Source of the DNA: Treponema sp.
GTDB taxonomy: Bacteria; Spirochaetota; Spirochaetia; Treponematales; Treponemataceae
NCBI GenBank assembly: GCA_024693045.1
Contig: JAILLQ010000039.1
Span: 62,001 to 126,000, forward strand
Reading direction: 5' to 3'
DNA: 64,000 nt
How positions within the stretch are numbered: position 1 is the first letter of the stretch; each line of letters begins with the position of its first letter. Below, piece by piece: positions 1 through 64,000 of this stretch. Below the pieces are notes generated by a model. It saw only the letters and a list, made by a program, of their open reading frames with translations, was not told the DNA's origin and ran no database searches. Made by a program: the position numbers and the translations under genes.

Positions 1-999
1 TTTCAGTTTTGCTTCAAGAGGTGATTTAATCACTTCTTCTTTATCTCTTGTTTCAGAATCCCTTTCTTTTTCTTCGTTTTTGTTATCTGCAAAAGGATTG
101 TTTCGGGGTGAAGAATTATTTTCGCTTTTTTCGTCAAAAATTGCTATATCTTCATTTTCCAGAGAATCATATTTTTCATCTAGTGTAATATTATTTTCTC
201 TAACTTCTGTCTTTTCAGTATTTTCTGTCTTTTCAGTATTTCCTGTGTTTTCAGTATTTACTGTGTTTTCAGTATTTACTGTGTTTTCCGCTCTTTCAAG
301 AGAAGTTTCTTCTATTTCAAGCTTGTTTTCAGAAGAAAATTCCTTTTTTTCTTCTGTCGTTTCATCTAAGGAAATGGTAGTAGATTCACTTACTTCTTCT
401 GTATTTTTTATATCTTCCTGAGAATAAGTCTGAGTTTTTGAATCGGCCTCTATCTCATCTAAAGCAATACTATCTTCCATATTTGCATCCGAATCACTAT
501 CATCCTCAGAATAATTTGGTTCAGAAGTTTTATTTTCCCTTGTATCGATGGTATTAAGGGCAATCAGAAGGGCTGTAAGAATTGTAAGTGCAAGAATTAT
601 GTAGAAAGTTTTTTTTGCATTCTGATAAATAGACTCAGGACTGATTAAGTAAATAGCTAATTTTAATGAATAATTTTCTTCGTTTATAGTTTTCTTTGCT
701 TCAAAAGTTTTTATTAGTTTGCTTTTTGTATCAAAGTTGAAATTATCAGTTTTATTAAAAAGAATTTTTTCATTTCTAGAAATCTGGCAGGCAATAATGG
801 ATGGATCATCCTGATATTTGCTTACACTGTCTAGAAGACTTTCGTTTTCAAAATTATTAGAAATCTCTGTAAAAAAGGAAAGAGAATTAGAGGCCTGGTA
901 TTTATATTCTTTAATTAAATTTGAAGCAAAAATTGAAAGTGCTAATATAAAAACAATTAGTGATAATGCAAAATATACATTTACGAATTTTTTACTCAT
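1..999 (-). CDS. Membrane protein with acidic repetitive tail (partial, C-terminus beyond window)
   Basis: I translated this by hand from the ATG at 999-997 and found no stop down to base 1, so 333 residues are visible and the C-terminus is missing. There is an N-terminal membrane segment (about residues 6-23), roughly 115 residues that are probably periplasmic, and a second membrane segment (about 140-157). A long, very acidic, Ser/Thr/Glu/Asn-rich tail follows. The tail contains a short repeat in which EN-T-VNT and EK-T-ENT units alternate (bases about 190-290). The ATG overlaps the stop of the upstream DUF115 gene by 8 bases, so the two are probably translationally coupled in one operon. 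I do not recognise the family. The two-helix layout resembles small sensor-like or scaffold proteins, but no enzymatic domain is visible. Confidence 0.75.
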   Translation of the reverse strand, partial: MSKKFVNVYFALSLIVFILALSIFASNLIKEYKYQASNSLSFFTEISNNFENESLLDSVSKYQDDPSIIACQISRNEKILFNKTDNFNFDTKSKLIKTFEAKKTINEENYSLKLAIYLISPESIYQNAKKTFYIILALTILTALLIALNTIDTRENKTSEPNYSEDDSDSDANMEDSIALDEIEADSKTQTYSQEDIKNTEEVSESTTISLDETTEEKKEFSSENKLEIEETSLERAENTVNTENTVNTENTGNTEKTENTEKTEVRENNITLDEKYDSLENEDIAIFDEKSENNSSPRNNPFADNKNEEKERDSETRDKEEVIKSPLEAKLK

Positions 1000-2470
1000 A
1001 ATATTTAGTATACCTTAGTATGAAATTGAGTGCAAGTTTTTGATAATGAGCGAATTCTTTTTCATTATTTCTTTTTATATCGTTAAATTTCATATTGGAA
1101 ATTAAGGGAAGTAAGGAAAATTTAACTTTTTCGTCATTTTCGTTCTTAAGCAGCTTTTTAAAAGTTGTAAAATTAAAAGCCTTTAGGTTAATAGTATTTA
1201 TTGCACTTTGACTTTTTCCAATTAAATAATAAGTGTTTTGTTTGTGTTTTATTGTGTAGTTATTATTTTCTGCCCAAAGATAAAGCGATTTTCTGTAAAG
1301 ATCTAAAGTTTCTGTAGTAGGGTATCCTTCAGTATTTTTAACCAGTTCTGTTCTGTACATCAATTTTGAAAATGAGGTTTCGAAATTTTGCAATTTTATT
1401 TGAACAAACTGGTACAAATCATCTAGATAAGAACCTTTTGCATAAGTCTTGTTGTTTGGATAAGAAAAATCAGCTCCGTATACTTCGATTTCGGAATAGG
1501 ACAGATTTTTTGCAATGTCGATAGCCGCTACTGTTACAGTGCCGGAGCTTGTATCAGTATAAAAAAAGGAAGAAGGGCTTGCAAAGTAAGCCAGCTGCTC
1601 TAAGGGATTGTTTGACAGTGTAAAAATTACATTTTTGCCTTTGTTAATCAATTTCTTTGCTATCTGGTGGTTGCCACTTAAACTAAATACAAAAAGTGGG
1701 TTTTCATCAGTATTTTTGGTAAAATGATTAGAAGAAATCATCTGGCCGTCAACTGAAATTACGGCATCGATTGAAATTCCCTTCCTTAATAAAATTTTGT
1801 AGGCAGTATCGCTTGCAATTATGTATGAATCTCTGCTTTCTTCCCGGATTTTTTCTAAATTTTGCTCTAAGCTTGGACCGGCAGCACAGACTATTGCTTT
1901 TTGTTTTTTTTGATTTTTAAATAAAACATTTTTCTTACATAGCATAAGATTTTGAAGAATATTTTTTGTCCAGATTTTTCCAAAATGGGCTTGAACTGAA
2001 AAATCTCTTTTGATCTCTTCTAAACATTTTTGAAAATCATTATAGATTTCTGAAACTATATCTCTATTTTCGTTAGCCCAGGAAGGAAGAAGCTGAAAAT
2101 CCAATTTTGAATAAATTGCAGGAAAATAGTTCTTTTTTAATTCTTGAGAAAAGTGATTTTTGTCTGTAAAAATAACATTTTTATTTTCTGATAATTTTTT
2201 TACAAGGGGAAAATTTTCTTTCAGAAAACATATGTCATTTATTTCAGCTTCTACTGCAAGAATCTTTGCATCAGGAAATTTTTTTATAGTTTCTTCAAGT
2301 AAAAATCCAGCTCCAATTCCTAGAAAAATGTAAAAATCTCCTTTAGTTATTTTTTCTGCTATATTTTTGGCTTCATTTTCCGGATTATATTTTGAATGGG
2401 TAGGTTTTCCGTTTTGGAAAATGGGAATGAGAGAGCCGTTTTTTGCTGTAAATATTTCTTTGTAAATCAT
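992..2470 (-). CDS. DUF115 / motility accessory factor (Maf)-like glycosyltransferase, paralogue 1
   Basis: This 492-residue protein has the DUF115 (MptE-like, Maf) fold. A Rossmann-like stretch FLGIGAGFLLEE lies near residues 49-60. The family core follows, with AAGPSLEQN near residues 196-204, an IIASDTAYK strand and VISVDGQ near 238-244. In flagellated bacteria Maf-type proteins attach nonulosonic or related sugars to flagellin, and members of this family in spirochaetes sit near motility genes, so flagellin glycosylation is the best guess. The substrate cannot be read from the sequence. The start is supported by AAGGA within the end of the upstream paralogue, two bases from its stop, and by N-terminal alignment with that paralogue (both have YNPENEA near residue 28). 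Confidence 0.8.
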   Translation of the reverse strand: MIYKEIFTAKNGSLIPIFQNGKPTHSKYNPENEAKNIAEKITKGDFYIFLGIGAGFLLEETIKKFPDAKILAVEAEINDICFLKENFPLVKKLSENKNVIFTDKNHFSQELKKNYFPAIYSKLDFQLLPSWANENRDIVSEIYNDFQKCLEEIKRDFSVQAHFGKIWTKNILQNLMLCKKNVLFKNQKKQKAIVCAAGPSLEQNLEKIREESRDSYIIASDTAYKILLRKGISIDAVISVDGQMISSNHFTKNTDENPLFVFSLSGNHQIAKKLINKGKNVIFTLSNNPLEQLAYFASPSSFFYTDTSSGTVTVAAIDIAKNLSYSEIEVYGADFSYPNNKTYAKGSYLDDLYQFVQIKLQNFETSFSKLMYRTELVKNTEGYPTTETLDLYRKSLYLWAENNNYTIKHKQNTYYLIGKSQSAINTINLKAFNFTTFKKLLKNENDEKVKFSLLPLISNMKFNDIKRNNEKEFAHYQKLALNFILRYTKYYE

Positions 2471-2472
2471 TT

Positions 2473-3933
2473 TCAGATCCTTTTTAAGGAATTTATAAAA
2501 TCATCGGCTTTATCGAGTAAATCCTGGTAGCGAATGCCTTTTTTTTCTTCTTGTGCTTCTCTAGTGTAAGTTAGCCATTCGATTGGAAAACATTCCTGCA
2601 AAAAATTCTGGTCTCTTAGAAGCTCTTCATAGCTAATATGTACTTGACTGTTGAAAAACTCTCTTTTAATTATTGGCAATACAGCCTTTTCTTGAATTTT
2701 CAGTTCTTCGAAATTGATATCTTTTATATTTCCGAGTTTATTTTCATATTTGTAATTGTTTGAAAGTCTGTAAACTCGATTAGTTATATTAAGGTCTTGT
2801 TGTGAAAACCAGTTTTCATAAATTTTTAATGATTTAGAATTAAATCGACTTCCTGTAACTCTATTTTCTTTACTTTTTATTTTTATGTCTGACATTGAGT
2901 TAAAAATCTCAAGTTCATTTGGGTCACTATGTTGTTTTGCTTTTCCAGGAAATAAATCGAGACCTATAAAATAAACATTACCACTGCTAATTGAGAGAGC
3001 TAGTTTTTCTGCGGTTCCGGAGACTGTTCCGTTTCGTTCTGCCTCAATAAAAGGTATAGAAAATTTCATTAAAAGATTGCTTCCAAAACCATCCGAATAG
3101 TGCAGGGGCAAAATTGCTGTATTTTCAAATGTTTTTCTTAAAATATTACTTTCTGTTGAAAGAGCTAAAGGTATATCTTTGTATTTTAGCAATTTTTTAA
3201 GATGCATTTTTGCCCAAAAACCACCATCCGTTGAGATTACTAAATCGGGTTCAATATTATTTTCAAGCAGAAGTTTTAAGGAGGAAGAAACAGCGATTAA
3301 AAAAATCTTTTTTCTTATGATTTTTAATTTTTCTACTGAATCTCTTAAACTGTCCCCACTTGCACAGATTATTACATCAGAGGAGCCTTTTTGAATTTTT
3401 GCAATTTTCTTTATATTTTTGATGAAAATTATGGAATTTTTTATCCAGCGCTTTGCAAAAAATGCTTTTGTATTCAATATTTGCTGACTTAGATTGATTT
3501 CTTTTTTAAGAATATCCCAAAGAATTTTGCTTTCTTCGGAAAACACTTTTTGAGTCGGTTCCCAGGTTATAAAATTTGTGAATAAGAGTCCGTCTTCGCC
3601 AAAAAAAGAAGTCAACTTATTTTCGAATGTTTTTGAATCATTTAAAGAAAAATAAAATGTTTTGAAAAATTTATTATCATATTCCCGAAAATCATTAGAA
3701 AATCTGATTGAAAGAATTTTACTTTCCGGAAAGTTTTTTTCTAAAAAGGGAAGAGTATATGCTAGAGCCGGTTCTATCAGCAATATATATTTTGGATTAA
3801 AAAGTGGTTTTGAAAGCGATTTTACATACCGTTCTGCTTCATTTTCGGGATTGTAGGCCGAATGAATTTGCACACCCTGGATTTTACAAGTAAGAGAATT
3901 GTTTTTTGCTTTAAAAAAATCTGTCTGGTACAT
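2473..3933 (-). CDS. DUF115 / motility accessory factor (Maf)-like glycosyltransferase, paralogue 2
   Basis: This 486-residue protein is a paralogue of the next gene in the operon. Both begin with a short hydrophobic/charged strand followed by YNPENEAE, and both carry the DUF115 core, here IICASGDSL and VISTDGG. The glycine-proline-serine of paralogue 1 is Gly-Asp-Ser here, which may change substrate binding. Adjacent pairs of DUF115 genes are consistent with stepwise or dual glycan transfer, but that is inference. The start ATG at 3933-3931 is fixed by alignment with the paralogue. It lies directly behind the seven-T tract of a terminator hairpin, and the hairpin's 3' arm (AGGCGG) is the only candidate ribosome binding site. 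Confidence 0.8.
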   Translation of the reverse strand: MYQTDFFKAKNNSLTCKIQGVQIHSAYNPENEAERYVKSLSKPLFNPKYILLIEPALAYTLPFLEKNFPESKILSIRFSNDFREYDNKFFKTFYFSLNDSKTFENKLTSFFGEDGLLFTNFITWEPTQKVFSEESKILWDILKKEINLSQQILNTKAFFAKRWIKNSIIFIKNIKKIAKIQKGSSDVIICASGDSLRDSVEKLKIIRKKIFLIAVSSSLKLLLENNIEPDLVISTDGGFWAKMHLKKLLKYKDIPLALSTESNILRKTFENTAILPLHYSDGFGSNLLMKFSIPFIEAERNGTVSGTAEKLALSISSGNVYFIGLDLFPGKAKQHSDPNELEIFNSMSDIKIKSKENRVTGSRFNSKSLKIYENWFSQQDLNITNRVYRLSNNYKYENKLGNIKDINFEELKIQEKAVLPIIKREFFNSQVHISYEELLRDQNFLQECFPIEWLTYTREAQEEKKGIRYQDLLDKADDFINSLKRI

Positions 3934-3960
3934 AAAAAAACCGCCTGATTAATCAGACGG
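3934..3960 (-). terminator. Intrinsic terminator abutting the start codon of the DUF115 paralogue 2 gene
   Basis: On the minus strand a 10-pair inverted repeat (3941-3960) is fully paired only as minus-strand RNA, where one position is a G-U wobble. It is followed by seven T residues (3940-3934) and then immediately by ATG. This is a normal intrinsic terminator for the acidic repeat gene upstream. Its downstream arm also supplies the only Shine-Dalgarno-like sequence of the next gene, so it may attenuate both transcription and translation. Confidence 0.75.
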
Positions 3961-4011
3961 TATATATTCTAGCACAAATCATGAATTCTATGAATAGAAA
4001 GAAATTCTATT

Positions 4012-7000
4012 TTACGAAAGTCCTAATTCGCTAAAGAGTCTCTTGTAAGTTGAGAACTGTTCAGATTTTGCAAATTCCATAATTTTATCTTCTGGAAGGT
4101 TTTCCAAAAGCTGATCCATATAAAGAAGAACTGATTTAATATCGTTTTTCAAGTCGCCATTAATAGTTCTTTCTTCAACTGGTATTTCCTTTTCTGAAAT
4201 TTCAGGCTGACGAACAGTTTCTACAGGTGGGAATGGAGTTTCAAGAGTCTGATCAGATTTTTCATCTACTGATTCATTATTTTCTTCAGAATCTCCTTCT
4301 TCGCTTTCGAATTCCTGTCCGATATTTTCATCATTTTTAAGATAGTCAAAGTTTTCATCAGAAATTACTTCAGATTCTTCTTCTGATTTGAGCATTTCGT
4401 TTAAATCTTCACTAAGAGTTTCTGTGTTTTCCTGTTCGGTAAATACTTCTTCTACTTCTGGAACATCCTCATTTTCAGAAATCTGGTCAATAGACTCAGT
4501 ACCTTCTGTAGCGCTTTCAGAATCGGCTGATTCAGCAGAATCTTCAAAATCTGCTATTTCAGGAATTGTAACTCCTTCTTCAGCAGGACTTTCAATAGAA
4601 TCAGCAGAGAACTCGTCTGTTACACTTTCTTCAACTGGACTTTCAATAGAATCAGCAGAGAAGTCGTCTGTAGCATTTTCTTCAGCTGGACTTTCAATAG
4701 AATCAGCAGCGAAGTCGTCTGTTACACTTTCTTCAGCAGGAGCTTCAATAGATTCAGCAGATAAGTCGTCTGTAGCATTTTCTTCAACTGGACTTTCAAT
4801 AGAATCAGCAGGGAAGTCATCTGCAACACTTTCTTCAGCCGGACTTTCAATAGAGTCAGCAGCGAAGTCGTCTGTTACAGTTTCTTCAGCTGGACTTTCA
4901 ATAGAATCAGCAGCGAAGTCGTCTGTAGTAGTTTCTTCTACTGGACTTTCAATAGAATCAGCAGAGAAGTCTTCTGCAACACTTTCTTCAGCAGGAGCTT
5001 CAATAGAATCAGCAGCGAAGTCGTCTGTAGTAGTTTCTTCAACTGGACTTTCAATAGAGTCAGTAGCGAAGTCGTCTGCAAAACTTTCTTCAGCTGGACT
5101 TTCAATAGAATCAGCAGAGAAGTCGTCTGTTACACTTTCTTCTGTTTTTTCATCAAGTAATGAATCGAGTGGGATATCAGAAATGTCTTCCTCTGAAGAA
5201 GCTTCTTCAATACTTTCAGCATCTTCAATACTTTCAGCATCTTCAAAGTTTTCTTCTGCAGGGGTAGTGGTACCTGTAATTTCCATTTCAGATTCGCTTA
5301 CAGAATCCATTAAATCTACGTTTGAAGATTCAACAAGCATATCTTCAATAGAAGGATTGCTTTCTTCCTCTGAACTTTCATCAACTTTTGGAACTGAAAT
5401 TTCAGATTCGATTTCTGTGTTTTCAATTTCGTTTAAATCAGGTTCTTCAAGATTTTCGTTTTCTAAGTCTAGAGATAAAGCACTCTGGCTTTCAGTTTCT
5501 GGCATGTCAATTGATTCTTCGATTTCACCGAATGGGTTGTCATCTGTAAAATCTGCTTCTATGTCATTAGAAAATGTACTTTCTTCCGAAGTCTGGTCAG
5601 AGTCATCATCTGCTTCAAGAATGGTACTTGTAGCTGCAATTGAATTAATCTCATCGTCAGAAAGGGTTTCTGTCATATCTTCAAAAACATCTTCTGAAGC
5701 TTTTTCTTCTACAACTTCTGGTTCAAAAGAAAAGTCTTCATCCTTTTCTGTATCTGTCTTTTCCTCTGTAGCTTCGTTACTGTCTTCTGTAATTTCAGAA
5801 TTCACTTCTGCAGATTCAGATACTTCTTGTTCTGTAAAATCTGCAGTATTCATTATGTTGTTTAATTCATCTCCAGAAAGGGCAATTGTATCATCTTCAT
5901 CATCAGAACCAAAGAATCCAGAATTTTCTTCAACAGGTATATCTTCTGATTCTACATTTGCTTCGTCTGCTGCCTTTTCCTCAACTGCTTCTGTAGCGCT
6001 TTCTGAAAGAAGGTTTTCTTTTGTTTCTTCATTGTGTTTAATGCTTTCAAAGTCAGTTTTAAGGTTATTAATTTCATTTTTCAAACCAGAAAGTTCTGTC
6101 ATAATCTGGTCAAGGATTGAATTATTTACAACAGTGGCATTTTCTGGAATTGAAATAGTGTTTTCTTTTTCATCCGATGAACTTTCAACAGAAGTTACTG
6201 TAGGAGCTTCCTGAGTCTGTTCGTCTTCTGTAATAGCAAGGTCATAATCAACAACCTGGTTTTTCTTTGCTTCCTGAACATCCTGATGAACAGCTGTTTC
6301 TTCAGCGTCGCTGTCGATACCGAAGTCTGAAAGATCTACTTCTTCTGAATCTGAAGCAGAGTCTCCTGAACCTGAATCAGAAAGGCCGAATTCATCCATG
6401 GAAATACTTTCTGTTTCATTAGAAGCTGATGTTCCTTCTTCCGTCTTAGAGTCAGATGAAAGGCTGTCAAACATATCATCAAATTCAGTTGTTTCCTGAA
6501 TGTCAGAGTCATCCACTGAAACAGCTCCTTCTTCTTCTGTTTCTTCAACCAGAGGTACTTCATTTTCTGATTCTGTGAAAGAAAGATCTATATCAAGGGC
6601 TTCATCTTCTGCTATATCGTCTTCTTTCTGTTTAGATGATGAATCTTCATCAAGGAAATCATCTAGGGATATTTCACCATCTTCTGCTGGAGGAGGTGAG
6701 CCTGGATTAGGATCTGTAAAATCACCGTCCATAAAGTCGTCTAAGGAAATTTCTTCATCAGAACTGCTTGAATCCGAGGAATCGTTCAAGAAGTCATCTG
6801 CTGAAAATTCAACTTCTTCAGAGCCCTTGTCTTCTGTTGGCATTTCAAAATCGGCCAGTTCATCTTTTACTTCTGATTCACTTGCATTATCTGAATCTGA
6901 TTCAACTTTTTCATCAGCTGATTCGGGTAAATCTACTCCGAAACTTTCAATGCTTCCAAAAGGGTCTTCCTCTGCAGGGCTTTCTTCTATTTCTTTGACT

Positions 7001-7239
7001 TCTGTATCTGAAATAGAGTTATCGTCTGTCATGAATGAATCTGCGTTGACTTCCTCTGAAACAGCAGGTTCTTCTATAGTCGATGAAGTATCGCTGTCCA
7101 AGTCTAAATCTGAAAAATCAGGAAAACCTGTATCAAGAGTATCATCTTCTGCTTCAGTCTGTGTTTTTGCATCGTGCGGAGGTGTTTTTACCCATACACC
7201 GTAATTGTCAAGGTTTTTTGTATCAGTTGAATCACTCAT
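4012..7239 (-). CDS. Giant acidic repeat protein (1075 aa), spirochaetal, unknown function
   Basis: This 1075-residue protein is dominated by Asp, Glu, Ser, Ala and Thr and has no signal peptide or membrane segment, so it is probably cytoplasmic and largely disordered. Three parts look structured. The N-terminus has a NYGVWVKTPP motif near residues 12-21. A short predicted coiled coil lies near residues 380-400 (repeating Leu/Ile around LKNEINNLKTDF). The C-terminal 50 residues hold an amphipathic, helix-rich tail ending in RLFSELGLS. Between them (bases 4582-5142) are eleven tandem 17-residue repeats. The start is supported by AGGAAA six bases upstream. I do not recognise a named family. A scaffold or cytoplasmic adaptor with conserved ends and a variable linker is possible. 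It heads the operon with the DUF115 genes, with a terminator between. Confidence 0.8.
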   Translation of the reverse strand: MSDSTDTKNLDNYGVWVKTPPHDAKTQTEAEDDTLDTGFPDFSDLDLDSDTSSTIEEPAVSEEVNADSFMTDDNSISDTEVKEIEESPAEEDPFGSIESFGVDLPESADEKVESDSDNASESEVKDELADFEMPTEDKGSEEVEFSADDFLNDSSDSSSSDEEISLDDFMDGDFTDPNPGSPPPAEDGEISLDDFLDEDSSSKQKEDDIAEDEALDIDLSFTESENEVPLVEETEEEGAVSVDDSDIQETTEFDDMFDSLSSDSKTEEGTSASNETESISMDEFGLSDSGSGDSASDSEEVDLSDFGIDSDAEETAVHQDVQEAKKNQVVDYDLAITEDEQTQEAPTVTSVESSSDEKENTISIPENATVVNNSILDQIMTELSGLKNEINNLKTDFESIKHNEETKENLLSESATEAVEEKAADEANVESEDIPVEENSGFFGSDDEDDTIALSGDELNNIMNTADFTEQEVSESAEVNSEITEDSNEATEEKTDTEKDEDFSFEPEVVEEKASEDVFEDMTETLSDDEINSIAATSTILEADDDSDQTSEESTFSNDIEADFTDDNPFGEIEESIDMPETESQSALSLDLENENLEEPDLNEIENTEIESEISVPKVDESSEEESNPSIEDMLVESSNVDLMDSVSESEMEITGTTTPAEENFEDAESIEDAESIEEASSEEDISDIPLDSLLDEKTEESVTDDFSADSIESPAEESFADDFATDSIESPVEETTTDDFAADSIEAPAEESVAEDFSADSIESPVEETTTDDFAADSIESPAEETVTDDFAADSIESPAEESVADDFPADSIESPVEENATDDLSAESIEAPAEESVTDDFAADSIESPAEENATDDFSADSIESPVEESVTDEFSADSIESPAEEGVTIPEIADFEDSAESADSESATEGTESIDQISENEDVPEVEEVFTEQENTETLSEDLNEMLKSEEESEVISDENFDYLKNDENIGQEFESEEGDSEENNESVDEKSDQTLETPFPPVETVRQPEISEKEIPVEERTINGDLKNDIKSVLLYMDQLLENLPEDKIMEFAKSEQFSTYKRLFSELGLS
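4582..5142 (-). repeat. Eleven tandem 51-bp repeats inside the acidic protein gene
   Basis: The block is exactly 11 x 51 bases and encodes a 17-residue unit of the form EE(S/T/N)xxxDFxADSIE(S/A)P(A/V). The core DSIESP is nearly invariant, whereas residues 3-5 and 8-9 vary. Units are in frame and contiguous, with no spacers. Copy number is expected to vary between strains by slippage or recombination. Confidence 0.9.
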
Positions 7240-7344
7240 ATATTTTCCTCGTAAAAGATAGTTTTATACTTAATTATCGGTAAGGTTGCCCTGAAAAAAT
7301 AGTCTTTTCTATAAAAAAAGAGAGCATTCATCTTACATAAAAAC

Positions 7345-7353
7345 ATTATAACA
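7345..7353 (-). promoter_or_regulatory. Extended -10 promoter for the acidic repeat protein operon
   Basis: On the minus strand TG-T-TATAAT is a perfect -10 box with the extended TGn element. No good -35 box is seen at 16-18 bases, which fits an extended -10 promoter. It predicts a leader of roughly 100 bases before the ATG at 7239. A run of nine T/A pairs lies just upstream. Confidence 0.45.
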
Positions 7354-7400
7354 CATTTTTTTTTATGGGGAAATTAAAATAATCTGCCGAATATCATTAT

Positions 7401-7898
7401 ATGAACAATATAAAAGTTTTGTCGTCGCTTCTTCTCGGAACAATTGTTTACGTACTTGTTGCCTTTGTTGGGGGAGCGAACGGAGTTTTGAGTTATAACA
7501 AGCTTAGTGAGCAGAAAAAAAGTATTACACGGCAAACTGAATTAATTCAAAATATTAACAATGAACTTTCTCTTGAATATACAGCTCTTTTGCGTGATAA
7601 GGATGTAATTGCAGCTTATGCTCGTCGCCTTGATTATGTAGGTTACGGTGAAAAATTAGTAAAAGTAAATGGTTTAAAGGCTAGTGAAAAGGCTCTTTAT
7701 GACACAGGCTCTGTACTTCGGCACACAGAATCTACCTGTTTAAGTGAAAAATTCTGTAAAGCCTGTGGTCTAGCTTTTTTTATTTTGTCATTAATACTCT
7801 TTCTGTTGATTGATTTAAGTAGAGGGAATATAACTATAACAAAAAAGAAAGAAAGTGTTATAAAAGGAATCCCTGTTTATGATTTGCAGCAAATCTGA
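7401..7898 (+). CDS. FtsB/DivIC-like septum formation initiator family protein
   Basis: The protein has 165 residues. An N-terminal membrane helix (about 8-30) is followed by a coiled coil (about 33-60) and the family hallmark AYARRLDYVGYGE near residues 73-85. This matches the FtsB/DivIC septum initiator family, whose members bridge FtsL and FtsQ in the divisome. Unlike typical FtsB (about 100 residues) it carries a second membrane helix (about 121-142) and a short basic tail, so both ends would be cytoplasmic. The next gene (tsaC) begins 20 bases before its stop, indicating an operon. No clear Shine-Dalgarno precedes the start, so the start is moderately certain. Confidence 0.7.
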   Translation: MNNIKVLSSLLLGTIVYVLVAFVGGANGVLSYNKLSEQKKSITRQTELIQNINNELSLEYTALLRDKDVIAAYARRLDYVGYGEKLVKVNGLKASEKALYDTGSVLRHTESTCLSEKFCKACGLAFFILSLILFLLIDLSRGNITITKKKESVIKGIPVYDLQQI

Positions 7899-8433
7899 TT
7901 CTTCTGTCATTGAAAAATGTGTAAAGTTTTTGCAGGAAGAAAAAGTTCTTATTCTTCCAACTGATACTGTATACGGTTTTTCTGGAATTATTGGAAAAAC
8001 CGATTCATTAATCCGAAAAATAAAAGGAAGGGCTGAAAATAAACCTTTTATAGTTTTGATCTCTCAAGCTGAAGATTTAAAAGAAATTACCGATGATTGC
8101 ATTCCTGAAAAATTGATGAAATTTTGGCCTGGCCCATTAACTGTAATTGTAAATGATAAAAAAAATCCTGGTAATACTGTTGCTGTAAGATGCCCCGGTG
8201 ACCAGTGGCTTAGAAAAGTTATAAAACTCTGCGGCAGTCCTATTTATTCTACAAGCGTAAATCGAAGTGGAAGTCCTGTTTTAGGAAAACTTGAAGAAAT
8301 TAGAAAAGAATTTGAAGAGGAAGTCTCCATGATTGTAGAAAATGGAGATGCCAAGTCTTCTGTTCCTTCAACAATTGTAAAAATCGAAGGCGATACATAT
8401 TCTATAGTCAGAAAAGGAGCTGTAGAACTCTAG
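7879..8433 (+). CDS. tsaC: Threonylcarbamoyl-AMP synthase (TsaC/Sua5/YrdC family)
   Basis: This 184-residue protein makes L-threonylcarbamoyl-AMP from threonine, bicarbonate and ATP, the first step of the t6A37 tRNA modification. The YrdC hallmarks are in order: LPTDTVYGF near residue 26, KGRAENKPF near 50, FWPGPLTVIV near 78, VRCPGD near 98, STSVNRSG near 115 and PSTIVKI near 155. It is the short form without the Sua5 C-terminal domain. It overlaps the preceding septum-initiator gene by 20 bases, and its stop overlaps the stop of the convergent lipoprotein gene by three bases. Confidence 0.9.
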   Translation: MICSKSDSSVIEKCVKFLQEEKVLILPTDTVYGFSGIIGKTDSLIRKIKGRAENKPFIVLISQAEDLKEITDDCIPEKLMKFWPGPLTVIVNDKKNPGNTVAVRCPGDQWLRKVIKLCGSPIYSTSVNRSGSPVLGKLEEIRKEFEEEVSMIVENGDAKSSVPSTIVKIEGDTYSIVRKGAVEL

Positions 8434-9287
8434 TTTAATTTTTTCCACAGAACATCTGTTTTTTTCTGTGTGATAATTCCGTTTTCGTAGAAAGGAGAAG
8501 TTTTAAATCCTGATAAACTTCCGTTTTCAGCAAGGGAAAGCTGCCATTTTAAAGGTTCTGCCGTTATAGCGTATTCCATCGCGATTTTACGTTCTAGTTC
8601 CGGGTAGAAAGAAGCATTGTTACCACTTGACTGGGTAATATGAATGGCTGAGTTTTCATTTTCAGAGATTTCTATTTTGATATTCATAGTGGCTCCGTTT
8701 TTAAATATTATAAAACCTCTGCCACCCCGCATGATAACTATTTTGTTAATGGCTTCATTGCTCTGCCATGTTCCAGCAATAGCGTCTGTTGTTACCTGAG
8801 CCTTCTTTTCTGTTTTTGCAAGAGCTGAACTTGCCGACGAGGCGTTAAAAAGTTCTGAAAAAGTGTTTTTTATAGAAGTTTTCGATTCCATTAGGATTTT
8901 GTAATATGACTCATATTCTTTTGATATTGTTTTGATTGATCCATCTTTTTGATTTCTTAGCTTATAGATACACTTCCATTTTGAATCATCTGTCTTTTTT
9001 ATTACTACATAAAAAATGTAATCGCCGTCATATCCATCGAAAAAAAGATTTGAATCCTCTGTAAAATTTGTCTGAAAATCTTCGTTTTTTGAATAGGTAA
9101 GATTCATTGTGTATTCTGAAATCTGCTTATAGTAAAAATCTTCTGTCATATTCAGCATGTTTTTATCTGCATCGGTTGAAGAAATGCCTAGAAATTTAAC
9201 AGAGAATGATTCCTCTGCTGCTGTAATTAAGCAGCTTGCAAGGAGGATAAGGGGAAGTAGAATAACTTTTTTATATTTTAATGCCAT
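8430..9287 (-). CDS. Predicted lipoprotein / exported protein, unknown function
   Basis: The protein has 285 residues. The basic N-terminus and hydrophobic stretch end in LLASC, with the candidate lipidated Cys at residue 19. Cleavage after TAA a few residues later is the alternative. The mature part is rich in beta-strand-like segments, and a region near residue 175 (AGTWQSNEAINKIVI) resembles lipocalin-like or small beta-barrel starts such as GxWxxN. I assign no function. Its ATG overlaps the smpB stop (TAATG), so it is probably translated after smpB in one operon. Confidence 0.7.
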   Translation of the reverse strand: MALKYKKVILLPLILLASCLITAAEESFSVKFLGISSTDADKNMLNMTEDFYYKQISEYTMNLTYSKNEDFQTNFTEDSNLFFDGYDGDYIFYVVIKKTDDSKWKCIYKLRNQKDGSIKTISKEYESYYKILMESKTSIKNTFSELFNASSASSALAKTEKKAQVTTDAIAGTWQSNEAINKIVIMRGGRGFIIFKNGATMNIKIEISENENSAIHITQSSGNNASFYPELERKIAMEYAITAEPLKWQLSLAENGSLSGFKTSPFYENGIITQKKTDVLWKKLN

Positions 9288-9751
9288 TAGCCGTTTAGAT
9301 TTTTCCTTACTTCTCTTTGAATTTCACGGTTTACATCGCGTTCTTTTATAGTTGCCCTTTTGTCGTACTGTTTTTTACCACGGCAAACACCAAGAGTGAC
9401 TTTGACTCTTCCTTTTTTTAAATAAAAGTCCAAAGGAATCAAAGTGTAACCTTTTTGTTCTACTTTTCGGGAAATTCTTTTTATTTCTTCCCTGTGCAGA
9501 AGTAATTTCTTTGGTCTGTCGGGTTCATGGTTAAAGATAGAAGAGTAGGAATATTCAGAAATGTGAAAATTCTTGACATATATTTCACCGTTAATGATTT
9601 CTGCAAATGCGTCGGGAAAGGAAATGCATCCATTTTTTACGGATTTTACTTCTGTTCCTAAAAGTTCCAAGCCACATTCGTAAGATTCATCAACAAAGTA
9701 ATCAAAACGAGCTTTTCTGTTTTCTGCAATAATTTTTCTGTCTTCAGCCAT
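9287..9751 (-). CDS. smpB: SsrA-binding protein SmpB
   Basis: This 154-residue protein binds tmRNA and is required for trans-translation and rescue of stalled ribosomes. Typical SmpB features are present: an N-terminal ENRKARFDY, a LLGTEVKSVKNG segment near residue 30, KLLLHREEI, the GYTLIPLDFY segment, GRVKVTLGV and a basic tail beginning GKKQYDKR. The tmRNA gene itself is not in the window. The ATG at 9751 has no Shine-Dalgarno, and a -35/-10 pair ends six bases before it, so the transcript may be leaderless. Confidence 0.97.
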   Translation of the reverse strand: MAEDRKIIAENRKARFDYFVDESYECGLELLGTEVKSVKNGCISFPDAFAEIINGEIYVKNFHISEYSYSSIFNHEPDRPKKLLLHREEIKRISRKVEQKGYTLIPLDFYLKKGRVKVTLGVCRGKKQYDKRATIKERDVNREIQREVRKNLNG

Positions 9752-9757
9752 ATAATA

Positions 9758-9786
9758 AGTATAATTGATAGTGTTTATGGTTGCAA
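9758..9786 (-). promoter_or_regulatory. smpB promoter, predicted leaderless
   Basis: On the minus strand there is TTGCAA (9786-9781), a 17-base spacer and TATACT (9763-9758). Six bases then separate the -10 box from the ATG, so transcription should start at or next to the A of the start codon. TTGCAA is its own reverse complement and may also serve lepB on the other strand. Confidence 0.5.
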
Positions 9787-9816
9787 GTTGTGTGCCCTTT
9801 GTGTTAATTTAAAATC

Positions 9817-10518
9817 ATGAATAAAGAACTTTATGAACTTTCATACGCATTAAAAAAAGATCTTCAGCGTAAAATATTTGTGATAATCCTTTTCCTTCTT
9901 GGAATTTTTCTTTCAATAAATCTTATACTTGCTTATCTGGTGTTTCCTTTGCGTCAGGTATCTACTTCCATGCAGCCGGATATAAACCGCTCTTCCTGTA
10001 TTCTCTTTACTCCTTTAGATAAAAATATTTCTCGAGGTGATGTTGTTCTTCTTAGTGAAAGAAATCCTGACCTGAAGAAATCTAAATTAGTAAACAATTT
10101 GAATAAATTGGTCTCTTTTTTTACTGCAAGACAGGTATCTTTGCTCAATTTGCAATCAAGAATGGGAAACGAATGTCAGATACGCCGAGTAATCGGGATT
10201 CCTGGTGATGAACTTTATATGCGGGATTATGTTATGTATATAAAACCTAAAGGAGAAAAGTATTTTCTTACAGAATTTGAGCTTGTAAAAAAGCCTTACA
10301 ATACAGAAATCAATGCTGCTCCTGCTTTATGGGATATGACTGTAGGTGTTTCCGGTACATTTGATACTATAACTCTTAAAGATAATGAATATTTTGTTTT
10401 GGGAGATTCAAGAAATTCTGCGGTTGATTCTAGACTTTGGGGTCCTGTTTCAAGCAAGAATGTTAAAGCGAGTGCCATTCTTCAGTATTTTCCTTTGAAT
10501 AAATTTAAGTTTTTTTAG
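9817..10518 (+). CDS. Signal peptidase I family (S26) with Arg at the catalytic Lys position
   Basis: This 233-residue S26-family protein has one N-terminal membrane helix (about 18-43). The box containing the serine nucleophile is present (STSMQPD, Ser51), as are a GDVVLL strand, GIPGD (127-131) and the GDSRNSxDSR-like box near the C-terminus. In E. coli LepB the general base Lys145 lies in YIKRAVGLPGD. The matching stretch here is QIRRVIGIPGD, so Arg123 replaces the lysine. All other boxes look intact. The protein could be an active variant, a catalytically dead paralogue or a specialised relative. There is no Shine-Dalgarno before the ATG. hemW follows nine bases after the stop. Confidence 0.85.
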   Translation: MNKELYELSYALKKDLQRKIFVIILFLLGIFLSINLILAYLVFPLRQVSTSMQPDINRSSCILFTPLDKNISRGDVVLLSERNPDLKKSKLVNNLNKLVSFFTARQVSLLNLQSRMGNECQIRRVIGIPGDELYMRDYVMYIKPKGEKYFLTEFELVKKPYNTEINAAPALWDMTVGVSGTFDTITLKDNEYFVLGDSRNSAVDSRLWGPVSSKNVKASAILQYFPLNKFKFF

Positions 10519-10526
10519 GAAAGTTT

Positions 10527-11699
10527 GTGGAAATCGCTCTTTATATTCATATTCCTTATTGTTTCTCTAAGTGCGATTATTGTGATTTTTTTAGTATAGC
10601 ATGCGGTCAAAGGAAAGTGCCTGATGAATATCTGTATGCTCTTTTCAACGAAATCAGGTATAGGCTTTATAAAAATTCTGTTTCATCTCTGTCTACAGTT
10701 TATGTTGGTGGTGGAACCCCAAGTATTTTGTCTTTTGAGCAAATAAAAAAACTTTCTGATTTTATATATTCCCTCTTTGATAAGGCCCCTTCTGAATTTA
10801 CAATTGAAGCCAATCCTGATGATATAAGTGAAAATTTTCTGTCTGTTTTAAACGAAAGTGTGATAAATCGCCTTTCTGTTGGCATACAAGCCTTTGATGA
10901 AAAAACTTTAGCTTATGTTCATAGACGAAGTTCTTCTGCTCAGGTATATGAAGCTCTAAATGTGATTTCTTCAAAATGGAAAGGAATTCTTTCTTGCGAT
11001 ATGATTGCCGCTCTTCCTGGTCAAACAAAAGACTCTTTTGAAAAAGATTTGTCAGAACTGATAAAATTTAATCCAGATCATATTTCTATGTATTCTCTTA
11101 CAATAGAAGAAGATACAGTTTTAGGAAAAAAGATTGATAAGGGAGTGTTAAAATACGATTTTCAGGAAGCTGATGAAATATGGCTTTGTGGAAGAGAATT
11201 GTTAAAAGAAAATGGCTTTTATCAGTATGAAGTTTCTAACTTTTGCAAAAAGGGTTATGAATGCCGTCATAATATGGCCTATTGGACTCAAAAAAATTAT
11301 TTAGGTTGTGGGGCTGCTGCAACAGGTAGTGTTTACGAAAAAAGCGGAAGTCGTTTTACTAATACTCAAAATATTACTTCATATATTGATTTTTGGACAA
11401 AGGCAGAAAAGCCAGAACTTGTAAAAGAAGATTTGATTCCCGGTACTACAGAAAAACTTGATGAAGAAACCAAAATTTTTGAATTTTTTATGATGGGCTT
11501 AAGAACTTTGAAAGGTATATCTCTGTCGGATTTTGAAGAAAAATTCGGTCAGCCTGTAAAAGAATCTTATATAAAAATCATGGAATCCTGGAAGGAGAAG
11601 GAGAGGGCAGTTTTTTATGAAAAGGATGGAAAAAAGTACTTTTCTATGAATGAAAAAGGAATTTTATTTCTAAATGATTTTTTACGAGAAATAATTTAA
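10527..11699 (+). CDS. hemW: HemW-like radical SAM protein (heme chaperone / coproporphyrinogen oxidase-like)
   Basis: This 390-residue protein starts at GTG with AGGAAAG upstream. The radical SAM cluster motif CFSKCDYC (Cys12, Cys16, Cys19) lies at the N-terminus, followed by GGGTPS near residue 63, a family-typical SVGIQAF segment near 117 and the C-terminal HemW domain with a winged-helix-like tail. HemW proteins carry heme to respiratory proteins and lack genuine HemN activity; HemN has CxxxCxxCxC. The position after CxxxCxxC is Asp-Phe here, as in HemW. Heme use by this organism is not otherwise shown in the window. Confidence 0.88.
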   Translation: MEIALYIHIPYCFSKCDYCDFFSIACGQRKVPDEYLYALFNEIRYRLYKNSVSSLSTVYVGGGTPSILSFEQIKKLSDFIYSLFDKAPSEFTIEANPDDISENFLSVLNESVINRLSVGIQAFDEKTLAYVHRRSSSAQVYEALNVISSKWKGILSCDMIAALPGQTKDSFEKDLSELIKFNPDHISMYSLTIEEDTVLGKKIDKGVLKYDFQEADEIWLCGRELLKENGFYQYEVSNFCKKGYECRHNMAYWTQKNYLGCGAAATGSVYEKSGSRFTNTQNITSYIDFWTKAEKPELVKEDLIPGTTEKLDEETKIFEFFMMGLRTLKGISLSDFEEKFGQPVKESYIKIMESWKEKERAVFYEKDGKKYFSMNEKGILFLNDFLREII

Positions 11700-11705
11700 C
11701 CCTAT

Positions 11706-11736
11706 TTGCGTAAAATAAATGGAATAAATTACGCAA
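11706..11736. promoter_or_regulatory. Inverted repeat upstream of the flagellar operon (candidate operator)
   Basis: TTGCGTAA (11706-11713) and TTACGCAA (11729-11736) form a perfect 8-base inverted repeat around a 15-base AT-rich centre. It lies 30 bases upstream of flbD and just after hemW. There is no T tract, so it is not a standard terminator. Its symmetry and position fit a regulator binding site. Confidence 0.4.
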
Positions 11737-11766
11737 TAATGGTATTCTATATATTGAGATAAGTTT

Positions 11767-11967
11767 ATGATTGAAGTAAATCGTTTAGATGGCAAAGTTT
11801 ATTGGGTTAATCCCCATATGATTGAAAGTATGGAGTCTAATCCTGATCTGACTTTGACTATGCTTTCTGGTAAAAAAATAGTTATAAAAAATTCTCCAGA
11901 AGATGTTATCGAAAAAATCATTTCATACCGAAAAAAAATAGGAATAAACTCAGAAGAGGTTTTATAA
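11767..11967 (+). CDS. flbD: Flagellar protein FlbD
   Basis: This 66-residue protein is the short FlbD family member that precedes motA in spirochaetes and clostridia. It begins MIEVNRLDG, followed by the conserved NPHMIESME and the TMLSGKKIVIK strand. It is not the NtrC-type FlbD regulator of Caulobacter. The function in this family is not well defined; it accompanies the stator genes. It is the first gene after an inverted repeat and starts the long flagellar operon. Its stop is one base before the motA start. Confidence 0.88.
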   Translation: MIEVNRLDGKVYWVNPHMIESMESNPDLTLTMLSGKKIVIKNSPEDVIEKIISYRKKIGINSEEVL

Positions 11968-11968
11968 A

Positions 11969-12751
11969 ATGGATATAGCAACAATAATTGGTTTTGTTGG
12001 TGGTGCAGCCCTAATCGTCATGTCTGTATTGACTTCCGGTGGTTCCCTTATGGGTATTATCGATATTCCATCTGTATTCATGACAATCGGTGGTTCTTAT
12101 ATGGCGATTTTTATCATGTCGCCTCTTTCAAAAGCAATTGGTATTTTTAAAATTGTAGGAAAATCTTTTAAGATTCCTGATTTCGGTGAAAAAACATTGA
12201 TTTCAAAATTAATGGACCTTTCAAATAAAGCTCGTCGAGAAGGTATTCTTGCTCTTGAAGACGGTCTTGATGATTTGGATGATGCTTTTATGCGAAGCGG
12301 TTTACGCCTAGTTGTCGATGGTACTGATGGAAACGTAATTCGTACAATTATGGAAAACGAAATGAGTCAGTGTGAAGCCCGACACATGGAATGGGTTAAT
12401 ATTATCAACCAGTGGGCAGGTTACGCTCCTGGTTTCGGTATGATGGGTACCGTATTAGGACTTATTGGTATGTTGAACAACCTTGAAGATAAGTCATCAC
12501 TTGGTCCTAACATGGCCGTTGCCTTGATTACAACGCTTTACGGTTCTATGATGGCCAACTGGATTCTTACCCCTATGGGACAGAACTTAATTGCTCAGAA
12601 TACAATGGAAATGCGTTCAAAAGAAATGGTAATTGAAGGTGTTCTTGCAATTCAGGCTGGTGAAAACCCTCGTATCATGGGACAGAAGCTTCTTACTTAT
12701 CTTGATCCTGTTACAAGAAAAGCAATTGAAGCAGATGTATTAAAAGACTAA
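11969..12751 (+). CDS. motA: Flagellar stator protein MotA
   Basis: This 260-residue integral membrane protein has the MotA layout: two N-terminal helices (about 3-22 and 32-52), a large cytoplasmic domain with charged residues, then two helices. The third helix contains the signature APGFGMMGTVLGLIGML near residue 152, including the proline that couples ion flow to torque. The fourth holds LITTLYGSMMANW. With MotB it forms the ion-conducting stator around the periplasmic flagellar motor. flbD precedes it by one base and motB follows after 24 bases. Confidence 0.97.
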   Translation: MDIATIIGFVGGAALIVMSVLTSGGSLMGIIDIPSVFMTIGGSYMAIFIMSPLSKAIGIFKIVGKSFKIPDFGEKTLISKLMDLSNKARREGILALEDGLDDLDDAFMRSGLRLVVDGTDGNVIRTIMENEMSQCEARHMEWVNIINQWAGYAPGFGMMGTVLGLIGMLNNLEDKSSLGPNMAVALITTLYGSMMANWILTPMGQNLIAQNTMEMRSKEMVIEGVLAIQAGENPRIMGQKLLTYLDPVTRKAIEADVLKD

Positions 12752-12775
12752 GTTAATTTATAAAAGGAAGTATAA

Positions 12776-13504
12776 ATGGCAAAAGAAAAGAAAGAGCCTG
12801 AGAAACCGTCAACCGCCTGGCAGGGTACCTATGGTGATATGATTACCTTGATGCTCTGCTTCTTCGTTATGTTGTACGATCCTTCTGAAATTGATCCTTC
12901 TCAAATGGCAACTATTACACAGGCTTTGCAGATGAATGAAACAGAGTCAGTTAATGGTGGTATGTCTTTGTCGTCTGGAAAACTTTCTGACTTGGGTAAC
13001 ACAATCAATTCTCTACCTGCTGTTGAAAAAGGTCGTTCACTTGGTTTGGCTAAGAAAAAAGCAGTAAGTCTTTTTGCTCCTGATATAAAATCGAATAAAA
13101 TTACAGTCACCAGTGATGAAAGGGGACTTGTTATTACCTTGGCTGCTGATAACTTTTTTTCAGAAGGTAGTGCAGATCTTAATATCGATGAAACTCGAGA
13201 TTCTTTGCTTCGTTTGTCAGATTTCTTTAAAACTCCAGAATTAAAAAACCGCAGGTTTAGAATTGAAGGGCATACTGATAATACACCTGTTGCTGTTGAT
13301 TCTAAATTTTTAAGTAACTGGGAACTTTCTGCCGGTCGTGCTATGAATGTTTTGCATTATCTGGCCGATTATGGAGTCGATGAAAATAAATTTTCTGTTG
13401 CAGGTTATGCTGATACTAGGCCAAAGGTTACCAATGATAGTCCTGAAGGCAGAGCCTATAACCGACGTGTGGATATTATTATTCTAGACGAGGGACATTT
13501 TTAG
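12776..13504 (+). CDS. motB: Flagellar stator protein MotB
   Basis: The protein has 242 residues. The single membrane helix begins with [16 protein letters not shown], and Asp21 is the expected ion-carrying aspartate. A plug/linker segment follows, then an OmpA-like peptidoglycan-binding domain (about 125-238) with [11 protein letters not shown] and a terminal [10 protein letters not shown]. It anchors the MotA5B2 stator to peptidoglycan. The start is supported by AAGGAAG nine bases upstream. Confidence 0.97.
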
Positions 13505-13513
13505 GTGTATAAT
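13485..13513 (+). promoter_or_regulatory. Possible internal sigma-70 promoter ahead of fliL
   Basis: TAGACG (13485-13490, inside the motB 3' end), a 17-base spacer and TATAAT (13508-13513) are followed about 36 bases later by the Shine-Dalgarno AGGAGGGG and fliL. A perfect -10 box can occur by chance in this AT-rich DNA, so support is moderate. Confidence 0.35.
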
Positions 13514-13554
13514 AAAATGCCTTTATATATTTAAACTATTTCCAGGAGGGGAAA

Positions 13555-14097
13555 ATGGCAGACGATGGTCTTGACGGATTGGAAGAAGGTGGTTCTACTT
13601 CGCCAGTAAAAAAAGGTGGTGCTGGAGGAGCTTTATCTTCTCTATTAAAATGGGTAGCTATTGCCGTTGGTGCTATAATTCTCATTGTTGTTATTGTTGT
13701 TGTAACCGTAAATCTATTAAATAAAAATTCAACAGGAACCCCTAGTGTTCCTATTAGCGATGAATATGTAATTCAAAGAGAGATTTTGGACTGGTATACA
13801 TCAATTGGTGCTATCAGAACAAAAACTAGTGATGATATTCCTGCAAGTGTAGTTGTTGACATTGCCTTAGGTTATAAAAAGGATGATAAGGCATGTTCTA
13901 CAGAAATAACTCAAAGAAATATTGAACTTCGTGACTTTTTACGCCGATACTTTACTGAGAAGACAATTGCTGAATTGAAGCCTCAGAATGAACAGAAGCT
14001 AAAAATTGAGCTGAGAAATGCTATTAATGACGAAATTTTGAGTACTTCAAAGATAAAAGATATTTCTTTTCAGCAATTAGATGTATTGGAACAATAG
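13555..14097 (+). CDS. fliL: Flagellar basal body-associated protein FliL
   Basis: This 180-residue protein has a Gly-rich cytoplasmic N-terminus (about 1-30), one membrane helix (about 32-53) and a periplasmic domain homologous to FliL, which forms a ring around the stator and modulates its activity. The domain includes VVVDIALGY near residue 98 and ELRDFLRRYFTEKT near 124, typical of the FliL C-terminal domain. The start follows the strongest Shine-Dalgarno in the region (AGGAGGGG). fliM follows after 29 bases. Confidence 0.93.
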   Translation: MADDGLDGLEEGGSTSPVKKGGAGGALSSLLKWVAIAVGAIILIVVIVVVTVNLLNKNSTGTPSVPISDEYVIQREILDWYTSIGAIRTKTSDDIPASVVVDIALGYKKDDKACSTEITQRNIELRDFLRRYFTEKTIAELKPQNEQKLKIELRNAINDEILSTSKIKDISFQQLDVLEQ

Positions 14098-14126
14098 TAA
14101 TATTGTAAAAAAAGGTGGAAGAGTAG

Positions 14127-15161
14127 ATGACTGAAGTTCTGTCACAGGATGAGATTGACCAGCTCCTGACCGCAATTAGTTCAGGGGAGTCTGATACAGA
14201 CGAGTTCAAACCTGTCAGTGATACCCGCAAAATTAAAATTTATGACTTCAAGCGTCCTGATAAATTCTCAAAGGAACAGCTGCGCACGGTTTCGAATATG
14301 CACGAAACCTTTGCGCGTTTAACAACGACATCTTTGTCAGCACAGCTTCGTTCCTTGGTTCACGTTCATGTTGCTTCTGTAGATCAGCTTACTTATGAGG
14401 AATTTATCCGTTCTATTCCTACACCAACAACTCTTGCTGTTGTAAATATGGACCCTTTAAAGGGTAATGCTATTCTTGAAATTGACCCTGCAATTACCTT
14501 CTGTATTATTGACCGTCTTTTTGGTGGACGTGGTATTACAGGATCAAATAAAAACCGAGACCTTACAGATATTGAACAGTCTGTAATGGAAGGTATTATC
14601 GTTCGTATTCTTGCAAATATGCGTGAAGCTTGGACTCAGGTAATTGATTTGCGACCACGTCTTGGTCAGATTGAAACAAATCCACAGTTTGCACAGATTG
14701 TACCACCTTCTGAAATGGTCGTTCTTATTACATTGGAAACAAAAGTAGGGGATGAAGAAGGTATGATGAACTTCTGTATTCCTTATCTTACAATTGAACC
14801 TATAATTTCAAAGTTGTCTTCTCAGTTCTGGTTTTCTTCAGTAAGAAGAAGTACTACAACTCAGTACTTGGGAACTTTGAAAGAAAAGCTTTCTTCCGTA
14901 GATATGGAAGTTGTTGCTGAAGTGGGTACAATTACTCTTCCTGTTCGCGATGTTCTCGCATTACGAGTAGGTGATGTTGTTAGACTTTCAAATACAAAAG
15001 TCGGAGATCCCCTTACATTAAGTGTGGAAAATAAAAAAAAGTTTTACTGCCAACCTGGTATTGTAGGCAAAAAAATGGCTGTTCAGGTTACCGGTAAATT
15101 GGAAGATATTGCTGCGGATGATTTTGAGGAACTTTCCGTAGAAGGAGATGATTCATTATGA
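14127..15161 (+). CDS. fliM: Flagellar motor switch protein FliM
   Basis: This 344-residue C-ring protein carries the N-terminal CheY-P binding motif [10 protein letters not shown] (residues 5-14). Its middle domain includes the GGRGITG loop near residue 134, and its C-terminal SpoA domain has [15 protein letters not shown] near residue 275. It binds phosphorylated CheY and sets rotation direction. It overlaps fliY by four bases (ATGA), so the two switch subunits are co-translated. Confidence 0.97.
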
Positions 15162-16387
15162 GTGATGGTGCTATTTCCCAGGATGAAATTGATGCTTTGC
15201 TTTCAGGTGTTGCTGTAGACGGGTTAAATGCATCCGGTCATGTTGCAGGCGGCCCGAGCGTTCATATTGACACAGAAGCACTTTCTAAGTTCGCAGGAAA
15301 TTTAAAAGATCCTTTAGTTGAAAAATTAAATGGAATGACAGGTGCAGAATTTTCTGCTTCTGATCCTCAGGTAGAAGTTGTTGATAGAGATGGTGTTCTT
15401 GCAAAAATACCGGAAGTTGTCGTTTCTGTAATACATGATTATTCAGCAGGTATGATGGGTGAACACATGTATATCCTTGCACCTGAATTTGCACAGAAAT
15501 TAGTCAATCTTATCACAAAAGAAGAAAATGCTGATTTTGACGATATGGCTCTTTCATGTATTTCAGATGTTGTTCAGAATCATTCTGGTTCTGAAATTCA
15601 GGAACTTGATAAGACCGGTAAGTTCCCTGGTCTTGCCTGCAATGTCCCTGAAGCTGCTAGTAATCCAAAAGCTATGCTTCGTCTTCCTCAGAATCAGTTT
15701 GCGATTGTAACTTATCCTTTAACATTGGAAGGTCAGACATATAACCTCTGGGAATGTATTGGCGGTGAACCTGCTGAACAGATTAGTAACGCCTACGGTG
15801 GTGGAACTGCCGAACTTGAATCTTTGGGAGCAGCCGATGGAAGTGCCGGAATGGATCAGATGCAGCAGCCAATGGGCGGAATGCCTAATATGGGAATGCA
15901 GCAGCCAATGGCTGGTATGAATCCAATGGGTGGAATGCCTAATATGGGAATGCAGCAGCCAATGGGCGCTATGAACCAGATGGGCTATGGAATGCCTAAT
16001 ATGGGAATGCAGCAGCCAATGGGCGCAATGATGGGCTTTGGTATGGGACAGAATATGGGTATGAATGTACCAAATGTTCAGTCTCTTCAGTATCCTAGTT
16101 TACAGGGGGCAAATGCCAGCGGTGAACAGGGAAATATCAGTCTTATCATGGACGTTCAGATGGAAATGACCGTAGAACTCGGTCGTACCAAGAAGCAAAT
16201 TAAAGATATTCTTGGTATGGGTGAAGGTACGATTATTGAGCTAGATAAGCTTGCCGGTGAACCTGTTGATATTCTTGTAAACCATAAGCCGATTGCTAAA
16301 GGTGAAGTCGTAGTTATCGACGAAAACTTTGGTGTCCGCGTAACAGAAATTCTTTCTCCTTTGGAAAGAGTTTCAGACTTACACTAA
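15158..16387 (+). CDS. fliY: Flagellar motor switch protein FliY (CheC-like plus FliN domain)
   Basis: This 409-residue protein begins with a FliM-like [10 protein letters not shown] (residues 5-14). A CheC/FliM-middle-like domain (about 40-210) follows. A low-complexity linker rich in Met, Gly, Pro and Gln (about 230-310) contains three near-identical [11 protein letters not shown] units. A C-terminal FliN/SpoA domain (about 325-405) includes [11 protein letters not shown] and [14 protein letters not shown]. This is the FliY layout known from Bacillus and spirochaetes, where it replaces FliN and can have CheY-P phosphatase activity. I did not confirm the phosphatase signature (E..N pairs). 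The Met-rich linker is unusually long. Confidence 0.93.
15861..16045 (+). repeat. Met/Gly/Pro/Gln-rich repeats in the FliY linker
   Basis: Three copies of an approximately 33-60-base unit encode [11 protein letters not shown](G/A), with intervening AMN/GMN spacers. They are nearly identical at DNA level (GGAATGCCTAATATGGGAAT recurs), so they probably arose by recent tandem duplication and may vary in copy number. Confidence 0.75.
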
Positions 16388-16416
16388 TAATCTTAATTTT
16401 TCAGGGTGGGGGAAAA

Positions 16417-17070
16417 TTGAGTAAAATTCTTAAAATTATGACATTGCTTATCGCAATGTCAGCTTTATCATTTAATTTTTATTCTCAGGACTCATCTGAG
16501 AATAGCGAATCTCAATTTGTTTTGGATAATGTTGAGGAAGTTCAAACATCTTCTCTTGATCAAGAGTCTACTATTGCTCTTGATTTTGAAGAGACTGAAG
16601 AGTCTACTAAAGGGGCTTCTGGTGAACTTTCTTTTTTTGTAGTCTTAAGAGTCGTATTTGTTTTAGTAATTATTGTGGCTCTGATTTATGTGCTTTTGTT
16701 TTTTCTTAGAAAATCAGTTTCTGTTGATCCTGGTGATGATAAATTTTTAAGACAAGTTGCTTCTATAAATCTAGCTCCTGGAAAATCTGTTCAGGTTGTT
16801 ACATTAACTGACAAATTTGCATTTCTTGTAGGTGTTTCTGATAATTCAGTAAATCTTATCAGTAAAATCGATGATGTTGAGTTGGTTCAGGCTATGAATC
16901 TTTACTCTGATTCTCAGAAAAAAACTTCCAAACCTAAAAACTTTCAGGATATTCTTGATATTTTTATGCCTAATGGACCTAGAAGTGAAAGTGGTGTTTT
17001 TTCTGGTGTAAAAAACCAGGCAAGTGATTTTCTAAAAAAACAAAGAGATAGATTAAACGGCGGGGAATAA
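16417..17070 (+). CDS. fliO: Flagellar biosynthesis protein FliO/FliZ
   Basis: This 217-residue protein starts at TTG (16417), preceded by GGGTGGGGG. The next ATG (16438) would remove the basic start of the signal-like segment. An N-terminal hydrophobic segment (about 5-22) is followed by an acidic periplasmic stretch and a membrane helix (about 70-92). A cytoplasmic FliO domain follows, with RQVASINLAPGKSVQVV near residue 110 and FLVGVSD. FliO helps assemble the FliPQR export core. The gene lies 29 bases after fliY and one base before fliP. Confidence 0.85.
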   Translation: MSKILKIMTLLIAMSALSFNFYSQDSSENSESQFVLDNVEEVQTSSLDQESTIALDFEETEESTKGASGELSFFVVLRVVFVLVIIVALIYVLLFFLRKSVSVDPGDDKFLRQVASINLAPGKSVQVVTLTDKFAFLVGVSDNSVNLISKIDDVELVQAMNLYSDSQKKTSKPKNFQDILDIFMPNGPRSESGVFSGVKNQASDFLKKQRDRLNGGE

Positions 17071-17071
17071 A

Positions 17072-17908
17072 ATGTTTTTTGGTAAATTATATAAAAAATT
17101 ATTTCTCCTTCTTGCTTTTTCATTTCTTTTTACAAGTGGTCTTTTTGCTCAATCAAATTTTCCTCAGGGGGCTACTAGGGGGCGTACAGAAATGGGTCGT
17201 AATGTTCGTCCTGCAGAAGTACCTGATATTCCTAATATTTCTGTAAATATAACCGAACCACAAAGCGGCAGGGAAGTGGCTTTTTCTGTTCGCCTTATGG
17301 TTTTGCTGACTGTTTTGAGTCTGGCGCCTAGTCTTTTGATTTTACTTACCTGTTTTTTGCGTTTTTCAATTGTACTAGATTTTATTAAAAGAGCCTTGTC
17401 CCTTCAGCAGGTTCCTCCGACTGCGGTACTTAATGGAATTGCTTTTTTTATGACTCTTTTTATTATGTGGCCGGTATTTACGGACATGTATAATGATTCA
17501 TTTAAGCCTATGAATGATGGACAGATTGGACTTGAAGAAGCATATCACAGGGCTGAAGCTCCTCTTAGAATTTTTATGTATCGTCAGATGGAAAGAGATA
17601 CTCATTATATTGCTACTTTTATGTCTATGGCAAAACTTGATAAGCCTAAAGATTTGTCTGAAGTTCCAACTTATGTTCTTGTACCAGCTTATATCTTACA
17701 CGAATTAACCGTCGCTTTTAAAATCGGGGTTATTTTGTATATACCATTTATTATCATAGATATGGTAGTTGCTTCTATTTTAATGGGTATGGGAATGATG
17801 ATGCTTCCTCCTGTTCAGATTTCTATGCCATTTAAACTGATGTTATTTGTTTTAGTTGATGGTTGGGGACTATTAACTACTCAGCTGTTTAATTCGGTTG
17901 TTAAATAG
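17072..17908 (+). CDS. fliP: Flagellar type III export protein FliP
   Basis: This 278-residue core export-gate subunit has a cleavable signal peptide (about 1-26, ending FAQ). FliP membrane helices follow, with FSVRLMVLLTVLSLAPS near residue 70, RFSIVLDFIKRAL near 100, QVPPTAVLNG and a C-terminal VDGWGLL. It forms the FliP5Q4R1 gate with the next two genes, which follow with spacings of 9 and 8 bases. Confidence 0.97.
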   Translation: MFFGKLYKKLFLLLAFSFLFTSGLFAQSNFPQGATRGRTEMGRNVRPAEVPDIPNISVNITEPQSGREVAFSVRLMVLLTVLSLAPSLLILLTCFLRFSIVLDFIKRALSLQQVPPTAVLNGIAFFMTLFIMWPVFTDMYNDSFKPMNDGQIGLEEAYHRAEAPLRIFMYRQMERDTHYIATFMSMAKLDKPKDLSEVPTYVLVPAYILHELTVAFKIGVILYIPFIIIDMVVASILMGMGMMMLPPVQISMPFKLMLFVLVDGWGLLTTQLFNSVVK

Positions 17909-17917
17909 GAGGTATAA

Positions 17918-18193
17918 ATGGAAGTTACGATTGGTTTTGTATCTAATCTGATGAGGCAGGGGATACTCCATATTTTCCTGCATATTTTACCGGTACTTTC
18001 TGCAGCTCTTATTATTGGTCTGATAGTAGCTATTTTTCAGGCTGTTACTTCGATTCAGGAGCAGACCTTAACTTTTTTGCCGAAATTTATAACTATTCTT
18101 ATCGTTATTGCACTTTTGGGCGGTCTTATGTTCCAGGATTTAAAGGCTTATACAGAAGGTCTTTTTAATTTAATTCCGATGCTGGCGGCTTAG
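17918..18193 (+). CDS. fliQ: Flagellar type III export protein FliQ
   Basis: This 91-residue protein has two hydrophobic helices (about 18-40 and 52-74) connected by the conserved QEQTLTFLPK segment, a FliQ hallmark. It is part of the export gate. AGGAGGT lies directly before the ATG. The length matches the family (about 89 residues). Confidence 0.96.
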   Translation: MEVTIGFVSNLMRQGILHIFLHILPVLSAALIIGLIVAIFQAVTSIQEQTLTFLPKFITILIVIALLGGLMFQDLKAYTEGLFNLIPMLAA

Positions 18194-18201
18194 AGTAGCT
18201 T

Positions 18202-19008
18202 ATGATAAATGAGATTGTTGATTCAGCGCCGATATTTCTTTTAATTGCTGTTAGAGTAGCTGGTCTTGTATTTACTTTACCCCTCTTTTCTATGCGCACA
18301 GTTTCACGAACTGCAAAAATTGCTTTTGTAGGTTATCTCTCTTATTTATTGATGGCTTTTGCTGACTATTCTGCCTATTCAGTTTATATAAAAGAAGATG
18401 GTGCCTTTAGTTTAATTTATATGCTCTTGCTTTTGGGTGAAGGGATAATCGGTGTAATAATTGGTTTTTACGTTTCAATTATATTTGCAGCTTTTAGTAC
18501 GGCGGCTCAGTTTTTCGCCTTTCAGATGGGATTTTCTGCGGCTTCAACCTATGATCAGCTTTCTCAGGTAGAAAATCCTCTTTTAGGGCAGTTCTTCAAT
18601 TTTGCTTCTGTTCTGCTTTTTTTACAAATAAAATTCTTTCAAAAAATTTTTTTGCAGGGACTTTCATATACTGTTGAAAGTTTTAATGTTTTTTGCCTCA
18701 TAGAAAATAGAGACCGGTTGATAACTTTTTTAATTAAAGGTCTGTCAAATCTCTTTGCAGATGCTTTTTTAATTGCTCTTCCTATAATGGGGACTTTGGT
18801 TCTTATTACTATTTGTACAGGTTTGTTATCAAAGGCTGCTCCTCAGATGAACCTTCTTTCGGAAGGATTTCCTGTAATGATTCTTTTGTCTTTTGGAATT
18901 TTAGTAGTAATTTTTCCTCATCTGTTTGATTTCTTTTCACGTTCTTTTAACACAGGAATTTCAGATCTTCTGCTTTTCTTTTCTTCTTTAGGAAAAGGAG
19001 GAGCCTGA
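18202..19008 (+). CDS. fliR: Flagellar type III export protein FliR
   Basis: This 268-residue multi-pass membrane protein has about six hydrophobic segments and FliR features such as RVAGLVFTLPLFS near the N-terminus, a GEGIIGVIIGF helix near residue 80 and FQMGFSAAS near 110. It is the single FliR subunit of the export gate. Its stop overlaps the flhB start (TGATG). Confidence 0.95.
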   Translation: MINEIVDSAPIFLLIAVRVAGLVFTLPLFSMRTVSRTAKIAFVGYLSYLLMAFADYSAYSVYIKEDGAFSLIYMLLLLGEGIIGVIIGFYVSIIFAAFSTAAQFFAFQMGFSAASTYDQLSQVENPLLGQFFNFASVLLFLQIKFFQKIFLQGLSYTVESFNVFCLIENRDRLITFLIKGLSNLFADAFLIALPIMGTLVLITICTGLLSKAAPQMNLLSEGFPVMILLSFGILVVIFPHLFDFFSRSFNTGISDLLLFFSSLGKGGA

Positions 19009-20162
19009 TGTATACTCCATTAAAAAATGATGCTTTTTTCTCTAGACAGGAAAAATTAAAAGACTTCTCTTTTGAAATTGATTTGCAGTGGTTTGCTGCC
19101 GAAGACGAAGGTCGAACAGAAGAGCCTTCTGAGCTTAAGTTAAGAAAGGCTCGTGAAGAAGGTCGAATTGCTAAGAGCCAGGATTTGAACTCTGCTCTAG
19201 TTTTTTTATTTTCTCTTGTGACCTTAATTTTTCTTGCAAAAAGCATCTTTTTTGGATGTAAAGAAATCATGCAGTTTTTCTTTGAACGGGTAAATTCTCC
19301 GGAAGTAAATGGTCATGCTTTCTTTATGGTATTTGTCAATTATTTTGCCAAACTTGTGTTTCCGATTATTCTCGTGGGAATTGTTGCAGGAATCATGGGA
19401 AATATAATTCAAAACAGAGGCTGGCTTTTCAGCTTAAAAGTAATTACACCAAAATTTTCAAAGCTTCTTCCAAAGTTTGGTGAATATTTTAAAAATACCA
19501 TGTTTTCTGTAAGAGGTGTTTTTAATATAGCAAAATCAATTGGCAAAGTTGCAGTCATCGTTTTTGTAGCTTATCTTTTGATTCGAAAATACATACCTGA
19601 TTTGATTTCTGTTATTCAAAGAGGTAACGGTAGTATTTTGTCCCATGTTTTTTTTGTTAGTAAAATTGGAGCGACTTTACTTGTGGTTGCTGCTGTAATT
19701 TTTCTGCTTATTGCCATTCCTGACTACTTTGTTAATCGTAGGGAATTTATGGAATCTATGAAAATGACAAAGTATGAAGTAAAACAGGAATACAAGGAGA
19801 TGGAAGGTGATCCGGAAGTAAAAAGTCGTCTCAAGCAAAAACAGAAGGAAATCCTTCAACAGAATATGCCGAAAGCTGTAAGGGAAGCTGATGTAGTTAT
19901 CACAAACCCTACTCATTTTGCTGTTTCCATGAAGTATGAAAGAGAAGTTAATGCTTCTCCTCAGATAACTGCAAAGGGGCAGGATGAAGTTGCCTTGATG
20001 ATGCGAAGAATAGCCAGTGAAAATAATGTTCCGATTGTTGAAAATAAGCCTCTGGCGCGTTCTCTCTATGCAGAAACAGAAGTTGGTGATATAATACCAG
20101 AGAAGTATTTTTCTGTTCTTGCAAATATTTATGCAGAGATTTTAAAAAATAATAAAAATTAG
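19008..20162 (+). CDS. flhB: Flagellar export switch protein FlhB
   Basis: This 384-residue protein has a family-typical basic segment GRTEEPSELKLRKAREEG near residue 36, four membrane helices and a cytoplasmic domain. The cytoplasmic domain carries the autocleavage motif NPTH (within VVITNPTHFAVS, near residue 297), at which FlhB cuts itself to switch export from rod/hook to filament substrates. The N-terminal extension of about 30 residues before the conserved start is a little longer than in enterics. flhA follows after 27 bases. Confidence 0.97.
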   Translation: MYTPLKNDAFFSRQEKLKDFSFEIDLQWFAAEDEGRTEEPSELKLRKAREEGRIAKSQDLNSALVFLFSLVTLIFLAKSIFFGCKEIMQFFFERVNSPEVNGHAFFMVFVNYFAKLVFPIILVGIVAGIMGNIIQNRGWLFSLKVITPKFSKLLPKFGEYFKNTMFSVRGVFNIAKSIGKVAVIVFVAYLLIRKYIPDLISVIQRGNGSILSHVFFVSKIGATLLVVAAVIFLLIAIPDYFVNRREFMESMKMTKYEVKQEYKEMEGDPEVKSRLKQKQKEILQQNMPKAVREADVVITNPTHFAVSMKYEREVNASPQITAKGQDEVALMMRRIASENNVPIVENKPLARSLYAETEVGDIIPEKYFSVLANIYAEILKNNKN

Positions 20163-20189
20163 AAGCTTGCTTTATGGGTGGGGATCTGA

Positions 20190-22328
20190 ATGGCAAACGA
20201 AAATAAGGGGAATTTTTTTACCATAATTAAAAATAATATGGTTGGTGTAATGGCTGTTGTTGTAATAGTCATGTTAGTTATACCCCTTCCAAAAGTTTTT
20301 ATAGATTTTTTCATGATAATAAATCTTGCTCTGTCGATTACTATACTTCTTACTGTAATTTATACTCCAAGAGCTTCAAGTTTTTCATCATTTCCTCAAG
20401 TTATTCTCTTTGTAACTTTATTCGGTTTAGGAATAAACATTTCTTCTACACGATTGATTTTGTCTGCTCAAGGTAGTTCAACAGCAGCTCTTCAGCGTAC
20501 ACAAAGTGCAATGGTTCAGGCTTTTGCAAATATTGTAGCGGGAAATAACCTTGTAATCGGTTTTGTTATCTTTATCATTCTGATTGTAGTTCAGGTTGTC
20601 GTAATCACTAAAGGAGCCGGACGAGTTTCAGAAGTTGCTGCCCGTTTTACTTTGGATTCTATGTCTGTAAAACAGTTTGATATTGACAATCAGCTGGCTA
20701 ATGGTTCTATCACAGATGAAGAAGCAAACAGAATGAAGGAAGAACTCCGTCGTGATATCGACTTTTATTCTAATATGGACGGTTCCAGTAAATTCGTTTC
20801 CGGTAATGTTATGGCAGGTATCTTTATTACTGTTGTAAACCTAATCGGTGGATTTATTGTTGGAATGGTTCAGCATAAGCTTGATTTTCAGTCTTCCTTA
20901 AATCTTTATTCTACTTTAACGATTGGTGATGGACTTTTGAGCCAATTGCCTTCACTCATGCTTTCTTTTGCAACAGGTATCCTTGTCACCGGTGATAAAT
21001 CCGATGATACTTTGGGAACTAAAATCATTTCAGAATTTTCAATCGACGGAATTATATATGTTATCGTCGGCTTTGTTCTTATTATAATGGGATTTATATT
21101 CCAGAATGGAACTCAATTCCTTCTTCTTCCTATCGGAGGAGGACTTGTATGGTATGGATATTCACTTTCAAGCAAAAAGAAATCTGAGGAACTTAAAGCT
21201 AGAGAAGCTGAAGCCGCAAAGGCCTCTGCAGGAAAAAATGCAGAAGGCTCAAATGCCGAACAGGATTCTGTTGCTCACCTGGATCCACTTTCTCTCGAAT
21301 TGGGATTTGCTCTTATTCCTTTGGTAGATAAGGATAAGGGGGCGGAACTTCTTGAAAGAATTTCAAGAATTCGCCGTGAAATTGCCCTTGATTTAGGTTT
21401 ACCGGTTCCAAAAATACGAATTATAGACAATATGAATCTTGATCCAAATGAATACAGTTTTAAAATCCGTGGAATTGAAGTAGGTCGCTGTAAAATTCGT
21501 TTGGGTTACTACATGTGTATGAATACCGGAGCGGTTACAGAAGAGTTAAAAGGTGAGGCAACTCGCGATCCTGCTTTTGGAATGCCTGCTATATGGGTTC
21601 CTGAAACAGAAAGGGCAGACGCTGAACAGGCCGGTTATGCGGTTGTAGATCCTCCGACAATTGTTGCAACTCATATAACAGAGATTATTAAGAATCATGC
21701 TTCAGATATTTTGGGAAGAGAAGAAGTTTCTGTTCTTATTAAGGATACAGAAAAAACTAATCCTATTGTTGTTGATGAAGTTCTTAACGGAAGCAAAAGA
21801 AAATTTTCTTACGGCGAACTTCAGGAAATTTTACAGGGACTTTTGCTCGAAAAGGTTTCAATTCGAAATATGGTTACCATTTTGGAAACTGTTTCTCGTT
21901 TCGGCTCTGTAATTGGAAATCCTTGGGAATTGACTGAAAAGGTAAGGGAAGCCTTAGGAACTCAGATTTGTATGCAGTATGTGGACGAAGATTCTCGTTT
22001 GAGGGTTATTAACGTTTCTCAAAACTGGCAGCAAAAGATTCTTGACCATGCACAATATCCTCAGGATGGCTCTAAGCCTATGGTAGCCTTTGATCCTGTA
22101 GATGGAAGGGCTTGGATAAAATCTGTAAGTGACACAATTCAGGGTGTAAGAGCCATGGGCTATTTACCAGTAATAATGTGTTCCAGTGTTGTTCGACTTT
22201 TGGTACATTACTCTATAGAAAGAGAAATGCCAGGGCTCGTGGTTATTTCTGATAAAGAAATTCTTGCAGCGGGAAATTCTATTTCACTTGAAGTACTTGG
22301 AGAAATTACGGAAGAAGGGGTAAATTAA
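20190..22328 (+). CDS. flhA: Flagellar type III export protein FlhA
   Basis: This 712-residue protein has an N-terminal half with about eight membrane helices, including the conserved GLGINISSTRLIL and the loop containing RFTLDSMSVKQFDID and LANGSITDEEA (about residues 155-185). A cytoplasmic domain (about 370-712) docks export chaperones. It is a proton-driven component of the export gate. GGTGGGGA precedes the start. A charged, Ala-rich linker (about 330-355) joins the halves. Confidence 0.97.
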   Translation: MANENKGNFFTIIKNNMVGVMAVVVIVMLVIPLPKVFIDFFMIINLALSITILLTVIYTPRASSFSSFPQVILFVTLFGLGINISSTRLILSAQGSSTAALQRTQSAMVQAFANIVAGNNLVIGFVIFIILIVVQVVVITKGAGRVSEVAARFTLDSMSVKQFDIDNQLANGSITDEEANRMKEELRRDIDFYSNMDGSSKFVSGNVMAGIFITVVNLIGGFIVGMVQHKLDFQSSLNLYSTLTIGDGLLSQLPSLMLSFATGILVTGDKSDDTLGTKIISEFSIDGIIYVIVGFVLIIMGFIFQNGTQFLLLPIGGGLVWYGYSLSSKKKSEELKAREAEAAKASAGKNAEGSNAEQDSVAHLDPLSLELGFALIPLVDKDKGAELLERISRIRREIALDLGLPVPKIRIIDNMNLDPNEYSFKIRGIEVGRCKIRLGYYMCMNTGAVTEELKGEATRDPAFGMPAIWVPETERADAEQAGYAVVDPPTIVATHITEIIKNHASDILGREEVSVLIKDTEKTNPIVVDEVLNGSKRKFSYGELQEILQGLLLEKVSIRNMVTILETVSRFGSVIGNPWELTEKVREALGTQICMQYVDEDSRLRVINVSQNWQQKILDHAQYPQDGSKPMVAFDPVDGRAWIKSVSDTIQGVRAMGYLPVIMCSSVVRLLVHYSIEREMPGLVVISDKEILAAGNSISLEVLGEITEEGVN

Positions 22329-22334
22329 AAAAAA

Positions 22335-23606
22335 ATGAGATCGATTAGTGAAAGTTATCCAGTTAAAAAACTATTCGTAAAAAATATTGATGAAGCCCGT
22401 GATATACTCTTCAGGAAATATCATCAAGGTTACGAAATTGTAAATAAAAGGGAAGTTCTCGATGGAGGTTTCTTAGGTCTTTTTCCTAGGGAATTGCTGG
22501 AAGTAAGTTACATTACAAAAGATATTTCTTCAGGGCCATCAAGACCTCTTTATCCTTTGTCGTCTTATCAAAGTCAGCAGGAAAATGAAGCCAGCAGATT
22601 TTCTAAACAGCAGGAAGATTTGTTAAAAAAACTTTCGGAAAAAACTGCTCAGCCTTCATCTGCGCTAACTTCTCAAATCAATGAATTGTCTCGTCAGCTT
22701 CAGGAAATTAACCGCAAAATAGACGAAAAGCCTGTATCCATAAATTCTGTTTCTTCAGCTGATGATTCTCATTCTTCTATAGATAAAATCGAAGATTTAC
22801 TTGCAGAAAATGAATTTACTCTGAGTTACATTAAAAAAATCAAAAATAAGATTAAATCTACTTTTTCTTTGGAAAAACTTGACGATTTTTCCCGTGTTCA
22901 GAGAAGCGTTGTAGATTGGATTGGTGAAGATATAAGGGTTGAACACGAAGTTTCTATCAGAAAGCCTCGTACTGTAATTATTGTAGGTCCTACAGGAGTT
23001 GGAAAAACGACAACTCTTGTAAAACTGGCAGCACAGAATGTCATCGCCGCTAAATCTAATTCAAAAAAATTGCAGCTCTGTTTTATTACAACAGATACAA
23101 TGCGAGTCGGAGCTTTTGAACAGCTTTCCCGTTGGGCTGATATGTTCAATCTTGAACTTCAGAAAGCAGAAAATGTTGATGACGTAAAGAAAATCTACGA
23201 ATCTGTTCGTAATTCAGTGGATATGATTTTTATTGATACAAGTGGTTTTAGTCCTAATGATTCTTCTCATATTGGAGCGATGAAAGCAACTCTGGATGTT
23301 CCTGGTATGAATCCAGAAGTGTATCTTGCGGTAATGGCTTCGACTAAGGCAAGTGATTTGGTCAATATTATGCAGAATTATGAGCCTTTTGGGTATAAAT
23401 CTGTTATAATTACTAAATGTGATGAATCAAATCATTATGGAAATGTAATCAGCGCTATTAGCGAAAAAAATAAATGTATTTCATATATTACAAACGGACA
23501 GAAGGTTGGACACTGCATTCAGAAAGCAAATCCGATTGATTTTTTAATCCGGCTTGAAAATTTTGAAGTAGATAGAATTCATATTGAAGATAAATTTGGA
23601 GAATAA
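22335..23606 (+). CDS. flhF: Flagellar placement GTPase FlhF
   Basis: This 423-residue SRP-type GTPase has an N-terminal basic domain, a Ser/Gln-rich linker and an NG domain with P-loop VGPTGVGKTTTLVKLA (near residues 216-231), DTMRVGAFEQL and FIDTSGFSP. FlhF positions flagella, at the cell poles in spirochaetes. It is followed by flhG, which regulates it. The usual DTAGR-like motif is DTSGF here, a variation seen among FlhF proteins. Confidence 0.95.
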   Translation: MRSISESYPVKKLFVKNIDEARDILFRKYHQGYEIVNKREVLDGGFLGLFPRELLEVSYITKDISSGPSRPLYPLSSYQSQQENEASRFSKQQEDLLKKLSEKTAQPSSALTSQINELSRQLQEINRKIDEKPVSINSVSSADDSHSSIDKIEDLLAENEFTLSYIKKIKNKIKSTFSLEKLDDFSRVQRSVVDWIGEDIRVEHEVSIRKPRTVIIVGPTGVGKTTTLVKLAAQNVIAAKSNSKKLQLCFITTDTMRVGAFEQLSRWADMFNLELQKAENVDDVKKIYESVRNSVDMIFIDTSGFSPNDSSHIGAMKATLDVPGMNPEVYLAVMASTKASDLVNIMQNYEPFGYKSVIITKCDESNHYGNVISAISEKNKCISYITNGQKVGHCIQKANPIDFLIRLENFEVDRIHIEDKFGE

Positions 23607-23607
23607 G

Positions 23608-24474
23608 ATGGAAGAACAGGCAGAAGATTTGCGCGAACTCATTCAGGGCGGCGTATCAGATGGTCATAAAACAAGAATTATTGCTATAACAAGCGGTAAG
23701 GGGGGTGTAGGTAAAACCAATATTTCTGTAAATATGGCGATTGCTTATGCTCAATTAGGAAAAAAGGTAATTCTTATTGACGGCGACTTGGGAATGGCAA
23801 ATGTCAATGTTCTCTTGAATGTTGTACCTCAATATAACCTTATGCATGTAATCAATAAAAAGAAGACCATGAAAGAAATTATTCTGGACACAGAGTTTGG
23901 AATAAAATTTATTGCCGGAGCAAATGGTTTTTCTAAAATTGCAAATATGACAGTTGAAGAACTTGAATATTTTGCAAAACAATTCAGTACACTTGAAAAT
24001 GCAGATATTATTATTATTGATACTGGAGCTGGTATTGCTAACAATGTTCTTCAGTTTGTTGCTGCAGCTGATGAAGTTTATGTTGTTACAACTCCAGAGC
24101 CTACAGCAATTACTGACGCATATGGCATTATTAAAATCATTACAACCGAAATAATTGATCACCAGGTAAATTTAAAACTTCTTGTAAATCGTGTTCATTC
24201 CGCTGATGAAGGAAAAAGAATTTCTGATAGAATTATCACAATTGTTGGTCAATTTTTAGGATACAAAGTTGAATATATTGGGTTTGTTTATGATGATCCT
24301 CTTGTTCAGGCATCTGTTATCAGACAAAAACCTTTTATAGTCATAAATCCTACATGTAAACCGTCAGTCTGTTTGAAACATATTGTCGGTAGAATTGAAA
24401 AAACTGATATCACAGGAAATGATGGTGTATCTAGTTTTCTTAAGAAATTTCTTGGAAAAAAGCCACGAGACTAA
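23608..24474 (+). CDS. flhG: Flagellar number regulator FlhG (MinD-like ATPase)
   Basis: This 288-residue protein is encoded from the ATG at 23608, which has GGAG seven bases upstream. A TTG at 23584 inside flhF is less likely. The chosen start places the FlhF-activating motif (D/E)QAxxLR at once as EQAEDLR. A deviant Walker A, SGKGGVGKTNIS, follows near residue 30, with DGDLGMANVNVLL and a DTGAGI switch. FlhG stimulates FlhF GTPase and limits flagellar number. The membrane-targeting helix expected at the C-terminus is represented by a short amphipathic FLKKFLGKK tail. Confidence 0.95.
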   Translation: MEEQAEDLRELIQGGVSDGHKTRIIAITSGKGGVGKTNISVNMAIAYAQLGKKVILIDGDLGMANVNVLLNVVPQYNLMHVINKKKTMKEIILDTEFGIKFIAGANGFSKIANMTVEELEYFAKQFSTLENADIIIIDTGAGIANNVLQFVAAADEVYVVTTPEPTAITDAYGIIKIITTEIIDHQVNLKLLVNRVHSADEGKRISDRIITIVGQFLGYKVEYIGFVYDDPLVQASVIRQKPFIVINPTCKPSVCLKHIVGRIEKTDITGNDGVSSFLKKFLGKKPRD

Positions 24475-24535
24475 TTTTTAACTGTCTTTTTATGGTTTTA
24501 TGATATATAATGAAAGAAAATGAGTGGGAGGTAAA

Positions 24536-25381
24536 ATGAAAGGCATAAAATTCATCATTGGTTTTGCTATATTTGGCTTTTTACTGTCACTTATTTCCGG
24601 TACTTTGGCTGTAGGAAATACTTTTGGGCGTATCTTGATTCATGCCTTTATTTTTGCCTTAATTTTTGCTATTTTAGCTTTTGGTATTAATTTTATAGTT
24701 GCAAAATTCTTTAATTTTGATTCTGATTATTCTTCAGAAATTTCGGTTGGACAGACTGCCCCTCAAGATTCCTCATCCACCCATTCAGTTGATATTGTTG
24801 TTCAGGACGAAGATTTACCAGCGGAAGATAATTCTTCCCAGTTTGTTGTAAGTCCAAACAGGCAGATGCTTGAGCCTGATGATGTTTCTGATGTGGTAAA
24901 ATCATCTGGGACTTCTACATCTCCAAGTTCGCAGACTAATTCAGAGACAGTTTCTGAAAATAGTGCACATAATGCTGTAATTCAAGCAAATGCTGCTTCT
25001 TCAAGCAGTTCGAATTCCAATAATTTCAATGGTACAAATAACGGCTTTATTCCAGTTTCTCTAGGAGAAACTCCTTCTAATTTAACAGGAACTGAAGCAA
25101 AGTCGCATAATGATATAAAAAAAGAAGAAGTTTCTTCTGTTTCCCCAGAGTCGGACGAAGGAGCAGAAGAAGGAGAATTAGACACTTTGCCAGATCTTGA
25201 AGATATGTCTGGATATACCTCAGTCCCAGCTTCCATGGTTTCGTCAAATGAAGAAGCTGTAGAGGAATCCAGTTTTTCAGAAAGTTCGTCATCGTCCGGC
25301 ATTTCAGCAGAAGAAGTCACTGATGGAAAAGATGCTGAACTAATGGCAAAAGCAATCAGTACGCTGTTAGCAAAAGAGTAA
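24536..25381 (+). CDS. Two-helix membrane protein with Ser/acidic tail, spirochaetal, unknown
   Basis: This 281-residue protein is read from the ATG at 24536 with GGGAGG four bases upstream; the GTG at 24524 has no such site. Two membrane helices (about 2-24 and 31-55) are followed by a long low-complexity region rich in Ser, Glu, Asp, Asn and Thr. The short C-terminal helix AELMAKAISTLLAKE is the only clearly ordered part of the tail and is probably the conserved functional end. It lies between flhG and fliA, so a role in flagellar assembly or regulation is likely, but no family is recognised. Confidence 0.75.
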   Translation: MKGIKFIIGFAIFGFLLSLISGTLAVGNTFGRILIHAFIFALIFAILAFGINFIVAKFFNFDSDYSSEISVGQTAPQDSSSTHSVDIVVQDEDLPAEDNSSQFVVSPNRQMLEPDDVSDVVKSSGTSTSPSSQTNSETVSENSAHNAVIQANAASSSSSNSNNFNGTNNGFIPVSLGETPSNLTGTEAKSHNDIKKEEVSSVSPESDEGAEEGELDTLPDLEDMSGYTSVPASMVSSNEEAVEESSFSESSSSSGISAEEVTDGKDAELMAKAISTLLAKE

Positions 25382-25401
25382 AAATAAGGTAAGGTTTATT
25401 T

Positions 25402-26244
25402 ATGGAAAATATTTCAGCTGAATCAATTGACGTACAGGTAAACGAGCAGACCGAGATTAAAAAATCTGTCAATGATGAAAAAGAAGAAGATTTGCTTTGG
25501 GAAGAATTCCGCAAAACAAAATCAGCTAAATTACGTGATAAATTTATACGCCAGTATATGCCTTTGGTAAAATATGTTGCAGGTAAGGTAGCTGTTGGCA
25601 TGCCTAATAGTGTTGAGTTTGACGATTTAGTTGGTTTTGGTCAGTTTGGCCTTCTTGATGCTATAAATAAGTATGACCCGGCAAAGGGTGTAAAGTTTAA
25701 AACTTATGCAGTAACTCGTATTCGCGGTGCAATTTTTGATGAACTTAGAGAAATTGACTGGGTTCCTCGTTCTGTTCGTCAAAAGTCAAGAGAAATAGAA
25801 GATGCTATCGTTAATCTTGAAGCTCGTCTTGGACGCACTGCTTCTGATGCCGAAATTGCAGAATCTTTGAATATGAGTATAGATGATTATCACCGGACAA
25901 TTATGAAAGTGTCAGGAACCAGTATCCTTTCTCTGAATGAAGTTTGGTATTCCGGGGATGAAAATGACAGTACTCCTATAGGGGATACTATAGAAGCTCC
26001 TAATAGTTTAAATCCTGATGTAATAGCTGAACGCGAAGAAATTCGAAAAGTTATAATTCAGGCAATTACAGAGTTACCAGAAAAAGAAAAAATGGTAATC
26101 GTTCTTTACTACCATGAAGATTTGACTTTTAAAGAAATTGGTGAGCTTCTAAAGGTTAGTGAATCTAGAATCTCCCAGTTGCATACAAAAGCAAATCTTA
26201 GATTAAGAGCAAAACTCACTAATTTACGCAAAGGTATTATGTAA
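25402..26244 (+). CDS. fliA: RNA polymerase sigma factor for flagellar genes (FliA/WhiG, sigma-28)
   Basis: This 280-residue protein has sigma-70 family regions 2, 3 and 4. Region 2 carries VEFDDLVGFGQFGLLDAI and a RGAIFDELREIDWVPRSVR stretch typical of FliA/WhiG, and region 4 has a helix-turn-helix (LTFKEIGELLKVSESRISQL). It directs late flagellar genes. AAGGT lies before the start. The 55-residue N-terminus before the conserved KYVAGKVA is longer than in enteric FliA. FapA starts three bases after the stop. Confidence 0.95.
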   Translation: MENISAESIDVQVNEQTEIKKSVNDEKEEDLLWEEFRKTKSAKLRDKFIRQYMPLVKYVAGKVAVGMPNSVEFDDLVGFGQFGLLDAINKYDPAKGVKFKTYAVTRIRGAIFDELREIDWVPRSVRQKSREIEDAIVNLEARLGRTASDAEIAESLNMSIDDYHRTIMKVSGTSILSLNEVWYSGDENDSTPIGDTIEAPNSLNPDVIAEREEIRKVIIQAITELPEKEKMVIVLYYHEDLTFKEIGELLKVSESRISQLHTKANLRLRAKLTNLRKGIM

Positions 26245-26246
26245 TA

Positions 26247-28214
26247 ATGTATTCCTTAGATAAAATACGCGAAACAATGCAGAAACTCCTCAATATTGAC
26301 AGTAAACTAACTTCTGTTGAAGTTAATGCTGATTCTGTTGATGAGGCTTTGGCAGATGCTGCGGTTCAGCTTGAAACAAAATCTCAGTCGCTTGAATTTG
26401 AAGTGCTTGAAAAGGGCAGTCAAGGATTTTTGGGAATTGGAAAAAAGCCGTGGAAACTGCGTATTTATCAAAACCCTGCTCTTTCTTCAGCAAAGAAAAG
26501 TGCTTCCGGTGACATCATTTTTTCTGAGGATGGTTCTGTTGAAGCCGAAACTATTGTAAATCGTGACGGTTTGTTCTATGTAAGGCATTTTGGGGATGCA
26601 ATTAAATTAAAAGTTCTTTTACCTATTGGCGATGGTTCACCTGTAAACGAAAAAGAAGTTATGGATGCGGTAAAGCGTCCAGATACTATTGAATTTGATG
26701 AAAAAGCAATCGCTAAATTTGTAATTAATGGAACAAACGGAGAATATGAAACCGTTGGTTCATATAAGCATATAGTTTCTGCCGATTCTATTGTTGCTGT
26801 AGAAGTTTCAAAAGATGAAATGCACGGTAATATTATCGTTGACGCTCCTGCTATGAGTGGTTCTGATTTGACTTACGAAAAAATTTATACTGCTCTTGAA
26901 TCTCAAGGTATTCGTTGTGGTATTGATGCTGAAAAAATTAAAGAATTTGTCGACAATCCTGTTTATTCAACGCCTTTTGAAGTTGCGTCCGCAGTGCTTC
27001 CTGAAGATGGAAAAGATTCTTATATTCAATATAACTTTGAAACTGATCAGAATAAACTTAAAGCTCGTGAATCCGAAACTGGAAATGTAGACTTTAAGGA
27101 ATTAAATAAAATTCAAAATGTTGTTGCCGGACAGGTTCTTGCGACAAAAATTCCAGCAACAAGAGGTAAGGGTGGAAAAACACTTTACGGTCATTATCTT
27201 GAGGCAAAAAATGGTAAAGATATCAATGTGACTCTAGGTCAGAATGTAGAATTCGATAAGGACGGAGTAAATATAATTGCATCGGTAGACGGTCAGGTTC
27301 TTTTCGTAAATGATAAGATTACTGTAGAACCTCTTCTTATGCTGGATGCTGTTAATATTAAATCTGGAAATGTTAAATTTGTCGGTTCTGTTATCATCAA
27401 AGGCAATGTTGAAGACGGATTTGATGTAAAAGCTACAGGTTCCGTTGATATAGGCGGTTCTGTCGGAAAATGTCATATCGAGTCTGAAACCGGGGATATT
27501 ATCATTCACCAAGGTGTATTCGGCAAAAATGAAGGGTATATCAAAGCCGGTAAGTCTCTTTGGTGTAAGTTCGTTCAGGAAACAAAAATCGAAGTCGAAG
27601 AAAATGTTGTTGCTACAGATTCTTTAATGAACTGTGATATAACAGCAATGAAGAATATTGTAGCTTACGGTAAAAAAGCTCAAATTACCGGTGGTACTCT
27701 ATTTGCAACTGAGGAAATTTGTGCACGTACTCTAGGTTCTCCTGGAGGTGGTACAACAACAACTCTTTCTGTTGGTATTGACCCAAGAGCTAAGAAAAAA
27801 CTTGATGATTTGCAGAAAGCTCAGGGTGAACTCGTAAAAGAACTTGAAAATCTAGAATTGGATATTTCTACTCTGGAAAATCAGAAAAAGATACGAAAAT
27901 CCCTTCCAAAAGATAAGGAAGAAAACCTTAGAAAGTTCTTGTCTAGAAAAGATGAAATTTTGAATGAAAATTCAGAGATGAATAAAGAAATTGAATCTCT
28001 TCAGGCTCACTTAAGGGAATTAAAGGCCGTAGGTAAGGTTAAGGTAGAAGGAACAACATATGCTGGTACAAAAATATATATACGCGATGTACTGGATGAA
28101 GTTATAACAGATGTAAACAGTTGTGTGTTCTATTATGAAAATGCTTTTGCAAAGAGAGGAAAGTACGAACCACCTTCTCTTGATGTTACAAAGGGACCTG
28201 AAGGATATAATTAA
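26247..28214 (+). CDS. FapA family protein (DUF342) with N-terminal Jag-N-like domain
   Basis: This 655-residue protein has two parts. The first 60-70 residues (around VEVNADSVDEAL and GSQGFLGIGKKPWKLR) match the Jag-N domain of KhpB/Jag-type RNA-binding proteins. The rest is FapA (flagellar assembly protein A, DUF342): a beta-helix-like region with repeated Gly-rich strands (GNVKFVGSVIIKGNVEDGF near residue 370, KATGSVDIGGSV) and a C-terminal coiled coil (about 520-600). FapA influences polar flagellar gene expression and FlhF localisation in Vibrio. Here it sits between fliA and small flagellar-locus genes. The next gene overlaps by one base. Confidence 0.88.
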   Translation: MYSLDKIRETMQKLLNIDSKLTSVEVNADSVDEALADAAVQLETKSQSLEFEVLEKGSQGFLGIGKKPWKLRIYQNPALSSAKKSASGDIIFSEDGSVEAETIVNRDGLFYVRHFGDAIKLKVLLPIGDGSPVNEKEVMDAVKRPDTIEFDEKAIAKFVINGTNGEYETVGSYKHIVSADSIVAVEVSKDEMHGNIIVDAPAMSGSDLTYEKIYTALESQGIRCGIDAEKIKEFVDNPVYSTPFEVASAVLPEDGKDSYIQYNFETDQNKLKARESETGNVDFKELNKIQNVVAGQVLATKIPATRGKGGKTLYGHYLEAKNGKDINVTLGQNVEFDKDGVNIIASVDGQVLFVNDKITVEPLLMLDAVNIKSGNVKFVGSVIIKGNVEDGFDVKATGSVDIGGSVGKCHIESETGDIIIHQGVFGKNEGYIKAGKSLWCKFVQETKIEVEENVVATDSLMNCDITAMKNIVAYGKKAQITGGTLFATEEICARTLGSPGGGTTTTLSVGIDPRAKKKLDDLQKAQGELVKELENLELDISTLENQKKIRKSLPKDKEENLRKFLSRKDEILNENSEMNKEIESLQAHLRELKAVGKVKVEGTTYAGTKIYIRDVLDEVITDVNSCVFYYENAFAKRGKYEPPSLDVTKGPEGYN

Positions 28215-28552
28215 TGGGTGTTCAACCGATCGATTTACAAACTATGTACTCTCAGATTTCCAACGTTGCCAAACAGGTGTCGCATGTGGAACAGGGAGTC
28301 CAGCTGGCTAAATCAATGCAGCAGGCTGATGTTGTAAAAACTAATACAGAACAGTCAAAAAAAGTTCAGCAAACCGGTGAAGACTCAAAATCTGCAGGAG
28401 TAAACCAGAACGGTCGTAATGGAGCTTCTTTGCAACATAAAAAATCTAATAATAAAGATTCTCAGGAAAATCCTGATGAAGAAAAAGAAAATTCGGACAA
28501 GTATCGTCTTAAAGAAGATTTTTTAGGACAGCACATAGATATAACGAGGTAA
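28214..28552 (+). CDS. Small hydrophilic flagellar-locus protein, unknown
   Basis: This 112-residue protein has no membrane segment. The N-terminal third is probably helical (LQTMYSQISNVAKQVSHVEQG). The middle is rich in Gln, Lys, Ser and Asn and looks disordered, and the C-terminal segment is YRLKEDFLGQHIDITR. Its ATG overlaps the fapA stop (TAATG), and the next gene starts two bases after its stop. That placement suggests a flagellar or motility role, but I cannot name the family. Confidence 0.75.
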   Translation: MGVQPIDLQTMYSQISNVAKQVSHVEQGVQLAKSMQQADVVKTNTEQSKKVQQTGEDSKSAGVNQNGRNGASLQHKKSNNKDSQENPDEEKENSDKYRLKEDFLGQHIDITR

Positions 28553-28554
28553 TT

Positions 28555-29232
28555 TTGTTAGTTTTCATTATTATTTTATGTTTATTTAATGTTTTAATGT
28601 GGCTGTTCTTTCTTTCTAAATTTAAAAGACTGTTTTCTACTGATGATGTAATCAATTCAACAAAAGAAGAACTCAATAAAATAATTAGAGATTTGAATAG
28701 AAATGTTGATACTTCAATTACGGTTTCTGATAACGCAGCAAGTCGATTAAGTGAACTTATAGTTGAGGCCGAAAAAAAAATTAAGCTACTGGCAGATCTT
28801 GAAAAGCAGGGAATAGGCCTTTCAGAACTCAATAAACAGCTCTATTCAGAAAAGGAAGCAGAATCTGCCTATAAAAAAAATAGCCGTAAAAGAATTTCTA
28901 CTAGTTATTCTGTAGTTCCGGATAAAAATTCTCAAACAAAGCCGACTCAGGATGAAAGTCAGAAGTCATTGTTTGATGAAGAGAACTCTCTATTAAATAA
29001 AGAGACAACTGTTCATGTTCAGAGCGATGGTGCTGCTTATGCGTCAATACCTCTTATTTCACCAAAAGTGTATAAAAATGAAAGCCCTTTGAAAATAAAC
29101 AGACATGATAATCTCAAGAAAGATATAATAAAATTATATGATTTTGGTAATTCTATAGAAGATATAGCTACAGAACTTTCCTGTTCAACTACCGAAGTAC
29201 AATTCGCCTTAACCCTTGAAGGCCGAATTTAA
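28555..29232 (+). CDS. SwrB-like (DUF6115-type) membrane coiled-coil protein
   Basis: This 225-residue protein starts at TTG with GAGG seven bases upstream. It has one N-terminal membrane helix (about 1-20), a coiled coil (about 30-95), a disordered middle and a C-terminal helix-turn-helix-like segment (IIKLYDFGNSIEDIATELSC). This layout, and its place just downstream of the sigma-28 gene, resemble Bacillus SwrB (YlxL), which activates flagellar type III export assembly downstream of sigD. The likeness is by architecture and synteny only, so treat it as a candidate. Confidence 0.7.
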   Translation: MLVFIIILCLFNVLMWLFFLSKFKRLFSTDDVINSTKEELNKIIRDLNRNVDTSITVSDNAASRLSELIVEAEKKIKLLADLEKQGIGLSELNKQLYSEKEAESAYKKNSRKRISTSYSVVPDKNSQTKPTQDESQKSLFDEENSLLNKETTVHVQSDGAAYASIPLISPKVYKNESPLKINRHDNLKKDIIKLYDFGNSIEDIATELSCSTTEVQFALTLEGRI

Positions 29233-29351
29233 TTTTTTTTCTTCATTTTCAGATTTCTCATTAACTTATTTTTTTCCTTTTTTTGGTTGTGTTTTCAGTT
29301 AATTGAGATTATTATTTAAACATATATTTTGACTAAAATAGTGGGGTTGAA

Positions 29352-29972
29352 ATGGATATCCAATTACAAGAGTTAATTGATAAGATTAAAAAGGACGGTG
29401 TAACTGCCGCAGAAAAAACAGCTGCAGAAATCGTTGAAAAGGCTCAGAAAGATGCTGATTCAAAGATTGCTGCTGCTGAAAAAAAGGCCGAAGAGCTTAT
29501 TAAGAATGCAAAGGCTGAAATAGAACGCCTTGAGAAGGCTAGTAATGATGCTGTTACTCAGGCTTGTCGTAATATGCTTTTAGGTTTTAGAGATTCACTT
29601 GTTGCAGAACTTGATGGACTTATTCAGGCAGAATCGGCTAAAGCTTATTCCGCTGATTTGATGAAAACTTTGGTTCCAGAAACTGTAAAAGCCTGGGCTA
29701 AGAATGCCGATGCTTCTGAGCTTTCAGTTCTTTTGAGCGAAAAAGATTTGAAAACTTTGGAAGGAGAATTTAAGGCTTCTCTTAAAGCTGAAGTTGCAAA
29801 AGGTCTTGAAATTAAGGCTGATAAGTCTCTCTCTGCAGGATTTAGAATCGGCGTAAATAATGGCGCTGCTTACTATGATTATTCAGCAGAATCAGTTGCA
29901 GATTTGTTCTCTGCTTACTTAAATCCACGTGTAGCTGCTTTGATGAAAGATGCAGCAAAAGGAAGCAATTAG
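29352..29972 (+). CDS. atpE: V-type ATPase subunit E
   Basis: This 206-residue peripheral-stalk subunit has a long N-terminal helix (about 1-75) rich in Ala, Lys and Glu (KKAEELIKNAKAEIERLEKA) and a C-terminal globular domain ending near PRVAALM. GTGGGG lies upstream. It is the first gene of the V-ATPase operon. The 119 bases before it are T-rich with no clear hairpin. The stop shares one base with the next start codon, GTG. Confidence 0.88.
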   Translation: MDIQLQELIDKIKKDGVTAAEKTAAEIVEKAQKDADSKIAAAEKKAEELIKNAKAEIERLEKASNDAVTQACRNMLLGFRDSLVAELDGLIQAESAKAYSADLMKTLVPETVKAWAKNADASELSVLLSEKDLKTLEGEFKASLKAEVAKGLEIKADKSLSAGFRIGVNNGAAYYDYSAESVADLFSAYLNPRVAALMKDAAKGSN

Positions 29973-30514
29973 TGAAAGAACAGTATTATTTGGTTTCGCA
30001 GCTTCCTGATATTTCTGCTGCTGGAGAAAAATCGACTCTGCCTATAACCGAAAAATATTACAGGGATTTGTGTTCTCGTTTTCTCGATGAAAAAGATATA
30101 GTTATTTTAAATAATCTTTCTCTTTTACCGTCTAGAGAACTTGAATCAACGGGTTCTTCTTTCCTTGATGCCTGGTATTCAAATGAAAGAGCATTGCGTT
30201 TTGCATTAGCTCAGGTTCGTGCACAAAAAATGAAGAAAGATGCAGGTTCTATACCTGTTTCTATTTCTGCAGACATCGTTCAGGCTGCTAGAACAGCTGT
30301 TGGAATGGATAGTCCTCTTTCTGCCGAACAGTTTCTCTATGAATATCGGCTTGGAGTTCTTAACAATATGCAGCCACTAGACAGTTTTTCAACTGATGCT
30401 GTATTTGCTTATGGAATTCGCTTGATGTTATTAGAACGCATTAAGAAGTTTGATAAGGAAAAGGGAACAGATTCTTATCACAAAATCTATGATACTATTC
30501 TTGGAGAAAAATAA
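29972..30514 (+). CDS. DUF2764 protein of the V-ATPase operon
   Basis: This 180-residue protein starts at GTG overlapping the atpE stop and ends overlapping the atpA start (TAATG). It is soluble and mainly helical. Features such as YYLVSQLPDIS at the N-terminus, SFLDAWYSNERALRFAL near residue 68 and LDSFSTDAVFAYGIRLMLLERI near 132 match the DUF2764 family found between E and A in V-ATPase operons of spirochaetes and Bacteroidetes. These operons lack a recognisable subunit C, and this protein is a plausible stand-in linking rotor and stalk; that role is inference. Confidence 0.8.
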   Translation: MKEQYYLVSQLPDISAAGEKSTLPITEKYYRDLCSRFLDEKDIVILNNLSLLPSRELESTGSSFLDAWYSNERALRFALAQVRAQKMKKDAGSIPVSISADIVQAARTAVGMDSPLSAEQFLYEYRLGVLNNMQPLDSFSTDAVFAYGIRLMLLERIKKFDKEKGTDSYHKIYDTILGEK

Positions 30515-32283
30515 TGACAGAAACAAAAGGTAAAGTAGTCGGTATCAATGGAAACATGGTTTCTGTTAAATTTGACGGAAATATTTCCATGAACGAAGTT
30601 GCCTACGTTAATGTTGAAGGCAAAAAACTTCGTGGTGAAGTTATCCGAATCCGCGGTGATGTTGCCCAGTTGCAGATTTTTGAAATGACACAGGGCATTA
30701 AAGCTGGAGATGTTGTTGAATTTACAGGAAACATGCTTTCGGCACTTCTTGGACCAGGACTTTTGGGACAGGTTTATGATGGTCTTCAGAACCCACTTCC
30801 ATTAGTTGCTGAAAAAGCAGGATTCTTCCTTGAAAGAGGTGTTTATGTAGATCCTCTTAACAAGGATACTAAATGGGACTGGACTCCTTCTGTTAAGGCA
30901 GGAGATAAAGTTCAGAGAGGTGATTCAATCGGTTCTGTTCCAGAAGGACCTTTTAATCACAAAATCTTAGTTCCATTTGGACTTCTTGGAACATATACAG
31001 TAAAAGAAGTTACAGCTGCTGGTTCTTATAAAATTACTGATAAAATGGCTGTAATCACAGATGAAAAGGGAAATGACCATACTCTTACAATGTGCTTTGA
31101 ATGGCCTGTAAAGCGTGCCGTTGACTGTTATGCAGAAAGACTTGCACCAACAGAAACAATGGTAACTAAAACTCGTCTTATCGATACATTCTTCCCTGTT
31201 GCTAAGGGTGGTACATATTGTATTCCTGGACCTTTCGGTGCAGGTAAGACTGTTATCCAGCATACAACATCCCGAAATGCAGACGTAGACATCGTAATTA
31301 TCGCTGCCTGCGGTGAACGTGCAGGTGAAGTTGTAGAAACAATTAAGGAATTCCCAGAACTTAAAGACCCTCGTACAGGTGAATCACTGATGAAGCGTAC
31401 AGTAATTATCTGTAATACTTCTTCAATGCCTGTTGCTTCCCGAGAAGCATCCGTTTATACATCGGTTACTTTGGCAGAATACTATCGTCAGATGGGTCTT
31501 CATGTATTACTTCTTGCCGATTCAACATCTCGTTGGGCTCAGGCTTTGCGTGAAATGTCTGGTCGTCTTGAGGAAATCCCTGGAGAAGAAGCTTTCCCAG
31601 CTTATCTTGAATCTTATATTTCAGCATTCTATGAAAGAGCAGGTTATGTTCGTTTAAGAGATGGTTCTAAGGGCTCTGTAACTATTGGTGGTACAGTTTC
31701 CCCTGCCGGCGGTAACTTTGAAGAACCTGTAACGCAGGCAACTCTTAAAGTTGTTGGTGGTTTCCACGGACTTACACGCGAACGTTCAGACGCTCGTAAA
31801 TTCCCTGCAATTGACCCTATCGGATCATGGTCTAAGTACAAATCTGTTATCCGTGAAGACTGGGTTGCTTATGCCAGAAAAATCTTTAAGGCTGGTGTTG
31901 AAGTAAATCAGATGATGAAGGTCGTTGGTGAAGAAGGTACTACAACAGAAGACTTCGTTCTCTATATGAAGAGCGAATTCCTTGATGCAGTATATTTCCA
32001 GCAGAACTCATTTGATGAAGTTGATGCTGCCGTTACTGTTGAAAGACAGACTTATACTTTCAGAAAAGTTTTGAATGTTCTTGCTTCTGATTTTGAACTT
32101 TCAGATAAAGATGAAGCTCGTTCATTCTTTAATAAACTCCGTCAGACTTACCTTGACTGGAACTACATCGTTTGGGATTCTCCTGATTTCAAGGCAAAGG
32201 AAAAGGAAATCGACGAATTATACGCTTCTAAGAAGGGTACAGTAAAAGCTGAAGCTGTTGAAATGCTTAAAGGTGGTGAATAA
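30514..32283 (+). CDS. atpA: V-type ATPase catalytic subunit A
   Basis: The protein has 589 residues. The P-loop GPFGAGKTV lies at residues 239-247, preceded by the A-subunit-specific non-homologous insert (about 110-190). The catalytic Glu region is [11 protein letters not shown], and [15 protein letters not shown] follows near residue 330. Together with the B subunit it forms the A3B3 head. Length and motifs are normal. Translation is coupled on both sides by one-base overlaps. Confidence 0.98.
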
Positions 32284-33578
32284 TGAGTAAGATTTATAGC
32301 AAAATTGAATCCATCGTCGGAAGCGTTATTACTGTTAAGGCTGACAACGTTGCCTACGGTGAACTTGCAGAAATTGAAACTGCATTTGGTAAATCTCTTG
32401 CAGAAGTAAATAAAATTGAAGGTGATATCGTTTCCCTTCAGGTTTTTGCCGGTGGTCGTGGTGTTAATACTGGGGATCATATCCGCTTTTTAGGTCACCG
32501 CATGGAAGTTTCATTCAGTGATAACCTTCTTGGACGAATCTTTAACGGTTCGGCTGAACCTCGTGACAACGGTCCTGCTCTTGCAGATAACCTCGTTGCA
32601 ATCGGTGGTCCTTCCGTAAACCCTGCAAAGCGAATTATGGCTAGACGTATGATTCGTACAGGTATCCCAATGATTGATATGTTCAATACATTGGTCGTTT
32701 CACAGAAGCTTCCTATTTTCTCAATTTCCGGTGAACCATACAACCAGCTTCTTGCTCGTATTGCTATGCAGGCTGAAGTTGATGTAATCGTTCTTGGTGG
32801 TATGGGTCTTAAATATGACGATTATCTTTACTTCAAAGATACTCTTGAAAATGGTGGTGCTCTTTCTAAAACTGTAATGTTCATGCATACTGCCGCTGAC
32901 CCAACAGTAGAATGTCAGAAGATTCCTGATCTTTCTCTTGCAGTAGCTGAACAGTTTGCTCTTCAGGGTAAGGATGTTCTTGTACTTCTTACTGATATGA
33001 CAAACTTTGCAGACTCAATGAAGGAAATTGCCATTACACAGGAACAGGTTCCATCTAATCGTGGTTATCCTGGAGATTTGTATTCTCAGCTTGCAAGCCG
33101 CTACGAAAAAGCCGTTGACTTTGAAGGAGCTGGTTCTGTAACTGTTCTTGCTGTAACAACTATGCCTGGTGACGATGTTACTCACCCGGTTCCAGATAAT
33201 ACTGGATATATTACAGAAGGTCAGTACTACCTCAAGGGTGGTCGAATTGAACCATTTGGTTCCTTGTCGCGACTTAAGCAGAATGTAAACGACAAGACTC
33301 GTGATGATCATCGTTCATTGATGGATGGTATGATTCGTCTTTATGCAAACTACAAGGATACTCTTGAAAAGAAATCCATGGGTTTCAATATGAGCGAATG
33401 GGATGGAAAACTTCTTAAATTCGGTGCCGAATTTGAAAAGGAAATGATGGATCTTTCAAAAAATATTTCTCTGGAAGATGCTCTTGATTTAGGTTGGAAA
33501 ATCCTTGCTGACTGTTTTGAACCATCTGAAACAGGTATTAAAACAGCTTTGGTTGAAAAACACTGGCCAAAGAACTAA
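32283..33578 (+). CDS. atpB: V-type ATPase regulatory subunit B
   Basis: This 431-residue protein aligns with the non-catalytic nucleotide-binding B subunit. It has an N-terminal beta barrel, [18 protein letters not shown] near residue 120, [16 protein letters not shown] near 147 in place of a full P-loop, and the [14 protein letters not shown] segment near 262. It forms the A3B3 hexamer with the preceding gene. atpD follows after 18 bases. Confidence 0.98.
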
Positions 33579-33596
33579 CTATATTAAGGAAACTGT

Positions 33597-34220
33597 ATGG
33601 CAAAAATAAAGCTGACTAAAAATGAGCAGAAGGTTCAGAAAGACGCGCTGAAAATGTACCAGCGTTATCTTCCTACTTTAACGCTCAAAAAACAGCAGCT
33701 CCAGACAGAAATTCGTACAATTGACGCTAAGGCCAAAGAAGTTCGTGCCAAAAGAGTTGCCCTCGAAAAGGAATTCGATGAGTGGATTTCCGTATTCGGG
33801 GAAGCAGAGGAATTTAAGCCTGACATGGTTACTGTAAAAAACATCAAAAAAGGTGTTGGTAATATTGCCGGTGTTACAATTCCTGTTTACGAAGGCGCTG
33901 ACTTTTCTCGTGGCGATTACGATTTGTATGAAACTCCTTTATGGATAGACTTGGCTGCTGACAGAATGGAAAAGGCTTTGTCTTTGGATCTTGAAGCTGA
34001 AGTTCTTGATGAACAGGTAAGACTCCTTTCTAAGGAATTACGCACTACAACCCAGCGTGTAAATCTTTTTGAAAAGGTTAAGATTCCAGAAACAAAGGCA
34101 AATATTAAGAAAATTTCAGTTTATCTTGGAGACGAACAGGTTGCTGCCGTAGTTCGAAGTAAAATTTCCAAGAAAAAACTTCAGGCTGCTGGAGATGCAA
34201 AAAAGGAGGCTGACGAATGA
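33597..34220 (+). CDS. atpD: V-type ATPase subunit D
   Basis: This 207-residue central-rotor subunit has two long antiparallel helices: an N-terminal helix with KIKLTKNEQKVQKDALK and QRYLPTLTLKKQQLQ, and a C-terminal helix with TQRVNLFEKVKIPETK. The latter is the classical D-subunit signature. It couples ATP hydrolysis to rotation of the K ring. It overlaps the next gene by four bases. Confidence 0.95.
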   Translation: MAKIKLTKNEQKVQKDALKMYQRYLPTLTLKKQQLQTEIRTIDAKAKEVRAKRVALEKEFDEWISVFGEAEEFKPDMVTVKNIKKGVGNIAGVTIPVYEGADFSRGDYDLYETPLWIDLAADRMEKALSLDLEAEVLDEQVRLLSKELRTTTQRVNLFEKVKIPETKANIKKISVYLGDEQVAAVVRSKISKKKLQAAGDAKKEADE

Positions 34221-36142
34221 TTGTACCTATGAAAAAAGTCTCTTTGGTTGTCTTGAATAAAGAGCGTAAAACTGCTCTTGAACAGCTTAAGAAAGTTGGC
34301 GTTCTTCATTTAGAACAGGTTGAAGGCAAAGGTGAACAGCTTGCTTCTTACAAGGAAGCTTCTAACAATGCTATGACAGCGGTTTCAATTTTGAGTGAAA
34401 TCAAGATTTCAAAAAAGGCCGCTAAAGCAAATAGACTTTCTAATGAAGAAATTATAGCTAAATCTTCTGAAGTTTTGGCTTTGACTGAACAGAAAAAGAA
34501 ATTAATGGAAGAAATTTCCAGTGATACAGCTGAAATTGAACGACTTGCTGCCTGGGGTGGTGTAAATCCTTCTGAATTAGAATATTTGAAAGAAAAAAAT
34601 ATTTCTCTTAAATTATTCGAAATCCCAGAAGACAAATACAGTCTTATTGATGACACCTGCAAAACCTTGTGCGTGAATAAGATTAAAAAGGTTGTTAGAT
34701 TCCTTTTGCTTGATGCGAAAGATGAACGGCCAGAAAACTTACCTGCAGAAGCATATGAAGTTCCACTTCCAACTCTTTCTACTGATAAATTAAAGGAAAG
34801 AGTAAAGGCTGATAATGCAGAAATAGATTCTATTAATGCTTCCTTAGTAAAACTTGCAGTTTATGTTCCTCAAATGGAAGAACTCAGAAAGACTTTGGAA
34901 GGTGATATTGAATTTGAAACAATTTATTCAGGAATGGGACAGGAATCAGAAGGTAAAGAAAGTGATCTTGCCTGGATTTCGGGTTTTGTTCCTGTTGATG
35001 GATTGGAAGCATTGAAAAAAGCTTCTAAAGAAAATAGCTGGGCTTTGGCTTACAGTGATCCTTCCGATGAAGACAATGTACCTACAAAGCTTAAGAATAA
35101 TAAGTTTGTAAGTTTGATTTATCCTCTTACAGACTTCCTGGGTACTGTTCCTGGCTATCATGAATATGATATTTCAGGCTGGTTCCTCTTCTTCTTTACT
35201 ATTTTCTTCGGAATGATTTTTGGTGATGGTGGATACGGACTTCTTGTAACTGTCGTTTCATTACTCATGATTTTAAAATCTGCTTTCAAGCGTGAAAAAG
35301 TTGCACCTATGCTTCAGTTATGTCTTCTACTGGGCTTAGCTACAATGGTTTGGGGTCTTGTTACCTGTACTTGGTTTGGACTCACACCAGAACAGTTACC
35401 TGTATGGCTGACAAAACTTTCTGTTGCACCTCTTTCTAATGCTTATGCGGATGTAACTTGGTTACCTTTCTGGTCTGATGATATCTCAAAGGGCACTTTG
35501 ACTACTGCACAGAATCTTCAGATTTTCTGTTTTACACTCGCATTCCTTCAGCTTTCTGTAGCTCATTTAAAAGGAATGGGACGTTATCACAAATCTTTGA
35601 AGTTCTTTGGTGAATTAGGTTCAATGCTCCAGTTGTGGGGTATGTATTATGTAGTTCTTTCTATGGTTGTTAGTTCTACAATCTTCAGTTTTGGAGAGGT
35701 AATTTACGGTATTCCAATTGGAACTGTTTCAATCGGACTTGTAGCATTTGGTTTTGTTCTCAGCTTTATTTTCAGTAATTATGAAGGAAGTGTGGCAGAA
35801 TCAGTAATGGCAAGCGTTAAGGGAATCATTTCTGTACTCTTAGGAGTTGTAAACGTATTCTCCGATATCGTATCTTACATTCGTCTTTGGGCGGTTGGAC
35901 TTGCTGGAGCAGCAATTTCAAATACTGTAAATACTATGGCAGGCCCTCTCGTTGGTCATGCTGTCATGTTTGTAGCTTTGATTGCTCTTCTGGTATTCGG
36001 ACATGGATTGAATATGATTTTGAACTTGCTTTCAGTTATTGTTCACGGTGTTCGATTAAATACACTTGAATTCTCAACACACTTGGGAATGTCATGGTCT
36101 GGATTTAAATATGCTCCCTTCAGTGAACGGGAAGCAAAATAA
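34217..36142 (+). CDS. atpI: V-type ATPase membrane subunit I (a-type)
   Basis: The protein has 641 residues. The cytoplasmic N-terminal half (about 1-300) contains coiled-coil arms. The membrane half (about 320-625) has about seven helices, including the GMIFGDGGYGLL segment near residue 333 and the arginine-bearing helix VVNVFSDIVSYIRLWAVG near 545, where the Arg contacts the K-ring carboxylate. It forms the ion half-channels. There is no Shine-Dalgarno spacing; it is translationally coupled to atpD. A 62-base gap separates it from atpK. Confidence 0.95.
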   Translation: MIVPMKKVSLVVLNKERKTALEQLKKVGVLHLEQVEGKGEQLASYKEASNNAMTAVSILSEIKISKKAAKANRLSNEEIIAKSSEVLALTEQKKKLMEEISSDTAEIERLAAWGGVNPSELEYLKEKNISLKLFEIPEDKYSLIDDTCKTLCVNKIKKVVRFLLLDAKDERPENLPAEAYEVPLPTLSTDKLKERVKADNAEIDSINASLVKLAVYVPQMEELRKTLEGDIEFETIYSGMGQESEGKESDLAWISGFVPVDGLEALKKASKENSWALAYSDPSDEDNVPTKLKNNKFVSLIYPLTDFLGTVPGYHEYDISGWFLFFFTIFFGMIFGDGGYGLLVTVVSLLMILKSAFKREKVAPMLQLCLLLGLATMVWGLVTCTWFGLTPEQLPVWLTKLSVAPLSNAYADVTWLPFWSDDISKGTLTTAQNLQIFCFTLAFLQLSVAHLKGMGRYHKSLKFFGELGSMLQLWGMYYVVLSMVVSSTIFSFGEVIYGIPIGTVSIGLVAFGFVLSFIFSNYEGSVAESVMASVKGIISVLLGVVNVFSDIVSYIRLWAVGLAGAAISNTVNTMAGPLVGHAVMFVALIALLVFGHGLNMILNLLSVIVHGVRLNTLEFSTHLGMSWSGFKYAPFSEREAK

Positions 36143-36204
36143 AGAGTTGAATATAAACTCAAAAAATATAATTATCGGTCTTTTTAGACTATAGGAGTTA
36201 AATT

Positions 36205-36636
36205 ATGAATTTTGGAATGCTTGGTGCTGCTGTATGTATGGGTATTGCTGCTATTGGTTCAGCAATCGGAATTGGTATTGCCGGACAGGGTGCAATTGGT
36301 GCTTGGAAAAGATGTTATGTAAACAATAAACCAGCTCCATTCATCCTTACAGTATTTGCTGGTGCTCCTTTGACACAGACAATTTACGGTTTCCTTCTTA
36401 TGCAGTCAATGACAGGAAAGGTTGCTGATGGTTCTATGGATCCTCTTTTTGCTCTAGGCCTTGGTATTGCTTCTGGTCTTGCAATGTGTTTCTCTGCTAT
36501 TTCTCAGGGAAAGGCTGGTGCAGCTGGTTCTGATGCTCTTGGTGAAACAGGAAAAGGTTTTGCTCAGTACATCATGGTAGTAGGTCTTTGTGAAACTGTT
36601 GCCCTCTTCGCAATGGTATTCTCTATGATTGCCTAA
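36205..36636 (+). CDS. atpK: V-type ATPase proteolipid subunit K with a sodium-type ligand set
   Basis: This 143-residue protein has four membrane helices (two hairpins), the duplicated V-type rotor subunit. The ion site corresponds to that of Enterococcus hirae NtpK (Thr64, Gln65, Gln110, Glu139). Here PLTQTIYGF gives Thr57 and Gln58, ISQGKAG gives Gln101 and CETVALF gives Glu130, so all four side chains are kept. This predicts Na+ rather than H+ pumping, as inference from the alignment. TAGGAG precedes the start, and a strong terminator follows. Confidence 0.93.
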   Translation: MNFGMLGAAVCMGIAAIGSAIGIGIAGQGAIGAWKRCYVNNKPAPFILTVFAGAPLTQTIYGFLLMQSMTGKVADGSMDPLFALGLGIASGLAMCFSAISQGKAGAAGSDALGETGKGFAQYIMVVGLCETVALFAMVFSMIA

Positions 36637-36653
36637 CTTATAAACTGATTTGT

Positions 36654-36688
36654 AGGCACATCTCTTCTTTGAGATGTGCCTTTTTTTT
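36654..36688 (+). terminator. Intrinsic terminator of the V-ATPase operon
   Basis: An 11-base perfect stem (AGGCACATCTC / GAGATGTGCCT, 36654-36664 with 36671-36681) closes a six-base loop and is followed by T residues to 36688. It is the strongest terminator in the window. Confidence 0.95.
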
Positions 36689-36703
36689 GCTTTAAAACAC
36701 ATA

Positions 36704-36732
36704 TCGAAATTAAATTAAATTTGTTGTATAAT
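36704..36732 (+). promoter_or_regulatory. ispG promoter, predicted leaderless
   Basis: TCGAAA (36704-36709), a 17-base spacer and a perfect TATAAT (36727-36732) are followed by only six bases before the ATG at 36739. No Shine-Dalgarno exists. It sits immediately behind the V-ATPase terminator, as expected for a new transcription unit. Confidence 0.6.
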
Positions 36733-36738
36733 GATTGT

Positions 36739-37842
36739 ATGGATTCAGTTTTTAAGAAAAGTCGTACTGTATATTTAGGTGGTAATGGTAATGTAAAAAG
36801 AATTGCAATCGGAGGAGAAGCTCCTGTTACAATTCAGACAATGTGGAAAGACGGTATTCTTGAAATGGCCGATGACCAGGAAGCCCTTACAGAACTCATA
36901 AAGAAAATAAATGACTTAAAGGCTCTTGGTTGTGATATTCTTCGATTTGCAGTTCCTGATATGCAAAGTGCAAGAAGTTTAATCGCTATTCAAGATAGAA
37001 CAGATATGCCTTTGGTTGCTGATATTCATTTTGATTACAGGCTTGCTTTGGAATGTTTAAAAGGTAACGTAGCTGCAATTCGAATAAATCCAGGAAATAT
37101 CGGAAGCAGAGATAGGGTGGAAAAAGTGGTAAATGCTTGCCGGGATAAGGGTGCTGCGATACGAATTGGTGTAAATACAGGAAGCCTTCCTAAGGATTTA
37201 GCAGAAAGTGTTGAATGTGGTAAAATTAGCCGTGCACAGGCTCTTGCTGAAACAGCAGCTAGGGAGTGTGCAGTTTTCGAAGAATTGAATTTCGATCAGT
37301 ATGTCGTAAGTATGAAGGCTAGTTCTGTAGCAGAAACTATTGAAGCGAACGAAGTATTTGCAAAAAAATACGAAATTCCTCTTCATGTAGGTGTAACAGA
37401 GGCTGGTCCTTTAATTACAGGAATAGTTAAGAGTACGATGGCTTTTACTCATCTTTTAAAAGAAGGTATCGGAAATACAATTCGAGTAAGTCTTTCTTCA
37501 ACTCCTGAAAACGAAGTTATTACAGGCCGGGAAATTCTACATGAATGTGGAATGAGAAAAGGAGGCATTACTCTTGTTTCTTGCCCTCGTTGTGGACGGG
37601 TTGGTTTTGATGTACATGCTTTTGTTGATCGTTGGCAGAAAAAGCTACTTGCCATGGATAAAGATGTGACTGTTGCAGTTATGGGGTGTGTTGTAAATGG
37701 ACCTGGTGAAGGTAAACATGCTGATTTGGGTATAGCAGGAGCAGGTGGTAAAGCAATAATTTTTAAAAAAGGTAAAATAGTTCGAACGATTGCAGCCGAA
37801 GATGCCGATAAAGTATTTGAGGAAGAATTAAATTCGCTATAA
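36739..37842 (+). CDS. ispG: 4-hydroxy-3-methylbut-2-en-1-yl diphosphate synthase (IspG/GcpE)
   Basis: This 367-residue protein converts methylerythritol cyclodiphosphate to HMBPP with a [4Fe-4S] cluster in the MEP isoprenoid pathway. The N-terminal TIM barrel includes DILRFAVPDM, PLVADIHFDYRLAL and RINPGNIGS. The cluster-binding C-terminus has SCPRCGR and MGCVVNGPGE. The start is taken at 36739, where the N-terminus aligns with other IspG proteins. A further-upstream ATG would begin inside the terminator. It may be translated from a leaderless message. Confidence 0.96.
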   Translation: MDSVFKKSRTVYLGGNGNVKRIAIGGEAPVTIQTMWKDGILEMADDQEALTELIKKINDLKALGCDILRFAVPDMQSARSLIAIQDRTDMPLVADIHFDYRLALECLKGNVAAIRINPGNIGSRDRVEKVVNACRDKGAAIRIGVNTGSLPKDLAESVECGKISRAQALAETAARECAVFEELNFDQYVVSMKASSVAETIEANEVFAKKYEIPLHVGVTEAGPLITGIVKSTMAFTHLLKEGIGNTIRVSLSSTPENEVITGREILHECGMRKGGITLVSCPRCGRVGFDVHAFVDRWQKKLLAMDKDVTVAVMGCVVNGPGEGKHADLGIAGAGGKAIIFKKGKIVRTIAAEDADKVFEEELNSL

Positions 37843-37845
37843 ATT

Positions 37846-38946
37846 ATGAAAAAAATATTTTATCTTTTGCTATTATTTTTTGTAATAAATCTCTCTTGTT
37901 TTGCAGATTCCGATTTTCTTGCCAGATACGGCGATGAAATTGCCCTTCGTGATTCTAAAATAGATTTTGAAAATAAAGATTATGGACTAGCCTTGTCACA
38001 TGCAGAGCAAGCAAAAATAATCCGAGAAAAAAAGATAAAAAACGAAATTTCTCTTCTTGAAAATTCTTTTAAACCTGCAGAAGTAAAATATGTAGGTGTT
38101 TCCATTGACGAATCGATTCCTATTTTACAGGAAAGGCAGGATTTTGAAGCTCTGGAAATTATTGACTGGTATAGAAATAAAAATTCAAAAAAATACCAGG
38201 GAGATATAAAAACTGGTTTAATAGATTTTATTAAAAAATTGAGTTCTTACCCTGAAGCAGATTTCATGATAGGAAAAATTTATTGTCTTGAAGGTGAGTA
38301 CGAACTATCTAAAAAGTTTTTTCAGGCAGCATTAGATAATTGTGAAAATCTGGATATTCCAGACCAAAAGTATGATATTTTGTACGAAATGGCAAATCTC
38401 TGCCTGATTAATGAAAATTTCGATGATTATGAAAAAGAACTTTTACTGATACTTTCAAAAGATAAAGTTTATCAGGATAAAGTTTTTATTGATTCTATGC
38501 TAAAATCGATAGCATCTAACAGGAAAAATTGTTTAGAGAAGTTTTTCCTTCTGTACCGAAATGAAAATGCTTTTGCAATTAAGGCCTATTTTGACCTTTC
38601 TGATTTTTATAGAAGTCAAAATGAATCATATAAAGCTCTGGAAGCTGTATCAATTGGGGTTATCACAGCTTTTACCAAGATTAATAGTGTTATGCTTGAT
38701 AGAAATCCTGAGTACACTTATAAAAAGTTTTCAGATTTTTTTGATGAACTTACAAAGTACCCTGACATAATAGAGTGGGGCATTGAAAATAAAATCTGGC
38801 AGGGTTTTTATAACTTGGCTTATGACGCTCATTCTAACAAATGCATTACTTTTACCTTACAGTTGCTAAATGAGTTTAAAGACTTGGCTCCAGAAGAATA
38901 TTGGCGGGAAAAAAGCCAATGTTACCTTGAAGAGCTACTAAATTAG
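37846..38946 (+). CDS. Exported TPR-like protein, unknown function
   Basis: This 366-residue protein has a signal peptide (about 1-20, ending CFA). The Cys at residue 18 makes a lipoprotein possible, but the lipobox is poor. The remainder is helical with TPR-like pairs (YGLALSHAEQAKIIRE near residue 45, KIYCLEGEYELSKKFFQAAL near 145), suggesting a periplasmic protein-protein interaction role. It starts three bases after ispG and converges with the BamA/TamA-like gene; the two stops overlap. Confidence 0.75.
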   Translation: MKKIFYLLLLFFVINLSCFADSDFLARYGDEIALRDSKIDFENKDYGLALSHAEQAKIIREKKIKNEISLLENSFKPAEVKYVGVSIDESIPILQERQDFEALEIIDWYRNKNSKKYQGDIKTGLIDFIKKLSSYPEADFMIGKIYCLEGEYELSKKFFQAALDNCENLDIPDQKYDILYEMANLCLINENFDDYEKELLLILSKDKVYQDKVFIDSMLKSIASNRKNCLEKFFLLYRNENAFAIKAYFDLSDFYRSQNESYKALEAVSIGVITAFTKINSVMLDRNPEYTYKKFSDFFDELTKYPDIIEWGIENKIWQGFYNLAYDAHSNKCITFTLQLLNEFKDLAPEEYWREKSQCYLEELLN

Positions 38947-40559
38947 TAATGAAGTCCAATTCCGATTGAGATTTCATAACTCTTAACAGAAGAGTCTCGC
39001 CAGTCCTGGTTGAATTTTCCTTTGAGATATGGCATTTTTCGGCTTAAATCAATACCAATGCTTCCTCGTATATTAATTCCCCTCATCTTAAGAGGGAAGA
39101 TAAGTCCTTCGATACCTCCGGAAAGGAAACCGTCTTCGGGATTAAATATTGTACCAGTTGCTTTGTTTTGGAAAATTGCAAAATCAATAAATGGTGAAAT
39201 TTGAACTTCCATGTCAAAATATTTGGAATATTTTATTTTATTTGCAATAGGTACATCAGCCCAGTGAATTGTTCCTAATTTGATAGGAAAATCAACATTG
39301 ATGACTATTGCGGTTTTTGAAGAACATGCATTTGTATGTGTAAGCAAAAAATAATCTGTAACTGCTTCAGTATCTGTTAAATCTGTTGGATAATCTGCAT
39401 CGAATTTCTGTGAACTTACAATACCTCGCAATCTGTCACCGAAGGAAGAATAGCCTTTAAGATTTGCAAAACCGTATATGCGAGAGTTTATACCAAAATT
39501 AAAGGTTTTATCTTTAATTGGAATTTCAAAGGCTTTGTAAAAGTAGAGTTCTGCAGAAAATCCTGTGGTATAAGTATTATTTGTAAAAGCATAGGTGTAA
39601 GATTGCATTAAAGTGCCTGCAAAACCATTTCGGAAATTTCCTATCCAGTTTATTCTTGCCGTACCGATGGACTGCATAAGTCCTACGCCCTGGGTTACAA
39701 TAGAATCTCTTACAGAATCGTCTATATCATCAGCTGTCCAGTTTGCAACAAAAGTTGCCGCTGGAGTATAAAGAACTTTTCCCCAGTTTGGAATTTCTTG
39801 TAAAGTTATTGGAAGGGCTAGCATGTAATTTTCAGTAAAATAAGTTAATTGGTCGATAGTTTCTATCGTACCGTCATCTGTTGTAAAGTCATATTCTACT
39901 TTTCTTACAGAGGCCTGCTTAAATTGGTTTACAATTGAAAACTTTCCAAAATCTTTTGTGAGCTTTAAACCTGTGTTTAAATCCCATGAAGGGGAGCTCT
40001 GTCCTGCTTCGTAGTCTATAGCAACTGAGTTTGTCCAAACTGCATCAAATATGCTTAATTTAAATGGTACATCAAAGTCGAATTGAAAACCTATTACAGG
40101 ATTTGGATTAGATCCACACATTTCAAGGTGAAAGTCAGATGACATTGTTTCCAATGTACCTAAAAAGTTTGAATCCCTTGCCTTTATTTTTACATTGAGA
40201 CCACTTGATGAACTATATTTCGGATAAGGTACCAGCAAAAGATGATGACTGTCTTCAACATATACAAGAAGGTTAACTGAAGTAATTCCTTTTTCGTCTT
40301 CTTTACCAACGGTAAAATCAGTTTTAATTTCTTCAAAAGCTCGAAGATTATTTAATCGCATTTTGTAATCTTCGATGTAATTAACTAATTCGTCTTCTGA
40401 GGAAAAAATCTTTTTTTTATCTACTTTTTCTTTTGTTTCCAAGGCATATCGTTTTGTTTGTCCGTCGATTACATATTCAACCTTGTCGATTCTGTAGGAA
40501 GCTGCGAAAAGAACACTTGAAATTAGAAAATACAAAACAGTTGAGAGAAACTTCTTCAT
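38943..40559 (-). CDS. BamA/TamA-like outer-membrane protein with one POTRA-like domain
   Basis: This 538-residue protein is read from the ATG at 40559, which overlaps the wbaP stop (TAATG). Its signal peptide (about 1-20) ends VLFAA. A POTRA-like domain (about 22-115) has YRIDKVEYVIDG, an acidic helix with LRAFEEI and VNLLVYVED. The rest is a beta barrel of alternating hydrophobic strands ending in an aromatic-terminated strand (ISIGIGLHY), the usual recognition signal for the Bam machine. Omp85 proteins insert barrels or export substrates. Its coupling to the glycan initiating enzyme suggests a dedicated role in glycan display. The barrel is shorter than in BamA. Confidence 0.72.
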   Translation of the reverse strand: MKKFLSTVLYFLISSVLFAASYRIDKVEYVIDGQTKRYALETKEKVDKKKIFSSEDELVNYIEDYKMRLNNLRAFEEIKTDFTVGKEDEKGITSVNLLVYVEDSHHLLLVPYPKYSSSSGLNVKIKARDSNFLGTLETMSSDFHLEMCGSNPNPVIGFQFDFDVPFKLSIFDAVWTNSVAIDYEAGQSSPSWDLNTGLKLTKDFGKFSIVNQFKQASVRKVEYDFTTDDGTIETIDQLTYFTENYMLALPITLQEIPNWGKVLYTPAATFVANWTADDIDDSVRDSIVTQGVGLMQSIGTARINWIGNFRNGFAGTLMQSYTYAFTNNTYTTGFSAELYFYKAFEIPIKDKTFNFGINSRIYGFANLKGYSSFGDRLRGIVSSQKFDADYPTDLTDTEAVTDYFLLTHTNACSSKTAIVINVDFPIKLGTIHWADVPIANKIKYSKYFDMEVQISPFIDFAIFQNKATGTIFNPEDGFLSGGIEGLIFPLKMRGINIRGSIGIDLSRKMPYLKGKFNQDWRDSSVKSYEISIGIGLHY

Positions 40560-42043
40560 TAATAAGCACCTTTTCCGTTGATAACAACCCAAATAGTTTT
40601 AATGATAATCCATATATCGAGCCAAACGGACCAGTTCTGAATATAGAAGGTATCAAGTAAAATTCTTTCTTCATATCCTGTATCAGAACGACCAGAAATT
40701 TGCCACATACCGCTAAGGCCTGGAGTTACTGAAAGTACGTATTCAGCATCTTCTCCATACTTTTCTATTTCATCCTTAGTTACAGGACGCGGACCGGTAA
40801 AACTCATTTCTCCGATAAAAATATTCCAAAGTTGTGGTAATTCATCAAGACTTGTTTTTCTTAAGAATTTTCCAAATGGAGTTACGCGAGGATCATCAAC
40901 AAATTTTCTTTCGGCTTCCCATTCTGCTCTTCTAACAGGATCGTTAGCAAGAATTTCTTCGAGCATTTCCTGGCTGTTCTTGTACATAGAACGGAATTTC
41001 CAGCATTTTATAATCTTACCGTTTTTACCAACTCTTTTATGACCGTAAAAAATAGAGCCTGGAGATGTAAGTTTGATAATAATTGCAATTATTATAGAAA
41101 TAGGAATTACTAAAATTGCTGTAACAATACAAATAAAAAGATCAATTAACCTTTTAATAAAAAGATTACCTGGTTTTGTAAGAAAATGAGTAGAGGAAGC
41201 TGCAAGAATTCCTCCGATATCGCGGACACTCATTGATGAAGCAAAATAGTTTTCTGACCGTGCTACACTCATAGTGTACCTGTAGCTGGACATTATAGGT
41301 CTAATTTGCCCCTTATAATCGCACATAATTGCAACTTTTATGTTAAGGGCTTTAATTACACTTAGAATTTCTTTGGTTTCTGGGAAAACAGGAATATCTC
41401 CATGCATGGAACATTCACTTGAATTGCTGTCAATTATAATAGCCGGCTTGTATCCAAGATGTTTGAATTTGCAAAGTCTTTGAATAACTTCGTCGCCACT
41501 GTTTCCTGTTACGTAAATTACGGCTGGAACTCCCCAGAAATTGAATTTGCCTAAAAAGTGCCTTGCGATTTCTCGTGTACCTGGCAGAATTATCGTAGAT
41601 ATAATGGTTGCTACGATGAAGGCTGAGATTACACCTCCATTACTACTGTCTTTTACAAGAATATCGCGAGTAAAATCGTTTTGACGAGAAAGATTTACTG
41701 GATAGCGAACCAGAAAGAAGATACTTATTGATATACCCATAAAACAGAAGAAAGAGCAAAGCGTAAGTTTTTTTACTTCTTCTGAAGGGCTGACCATGAT
41801 TCCCGGGTACAAACCTGCCGCGTAAAAAACAATAAGAATCAGTGGAAAATAGAAAGAATAATATATAAATGAACGAAAGTTAATTACTGGTGGATTTATA
41901 ATATTGACGATGAGAAAGGCTAAACCGATACAACAAAAAAGTCCAACACAATCGGCTATCATAATCATGAGACCAGATAGGAAAGAACTGGTTCGGTTTC
42001 TGTAAGTTTTTTCGAAATAACTAATGAAATCTTTAGAAGTCAT
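40559..42043 (-). CDS. wbaP: Undecaprenyl-phosphate sugar-1-phosphate transferase (WbaP-like)
   Basis: This 494-residue polyprenyl glycosylphosphotransferase has four or five N-terminal membrane helices, a Rossmann-like middle domain (about 150-250) and a C-terminal bacterial sugar transferase domain. That domain begins with a membrane segment (KRLIDLFICIVTAILV) and has the catalytic motifs KFRSM, LDELPQLWNI and SFTGPRP. It loads the first sugar phosphate (Gal or Glc in WbaP proteins) onto the lipid carrier, starting glycan assembly. It lies between the glycosyltransferase genes and the barrel protein. Confidence 0.92.
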   Translation of the reverse strand: MTSKDFISYFEKTYRNRTSSFLSGLMIMIADCVGLFCCIGLAFLIVNIINPPVINFRSFIYYSFYFPLILIVFYAAGLYPGIMVSPSEEVKKLTLCSFFCFMGISISIFFLVRYPVNLSRQNDFTRDILVKDSSNGGVISAFIVATIISTIILPGTREIARHFLGKFNFWGVPAVIYVTGNSGDEVIQRLCKFKHLGYKPAIIIDSNSSECSMHGDIPVFPETKEILSVIKALNIKVAIMCDYKGQIRPIMSSYRYTMSVARSENYFASSMSVRDIGGILAASSTHFLTKPGNLFIKRLIDLFICIVTAILVIPISIIIAIIIKLTSPGSIFYGHKRVGKNGKIIKCWKFRSMYKNSQEMLEEILANDPVRRAEWEAERKFVDDPRVTPFGKFLRKTSLDELPQLWNIFIGEMSFTGPRPVTKDEIEKYGEDAEYVLSVTPGLSGMWQISGRSDTGYEERILLDTFYIQNWSVWLDIWIIIKTIWVVINGKGAY

Positions 42044-42069
42044 ACAGTTTATTTTAACTAAAAAAGAGA

Positions 42070-43197
42070 TTACTGTCTATAAGACTTTAAACTGGCAATT
42101 TTTTTAGCATCCTGAACAGCTTCTTCAAATTCTTTTTGGAACCTTTCCTCTGTGAAACTTCTTGCATGAGAAACAATTTCATCTTTTTTGAAAACATTTT
42201 TAGAATCCAGTTCTTCAAATTGTTTTATAGCTTGGCACAAGGATTCTGTTTCCTGCTTATCAAAGAAAATACCTGTTTTATTTTCAATGACTGTTTCTCT
42301 AGCTCCACCACGTCCAAAGGCGATAACCGGTGCACCACAAGCCTGGGCTTCTAGCGGTACGAAGCCAAAATCTTCTTCGGCGCAGAATAAAAGGGCCTTA
42401 CATCTTTGAAGATGATGCTCTAAAAGGTCGTCAGCAGCTCTTCCTAAAAAAGTTATATTTTTATTACCGGAAGCTAGTTTCTTTAAGTTTTCCATTTCAC
42501 TTCCAGCACCAATTACTACAAGCTTTTTGTTAAGTTTCATACATGCAGAGATGGCTAAGTCTATTCTTTTGTAAGGAACCAGACGACTAAAAGCAACATA
42601 GTAATCTTCTCTATCTTCTTCTGATGGATTAAAACGGCTTACATCAACCGGTAAATAGATTACTCTGGCGTCACGAGCCCAGAATTTTTTAATTCTTCTT
42701 GCTATAAACTGTGAATTTGCAATGATTGTATCAATTCTTTGACTGGAAATGAAATCCCAAAGCCGCAATGATGGAATCCATCGGTTCATAAAAAATTGGG
42801 TTAATTTTCCGCTTCTTTTTCGGTAGTCAAAAAATAAATCCCAGGCATAACGCATTGGAGAATGGATAAAGGCTACATGAGGGACATAGGGTGGAGTAAT
42901 GACTCCTTTTGCACAGCAGGATGAAGAAGAAATTACTAAATCAAAACCTGTAAAATCAAAGGCTTCGAATGCGGAAGGCATAAATTTTAAAAGTTTTGTA
43001 TAAATTTTAGAAGCCATAGGTAATTTCTGAAGCTTTGAAGTGTGAATTATATTATTTTTAAAATGATTTCCTATTTTTTTTCTGTTGTACACAAGTGTAA
43101 AAATTTCTGCGTCAGGATAGAGCTTTAAAAGGTATTCAACAAAGAGTTCTGCTCCTCCATAATTTACAAGCCAGTCGTGTACTATTGCTACTTTCAT
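42070..43197 (-). CDS. GT4-family glycosyltransferase (WbaZ-like)
   Basis: This 375-residue GT-B enzyme has an N-terminal glycine-rich start, HDWLVNYGGAELF, followed by VISSSSCCAKGV. The C-terminal donor-binding site has FSRLVPYKRIDLAI and the EX7E-type segment FGFVPLEAQACGAPVIA. It resembles mannosyltransferases of the WbaZ group, but donor and acceptor cannot be told from sequence. It overlaps the upstream GT4 gene by four bases. wbaP follows after 26 bases. Confidence 0.88.
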   Translation of the reverse strand: MKVAIVHDWLVNYGGAELFVEYLLKLYPDAEIFTLVYNRKKIGNHFKNNIIHTSKLQKLPMASKIYTKLLKFMPSAFEAFDFTGFDLVISSSSCCAKGVITPPYVPHVAFIHSPMRYAWDLFFDYRKRSGKLTQFFMNRWIPSLRLWDFISSQRIDTIIANSQFIARRIKKFWARDARVIYLPVDVSRFNPSEEDREDYYVAFSRLVPYKRIDLAISACMKLNKKLVVIGAGSEMENLKKLASGNKNITFLGRAADDLLEHHLQRCKALLFCAEEDFGFVPLEAQACGAPVIAFGRGGARETVIENKTGIFFDKQETESLCQAIKQFEELDSKNVFKKDEIVSHARSFTEERFQKEFEEAVQDAKKIASLKSYRQ

Positions 43198-44249
43198 TTT
43201 AACTCCTGCGAAATTTTACTATGGATGATATTAAATGTTTTTTCAAACGAATACTTTTTTGGAATTGAAATTTCTTCATCTGATTTTTGATAAGCAGTGA
43301 TAATTTTTTGAGCAAGGTCATCTGAATCACCAGTTTTAAAAAATGTAACTGGAAAATCCTGATAGATTTCCTTAAAAACTGGAATGTCGGACATAAGAAC
43401 ATGACAGCCTAAAGAAAGAGCTTCAAGAGGTGGCATTCCAAAACCTTCATAAAAAGATGGCTGAATTAAAAGTTTTACTTTTTTGTAGAGATTTTTTAAT
43501 TCTTCATTAGAGATTTTTCCTGTAAAAATCACATCCTTACTGATTTCGCCAGAAAGTTTTTCAAAAATATTTGTATCGCTTGTTCTGAAATTTTCTGAAT
43601 TTCCTGTTATTAATAATTGGGCCTTTAATCCCTCTTTTCTAGCTTTTGTGAAGGCATCGAGCAGGACAGAAAGACCTTTGTGCTTTTTAATGTTGCCTAC
43701 AAATAAAATCTGCTCTGTCTTTTCTAAGAGGACTTCTTCTTTTTGCGAAAACCAGTCGGGAACGGCGTTGTAAGTGACCACGATTTCTTTTTTTGTTTTA
43801 AGGTGTTTTTCTATTCTTTCTTTAGAAAAATTGGAAACAGTAAAAATTAATCTAGAGCGGAATGCTGCATACAAATAAAAGAGCTTTCTTATAAATGTAC
43901 CGCTTTTTGAAGCTAAACCTGGAACGTCTAAAAATACTACATCATGAATTGTAGTGTAAATTGGAACTTTTATACCCTGAGGAATATTGCAATATGGTGT
44001 ATAGAAAGCATCGCACTTGTTTATTTCTCTGGAAATGTCTTTTGGAAATGATAAAAGTTCTTTTATAGAAAAAGGTTTAATAGGGCATTCAACTTTTATC
44101 GTCCTGTCTGAAAGCTTTAAACTTTCTAGTTGACTTTTGTTTCCGATGAGGGTGCATTCATAATTTTTTATGAAAAATGGAAGAAGGGCTTCTATATAGG
44201 AGCCGATTCCTCCACTTCCAAGCATTCTTACATCTATTGCAAGTTTCAT
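43194..44249 (-). CDS. GT4-family glycosyltransferase
   Basis: This 351-residue GT-B enzyme has an N-terminal IDVRMLGSGGIGSYIEALL, a central TVSNFSKERIEKHL and the donor site FVGNIKKHKGLSVLLDAF with FYEGFGMPPLEALSLGC. The sugar is unknown. It sits between the CDP-glycerol transferase-like gene (one base away) and the other GT4 gene (four-base overlap), consistent with consecutive additions to one glycan. Confidence 0.88.
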   Translation of the reverse strand: MKLAIDVRMLGSGGIGSYIEALLPFFIKNYECTLIGNKSQLESLKLSDRTIKVECPIKPFSIKELLSFPKDISREINKCDAFYTPYCNIPQGIKVPIYTTIHDVVFLDVPGLASKSGTFIRKLFYLYAAFRSRLIFTVSNFSKERIEKHLKTKKEIVVTYNAVPDWFSQKEEVLLEKTEQILFVGNIKKHKGLSVLLDAFTKARKEGLKAQLLITGNSENFRTSDTNIFEKLSGEISKDVIFTGKISNEELKNLYKKVKLLIQPSFYEGFGMPPLEALSLGCHVLMSDIPVFKEIYQDFPVTFFKTGDSDDLAQKIITAYQKSDEEISIPKKYSFEKTFNIIHSKISQELK

Positions 44250-44250
44250 T

Positions 44251-45483
44251 TTAAGCGTTTTCTACCGTTTTTATCATAAAGTCAGCAATATTTTTGCCTG
44301 AAGAACCTTCATTCATCCAAGCTGTTTCTTTAGCTATTTTTCTTTCTGCAGCTAGGGCTGGGCTGTCACTGGCTTTTTGAATTACTTCCTTGATATTTGG
44401 GAAATCCTTTTCTTCAAGTTTAATTCCCATTTTCTTTAATACTTCGAACTGCCAGAGTTCTTTATTTAAATCATATGCATCATATGGTCGTAAATCCATG
44501 TCTGTATTTACATACATAACAGGCTTATTGCAAAGGAAAGTGTAGTCAAAAATGATTCCAGAAAAGTCTGAAATCATAATGTCAGCCTTTTTCATTGCGT
44601 AGATATTGTCTCTGTTGTAGTCCCATTCTATATTTGGGTTGTCCTTATAGCGTTTTTCTAGTCTTTCAAGCATATCTGCTTCTGATTTTTTTGACTGTGG
44701 GTGAGGGCGAACAATAATTCTCCATCCTGTTTTTGAGAGAGGGTCTAGAAGTTTTTCACCGTATTTCTTAAGAACTCCAACTTCGCCCCACGAAGGTGAA
44801 ACTAAAACTGTGAAAATATGATTTTCTTCTGCTGGAATTGATTTTATTTTTTCTGAAAGTACGTCTAGGTATGAACATCCAACAGTTACTAGTTCTTTTT
44901 TTGTAATACCCCTTTCTTCTTCCAGTTTCTGAATATCATTTTTCTGGTAATCGCCTGTTAAGAGAACTGAATCAAAGTAATCTAAACCGAAAAGTCTATA
45001 TGTAGTTGCATCATTAGGCATGTGGAGAACATGAGAGTAGTGCTTTACATTTTTGGATCTTTTTAGCTGGTAAACTTGAAGTCCTGGAGTTGTCATTAGA
45101 ACAAAACCTGCAGAGAGCATATTTAATTTTGCAAATGCAGTATTTCCTTCACCTACAAATTCTGCTTTTACAAATTCGTAATTTGAATCAAAAATAGGAT
45201 CTGTTTTTGAAGATGTATAATAAGTGAGGTTAATTTTTCTCTTTTCAAACTCATCTACAACTGGTTTGAACACATTCCAGTACTGGTTTCCTTCGTTGTA
45301 AATTACATAAGGTTTGTAAGAGGCATCAAGAGCGGCCCCTCCGTCTTTTTTTCCAGATAAGAAAATCTTCAACTTGATGAAGGCGGCTTTTGCCAGGAAA
45401 AAGAGTGTTGCAGCGGCTCCAATCAAAATTGAAAAGAGCATGCTTCCTGTACCAGGGTCAATATATAATAAAGTGTTATGCAT
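44251..45483 (-). CDS. CDP-glycerol glycerophosphotransferase family protein (TagB/TagF-like)
   Basis: The protein has 410 residues. After a membrane helix at the N-terminus (about 14-34) comes a GT-B domain of the teichoic-acid glycerophosphotransferase family: VLVSPSWGEVG near residue 198, RIIVRPHPQSKKSE near 226 with the catalytic-type His-Pro-His, then DIMISDFSGIIFDY near 284 with the SDxSG motif and KPVMYVN. TagB/TagF-type enzymes transfer glycerol phosphate or related alditol phosphates to lipid-linked glycans. The N-terminal YIDPGTGSML motif recurs in members outside Firmicutes. It is one reason to expect a phosphate-containing polymer from this locus. Confidence 0.85.
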   Translation of the reverse strand: MHNTLLYIDPGTGSMLFSILIGAAATLFFLAKAAFIKLKIFLSGKKDGGAALDASYKPYVIYNEGNQYWNVFKPVVDEFEKRKINLTYYTSSKTDPIFDSNYEFVKAEFVGEGNTAFAKLNMLSAGFVLMTTPGLQVYQLKRSKNVKHYSHVLHMPNDATTYRLFGLDYFDSVLLTGDYQKNDIQKLEEERGITKKELVTVGCSYLDVLSEKIKSIPAEENHIFTVLVSPSWGEVGVLKKYGEKLLDPLSKTGWRIIVRPHPQSKKSEADMLERLEKRYKDNPNIEWDYNRDNIYAMKKADIMISDFSGIIFDYTFLCNKPVMYVNTDMDLRPYDAYDLNKELWQFEVLKKMGIKLEEKDFPNIKEVIQKASDSPALAAERKIAKETAWMNEGSSGKNIADFMIKTVENA

Positions 45484-45507
45484 ATAGTCTCCTTAAAATA
45501 GATTTTT

Positions 45508-48207
45508 CTATTTGATTCCCTGAACCCAGTTTTCAGAATCAAATAAATCTTTGCTAACGGTGTACCAGTCTTTTTCAGGAACCTTGAATGTATAAATTCC
45601 GTTTCCACCTGGTCGCCAGTTATGAGTAAGAACTACTCCTGAAGCTTTTTTATTTTCAGGATCCTGAGCTTTAATTTCTTTTCCTGTATAAGGATTTACT
45701 GGCTTTTCAATCAAATCCTTCATTGCAAGAGAAGGTACATCTGCAGTTGTCATAAATGCATTGTCGATTTTTAGTTTTCCCTCTGCATTAAAATCCTTCA
45801 TAAAGAGAATAGGATGGTTGTGGTCAGGATTGTAATATGAAGGCCATTCTCCCTTGAAATTGCTTAAGGCATAACCTTCCGGTGTACCAATTCCGTGGTC
45901 ACTTACAAATATAATTCTTGTATTGTCGTAGCAGTCATTTGCCTTAAGATAGTCAAACCATTCTGCCATTCTCTTGTAAACGGCGATATTACCGTCTGAA
46001 CTTGAAAGTGGCAATGGATTTTTGTTCGTTATATTCATAGATGGTTCAAAATCTGGTGCCTGCAATGGCTGCCCTGAATGAGTGGTGTCATTTACGATTG
46101 TAAAATACTGGTTTCCTTTTCCTTCGAAATCTGTAAGTCTTGGCATAAATGCAAGGGCTGAATAGTAGTCCAGGAATTCCATGATATCGCTAGTCTGGCT
46201 GTCACTTGACCACCACATTCCGTCGTCATAAACACTGTCTCTGGCAAAAAGTGGAACGAATTTGAAAAGACTGAACCAAGCTAAATTTCTTTTAATTGCG
46301 GAACTTGTAATATTTGCACGAACTTTATCAGGATTTTCTTTTACCCAAAGACCAGTGTACTTTCTTTCAATGTTGTAACCTGTAATTTTTGGGAAATTAT
46401 CTGTAATAGTCATGTCTGGAATCCAGCTGTAATTAGCCCAGCTTAAATCTGAAACAGTTGCAGTGAAATCAGCCTGTTCGGTAAAAATTCTAGGCATTAA
46501 AAGGAGAGCCTGATTCTGCTTGTCAACGAGTTTTTCTGTATTTCTTTTGTTTATTTCTGCCGGTGTATATTCGTAACCGCCGAATAGAGGTGGCGCACCT
46601 AAAAGAGTACCCTGGTTATATGAAACAGTATTCTTATAGAAAGTGAATCCAGTGTACTTGTCGTAAAGTTCTGGGAAGTTTTCGAAGATGGTTTCAACAT
46701 AAGCGGCCTGAGCCCTGTCAAACATGAAAACAAAAACATTTTTTCCTTCCTTTGTAAGGTGGTAAACCGGTGAAACCTTTGTTTCTTCATGTACATCTTC
46801 TGCAAGTGATTTTCTGTATGTATTGTAGGCTGAATTAATCTGACCGGCATGCACAAAAGTGATTGCTATTTCTGCCATCAGGATAATTGAAAGAAGAGCA
46901 CTTAAAATTTTTGTCTGCTTGAATTTTAAAAGCAGAGCTGGAATTACCATTATTATCAGAACAACAATTATGTTTAAAACTACGAATCCTGTGGACGGAG
47001 CCGATATTGAAGAGTCAAAAGTGATGAGTCTAGAAAGATTTCCGTAATTTCCGTTGAAACAGAAGGCGTCGACCATTGCTGTAAGCAAAATAGTTGTAAA
47101 GAAAACAGTAATGATTGTCTGAATTCTCTTATGAAATAGGAAATATACACAAATAGGCCAAAATACTAAAAGACCGACCATTTGTAAGGTTGAATTGTAT
47201 AGAAATCCTAATGGGTTTCCGCATCCGTCAATGTCTGCAAATTCTACAGCAGATGAATTAATTACAAAAGAAGGAACAACAAAGCCGGCAAGCAAGGCAA
47301 GAGCAAGAGCTGCTGTGATAAAGAGTGAAAAACGAGCTTTTGAATTGTTCATAAGCGGCTGATAAGCTGTTTTTACAAGATAGTTTACAAACTTTACAGC
47401 TAAAGGTGTTAATAAAAGTAATGAGAAAACTAAAGCAAGTAAAAGTCTTTTGTGTACAAAGCCCTGGTGAACAAATATCAGGTAAGAATCCAATCCAATT
47501 ACAGCAATTACCAAAATGCCATAAAGAACTTTGAGTGGATTTTTAATTTTATAGAAAATGTTTTTTACAAGAGAAAAAAGATTGTTCATGGTCCAGTAAA
47601 TTACTAGACCTGAAGGCGAATTGTAGAGTATTACAAGGAAAATTAAGGCCATACCGTAGATAGTTGCCTTGTCTTTAAACTTAAAGCCTTTTGTGTAAAT
47701 CGCACCAGCTACCCAGTTTATAAGGGTCATTGCTATTGGAAGTACATTTACAGGAAAAGAACCTATTTTGAAAAGTTCATCAGGTCTTCCCATGTTCTGA
47801 ATAAAGAAAAAGGCTTTTCCCTGAAGAACAGGAAGGTTAGAAAGAAAACTGTATGCTGCAATAAAGAATGGAACCTGAATTAAAAGTCCAAAGGAAGAAC
47901 GCAGGGCCATAAGAGGATGATAATGATTCTGCTTATAAAAAGTAGAAAGAATCATGTACTGTTCATCGCCTTTAAATACGCTTTTTATTCGATTTATTCC
48001 GGGATCAAGTTTTTTTTCGATATCTCGCTGAACTTGCTGCCAGTGTTCTGCAACAATGTAGAGGGGAAGGGTGCCTATTGAAACCGCAAGGCTTACACCA
48101 ATAACTGAAATCCCTTCGTTTTTAAATACGCTGTTGAATAACATAAATGAAAATTCAATCAACTGGATTAATGGATAGATGATTATCGTGTATAAAAAAT
48201 TAACCAT
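45508..48207 (-). CDS. YidC/Oxa1-like domain fused to LtaS/alkaline-phosphatase-type transferase, paralogue 1
   Basis: This 899-residue protein is read from the ATG at 48207. That start is fixed because residues 1-220 align with paralogue 2 without a gap. Residues about 1-220 form a YidC/Oxa1 domain with a YKQNHYHPLMALR loop, LLIQVPFFIAAY and ILYNSPSGLVIYWTMNNLFSL. The conserved groove Arg of YidC is Ser43. About seven further membrane helices follow (about 230-455). Residues about 488-860 are an alkaline-phosphatase superfamily domain: Asp497 (FMFDRA), candidate nucleophile Thr534 (QGTLLGAP), substrate-type His710 (NDTTH) and Asp770-His771 (VSDHG). These correspond to the LtaS/MCR metal and substrate set. 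Phosphoalditol or similar head-group transfer is likely. Confidence 0.82.
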   Translation of the reverse strand: MVNFLYTIIIYPLIQLIEFSFMLFNSVFKNEGISVIGVSLAVSIGTLPLYIVAEHWQQVQRDIEKKLDPGINRIKSVFKGDEQYMILSTFYKQNHYHPLMALRSSFGLLIQVPFFIAAYSFLSNLPVLQGKAFFFIQNMGRPDELFKIGSFPVNVLPIAMTLINWVAGAIYTKGFKFKDKATIYGMALIFLVILYNSPSGLVIYWTMNNLFSLVKNIFYKIKNPLKVLYGILVIAVIGLDSYLIFVHQGFVHKRLLLALVFSLLLLTPLAVKFVNYLVKTAYQPLMNNSKARFSLFITAALALALLAGFVVPSFVINSSAVEFADIDGCGNPLGFLYNSTLQMVGLLVFWPICVYFLFHKRIQTIITVFFTTILLTAMVDAFCFNGNYGNLSRLITFDSSISAPSTGFVVLNIIVVLIIMVIPALLLKFKQTKILSALLSIILMAEIAITFVHAGQINSAYNTYRKSLAEDVHEETKVSPVYHLTKEGKNVFVFMFDRAQAAYVETIFENFPELYDKYTGFTFYKNTVSYNQGTLLGAPPLFGGYEYTPAEINKRNTEKLVDKQNQALLLMPRIFTEQADFTATVSDLSWANYSWIPDMTITDNFPKITGYNIERKYTGLWVKENPDKVRANITSSAIKRNLAWFSLFKFVPLFARDSVYDDGMWWSSDSQTSDIMEFLDYYSALAFMPRLTDFEGKGNQYFTIVNDTTHSGQPLQAPDFEPSMNITNKNPLPLSSSDGNIAVYKRMAEWFDYLKANDCYDNTRIIFVSDHGIGTPEGYALSNFKGEWPSYYNPDHNHPILFMKDFNAEGKLKIDNAFMTTADVPSLAMKDLIEKPVNPYTGKEIKAQDPENKKASGVVLTHNWRPGGNGIYTFKVPEKDWYTVSKDLFDSENWVQGIK

Positions 48208-48214
48208 AATTAAA

Positions 48215-48243
48215 AAAATATATTTTTTTTCTATCATAGTCAA
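48215..48243 (-). promoter_or_regulatory. Promoter of the YidC-transferase paralogue 1 operon, predicted leaderless
   Basis: On the minus strand TTGACT (48243-48238), a 17-base spacer and TATTTT (48220-48215) are followed by seven bases and the ATG at 48207. There is no Shine-Dalgarno in front of this ATG. Confidence 0.45.
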
Positions 48244-48293
48244 CAAAGGATGTCACGGGCTCTTCTATTTAAAATATAGCAAAGTGTATTATA

Positions 48294-48322
48294 TGGAAAT
48301 TAATTGTAATAAATGTTATAGT
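48294..48322 (+). promoter_or_regulatory. Promoter of the Wzi-like gene pair, predicted leaderless
   Basis: TGGAAA (48294-48299), a 17-base spacer ending in TGT and TATAGT (48317-48322) form an extended -10 promoter. Seven bases separate it from the ATG at 48330, which has no Shine-Dalgarno. Confidence 0.5.
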
Positions 48323-48329
48323 TTTACAA

Positions 48330-50303
48330 ATGTTTTTAAGTTTTCGTAAAAAGATTTATTGTTTTTGTTTTATTGTATTCGCCTTGAATTCTCTTTCTTT
48401 TGCTCAGATTTATTCTTCACAACAACTTATTCCTGCCGGTCATTGGGTATATGATTCTATGCAGCTTCTTCACAATGCATGTAAAATGGCCTCTTTTGCA
48501 ACAAATGCTCCAATTTCGGTTGCAGAGTTAAAAATGTACCTTGAAGCAATTCCTTATGATGAACTATCTCCTGCTTCAAAAAAAGTTTACCAGTCTGTGT
48601 TTGATTTTCTTACAGAAAAGAAAAAGTCCTGGGATATTGGAGGATTAAAATTTGCTTTTAATGTAGATTTGTATCCTGAATTTTTATATAAATCAAATTC
48701 CGATATTGACTGGACTTTTTCAACCGATTATACAGGTCATTACAATTCTGTCATGGATTATGGTCTTGATTGTGGTCTGGACTACAAGGCAAAAGATTTT
48801 ACATTTGAAAAACTATCTGAAGCTAGAGCTCTAAATCAAAATGAATACAACATTTTTTTCAAAAATCAAATAAATAATTTAATTTCTCATCCTTCTCAGG
48901 GGGATAATGAAGCTTTATTTAGGGCATTGGGAATTGACTATACAGATGATTATGATGGAAGTGTAGACTATTATTCATCATCTTCCTTTAATACAATAAA
49001 CGGGTTGGGTAAAGGTTTTCTTACAATCCCTATTTATCTTGGTTGGGGAGACAATATTTTTATTGAAACAAATCCTGTTATTTCAAAAAGTATTGCTTCT
49101 ATGAGCGGTAACTATAACTGGTCTAATATACCAATGTCAGACAGTGATTTTGATTTTTTGTGGCCTAGAAATTCTTATATAAGTACTGGTAAGTGTTTTG
49201 GCGGATGGGGAGTGAATGTGAACTTTGCTCAACAGGGCTTACAAATTGGTAAAACACAGACAGGTAGCATAGTTTATAACTCAACCTTTGAAACAGAAGG
49301 GTATTTTCAGCTGAATCTTTATTCAAACAAGGTAAAATATAATCTTGATGTTGTACAAGTTAATTCAGGCCGTTACTTGTATATCCATTCTATTGAAGCA
49401 CGTCCTTATTTTGACTGGATTAAACTGGGAGTTGTCGAAGGAACTTTTATTGAACAGCCTTTCGAACTTAGGTTTTTAAATCCACTTATGATTATGCACT
49501 CATTTGGTGCATGGAACGATTATTCAAATTTTGCTGAAGAAAAGTTATATGGAGAATCTCATGCTGCAGCCTATATGGGATGGCAGATTGAAGTAAATCC
49601 AATTAATAATTTTAGAATTTACTTTTTGTATGCTCAAAATGAAATTCAGTCTGATTCTGAAAAAAGTTCTGCAAATGGAAATGCTATCCCTGACAGTTTA
49701 GGTGCTCAACTAGGTTTTGAATTAACACTTCCTGAAGCTAAGAAGGGCGGCTGGTGGACCGGTACTATCGAAGGAGTTTATACTTCTCCTTATTTGTATA
49801 TAAAACAGGGGGCCGACTGGTCTTTGTACAGCAAAAGATATAATATGCAAAGCGACTCTGATATTCCAATTTGTTCATGGATAGGAAGTCCTTTTGGACC
49901 TGATGCTGTTGGTATTCAGGCTCGTTTAGGTTATAATCTGCCTAAGAAGTGGTCTGCAGAATTCGATTATCTTTTCCTTGCTCATGGAACGAATTCTTTT
50001 GGCTTGTTTGATAATACAATTGAAATTGCAGGTCAGACATTCTATGCTTATTATCCGTCTGTTCTATACCGAATGGGGCTTTTAAATGCTGATCAGGCAG
50101 CTAATATTGCTAGAGATTACGCTTTGACAGGAACTGTTTCATACACGAATCAAATTACTTTGAAAGGTTCCTATAATATAAACAGTCATTTTTCTATCTG
50201 TGGACAGGGAACTTACTGTTTTATTTTTAATAATAAAAATGTTGCTGGTGATTTTGAGCATGGATTCGAAATAGCACTTGCACTTGAATACTTAATGTTC
50301 TGA
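48330..50303 (+). CDS. Wzi-like outer-membrane beta-barrel protein, first of a tandem pair
   Basis: This 657-residue protein has a signal peptide (about 1-25, ending SFAQ). A helical N-terminal domain (about 30-95) includes HWVYDSMQLLHNACKM and ISVAELKMYLEAI. This resembles the helical plug region of capsule-assembly Wzi proteins (a D-x-LLa-x-G ... PLS-x-x-I/L pattern). The rest is a large beta barrel rich in Tyr, Trp and Gly, ending in the aromatic-terminated strand EIALALEYLMF. Wzi binds capsule at the cell surface. The equivalence is a fold-level guess, but outer-membrane location is well supported. The next gene begins 13 bases downstream. Confidence 0.72.
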   Translation: MFLSFRKKIYCFCFIVFALNSLSFAQIYSSQQLIPAGHWVYDSMQLLHNACKMASFATNAPISVAELKMYLEAIPYDELSPASKKVYQSVFDFLTEKKKSWDIGGLKFAFNVDLYPEFLYKSNSDIDWTFSTDYTGHYNSVMDYGLDCGLDYKAKDFTFEKLSEARALNQNEYNIFFKNQINNLISHPSQGDNEALFRALGIDYTDDYDGSVDYYSSSSFNTINGLGKGFLTIPIYLGWGDNIFIETNPVISKSIASMSGNYNWSNIPMSDSDFDFLWPRNSYISTGKCFGGWGVNVNFAQQGLQIGKTQTGSIVYNSTFETEGYFQLNLYSNKVKYNLDVVQVNSGRYLYIHSIEARPYFDWIKLGVVEGTFIEQPFELRFLNPLMIMHSFGAWNDYSNFAEEKLYGESHAAAYMGWQIEVNPINNFRIYFLYAQNEIQSDSEKSSANGNAIPDSLGAQLGFELTLPEAKKGGWWTGTIEGVYTSPYLYIKQGADWSLYSKRYNMQSDSDIPICSWIGSPFGPDAVGIQARLGYNLPKKWSAEFDYLFLAHGTNSFGLFDNTIEIAGQTFYAYYPSVLYRMGLLNADQAANIARDYALTGTVSYTNQITLKGSYNINSHFSICGQGTYCFIFNNKNVAGDFEHGFEIALALEYLMF

Positions 50304-50316
50304 TTTTGGAGCTTAT

Positions 50317-52254
50317 ATGAAAAAAATTATTGCATGCCTTGTTTTATTTTTTACCCTTTCTTTTAATTTCTTTGCTCAGGAAAATTTAACTATTGATATG
50401 GGTGATGATATTTATGCTGTTCTGGAAATAGCAGAAGAGAGGGGGCTTTGTACTCACTTACCAGGAATCAGACCTCTTTCTTTAAGAAGAATACGGCTTG
50501 CATTAGATCAAATTCTTGAAAATTCTGAATCTTTAAAGCCTGAAGAAGTAAAAATTATAGAAAACTTTCTTGACCTTCATGCTCTTCCTGAAAAAAATCA
50601 TTTTGGTCTAGATAAAATTAATTGGGCCAACAAGCAGGACATCTGGAGATGTTCTTTTAATTATACATTTGGACTTGAAGCATCCGGTTCTGGTGGTTTG
50701 TATACCAATTCAGATTTTAATATGGCCGGTTTTGATATAATTCCATTTTGGGATTTTTTCGGTGACGCAAGTAAATTTGTTTCGTATAGGCTTCATGCTT
50801 TTTTTGATATTTCAAGTATGGAACTTTATCAACCTGAAGGCTCTGATTACTTTATCGGTTATTCATGGTATGACACAGGAGTCGAAGAGTATTGCGGTGG
50901 CTATACTGATGTTGAACCAAGAAGAAGAACTGTAAAGAAGTTTTTGAATACAAGTTATCTTCCATTTGCATACAATAAACAGTGGGATGGTCAGTTCTAT
51001 TATTTTTCTGACCTTTCTGCCAATGGTACTGACAGTTGGGCAACAGAGCCTGGTATCAGTGGCGGTATAAAGGGTGAAATAAGAACATCTCTTTTTGACG
51101 GAAGATTTACAGTTGGGGCTGCTCGAATGAGCCGCGAATGGGCTGCAATGGATGACGGTTCCAGCCTTGTATTGAACGCGAAGGCTAGACCTTTCTTTAG
51201 CGTTGACACAAGCGTAGAACTTTTTTCATTCTTAAAATATTCGTCTCTTACAGGTATTCTTGAATATCCAAACCAGGATTACATTAATTCTAATTCCTAC
51301 GCTGAATTAAAAGCTGGGGTTGATGATTCTTATTTCTTCCAGAATGCATTTTCTTTGAACATGCTTGAACTTGATTTCAAGTATTTCCATTTCGATTTTG
51401 GATCTTCTTCTGTTTGGCCAAAACGTTTTGAAATAGGTTATATGTTCCCTCTCTTCCTTTTGGTAGAGTATCAGAATCATATTGGTGACTGTGATAATCT
51501 AGCTGTCTTTGCGGACTTTAAGTTCCGAAAGCCTGGTTTGGGTGCAATTTGGGCCTCAATTTATCTTGATGAAATTAACGGCTTTAATAACAATCCTTTA
51601 ACTTCAAGCCGAGCTATGTTTGCCGGTCAGCTGGGTACAAAATTTGTTATTCCATGGTTGAACTATTCTATGCTTTCATTCCGTTACACAAAAGTTGAAC
51701 CCTATTGTTATACACACCATTCCATTAATTATGCACCTTCATTCAGTCATTACATAAGTGAAAGCTATACAAACAATGGAGAATGTCTTGGATATTATCT
51801 TCCACCTAACTCTGACGAATTCCTTCTTCACTTTGAAACTATGCCTAAAGCAGGTGTAAATGCTGATATTCAGTATCAGTTTATTCGTCACGGTGCTGAC
51901 TACGGTAGCCAGCAGGTTCCAGGAAGTTCTTTATATTCTGAAATGAACGTATACAATCGCGACGATTTGAAAAAGTATTTTTTACATGACGGAGCTTATA
52001 ACTGGATGCACATTTTGAGTGCCGGTGCATCTGTGGAATCCAGAAAGACTAAGATTCCATTTAAAGTAACTGGTAATGCAGGTTTTGTGTTCAGTTATTA
52101 CACGGTTATAGATTCAGATGTTTATAACGACAAGGATGCTAATGGGGTTTCCGCAGCCGATGAAAACACACCTTTCCATTTCGTGGACAATGCCGAATAT
52201 CCGGTAATGTGTGGAGTGGTATTAAGTTTAGGAGTTTCTTTCTTCGGCTTCTAA
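50317..52254 (+). CDS. Wzi-like outer-membrane beta-barrel protein, second of a tandem pair
   Basis: This 645-residue protein has a signal peptide (about 1-21, ending FFAQ). A helical N-terminal domain includes DDIYAVLEIAEERGLC and RPLSLRRIRLALDQIL, which fits the Wzi plug pattern better than its neighbour does. The barrel has many Tyr/Trp/Phe-rich strands and ends GVVLSLGVSFFGF, a normal Bam signal. GGAGC lies before the ATG. Its last 27 bases overlap the 3' end of the convergent glycosyltransferase gene. A surface anchor or exit pore for the glycan made by the flanking genes is the best guess. Confidence 0.72.
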   Translation: MKKIIACLVLFFTLSFNFFAQENLTIDMGDDIYAVLEIAEERGLCTHLPGIRPLSLRRIRLALDQILENSESLKPEEVKIIENFLDLHALPEKNHFGLDKINWANKQDIWRCSFNYTFGLEASGSGGLYTNSDFNMAGFDIIPFWDFFGDASKFVSYRLHAFFDISSMELYQPEGSDYFIGYSWYDTGVEEYCGGYTDVEPRRRTVKKFLNTSYLPFAYNKQWDGQFYYFSDLSANGTDSWATEPGISGGIKGEIRTSLFDGRFTVGAARMSREWAAMDDGSSLVLNAKARPFFSVDTSVELFSFLKYSSLTGILEYPNQDYINSNSYAELKAGVDDSYFFQNAFSLNMLELDFKYFHFDFGSSSVWPKRFEIGYMFPLFLLVEYQNHIGDCDNLAVFADFKFRKPGLGAIWASIYLDEINGFNNNPLTSSRAMFAGQLGTKFVIPWLNYSMLSFRYTKVEPYCYTHHSINYAPSFSHYISESYTNNGECLGYYLPPNSDEFLLHFETMPKAGVNADIQYQFIRHGADYGSQQVPGSSLYSEMNVYNRDDLKKYFLHDGAYNWMHILSAGASVESRKTKIPFKVTGNAGFVFSYYTVIDSDVYNDKDANGVSAADENTPFHFVDNAEYPVMCGVVLSLGVSFFGF

Positions 52255-53295
52255 TAATTCTTTTAAGTTTTCAGCAGCTTTTTGATATGAATACTTTTCA
52301 AAAAGCTTGCTGGAATCTTCAACTTCTTCTTTTAATTTTTCTTCAAGATTTACATTTGTGTCAAAAGGGTCAATATAGGAAGCTGTCTTTCCGTATAATT
52401 CTGGAAGACTAGCAGCTTTGCTTATAATGATTTTTGCCCCAGCGTGAAGGGCTTCTAGGGGTGGAATACCGAAACCTTCGTGGTAGCTTGGAAAAACGAA
52501 GGCTCTACAGTTTTTCATAAGACTTTTTACTTGTGAATCAGAAACATAACCGACTAAAACTACGTTATTTAAGGTTTTTAGAGTTTCTAAATCAGAAGAA
52601 ACCATTCCAGAAATTGCTTTGCCTGATATTGCAAATTGACTTTCTGGATGCTTAGCAGCATATTCACAAATCCATTTAAGGTTTTTTCTTTTTTGTAAAC
52701 TTCCCAATGTAAAGAAGTACTTTCCTTTGTTTAATTTAGGAAATTTTTCAAAAATTGAATCGTCTTCATTTAGATTTTCTAAATGTTCCCAACCGTTATA
52801 AATAACATCAATGCTGTCTTCGGGGATTCTATAGGTCTGGGAAATTTCTTTACGACTTGTTTTACTTACACTTATTATCTTTTTTGCGTTTTTTGCAGCA
52901 TATTTGTACATAAAACACATATAGGCTCTTAAAATTCTGTCTTTTTTGCTTGTGAAGTCCTGATGGTACAGCTTTGCGTATATGTCATGAATAAATACAA
53001 TTCCGTGAGTGAAGAGTGGAGTTACATTTGCAAAATCAATACAGGTTAATTTATTTTTTCTAACATAATGGCCAAGTGTAATATGTTCCCAAAGAGGGAA
53101 TATTTTGCAGCTTTTATTTGATTTGATTATTTTTATGTTTTGAAAGTTTGGTATATTTTTTGCATTTTGAGGAATCAGAATTGAAATGTAATCTTTTGAA
53201 ATTATTCTGTCTAAGCGGGTACAGGTTTCGTAGGCAAAGCGTTCAATGCCAGTTAAATTTCTACAGAGAAAATCTCCGTTTATTACATAATTCAT
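52228..53295 (-). CDS. GT4-family glycosyltransferase
   Basis: This 355-residue GT-B enzyme has an N-terminal INGDFLCRNLTGIERFAYE, a central ISVSKTSRKEISQTY, then FTLGSLQKRKNLKWI and the donor-site SYHEGFGIPPLEALHAGAK. This subgroup (starting with a GIERFA motif) often acts on O-antigen or exopolysaccharide; the sugar is unknown. It is the last gene of the upstream minus-strand glycan block, and its 3' end overlaps that of the second barrel gene by 27 bases. A 32-base gap precedes it after ugd. Confidence 0.88.
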   Translation of the reverse strand: MNYVINGDFLCRNLTGIERFAYETCTRLDRIISKDYISILIPQNAKNIPNFQNIKIIKSNKSCKIFPLWEHITLGHYVRKNKLTCIDFANVTPLFTHGIVFIHDIYAKLYHQDFTSKKDRILRAYMCFMYKYAAKNAKKIISVSKTSRKEISQTYRIPEDSIDVIYNGWEHLENLNEDDSIFEKFPKLNKGKYFFTLGSLQKRKNLKWICEYAAKHPESQFAISGKAISGMVSSDLETLKTLNNVVLVGYVSDSQVKSLMKNCRAFVFPSYHEGFGIPPLEALHAGAKIIISKAASLPELYGKTASYIDPFDTNVNLEEKLKEEVEDSSKLFEKYSYQKAAENLKELLEAEERNS

Positions 53296-53327
53296 GATTC
53301 CTCCTGGGAAAATTAAAAGAATGTAAA

Positions 53328-54512
53328 TTAGTCTCGGCTGTAAAGGTCTCGGGTGTAAACTTTTGCTTTTACATCAGCAAGTTCTTCACTAAGGCGGTTT
53401 GCAATTATTACATCACATTCATTTTTGAACTGATTAAGGTCCCTTATGATTTTAGAATTGAAGAAATCTTCTCCTTTGAAAGTTGGTTCGTAAATGACAA
53501 CTGTAATTCCCTTTGCCTTGATTCTTTTCATTACGCCCTGAATAGAACTTTGACGGAAATTGTCACTGTTTGCCTTCATTGTAAGTCGGTAAACTCCAAC
53601 TGTTTTTGGCTTTTTGGAAATAATTTGGTCAGCAATAAAGTCTTTTCTGGTTGAGTTTGAATCAACAATGGCAGAAATCAAGTTTTCTGGAACATCGTTA
53701 AAGTTAGCACGAAGCTGTTTTGTATCTTTTGGAAGGCAGTAACCACCGTAACCGAAAGAAGGGTTGTTGTAAAAGTCACCGATTCTTGGGTCAAGGCAAA
53801 CTCCCTGGATAATTTGTTTTGTATCAAGCTTTCGTAATTCTGCATAGGTATCAAGTTCGTTGAAATATGCTACGCGAAGGGCAAGATAAGTGTTTGCAAA
53901 AAGTTTAATTGCTTCTGCTTCAGTACAGTTTGGATGAAGCACTTCTATATCTTTTTTTAGAGCACCTTCTTTAAGAAGTTTTGCGAAAGTTTCTGCTTTT
54001 GATTTTAATTCTGGAGCATCTTTTGGAAAACTTACTACGATTCGGCTTGGGTATAGGTTATCGTAAAGGGCATGTCCTTCTCGTAAGAATTCCGGTGAAA
54101 AAATCATATTGTCATAGCCGGTTTTTTTTCTGAAATCTTCTGTGTAACCAACTGGAACAGTTGATTTAATTACTACAGTTGCTTTTGTGCCAGACTCTTT
54201 TACTAATTTCATAACAGCATCGATACTCGAAGTGTCAAAGAAGTTCTTTTCTGTATCGTAATTCGTTGGCGTTGAAATAATTATAAAGTCTGCATCCTTG
54301 TAGGCTTTTATTCCATCTGTTGTTGCAGTCAAATTTAATTTCTTTTCTGAAAGGTATTCTTCTATTTCTTTATCAACGATAGGAGATTTTTTATTGTTTA
54401 TCAAATCAACTTTTTCTTGCATGATATCTACTGCATAGACATCGTTATTCTGAGCTAGCAAAATTGCATTTGACAAACCTACATATCCTGTTCCTGCTAC
54501 GGCAATTTTCAT
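53328..54512 (-). CDS. ugd: UDP-glucose 6-dehydrogenase
   Basis: This 394-residue enzyme oxidises UDP-glucose to UDP-glucuronate using NAD+. The N-terminal Rossmann motif is [12 protein letters not shown], with [17 protein letters not shown] and the catalytic cysteine Cys259 in [11 protein letters not shown]. It resembles the shorter bacterial Ugd (Streptococcus HasB, E. coli Ugd) in length. Its product would feed the neighbouring 4-epimerase to give UDP-galacturonate. The start is preceded by AGGAGAAT. Confidence 0.95.
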
Positions 54513-54526
54513 TTTAATTCTCCTGA

Positions 54527-55522
54527 TTATTTATTTCCTTTTATTTTTTTACCAATACTTCTAATAGTTTTCATACTTCCTTCCATTAAGTTGAAAATAG
54601 CAGGAAGTTTTTCCTTTATATCGGCAAGGGTAAAGAGAAGAGGTGACTGCATTATGCTTACTAGTCGGGAATCATTAATAAGATGTACATGATTAAACTG
54701 GAATTTTGGTTCTTTTAACATTTCAATCACATCTTCTGGAATTTTACCACTTTCCTTTATTCTTTGCTGAAGTTTTTTATCCGCAATTTTATAGTAGGGA
54801 ATATAACTTTTTCCGTTAAATTCACTCGAATAATAGTGAATAATTTTTGCTTCCTTTAGAAATTCAAGTCCTCCGTGACTAAGCTGACAGTTCCATTCTC
54901 CTGGAAGTTGAACCATTTTGAGCCCAATACGGTAATTTGCTTCGTTTAAGGCACTCTGGTCGTGTAAGTCATGCTTTTCATAGGCAGAATATTTCCAAAC
55001 TTCATTCCAGTTTTTAAACAACTGTCGACCTGTTTCTGTATCACGGCAAAAAACAAGTCCTCCATTAAAGTTGAAGCCTTCGGCCAGTGTTCCATGGAAG
55101 CCTAACTTTTTATCTCTTTCAATAAAGTAATTTTTATGAACATGCTGGTCTAAAAGGCTATGACCATCTAAAACGCCTCCGACTTCTCCTTGAATATTTT
55201 CGATAGAAGAAAGATCATCTGCAATGACTGTGTCGCAATCAATATAAAGAAAATCGCCTTTTACATAGTCAGGAATGGCAGTTTTTATAAGTCTTGAGCG
55301 CTCAACATTGCTGACAGAATCTTCAAAATCTACAGTTATTATTTGTGCTAATTTAGCAAGTTCGCTTCTTTTTGGATTTTGGAAACTGTCAAAGGTTTTG
55401 TTATCAACTAGAACTATTATATCCGCCTGTTTCATGTGATAGCGGAGAGTCCAAACAGACATTAATGCCTGTTCGTAGTACAAATCTTTTTCGGTTGAGG
55501 TTAAGACATAAACATATTTCAT
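54527..55522 (-). CDS. GT8-like glycosyltransferase
   Basis: The protein has 331 residues. An N-terminal GT-A fold opens with [18 protein letters not shown], and the metal-binding DxD appears as [10 protein letters not shown] near residues 98-107. [10 protein letters not shown] near residue 153 and [10 protein letters not shown] near 185 match nucleotide-sugar transferases of family GT8 and relatives. The donor may be UDP-Gal, UDP-Glc or UDP-GalA. It lies between the epimerase and ugd genes with spacings of 21 and 14 bases. Confidence 0.78.
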
Positions 55523-55543
55523 AAAAGTCAGTATATCCGTTTT

Positions 55544-56569
55544 TTAAAGTTTGTAATAGTTCACATACCATTTGGCAAAGTTTTCAAGACCCTTTGCCAG
55601 TGGTGTTTGAGGCTTAAAGTTAAAGTCCTTTTCCAAATCCTTTACATCGGCGTAAGTCTGGTAAACATCTCCTGGCTGCATTGGAAGAAGAACTTTTTTT
55701 CCAGCCTCTTTAATAATACCTTCTTTGATAAGGCATTTTTCTAGAGTTTCAACAAAGTACATGAGGCTTTCTGGCTTGTTATTACCAATGTTGTAAATCT
55801 TATATGGTGCATCATCTTCTGTAGGTTCAGGAGATTTCTGCATTACATTTACAATTCCGGTAACAATATCGTCGATATAAGTGAAATCTCGGTACATATC
55901 GCCCATGTTGTAAATTTCTATTGATTCGCCTTTTACAAGCTTATTTGTAAATTTGAAATAAGCCATATCAGGACGGCCCATTGGTCCATAAACTGTAAAA
56001 AAGCGAAGGCCTGTTGCAGGAATTTTATAAAGTTTGCAATAGGCATGGGCAAACAATTCATTAGATTTTTTTGTAGCAGCGTAGAGGGAAACAGGATTGT
56101 CTACCTTGTCTTCTGTTGAATATGGAACTTTTTTGTTAGTTCCGTATACACTTGATGAAGAAGCAAATACCAGATGTTCAACTGGATGGGCTCTGCAAGC
56201 TTCAAGTATATTATAAAAACCTAACATGTTTGATTTTATATAGGCATCGGGATTTGTTATTGAATAACGAACACCTGCCTGTGCGGCAAGATTTACTACT
56301 ATTTGAGGTTTATAACTTTCAAAGATTTCATCAATTTTTGCCTTATCCGAGATATCAGCTTTGATAAAGGTAAATCGGTCTTTAAATTCTGAAAGCATTT
56401 TTAATCTTGCCTCTTTTAAAGAGGTGTCATAATAATCTGTAATACTGTCTATTCCTACAACTTTAATAGATGAATCGTTTTCAAGCAGTCTTTTAGAAAG
56501 ATAACTTCCTATGAAACCTGCCGCTCCTGTTACAAAAATAATTTTATTACTAAGTTCTACTTTTGGCAT
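55544..56569 (-). CDS. NAD-dependent epimerase, probable UDP-glucuronate 4-epimerase
   Basis: This 341-residue short-chain dehydrogenase-type enzyme has the cofactor motif GAAGFIG (15-21), catalytic Ser-Tyr-Lys elements SSSSVYG and Tyr163-Lys167 (YAATKK), and the segment AAQAGVRYSITNPDAY. That segment is characteristic of UDP-glucuronate 4-epimerases (CapI/LspL group). The VYGPMGRPDMAYFKFT stretch near residue 194 is also typical of that group. With ugd it would make UDP-galacturonate. UDP-glucose 4-epimerase is the alternative. The start codon abuts the stop of the preceding glycosyltransferase. Confidence 0.87.
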   Translation of the reverse strand: MPKVELSNKIIFVTGAAGFIGSYLSKRLLENDSSIKVVGIDSITDYYDTSLKEARLKMLSEFKDRFTFIKADISDKAKIDEIFESYKPQIVVNLAAQAGVRYSITNPDAYIKSNMLGFYNILEACRAHPVEHLVFASSSSVYGTNKKVPYSTEDKVDNPVSLYAATKKSNELFAHAYCKLYKIPATGLRFFTVYGPMGRPDMAYFKFTNKLVKGESIEIYNMGDMYRDFTYIDDIVTGIVNVMQKSPEPTEDDAPYKIYNIGNNKPESLMYFVETLEKCLIKEGIIKEAGKKVLLPMQPGDVYQTYADVKDLEKDFNFKPQTPLAKGLENFAKWYVNYYKL

Positions 56570-57763
56570 TTACTTATCCTCTTTTGTAAGATATTCAAGA
56601 AGCTTATTCAAATCTTCTTTTTGCTTATTGGAAATATATTCGTACTGGTCTTTACAAGCATTCTTGTAAAGTTCATAAATATCATTGTTCAATAACTGAA
56701 CAATTCTATTCTTTATTTCACTTTTTGAATAGGGGTCAAAGTACAAGGCTGCTTCTCCGCAAACCTCTGGAATAGAAGAAGTTCCGCTAGCCATTACAGG
56801 TACATCAAAACTCATTGAATCTATAGGAGGGTAGCCGAAACCTTCGTTTAAAGAAGGATAAATAAAAGCGTAGGCATTTCTATTCAAGAGTTCGAGTTCT
56901 TCTCTTTCAACATATCCTAAAAGTTTTATCTTATTTTTATTTTTTATATGGCATGAGAAAATGTCTGCTTTTGTCACGCCTGTTACAACAAGATTATATT
57001 CATTTGCAATTCCATCAGAAATAAGGGAATCGAAGGCTTCTATGGCTCTAAGGGCATTTTTTGTCCAACGGGCTGCGCTGGTAATAAGAAAATATTTCTT
57101 TTCAGAAATACCATAATCTGAAAGCTTTTCAACAGGAAGACTTTCTTTTACCGGTTTATAATTATCCAGTTGAGAAAATGTTGGAGAAGCAAAAACTGGA
57201 ATATTTTTCTTAATTGTCTCAGGATAAAAAGAATTAATAGAAGCAAGGGAGTGATTTGAAATTGTAATCACATTAATTCTATCATCTGTAACTAGACGGC
57301 CATTAATGACCTTTAACTTATTCAAATACCACTTTTTTAGAACTGTCATAAAAAGCGCATTTTTAATTTTTTCTTTAAAACTCTTTTCGTAGTCAAAAAT
57401 AATTGAGTCAAATGGCATTTCAATTGTTCTTAAACCGTGAACTGTTGTGTAAACTTCAAGTTTTCCAAGAGGCCAGTTCTGGTTTAAGTTAAGCATAGCA
57501 GAATATGCCCTATCAATTGAATTTTCTTGAATAATTTGTGGAAGGCTTTTTTTTCTGATGTCAAAAAGTGGCAGTTTGTAATGGTCTAAAATAGAAAAAA
57601 TATCAGGATTCAAATAAGATTCTGAGTCGTAATAGAAGAAAAGATTTACCTTTTCCCGAAATTCAAGCAGTTTAAAAAAAACAACTTCTCCATATTCACC
57701 ACCGCCGTGGAACTTACTCTGAGGTGATGGCTGAGTTGCAGATAGGTCATATAAAAAATTCAT
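56570..57763 (-). CDS. GT4-family glycosyltransferase
   Basis: This 397-residue protein is read from the ATG at 57763, which overlaps the stop of the YidC-transferase gene (TAATG). A longer reading from 57805 lies inside that gene and lacks support. A glycine-rich HGGGEYGEV near residue 19 is followed by TTVHGLRTIEMPF, VITISNHSLASI, LITSAARWTKNALRAIEAF and the donor site SLNEGFGYPPIDSMSFDV. It belongs to the GT4-like group; the specificity is unknown. It is translated directly after the YidC-transferase fusion and may act on the same product. Confidence 0.86.
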   Translation of the reverse strand: MNFLYDLSATQPSPQSKFHGGGEYGEVVFFKLLEFREKVNLFFYYDSESYLNPDIFSILDHYKLPLFDIRKKSLPQIIQENSIDRAYSAMLNLNQNWPLGKLEVYTTVHGLRTIEMPFDSIIFDYEKSFKEKIKNALFMTVLKKWYLNKLKVINGRLVTDDRINVITISNHSLASINSFYPETIKKNIPVFASPTFSQLDNYKPVKESLPVEKLSDYGISEKKYFLITSAARWTKNALRAIEAFDSLISDGIANEYNLVVTGVTKADIFSCHIKNKNKIKLLGYVEREELELLNRNAYAFIYPSLNEGFGYPPIDSMSFDVPVMASGTSSIPEVCGEAALYFDPYSKSEIKNRIVQLLNNDIYELYKNACKDQYEYISNKQKEDLNKLLEYLTKEDK

Positions 57764-60483
57764 TATTTTATTAATTCTCCATTTTCTACTTTTAATTTTG
57801 ACCAATTATTTATGTCAAAAATGTTATCTTTTACAGTATACCAGTCGTCATCATTGATAATAAAGCCGTTATTTTTATTTGCAAGTACTTTATTTGCTTC
57901 TCCAAATGAAATTTTAGTCATTTTTTCTTTTTCAGTTTTATCTAGAATTTTGATTTCATTACCAGTGTAAGGATTTATGGCTTTTTCAATAAGTTTGTTT
58001 AAGGCAATTGCGGGAACATCTGCATTTGTCATAAATGTATTGTCGACTTTTATTTTTCCATTTGAATTAAAATCTTTTACAAGCAGAAGAGGATTGAACC
58101 ACTCTCTATTTCTTGAAAGTTTTAATTTACCTTCCGTCACTTTAAAATCCGGCCAATTCTGATAGGAACCATGGTCAGAAACGATAATGATTCTTGTGTC
58201 GTCGTAAAGATTTTCTTCTTTGAGGAAGTGAAACCATTCTCCTAGAATTTCTAAAGCGGCAATAAAAGCGTGGTAACCCGGATCATGTGTAAATGGATGA
58301 TTATTAGTCAATACTTCTGAAAAAGTATCGGCTATGGGTCTGAAGTTTTTAGCACTTATATACCCTGGGTTGTGGGTAGTTTCATTGTCGATAAAAATGA
58401 AGTTTCCCTTATCTTCTGTGATTTCAGTAAATTCTGGTAAAAAATCAAGGACAGACAATCGGTCTATAAAGTCTGATGTACTTTCAACAATATTTACCGT
58501 ATTTGACCACCAGTCCTTGTAGTGAACGATTGAGCGAAAGGCCATAGGTGAAATTTTAAAAATTCCGAACCAGATTAAATTTCTTATAATTCTCTGGCTT
58601 TTTATAGGCCGTTTTTCATAATCATTATTTTCATACCACAAATCACTATAGTTTCCTGTTAATTCAAGGGCTGTGATATCTTCTTTACCATTTAAGAAAG
58701 AGAAGACAGGCTTTTCATCATAATTAGGGTAAGGCGGATCAATTAGATATGAATTAAATCCATTTTGGGCAAATAGTTCTGGTAGAAGTGTAAGAGACTG
58801 GTTGTGTTTGTCTTTCATGCTTACTTCCCGTCTATGGTTCATTTCCCACGGTGTGTAATCATATCCTCCGTAAAGTCCTGGAGCTCCCTGAATAGTCCAG
58901 CTTCCAAGAGAGGCTGTGTTCGGGTAAAAGGTAAATCCTTGGTAAAAATCTTTAAGAGATGGAACTGAAGTTAGGGCAGGGGTAAAAAAATATCCGGGAG
59001 CCTTATCAAGCATGATTACGATAACATTCTTATTCTTTTTGCTTAATTTAAATTGCTTTTTTATGCTGCTAAGTTGCATGGAAGGTTCTGGAACTTTAGA
59101 GAAATCCTGATTAATTTTTACGGCATTAATTATTCCACATGTGATAAAGGAAATTAAAAGAATAGATGAAAGGCTTTGTAAAATAGAAATTCGCTTTTTC
59201 CAGATAATTATTAAGACAAGGGTAATAATGAATAAATTAGAAATATTATTAAGATTGGCCATCAAAAAAGTTGGTTTGATTTCCTTATGTTCAGTAAATA
59301 CCAGGTCTGCAGATATGTTTCCGTAATCTCCTTGAAAACAAAAGGCATTTACTACAGAATTTAACAAAAAGACGCTAAAAAAAATGGCTAGAAATGTTTT
59401 AATTTTTTTGTCAAAAAGAAAATATATAATTAGGGGCCAGAAAAAGAAGAGGCCTAGAGATTGAAAGAGTGAAACTTTTATAAAGAAAAGAGGATTTGCG
59501 TAGGAATCTATATAAGCAAAATCTCCTGCTGTTGAAGATTTTACCAGCAGGGAAGGAATTACAAGCCCTGATAGAAGAGCCGCTGCTAAAGCAGAGATAA
59601 AAAATATAGAAAAAGAAAGACTCTTATTATCCTTTACTGGTGAAAAAATTGTGTTCAAGAGATAATTTGCAAATTGAATTATTTTTGGCATAAAAAAAGT
59701 TATGAAAGCGGTAAAAAAAATAGGTAAAGAATGGTATGCTTTCATTTTAAACAGGACAAAAAATCCCATTCCAGAAAGAATGAAAAACATTGTATATCTG
59801 AAAACTCTTAGAGGATTTTTTAATTTATAGAAAAAATTTTTTATAAGCGAAAAGACATTATTCATCGTCCAGTATAAAACCATTCCGGAAGGTGAATTAT
59901 AAAGAATAATCATGAAAACCAGGGCCATCAGGTAAATTTGCAGCTTTTCTTTAATGGGAAAACCTTTTGTATAAATAGCACCAGCGACAATGTTGATAAT
60001 TGTCATCAAAATTGGAAGAAGATTTATAGAAAAGGAACCCACTTTAAATAAGGCATCTGGCTTTGAAAAATCTCTTATAAAATAAAAGTCGTAACCAATT
60101 AAATCAATACTTCTTGAAAGAAATATATAAGCTGCCATAAAAAAAGGTATTTGAATAAGAAGGCTAATCGATGAGCGTAATGACATCAAAGGATGATAAT
60201 GATTCTGCTTATAAAAAGTAGATAGAATCATATATTGCTCATCGCCTTTAAAGCATGCTTTAATTCTTGCTATTCCAGGTTTAAGCCTTTTTTGCGTATC
60301 TCTTTCAATTTTCTGCCATTTTTCGGCAATGTCGTAAAGGGGAAGACAGAGAAGGGTTACGGCGAAACTTACTCCAATTATACTTAATCCTGCACAGTGA
60401 AATAACTCGTAGCATATGCGGTAGGCAAGCTCGATTATCATGTGCAAAGGATAAATAATAATATAGTAAAATAAGTCCGCCAT
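57763..60483 (-). CDS. YidC/Oxa1-like domain fused to LtaS/alkaline-phosphatase-type transferase, paralogue 2
   Basis: This 906-residue protein has the same layout as paralogue 1: a YidC/Oxa1 domain (1-220, gap-free alignment), about seven further helices and an alkaline-phosphatase superfamily domain (about 485-860). The catalytic set is Asp493 (MLDKA), Thr530 (WTIQGAP, the same 37-residue distance as in paralogue 1), His704 (NETTH) and Asp770-His771 (VSDHG). The YidC groove Arg position is Thr43. A His before the LLLVKDF strand in paralogue 1 (NHP) is Asn here, so substrate contacts may differ. AGGATC precedes the start. It is followed without a gap by a GT4 gene and preceded by the GtrII-like gene. 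Confidence 0.82.
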   Translation of the reverse strand: MADLFYYIIIYPLHMIIELAYRICYELFHCAGLSIIGVSFAVTLLCLPLYDIAEKWQKIERDTQKRLKPGIARIKACFKGDEQYMILSTFYKQNHYHPLMSLRSSISLLIQIPFFMAAYIFLSRSIDLIGYDFYFIRDFSKPDALFKVGSFSINLLPILMTIINIVAGAIYTKGFPIKEKLQIYLMALVFMIILYNSPSGMVLYWTMNNVFSLIKNFFYKLKNPLRVFRYTMFFILSGMGFFVLFKMKAYHSLPIFFTAFITFFMPKIIQFANYLLNTIFSPVKDNKSLSFSIFFISALAAALLSGLVIPSLLVKSSTAGDFAYIDSYANPLFFIKVSLFQSLGLFFFWPLIIYFLFDKKIKTFLAIFFSVFLLNSVVNAFCFQGDYGNISADLVFTEHKEIKPTFLMANLNNISNLFIITLVLIIIWKKRISILQSLSSILLISFITCGIINAVKINQDFSKVPEPSMQLSSIKKQFKLSKKNKNVIVIMLDKAPGYFFTPALTSVPSLKDFYQGFTFYPNTASLGSWTIQGAPGLYGGYDYTPWEMNHRREVSMKDKHNQSLTLLPELFAQNGFNSYLIDPPYPNYDEKPVFSFLNGKEDITALELTGNYSDLWYENNDYEKRPIKSQRIIRNLIWFGIFKISPMAFRSIVHYKDWWSNTVNIVESTSDFIDRLSVLDFLPEFTEITEDKGNFIFIDNETTHNPGYISAKNFRPIADTFSEVLTNNHPFTHDPGYHAFIAALEILGEWFHFLKEENLYDDTRIIIVSDHGSYQNWPDFKVTEGKLKLSRNREWFNPLLLVKDFNSNGKIKVDNTFMTNADVPAIALNKLIEKAINPYTGNEIKILDKTEKEKMTKISFGEANKVLANKNNGFIINDDDWYTVKDNIFDINNWSKLKVENGELIK

Positions 60484-60490
60484 AAAGATC

Positions 60491-62248
60491 CTATTCGTTT
60501 ATCATAGGATATTTTAGATAAACGTAATATTGATTTCCTTTTCCGTAAATAGTGTGATAGAAAGTGTCTTCTATCATTGGTAAATCTGTTAACTGTTTTT
60601 TGAATTCTGGAAGCAAATCTAATTCTGCAAGAGTGTATTCGCTTAAGAATTCGAAATCCATATTGTAGCCCTTGATGATATACTTTGTAAGAACAGGTGA
60701 AACAGAGCCAGCTCCAATTGGATAATTCTTTCTTTCCATGCGAGATTTTCCAGGCATTCCTGTAATTCCGCCAATATAAATAGAGTTAGGCTGGTCGAAA
60801 TCAACAATTTTACTCAAATCATTTGCAAGAATTGCAAAACGGAAATCTTCATAGTCTTTCTGTTTTTGGATGAAGTTTCCATAAACAACAGCTTCAACAA
60901 TAAGTCCGTAAACGAAACAAACAGCCAAAACTGATGTAATTTTCTTTGTTGTAATTTGATTTCTAAGACCGCTTACGGCATAAATAGCCAAAAGTGCGAT
61001 GAAAATATCAAAGCCAAGGAAAGTTCTGTTTGTAATTAATGCTTCAGAAAGAACAAGATAAGCTCCCATTGTAAGAGAGAACATGGCAAAAAGAACAACC
61101 AATGACATAAGAATTGTAGACCAGACAGCTCTTTGTCCACGATTTACAATTGCTGTAACAGGGAAAAGAATTGTCCAAACAATAAGAAGAGCTTTAATCC
61201 ATGTGTTTCCACAAAGGCTTATTGTGTACATTGCATAGAGTTTGTAATTGTTTTTAATCATTTCAAAAGCTTTTAAACCAAATGAAATTTCTGTTCCTCT
61301 TGAATCTAGAGAAGAATCAAATTGGTTCATAAGGAAGAATTTGAAGAAGAACAAAGCAATTACATAACAAGCTATTGAAATTCCTCCGAAAGCAGCAATT
61401 TCTGAAAATTTTCTATTTTTAAGCCACATTTTAAATGCGGTAAAAATTGCAAGAATAATGTAAATTCCGTTTGCTGCCTGATATGAAGTACAAACAAGAA
61501 TCAGCGAAATAAATGAAATAATAATGTAATCGGCTTTTTTCTCTGTAAAAAGGAATGGAAGAAGACCGAAAAGCATTGAAAGAGCCATATATGGGCAATC
61601 ATACTTGTATGAAAAGTTTGCAAGGAAGTAAATTGAAAGACCAGCAGTTGTTGAAACGGCAATAGACACCTTTGTAGGCTGCTTTTCTGTTACTATGTAA
61701 GCCAAAAGATATGATGTGATTGTAAGAACGATTATGGTCCACAACTGTGTTAATGGCGAAATATCGTTAATAAAGAAATTTGTATGAATAAATACAGCTA
61801 AGATTTCAGAAACATAACGGCTCCAGCCGACCCAGGCCTTATGTCCTGCGTAACACCTTCTGATATCATCAGCATATTCATAATTTGCCCGTATAAGAGC
61901 TGAATAGGCGATAAAATATATCACGGCAATAGCAATCAGGAATTTAAGGGTATTTTCCAATTTGAAAGCAGCAGTAGCATTTTCATAAACGCTTGACCAA
62001 ACTTTTTTTCCGAAGTTTGTGTAGAGGAAAAAATACCAGAAAATACCAATCAAGGCAAAAAAAGTCATTGAATGGACAAGAATATCATTCCATTTTGTAA
62101 AATCCCGTAATTCTCGATGAAGTACGAAAGTTTCCATCAATTTGATAATCAAATTCTTGCTAAATGGAATAATGCAGACAAAACATGCTGCAATTCCTAA
62201 AATCAAGAGAGTTTTGAATGAAAAGATTTTTTTGATTTTATCTGTCAT
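60491..62248 (-). CDS. GtrII-like membrane glucosyltransferase
   Basis: This 585-residue protein has about 11 membrane helices. A first large loop holds YADDIRRCYAGHKAWVGWSR near residue 125 and a helix with NFSYKYDCPYMALSMLFG near 210. This is the GtrII family pattern (an Asp-rich first periplasmic loop), in which a bactoprenol-linked glucose is moved onto an outer glycan. The C-terminal 150 residues are a soluble periplasmic domain. With the next two genes it forms a GtrA/GtrB/GtrII-like set. Its start has GGAGG upstream, inside the end of the gtrA-like gene. Confidence 0.8.
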   Translation of the reverse strand: MTDKIKKIFSFKTLLILGIAACFVCIIPFSKNLIIKLMETFVLHRELRDFTKWNDILVHSMTFFALIGIFWYFFLYTNFGKKVWSSVYENATAAFKLENTLKFLIAIAVIYFIAYSALIRANYEYADDIRRCYAGHKAWVGWSRYVSEILAVFIHTNFFINDISPLTQLWTIIVLTITSYLLAYIVTEKQPTKVSIAVSTTAGLSIYFLANFSYKYDCPYMALSMLFGLLPFLFTEKKADYIIISFISLILVCTSYQAANGIYIILAIFTAFKMWLKNRKFSEIAAFGGISIACYVIALFFFKFFLMNQFDSSLDSRGTEISFGLKAFEMIKNNYKLYAMYTISLCGNTWIKALLIVWTILFPVTAIVNRGQRAVWSTILMSLVVLFAMFSLTMGAYLVLSEALITNRTFLGFDIFIALLAIYAVSGLRNQITTKKITSVLAVCFVYGLIVEAVVYGNFIQKQKDYEDFRFAILANDLSKIVDFDQPNSIYIGGITGMPGKSRMERKNYPIGAGSVSPVLTKYIIKGYNMDFEFLSEYTLAELDLLPEFKKQLTDLPMIEDTFYHTIYGKGNQYYVYLKYPMINE

Positions 62249-62675
62249 TTTTTACCTCCGTTTTTTTATTGAATACAAAAAAGTTAGAAAATAAGAAATT
62301 AAATACCATACCCACAAGAATACCGATTCCCTGTGGAATAACTTTTAAGCTTAATGTTTTATCGAAAATTAGAAATTCCCATGATGATGTTTTGAGTAAA
62401 ATGGAGAAAACAAGAAAGTTTACGAGAAAGCCTACTAAAGAAACTGTGATGAATTTACCCCACAATTTTACAGAAAGAGCTTCTCCTTTATTTTCAATTT
62501 TGAATGTCCAAATATGATTAATAATATAATTTTGTGTGCAGGAAATTATAAAACAAAACACACTTACGGCATGAGCTTCTATTTTCAATATATCAGCAAA
62601 AATTGTGAAAAGTAAAAGATTTGTAAGAGTACCAAGTTCGCCAGTAACGGCGAACTTAATTATTTTTTTAAGCAT
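62238..62675 (-). CDS. GtrA-family membrane protein
   Basis: This 145-residue protein has four membrane helices and the GtrA signature: FAVTGELGTLTNLLLF at the N-terminus, SCTQNYIINHIWTF near residue 46 and a C-terminal VGMVFNFLFSNFFVF. GtrA-type proteins are thought to flip bactoprenol-linked sugars. It overlaps the GT2 gene by eight bases and the GtrII-like gene by 11, so the three are co-translated. Confidence 0.92.
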   Translation of the reverse strand: MLKKIIKFAVTGELGTLTNLLLFTIFADILKIEAHAVSVFCFIISCTQNYIINHIWTFKIENKGEALSVKLWGKFITVSLVGFLVNFLVFSILLKTSSWEFLIFDKTLSLKVIPQGIGILVGMVFNFLFSNFFVFNKKTEVKNDR

Positions 62676-63369
62676 TACGTATTCTCCAGACAGCCTTAAG
62701 TGCTTCCATAAAAATACCTTTGCTCATCTTTGACTGGCCGAACTGTCTGTCAGGGAAAATGATAGGGATTTCCTTAATAGCACAGCCGGCTTTATAAGCT
62801 TTGTACTTCATTTCGATCTGGAAGGAATATCCTTTTGAAATTATTGTATCCAGTCCAATTTTATCAAGGGCTTCTTTTTTCCACATATTAAAGCCGCCTG
62901 TTAAATCTTTTACAGGGCAAGCTAATACCATTCTTGAATATAAAGAGCCACCCTTTGAAATGAAGTTGCGGAGGGCGGACCAGCCTTCTACAGCACCACC
63001 TTTAATATTTCTAGAACCTATGGCAACATCATTGGTTTCCATTGCCTTATAAAGTTCTGGAAGATATTCAGGCTTGTGTGAAAAATCTGCATCCATTTCG
63101 CAGAGAACGTCATAGCCATTATCCATTCCCCACTTAAAACCTGTGATATAAGCATTTGCAAGACCACTTTTTTCCTTTCTTTCAAGAATATGTAGTCTGT
63201 TAGAAAAAGTATTCTGCATTTCTTTAACGGCATTGGCTGTTCCATCTGGAGAACCGTCATCCACTACAAGGATACCTGCGTTTTCAGGAATAACCTTAAA
63301 AACTTCAGGGATTATTTTTGAAATATTTTCAATTTCGTTATAAGTAGGAATTATCACAAGTAATTTCAT
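62668..63369 (-). CDS. GT2 polyprenol-phosphate sugar transferase (DPM1/GtrB-like)
   Basis: The protein has 233 residues. A GT-A fold has VIIPTYNEIENI at the N-terminus, VVDDGSPDGTA near residue 36, EMDADFSHKPEYLP near 92, GSRNIKGGAVEGWS and a C-terminal segment near FPDRQFGQSKMSKG. This is the dolichol-phosphate mannose synthase type (no C-terminal membrane helices), acting on polyprenyl phosphate to give a sugar-phosphate lipid for the GtrII-like enzyme. The sugar (Man, Glc or other) is unknown. CGGAG precedes the ATG, 21 bases after the thrC stop. Confidence 0.9.
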   Translation of the reverse strand: MKLLVIIPTYNEIENISKIIPEVFKVIPENAGILVVDDGSPDGTANAVKEMQNTFSNRLHILERKEKSGLANAYITGFKWGMDNGYDVLCEMDADFSHKPEYLPELYKAMETNDVAIGSRNIKGGAVEGWSALRNFISKGGSLYSRMVLACPVKDLTGGFNMWKKEALDKIGLDTIISKGYSFQIEMKYKAYKAGCAIKEIPIIFPDRQFGQSKMSKGIFMEALKAVWRIRNA

Positions 63370-63390
63370 TTTAAACTCCGCAAATTTCTT

Positions 63391-64000
63391 TTATTTCTGA
63401 AGGTTTGCTTTAAGCCATTCCTTAAATTTCTGGTAGTCATTTTCCATTGGAATTGACTGATCTGGAAGGTTCATAACAGCCTGTAATGTTTCTGGAATAG
63501 CTGGCTCACGACCAATTACTTCAGAAACGATGTTTCCGAATTTTGCTGGATGAGCTGTTTCGAGGATAAGGCTGACTGCATTTTTTGCTGTCACCTTGTC
63601 TGCCCATTCAGGAACATTTGGTGTAAGTCCTGGTTTTGTCCAGTCGTTTTTGTTGCCATCCATGAGTTTCTGCATTTCTCCGCTGCGGATGTCGTCCCAA
63701 GCTTTCCATGCGATAGCTCCATGAGGATCAATAATATAACCTGTCTTTGTATTACAATCAGCAATTGCTTTCTTTATTCCGTCATTATCAAGCCAGTATG
63801 AAGCGAACATTTTCTTTACATCTTCGTATGAATAAAGAGCTTTAATTCTTTCATAGTTAGAAGGGGCTCCAACATCCATTGCGTTTGCATAAGTTTCTAC
63901 TGATGGGCGGGCATTGTATTCACCTGTCGCAATCCAGTCTGGAATTGTTCTGTTTGTATTTGTTGCAGCAACAAAACCTTCGATAGGTGCTCCCATTTCT
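63391..64000 (-). CDS. thrC: Threonine synthase (partial, 5' end beyond window)
   Basis: The final 203 residues are visible, and the reading frame continues past base 64000 without a start. The sequence FVAATNTNRTIPDWI, YNARPSVETYANAMDVGAPSNYERI and YIIDPHGAIAWKA is characteristic of the C-terminal part of PLP-dependent threonine synthase (class with a long C-terminus). It converts O-phosphohomoserine to threonine. The glycan block begins 21 bases downstream with no visible terminator between them, so read-through is likely. Confidence 0.94.
   Translation of the reverse strand, partial: EMGAPIEGFVAATNTNRTIPDWIATGEYNARPSVETYANAMDVGAPSNYERIKALYSYEDVKKMFASYWLDNDGIKKAIADCNTKTGYIIDPHGAIAWKAWDDIRSGEMQKLMDGNKNDWTKPGLTPNVPEWADKVTAKNAVSLILETAHPAKFGNIVSEVIGREPAIPETLQAVMNLPDQSIPMENDYQKFKEWLKANLQK

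Follow-up and report, generated by a model that had tools for sequence, protein, structure and literature searches.

The window, a 64,000-nucleotide stretch of the Treponema sp. contig JAILLQ010000039.1, carries a gene whose product joins a YidC/Oxa1 fold (residues 1 to 221), seven more membrane helices and an extracytoplasmic alkaline phosphatase (AP)-superfamily domain, in that order. The gene heads a run encoding a TagB/TagF-like phosphotransferase and glycan-assembly enzymes, and a second fusion lies elsewhere in the window (Table 1). An alternative TTG start at 48246 would add 13 residues to the focal protein. Three apparent envelope proteins without a Pfam match are encoded at 48330-52254 (+) and 38943-40592 (-); relatives of the first two lie near fusions in other Treponema, at 13 and 8 loci. 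The window also encodes, at 4012-7239 (-), a 1075-residue acidic protein rich in Ser, Glu and Asp with short tandem repeats resembling DDFAADSIESPAEE, and long mirror frames run along it on the + strand.

Table 1. Features of the fusion gene and its surroundings in the window
Feature	Position	Strand	Remarks
YidC-like/AP-superfamily fusion protein (focus)	45508..48207	-	899 aa; ATG at 48207, stop ends at 45508
YidC/Oxa1-fold domain, residues 1-221	47545..48207	-	PF02096; Z 18.6 to 3wo7; separate clade
Ser43 codon	48079..48081	-	Site of the groove Arg/Lys of true YidC (E. coli R366, B. halodurans R72)
Family-specific cytoplasmic motif KGDEQYMILSTFYKQNHYHPLMALRSS, residues 79-105, with Arg/Lys103	47893..47973	-	Conserved across members
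Seven-helix membrane region, residues 222-470	46798..47544	-	pLDDT 89.9; weak match to YejM/PbgA membrane domain only
Extracytoplasmic AP-superfamily domain, residues 485-899	45511..46755	-	Z 18-20 to AP-superfamily enzymes
Thr534 codon, candidate nucleophile	46606..46608	-	Invariant; N terminus of helix 534-547 in the model
Asp770-His771 codons, candidate metal ligands	45895..45900	-	Invariant
TagB/TagF-like phosphotransferase, 410 aa, with N-terminal YIDPGTGSM membrane element	44251..45483	-	24 bp past the fusion stop; near-obligate partner
Two GT4 glycosyltransferases and WbaP-like undecaprenyl-phosphate sugar-phosphate transferase	40559..44249	-	Rest of the gene run
Second full-length YidC-like/AP fusion, 906 aa	57763..60483	-	42% identity over 913 columns; PF02096 E 7.7e-23
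GtrII-like, GtrA-like and GT2 (GtrB-like) genes	60491..63369	-	Directly upstream of the second fusion

An AlphaFold2 model of the fusion, built with an alignment of 47 sequences, had a mean pLDDT of 88.3 and a pTM of 0.79, with no residue below 50. Searched as a profile, the 47 relatives matched YidC structures from E. coli and Bacillus over the N-terminal part, whereas the C-terminal part matched structures of sulfatase, phosphonate monoester hydrolase and lipoteichoic acid synthase. With the YidC fold oriented N terminus out and C terminus in and followed by seven helices, Lys and Arg were richer in the cytoplasmic loops, and these positive-inside counts place the AP domain outside the cytoplasm. 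Mean pairwise identity was 61% for the YidC-like part, 40% for the AP domain and 29% for the middle helices; because no other part is as conserved as the YidC-like domain, it is not expected to be a passive anchor. In NCBIfam the fusion matched YidC families, always below cut-off, and otherwise gave just a weak match to a hydrolase, so that genes of this type are probably annotated as YidC. At least 155 proteins, drawn from many different assemblies, have the full-length architecture, which ruled out an assembly or frame artefact, and the existence of a separate canonical YidC, together with the distinct clades described below, ruled out an ordinary YidC extended by read-through. A phage or plasmid origin was also considered, for which tblastn gave weak matches to the YidC part only, none reaching 80% coverage; PADLOC gave no match for a defence function.

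Rather than a single joining event, the fusion proved to be a widespread family, present in many spirochaetes and some gut Clostridia. With each species represented by one genome, a scan yielded at least 343 confirmed relatives. Among the matches listed, the best came mostly from Treponema, T. bryantii and T. putidum among them, and from other Spirochaetaceae; Ruminococcaceae, Saccharofermentans and other Clostridia also contributed relatives. The loci that we read, from Spirochaetota and Clostridia, contain at least 155 full-length fusions, often in tandem, and single genomes hold up to about 12 copies. Contamination is an unlikely source of the Clostridia loci, because three MAGs have common flanking genes, the Clostridia fused domains form their own clade (100/100) and the six Clostridia genomes each encode a separate canonical YidC of 373 to 454 codons.

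Several loci illustrate the behavior of the family. The second fusion of the window (57763-60483), absent from the initial annotation, starts 8 bp past the GtrII-like gene and thus has a Gtr-type glycan-modification set alongside it (57763-63369, -). One Clostridiales contig (L134) has about seven tandem fusions around one TagB/F-like gene, an arrangement that looks like an expansion of acceptor specificities. Two T. putidum loci (L047:16717-20000 and L125:17950-21831) contain, next to intact YidC-like/AP fusions, extra copies that are truncated or have a broken frame. A contig labelled Tannerella (L123) that holds a spirochaete-type fusion is probably a binning error; it comes from the sample series of a Spirochaetaceae bin.

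The TagB/F-like protein encoded downstream of the fusion matched PF04464 with 33 bits against a cut-off of 22.1. A Y-I/L-DPG-T/S-GS motif is present in 72 of 80 partner relatives, and most of the other eight have YIDPGTGGM. Across 296 Spirochaetota genomes, in which the fusion or a standalone YidC-like protein was scored at E <1e-40, 68 encoded the fusion, 66 the partner and 65 both (Fisher p ~1e-60), and the corresponding counts in 341 Clostridia genomes were 11 for the fusion, 10 for the specific partner and 10 for both (p 2e-18), relatedness among the genomes making both p-values too small. Despite this inflation by kinship, the recurrence in a second class, the Clostridia, and the existence of genomes that lack both fusion and partner although their relatives are positive (G111 and G197, of the same genus as the window; G031 and G126; G231) argue for a real link. 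The fusion occurred without a detected partner in three Spirochaetota genomes, all drafts 85-91% complete, and in one Clostridia genome. Over the 155 fusions, the partner was an immediate same-strand neighbor 66 times, and 76 loci had the partner versus 97 with the fusion. For 54 adjacent pairs, partner divergence tracked that of the YidC-like domain (partial r 0.52; 0 of 500 permutations as high) and not that of the AP domain (-0.11). This is suggestive of a tie between the partner and the YidC-like domain, which may, however, simply be the cleaner clock. The initial annotation was correct in reading two real domains and an intact catalytic set, but the likely working unit also includes the TagB/F-like protein.

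The genes that flank the fusions bear on what this unit might transfer. PEP mutase lies near the fusions in 19 loci, phosphonopyruvate decarboxylase in 18 and PntC-aminoethylphosphonate transaminase (PntC-AEPT) in 17; GDP-heptose-type genes are present in 14-16 loci, LicC-like genes in 7 and cytidylyltransferase-aminotransferase fusions in 18. An example of the last, at L091:12783-14750, combines a cytidylyltransferase with a HisC/CobD-like PLP enzyme and could generate a CDP-activated amino-alcohol, e.g. CDP-ethanolamine, from a phospho-amino acid. Full-length PntC-AEPT is encoded by 23 of the 296 Spirochaetota genomes, 20 of which have the fusion, and the aminoethylphosphonate genes adjoin only part of the fusion family. 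In the window's genome the full CMP-AEP set is on a different contig from the fusions: contig C57 (L042:7260-14668) carries winged-helix LicC-like, PEP mutase, decarboxylase, PntC-AEPT and OpgB-like phosphoglycerol transferase genes in one cluster, and the partner may here use a different donor. Two other spirochaete families (L034:8556-12434 and L035:5733-9847) encode a standalone YidC-like protein, the partner and an LtaS-like protein consecutively, beside aminoethylphosphonate genes. The standalone LtaS-like proteins and the fused AP domain were related only at the superfamily level (BLASTP E 0.05; hhalign probability 0.9%); thus, the split loci follow the same logic but do not represent simple gene fission. 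In Clostridia, locus L136:4221-9998 places a cytidylyltransferase-PEP mutase, a PsrA-like iron alcohol dehydrogenase and a phosphonopyruvate decarboxylase between two fusions, and the company of a PsrA-like dehydrogenase with PEP mutase and decarboxylase suggests hydroxyethylphosphonate as a candidate head group. PntC activates AEP with CTP, and the tailoring steps that come later have been called enigmatic (PMC6697681). With this activation and the gene linkage, it is reasonable to suppose that the partner takes its donor from among nucleotide-activated head groups. The phosphate-linked glycoconjugate role initially proposed for the fusion in its glycan locus is strengthened by the CDP-glycerol-phosphotransferase-like partner and the CMP-aminoethylphosphonate genes; the chemistry, and the proposed moving of a product, are still putative.

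The N-terminal domain has the fold that had been read from its motifs, and the structure prediction that could have refuted the initial annotation bears out an Oxa1 fold there. Residues 32-219 matched PF02096 (60KD_IMP) with an E of 5.5e-21 (75.7 bits, cut-off 35), a match found in 47 of 47 relatives, and VIA-align superimposed residues 1-221 on Bacillus halodurans YidC (3wo7) with a Z of 18.6 and 2.9 Å over 208 residues, including the three-helix core and the cytoplasmic hairpin. It is nevertheless separate from canonical YidC. A tree built from 67 domains split the 17 canonical YidC proteins, among them those of E. coli and B. halodurans, each on a long branch, from 47 fusions and 3 standalone proteins at 100/100. 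At the groove position, Ser, Thr or Asn occupies 50 of 50 members (47 fusions and 3 standalone) versus Lys or Arg in 17 of 17 canonical YidC proteins, while residue 103 is Arg or Lys in all 50 members and Ser, Ala or Gly in canonical YidC. PF02096 matches three genes in the window's genome, namely an ordinary YidC with a frame of 584 codons (200.7 bits) and the two fusions (86.7 and 80.6 bits); indeed, every fusion genome tested has kept a separate ordinary YidC. On this sequence evidence the YidC-like domain is a distinct family, other than ordinary YidC. Given the separate clade, the missing groove Arg/Lys and the canonical YidC in the same genomes, the role in inserting membrane proteins that the initial annotation carried over from YidC should not be assumed.

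The groove positive charge has been described as strictly conserved in YidC/Oxa1 insertases, and the groove Arg of E. coli YidC is dispensable if residue 517 is aromatic or polar (PMC8920935). Since Trp205, at the position of E. coli residue 517, is kept in 47 of 47 relatives, loss of the Arg alone is compatible with insertase activity. The YidC-like domain might thus be a dedicated insertase or chaperone for the YIDPGTGSM hairpin of the partner or for the fusion's own helices, with no lipid moved and the AP domain still transferring head groups. We consider this possible but rather unlikely, although it accounts for the domain nearly as well as a lipid-crossing step. YidC folds are insertases and chaperones, the tolerance of Arg loss in the presence of an aromatic or polar residue 517 suits it and co-conservation with the partner fits it equally, whereas the fusion genomes tested also contain canonical YidC, the positive residue found in all aligned canonical sequences is missing from 50 of 50 members, and a single-substrate insertase tied to an outside enzyme would be hard to explain when one genome can have as many as about 12 of them.

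The about seven additional membrane helices first noticed in the sequence were located in the model at residues 224-246, 251-279, 289-318, 333-357, 360-383, 406-428 and 432-469. When the middle domain was folded alone, Foldseek returned no match at E <0.001, and comparison with the PbgA membrane domain (6v8q) was weak (Z 4.2 over 140 residues), so that the middle helices had no confident match to a known fold, the five-helix membrane domain of the LtaS/EptA/PbgA type included.

For the C-terminal domain the profile and fold evidence differed in strength. PF00884 (Sulfatase) matched residues 635-799 with an E of 2.9e-4 and 20.7 bits, just below the cut-off of 25, and matched 28 of 47 relatives, so of the two Pfam families named for this protein at the outset only PF02096 exceeded its threshold. 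The AP-superfamily assignment itself held in structure comparisons, in which VIA-align gave residues 486-899 of the model a Z of 20.1 to LtaP, 20.0 to phosphonate monoester hydrolase, 18.5 to LtaS and 18.4 to EptC, with sulfatases also matched. D497, T534, H710, D770 and H771, the catalytic set proposed initially and with exactly that numbering, are invariant in 47 of 47 relatives. They occupy the topological places expected of a metal site at the residue level of the predicted model, D497 following strand 490-496, H710 following 700-706 and D770-H771 following 763-768.

LtaS and EptA use Thr as the nucleophile, in contrast to the formylglycine Cys/Ser of sulfatases. In the fusion family Thr fills the nucleophile position of all 47 sequences compared, in the local context NQGTLLGAPP, and the formylglycine motif C/S-x-P-x-R was not found, which rules out a simple sulfatase; Thr534 in place of a formylglycine Cys/Ser favors phosphoryl or phosphonyl transfer over sulfate hydrolysis. 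The AP superfamily also includes hydrolases and the non-catalytic YejM/PbgA. A hydrolase or editor that strips glycans of phosphoryl, phosphonyl or sulfate groups, with the YidC part a mere anchor, is improbable: its best Pfam name is Sulfatase, and Foldseek and VIA-align rank phosphonate monoester hydrolases and sulfatases beside LtaS and EptA, but the invariant Thr534, the missing C/S-x-P-x-R motif, an N-terminal domain too conserved for an anchor and neighbors that are synthesis rather than catabolic genes all argue otherwise. Very improbable indeed is a regulator of envelope synthesis whose AP domain, as in YejM/PbgA, senses lipid and has no catalytic activity, as the top Foldseek match, an LPS-PbgA complex, and the weak resemblance of the middle helices to the PbgA membrane domain (Z 4.2) are set against five catalytic positions invariant in 47 of 47 and tandem paralogues better suited to enzymes than to a regulator.

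We favor, at roughly even odds, a reading in which the fusion is half of a two-protein relay that carries head groups from the cytosol to the outside for envelope glycans or glycolipids. The TagB/F-like partner would act inside, because CMP and CDP donors are located there, and would load a membrane-bound acceptor from a cytidylyl-activated donor that may be CMP-2-aminoethylphosphonate, CDP-ethanolamine-like or CDP-glycerol-like, depending on the species. The YidC-like domain would dock the partner or its YIDPGTGSM membrane hairpin and would offer a hydrophilic half-channel through which the charged, lipid-linked product crosses the membrane. Outside, the AP domain would take the phosphoryl or phosphonyl head group onto Thr534 and hand it to the glycan, as LtaS and EptA do, with D497, T534, D770 and H771 as the proposed metal site. 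Several paralogous fusions with one common partner would serve different acceptors. The transferase part of this relay is well supported, and its first and last steps draw on knowledge of the families. What computation shows is the two folds, the conserved catalytic residues, the separate YidC-like clade, the partner association and the linkage to genes for head-group activation; transferase activity itself, the identities of donor and acceptor, contact with the partner and the middle, crossing step are inferred. All Oxa1-family insertases tested, including E. coli YidC, scramble lipids in vitro via the same groove (PMC10491306), but such scrambling comes with the fold in general and is no proof of a physiological flippase. 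In this reading the YidC-like fold would serve for partner docking and probably for lipid crossing. More tentatively still, and at less than even odds, an Oxa1/YidC fold may have been repurposed to move a charged lipid-linked intermediate and joined to the outside enzyme that uses it, giving a flip-and-transfer machine with a dedicated cytidylyl-donor phosphotransferase for phosphoryl or phosphonyl decoration of spirochaete and clostridial surfaces.

Our search of the open literature for a description of YidC with sulfatase, LTA synthase, the AP superfamily, glycerophosphotransferase or Treponema found none, and the combination is, as first supposed, apparently undescribed. The near-obligate TagB/F-like partner and the frequent linkage to CMP-aminoethylphosphonate genes are new here, and fusion and partner together suggest an undescribed cell-surface decoration machine. 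If the relay is correct, it would provide a physiological case of an insertase fold acting on lipids or glycolipids, following the report of scrambling in vitro, and would explain how phosphorus-bearing glycolipids are built in spirochaetes, whose envelopes are poorly understood. The two proteins would then be candidates for the missing later steps of bacterial surface phosphonate decoration, called enigmatic in a 2019 study. They also carry a warning, as only one of the several "YidC" genes listed for a genome may encode an insertase, the others encoding enzymes that act on surface glycans.

Compared with known systems, the fusion shares with the YidC/Oxa1 insertases (PF02096; B. halodurans YidC2, 3wo7) the whole fold of residues 1-221 and an aromatic residue at the E. 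coli Y517 position, but differs in its groove Ser/Thr/Asn, the new HYHP...ALRS motif with Arg/Lys103, its own clade and the covalently attached enzyme. Like LtaS/LtaP and EptA/EptC/MCR, it places an AP fold outside after a helical membrane domain and has a Thr at the nucleophile position, an Asp-His pair and a further His; unlike them, it has an extra YidC-like domain and extra helices, and identity is only 10-15%. Asp497 takes the place of a Glu in LtaS. The PntC-type phosphonyl tailoring clusters, exemplified in T. denticola by Tde1415, contain the same PEP mutase, decarboxylase and PntC-AEPT genes, and the text describing them makes no mention of YidC, sulfatase, TagF or glycerophosphotransferase (PMC6697681). 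Finally, the partner resembles the TagB/TagF CDP-glycerol glycerophosphotransferases in matching PF04464 over its cut-off but is short (about 410 aa), has the conserved N-terminal YIDPGTGSM membrane element and is found almost only with the fusion or a standalone YidC-like protein.
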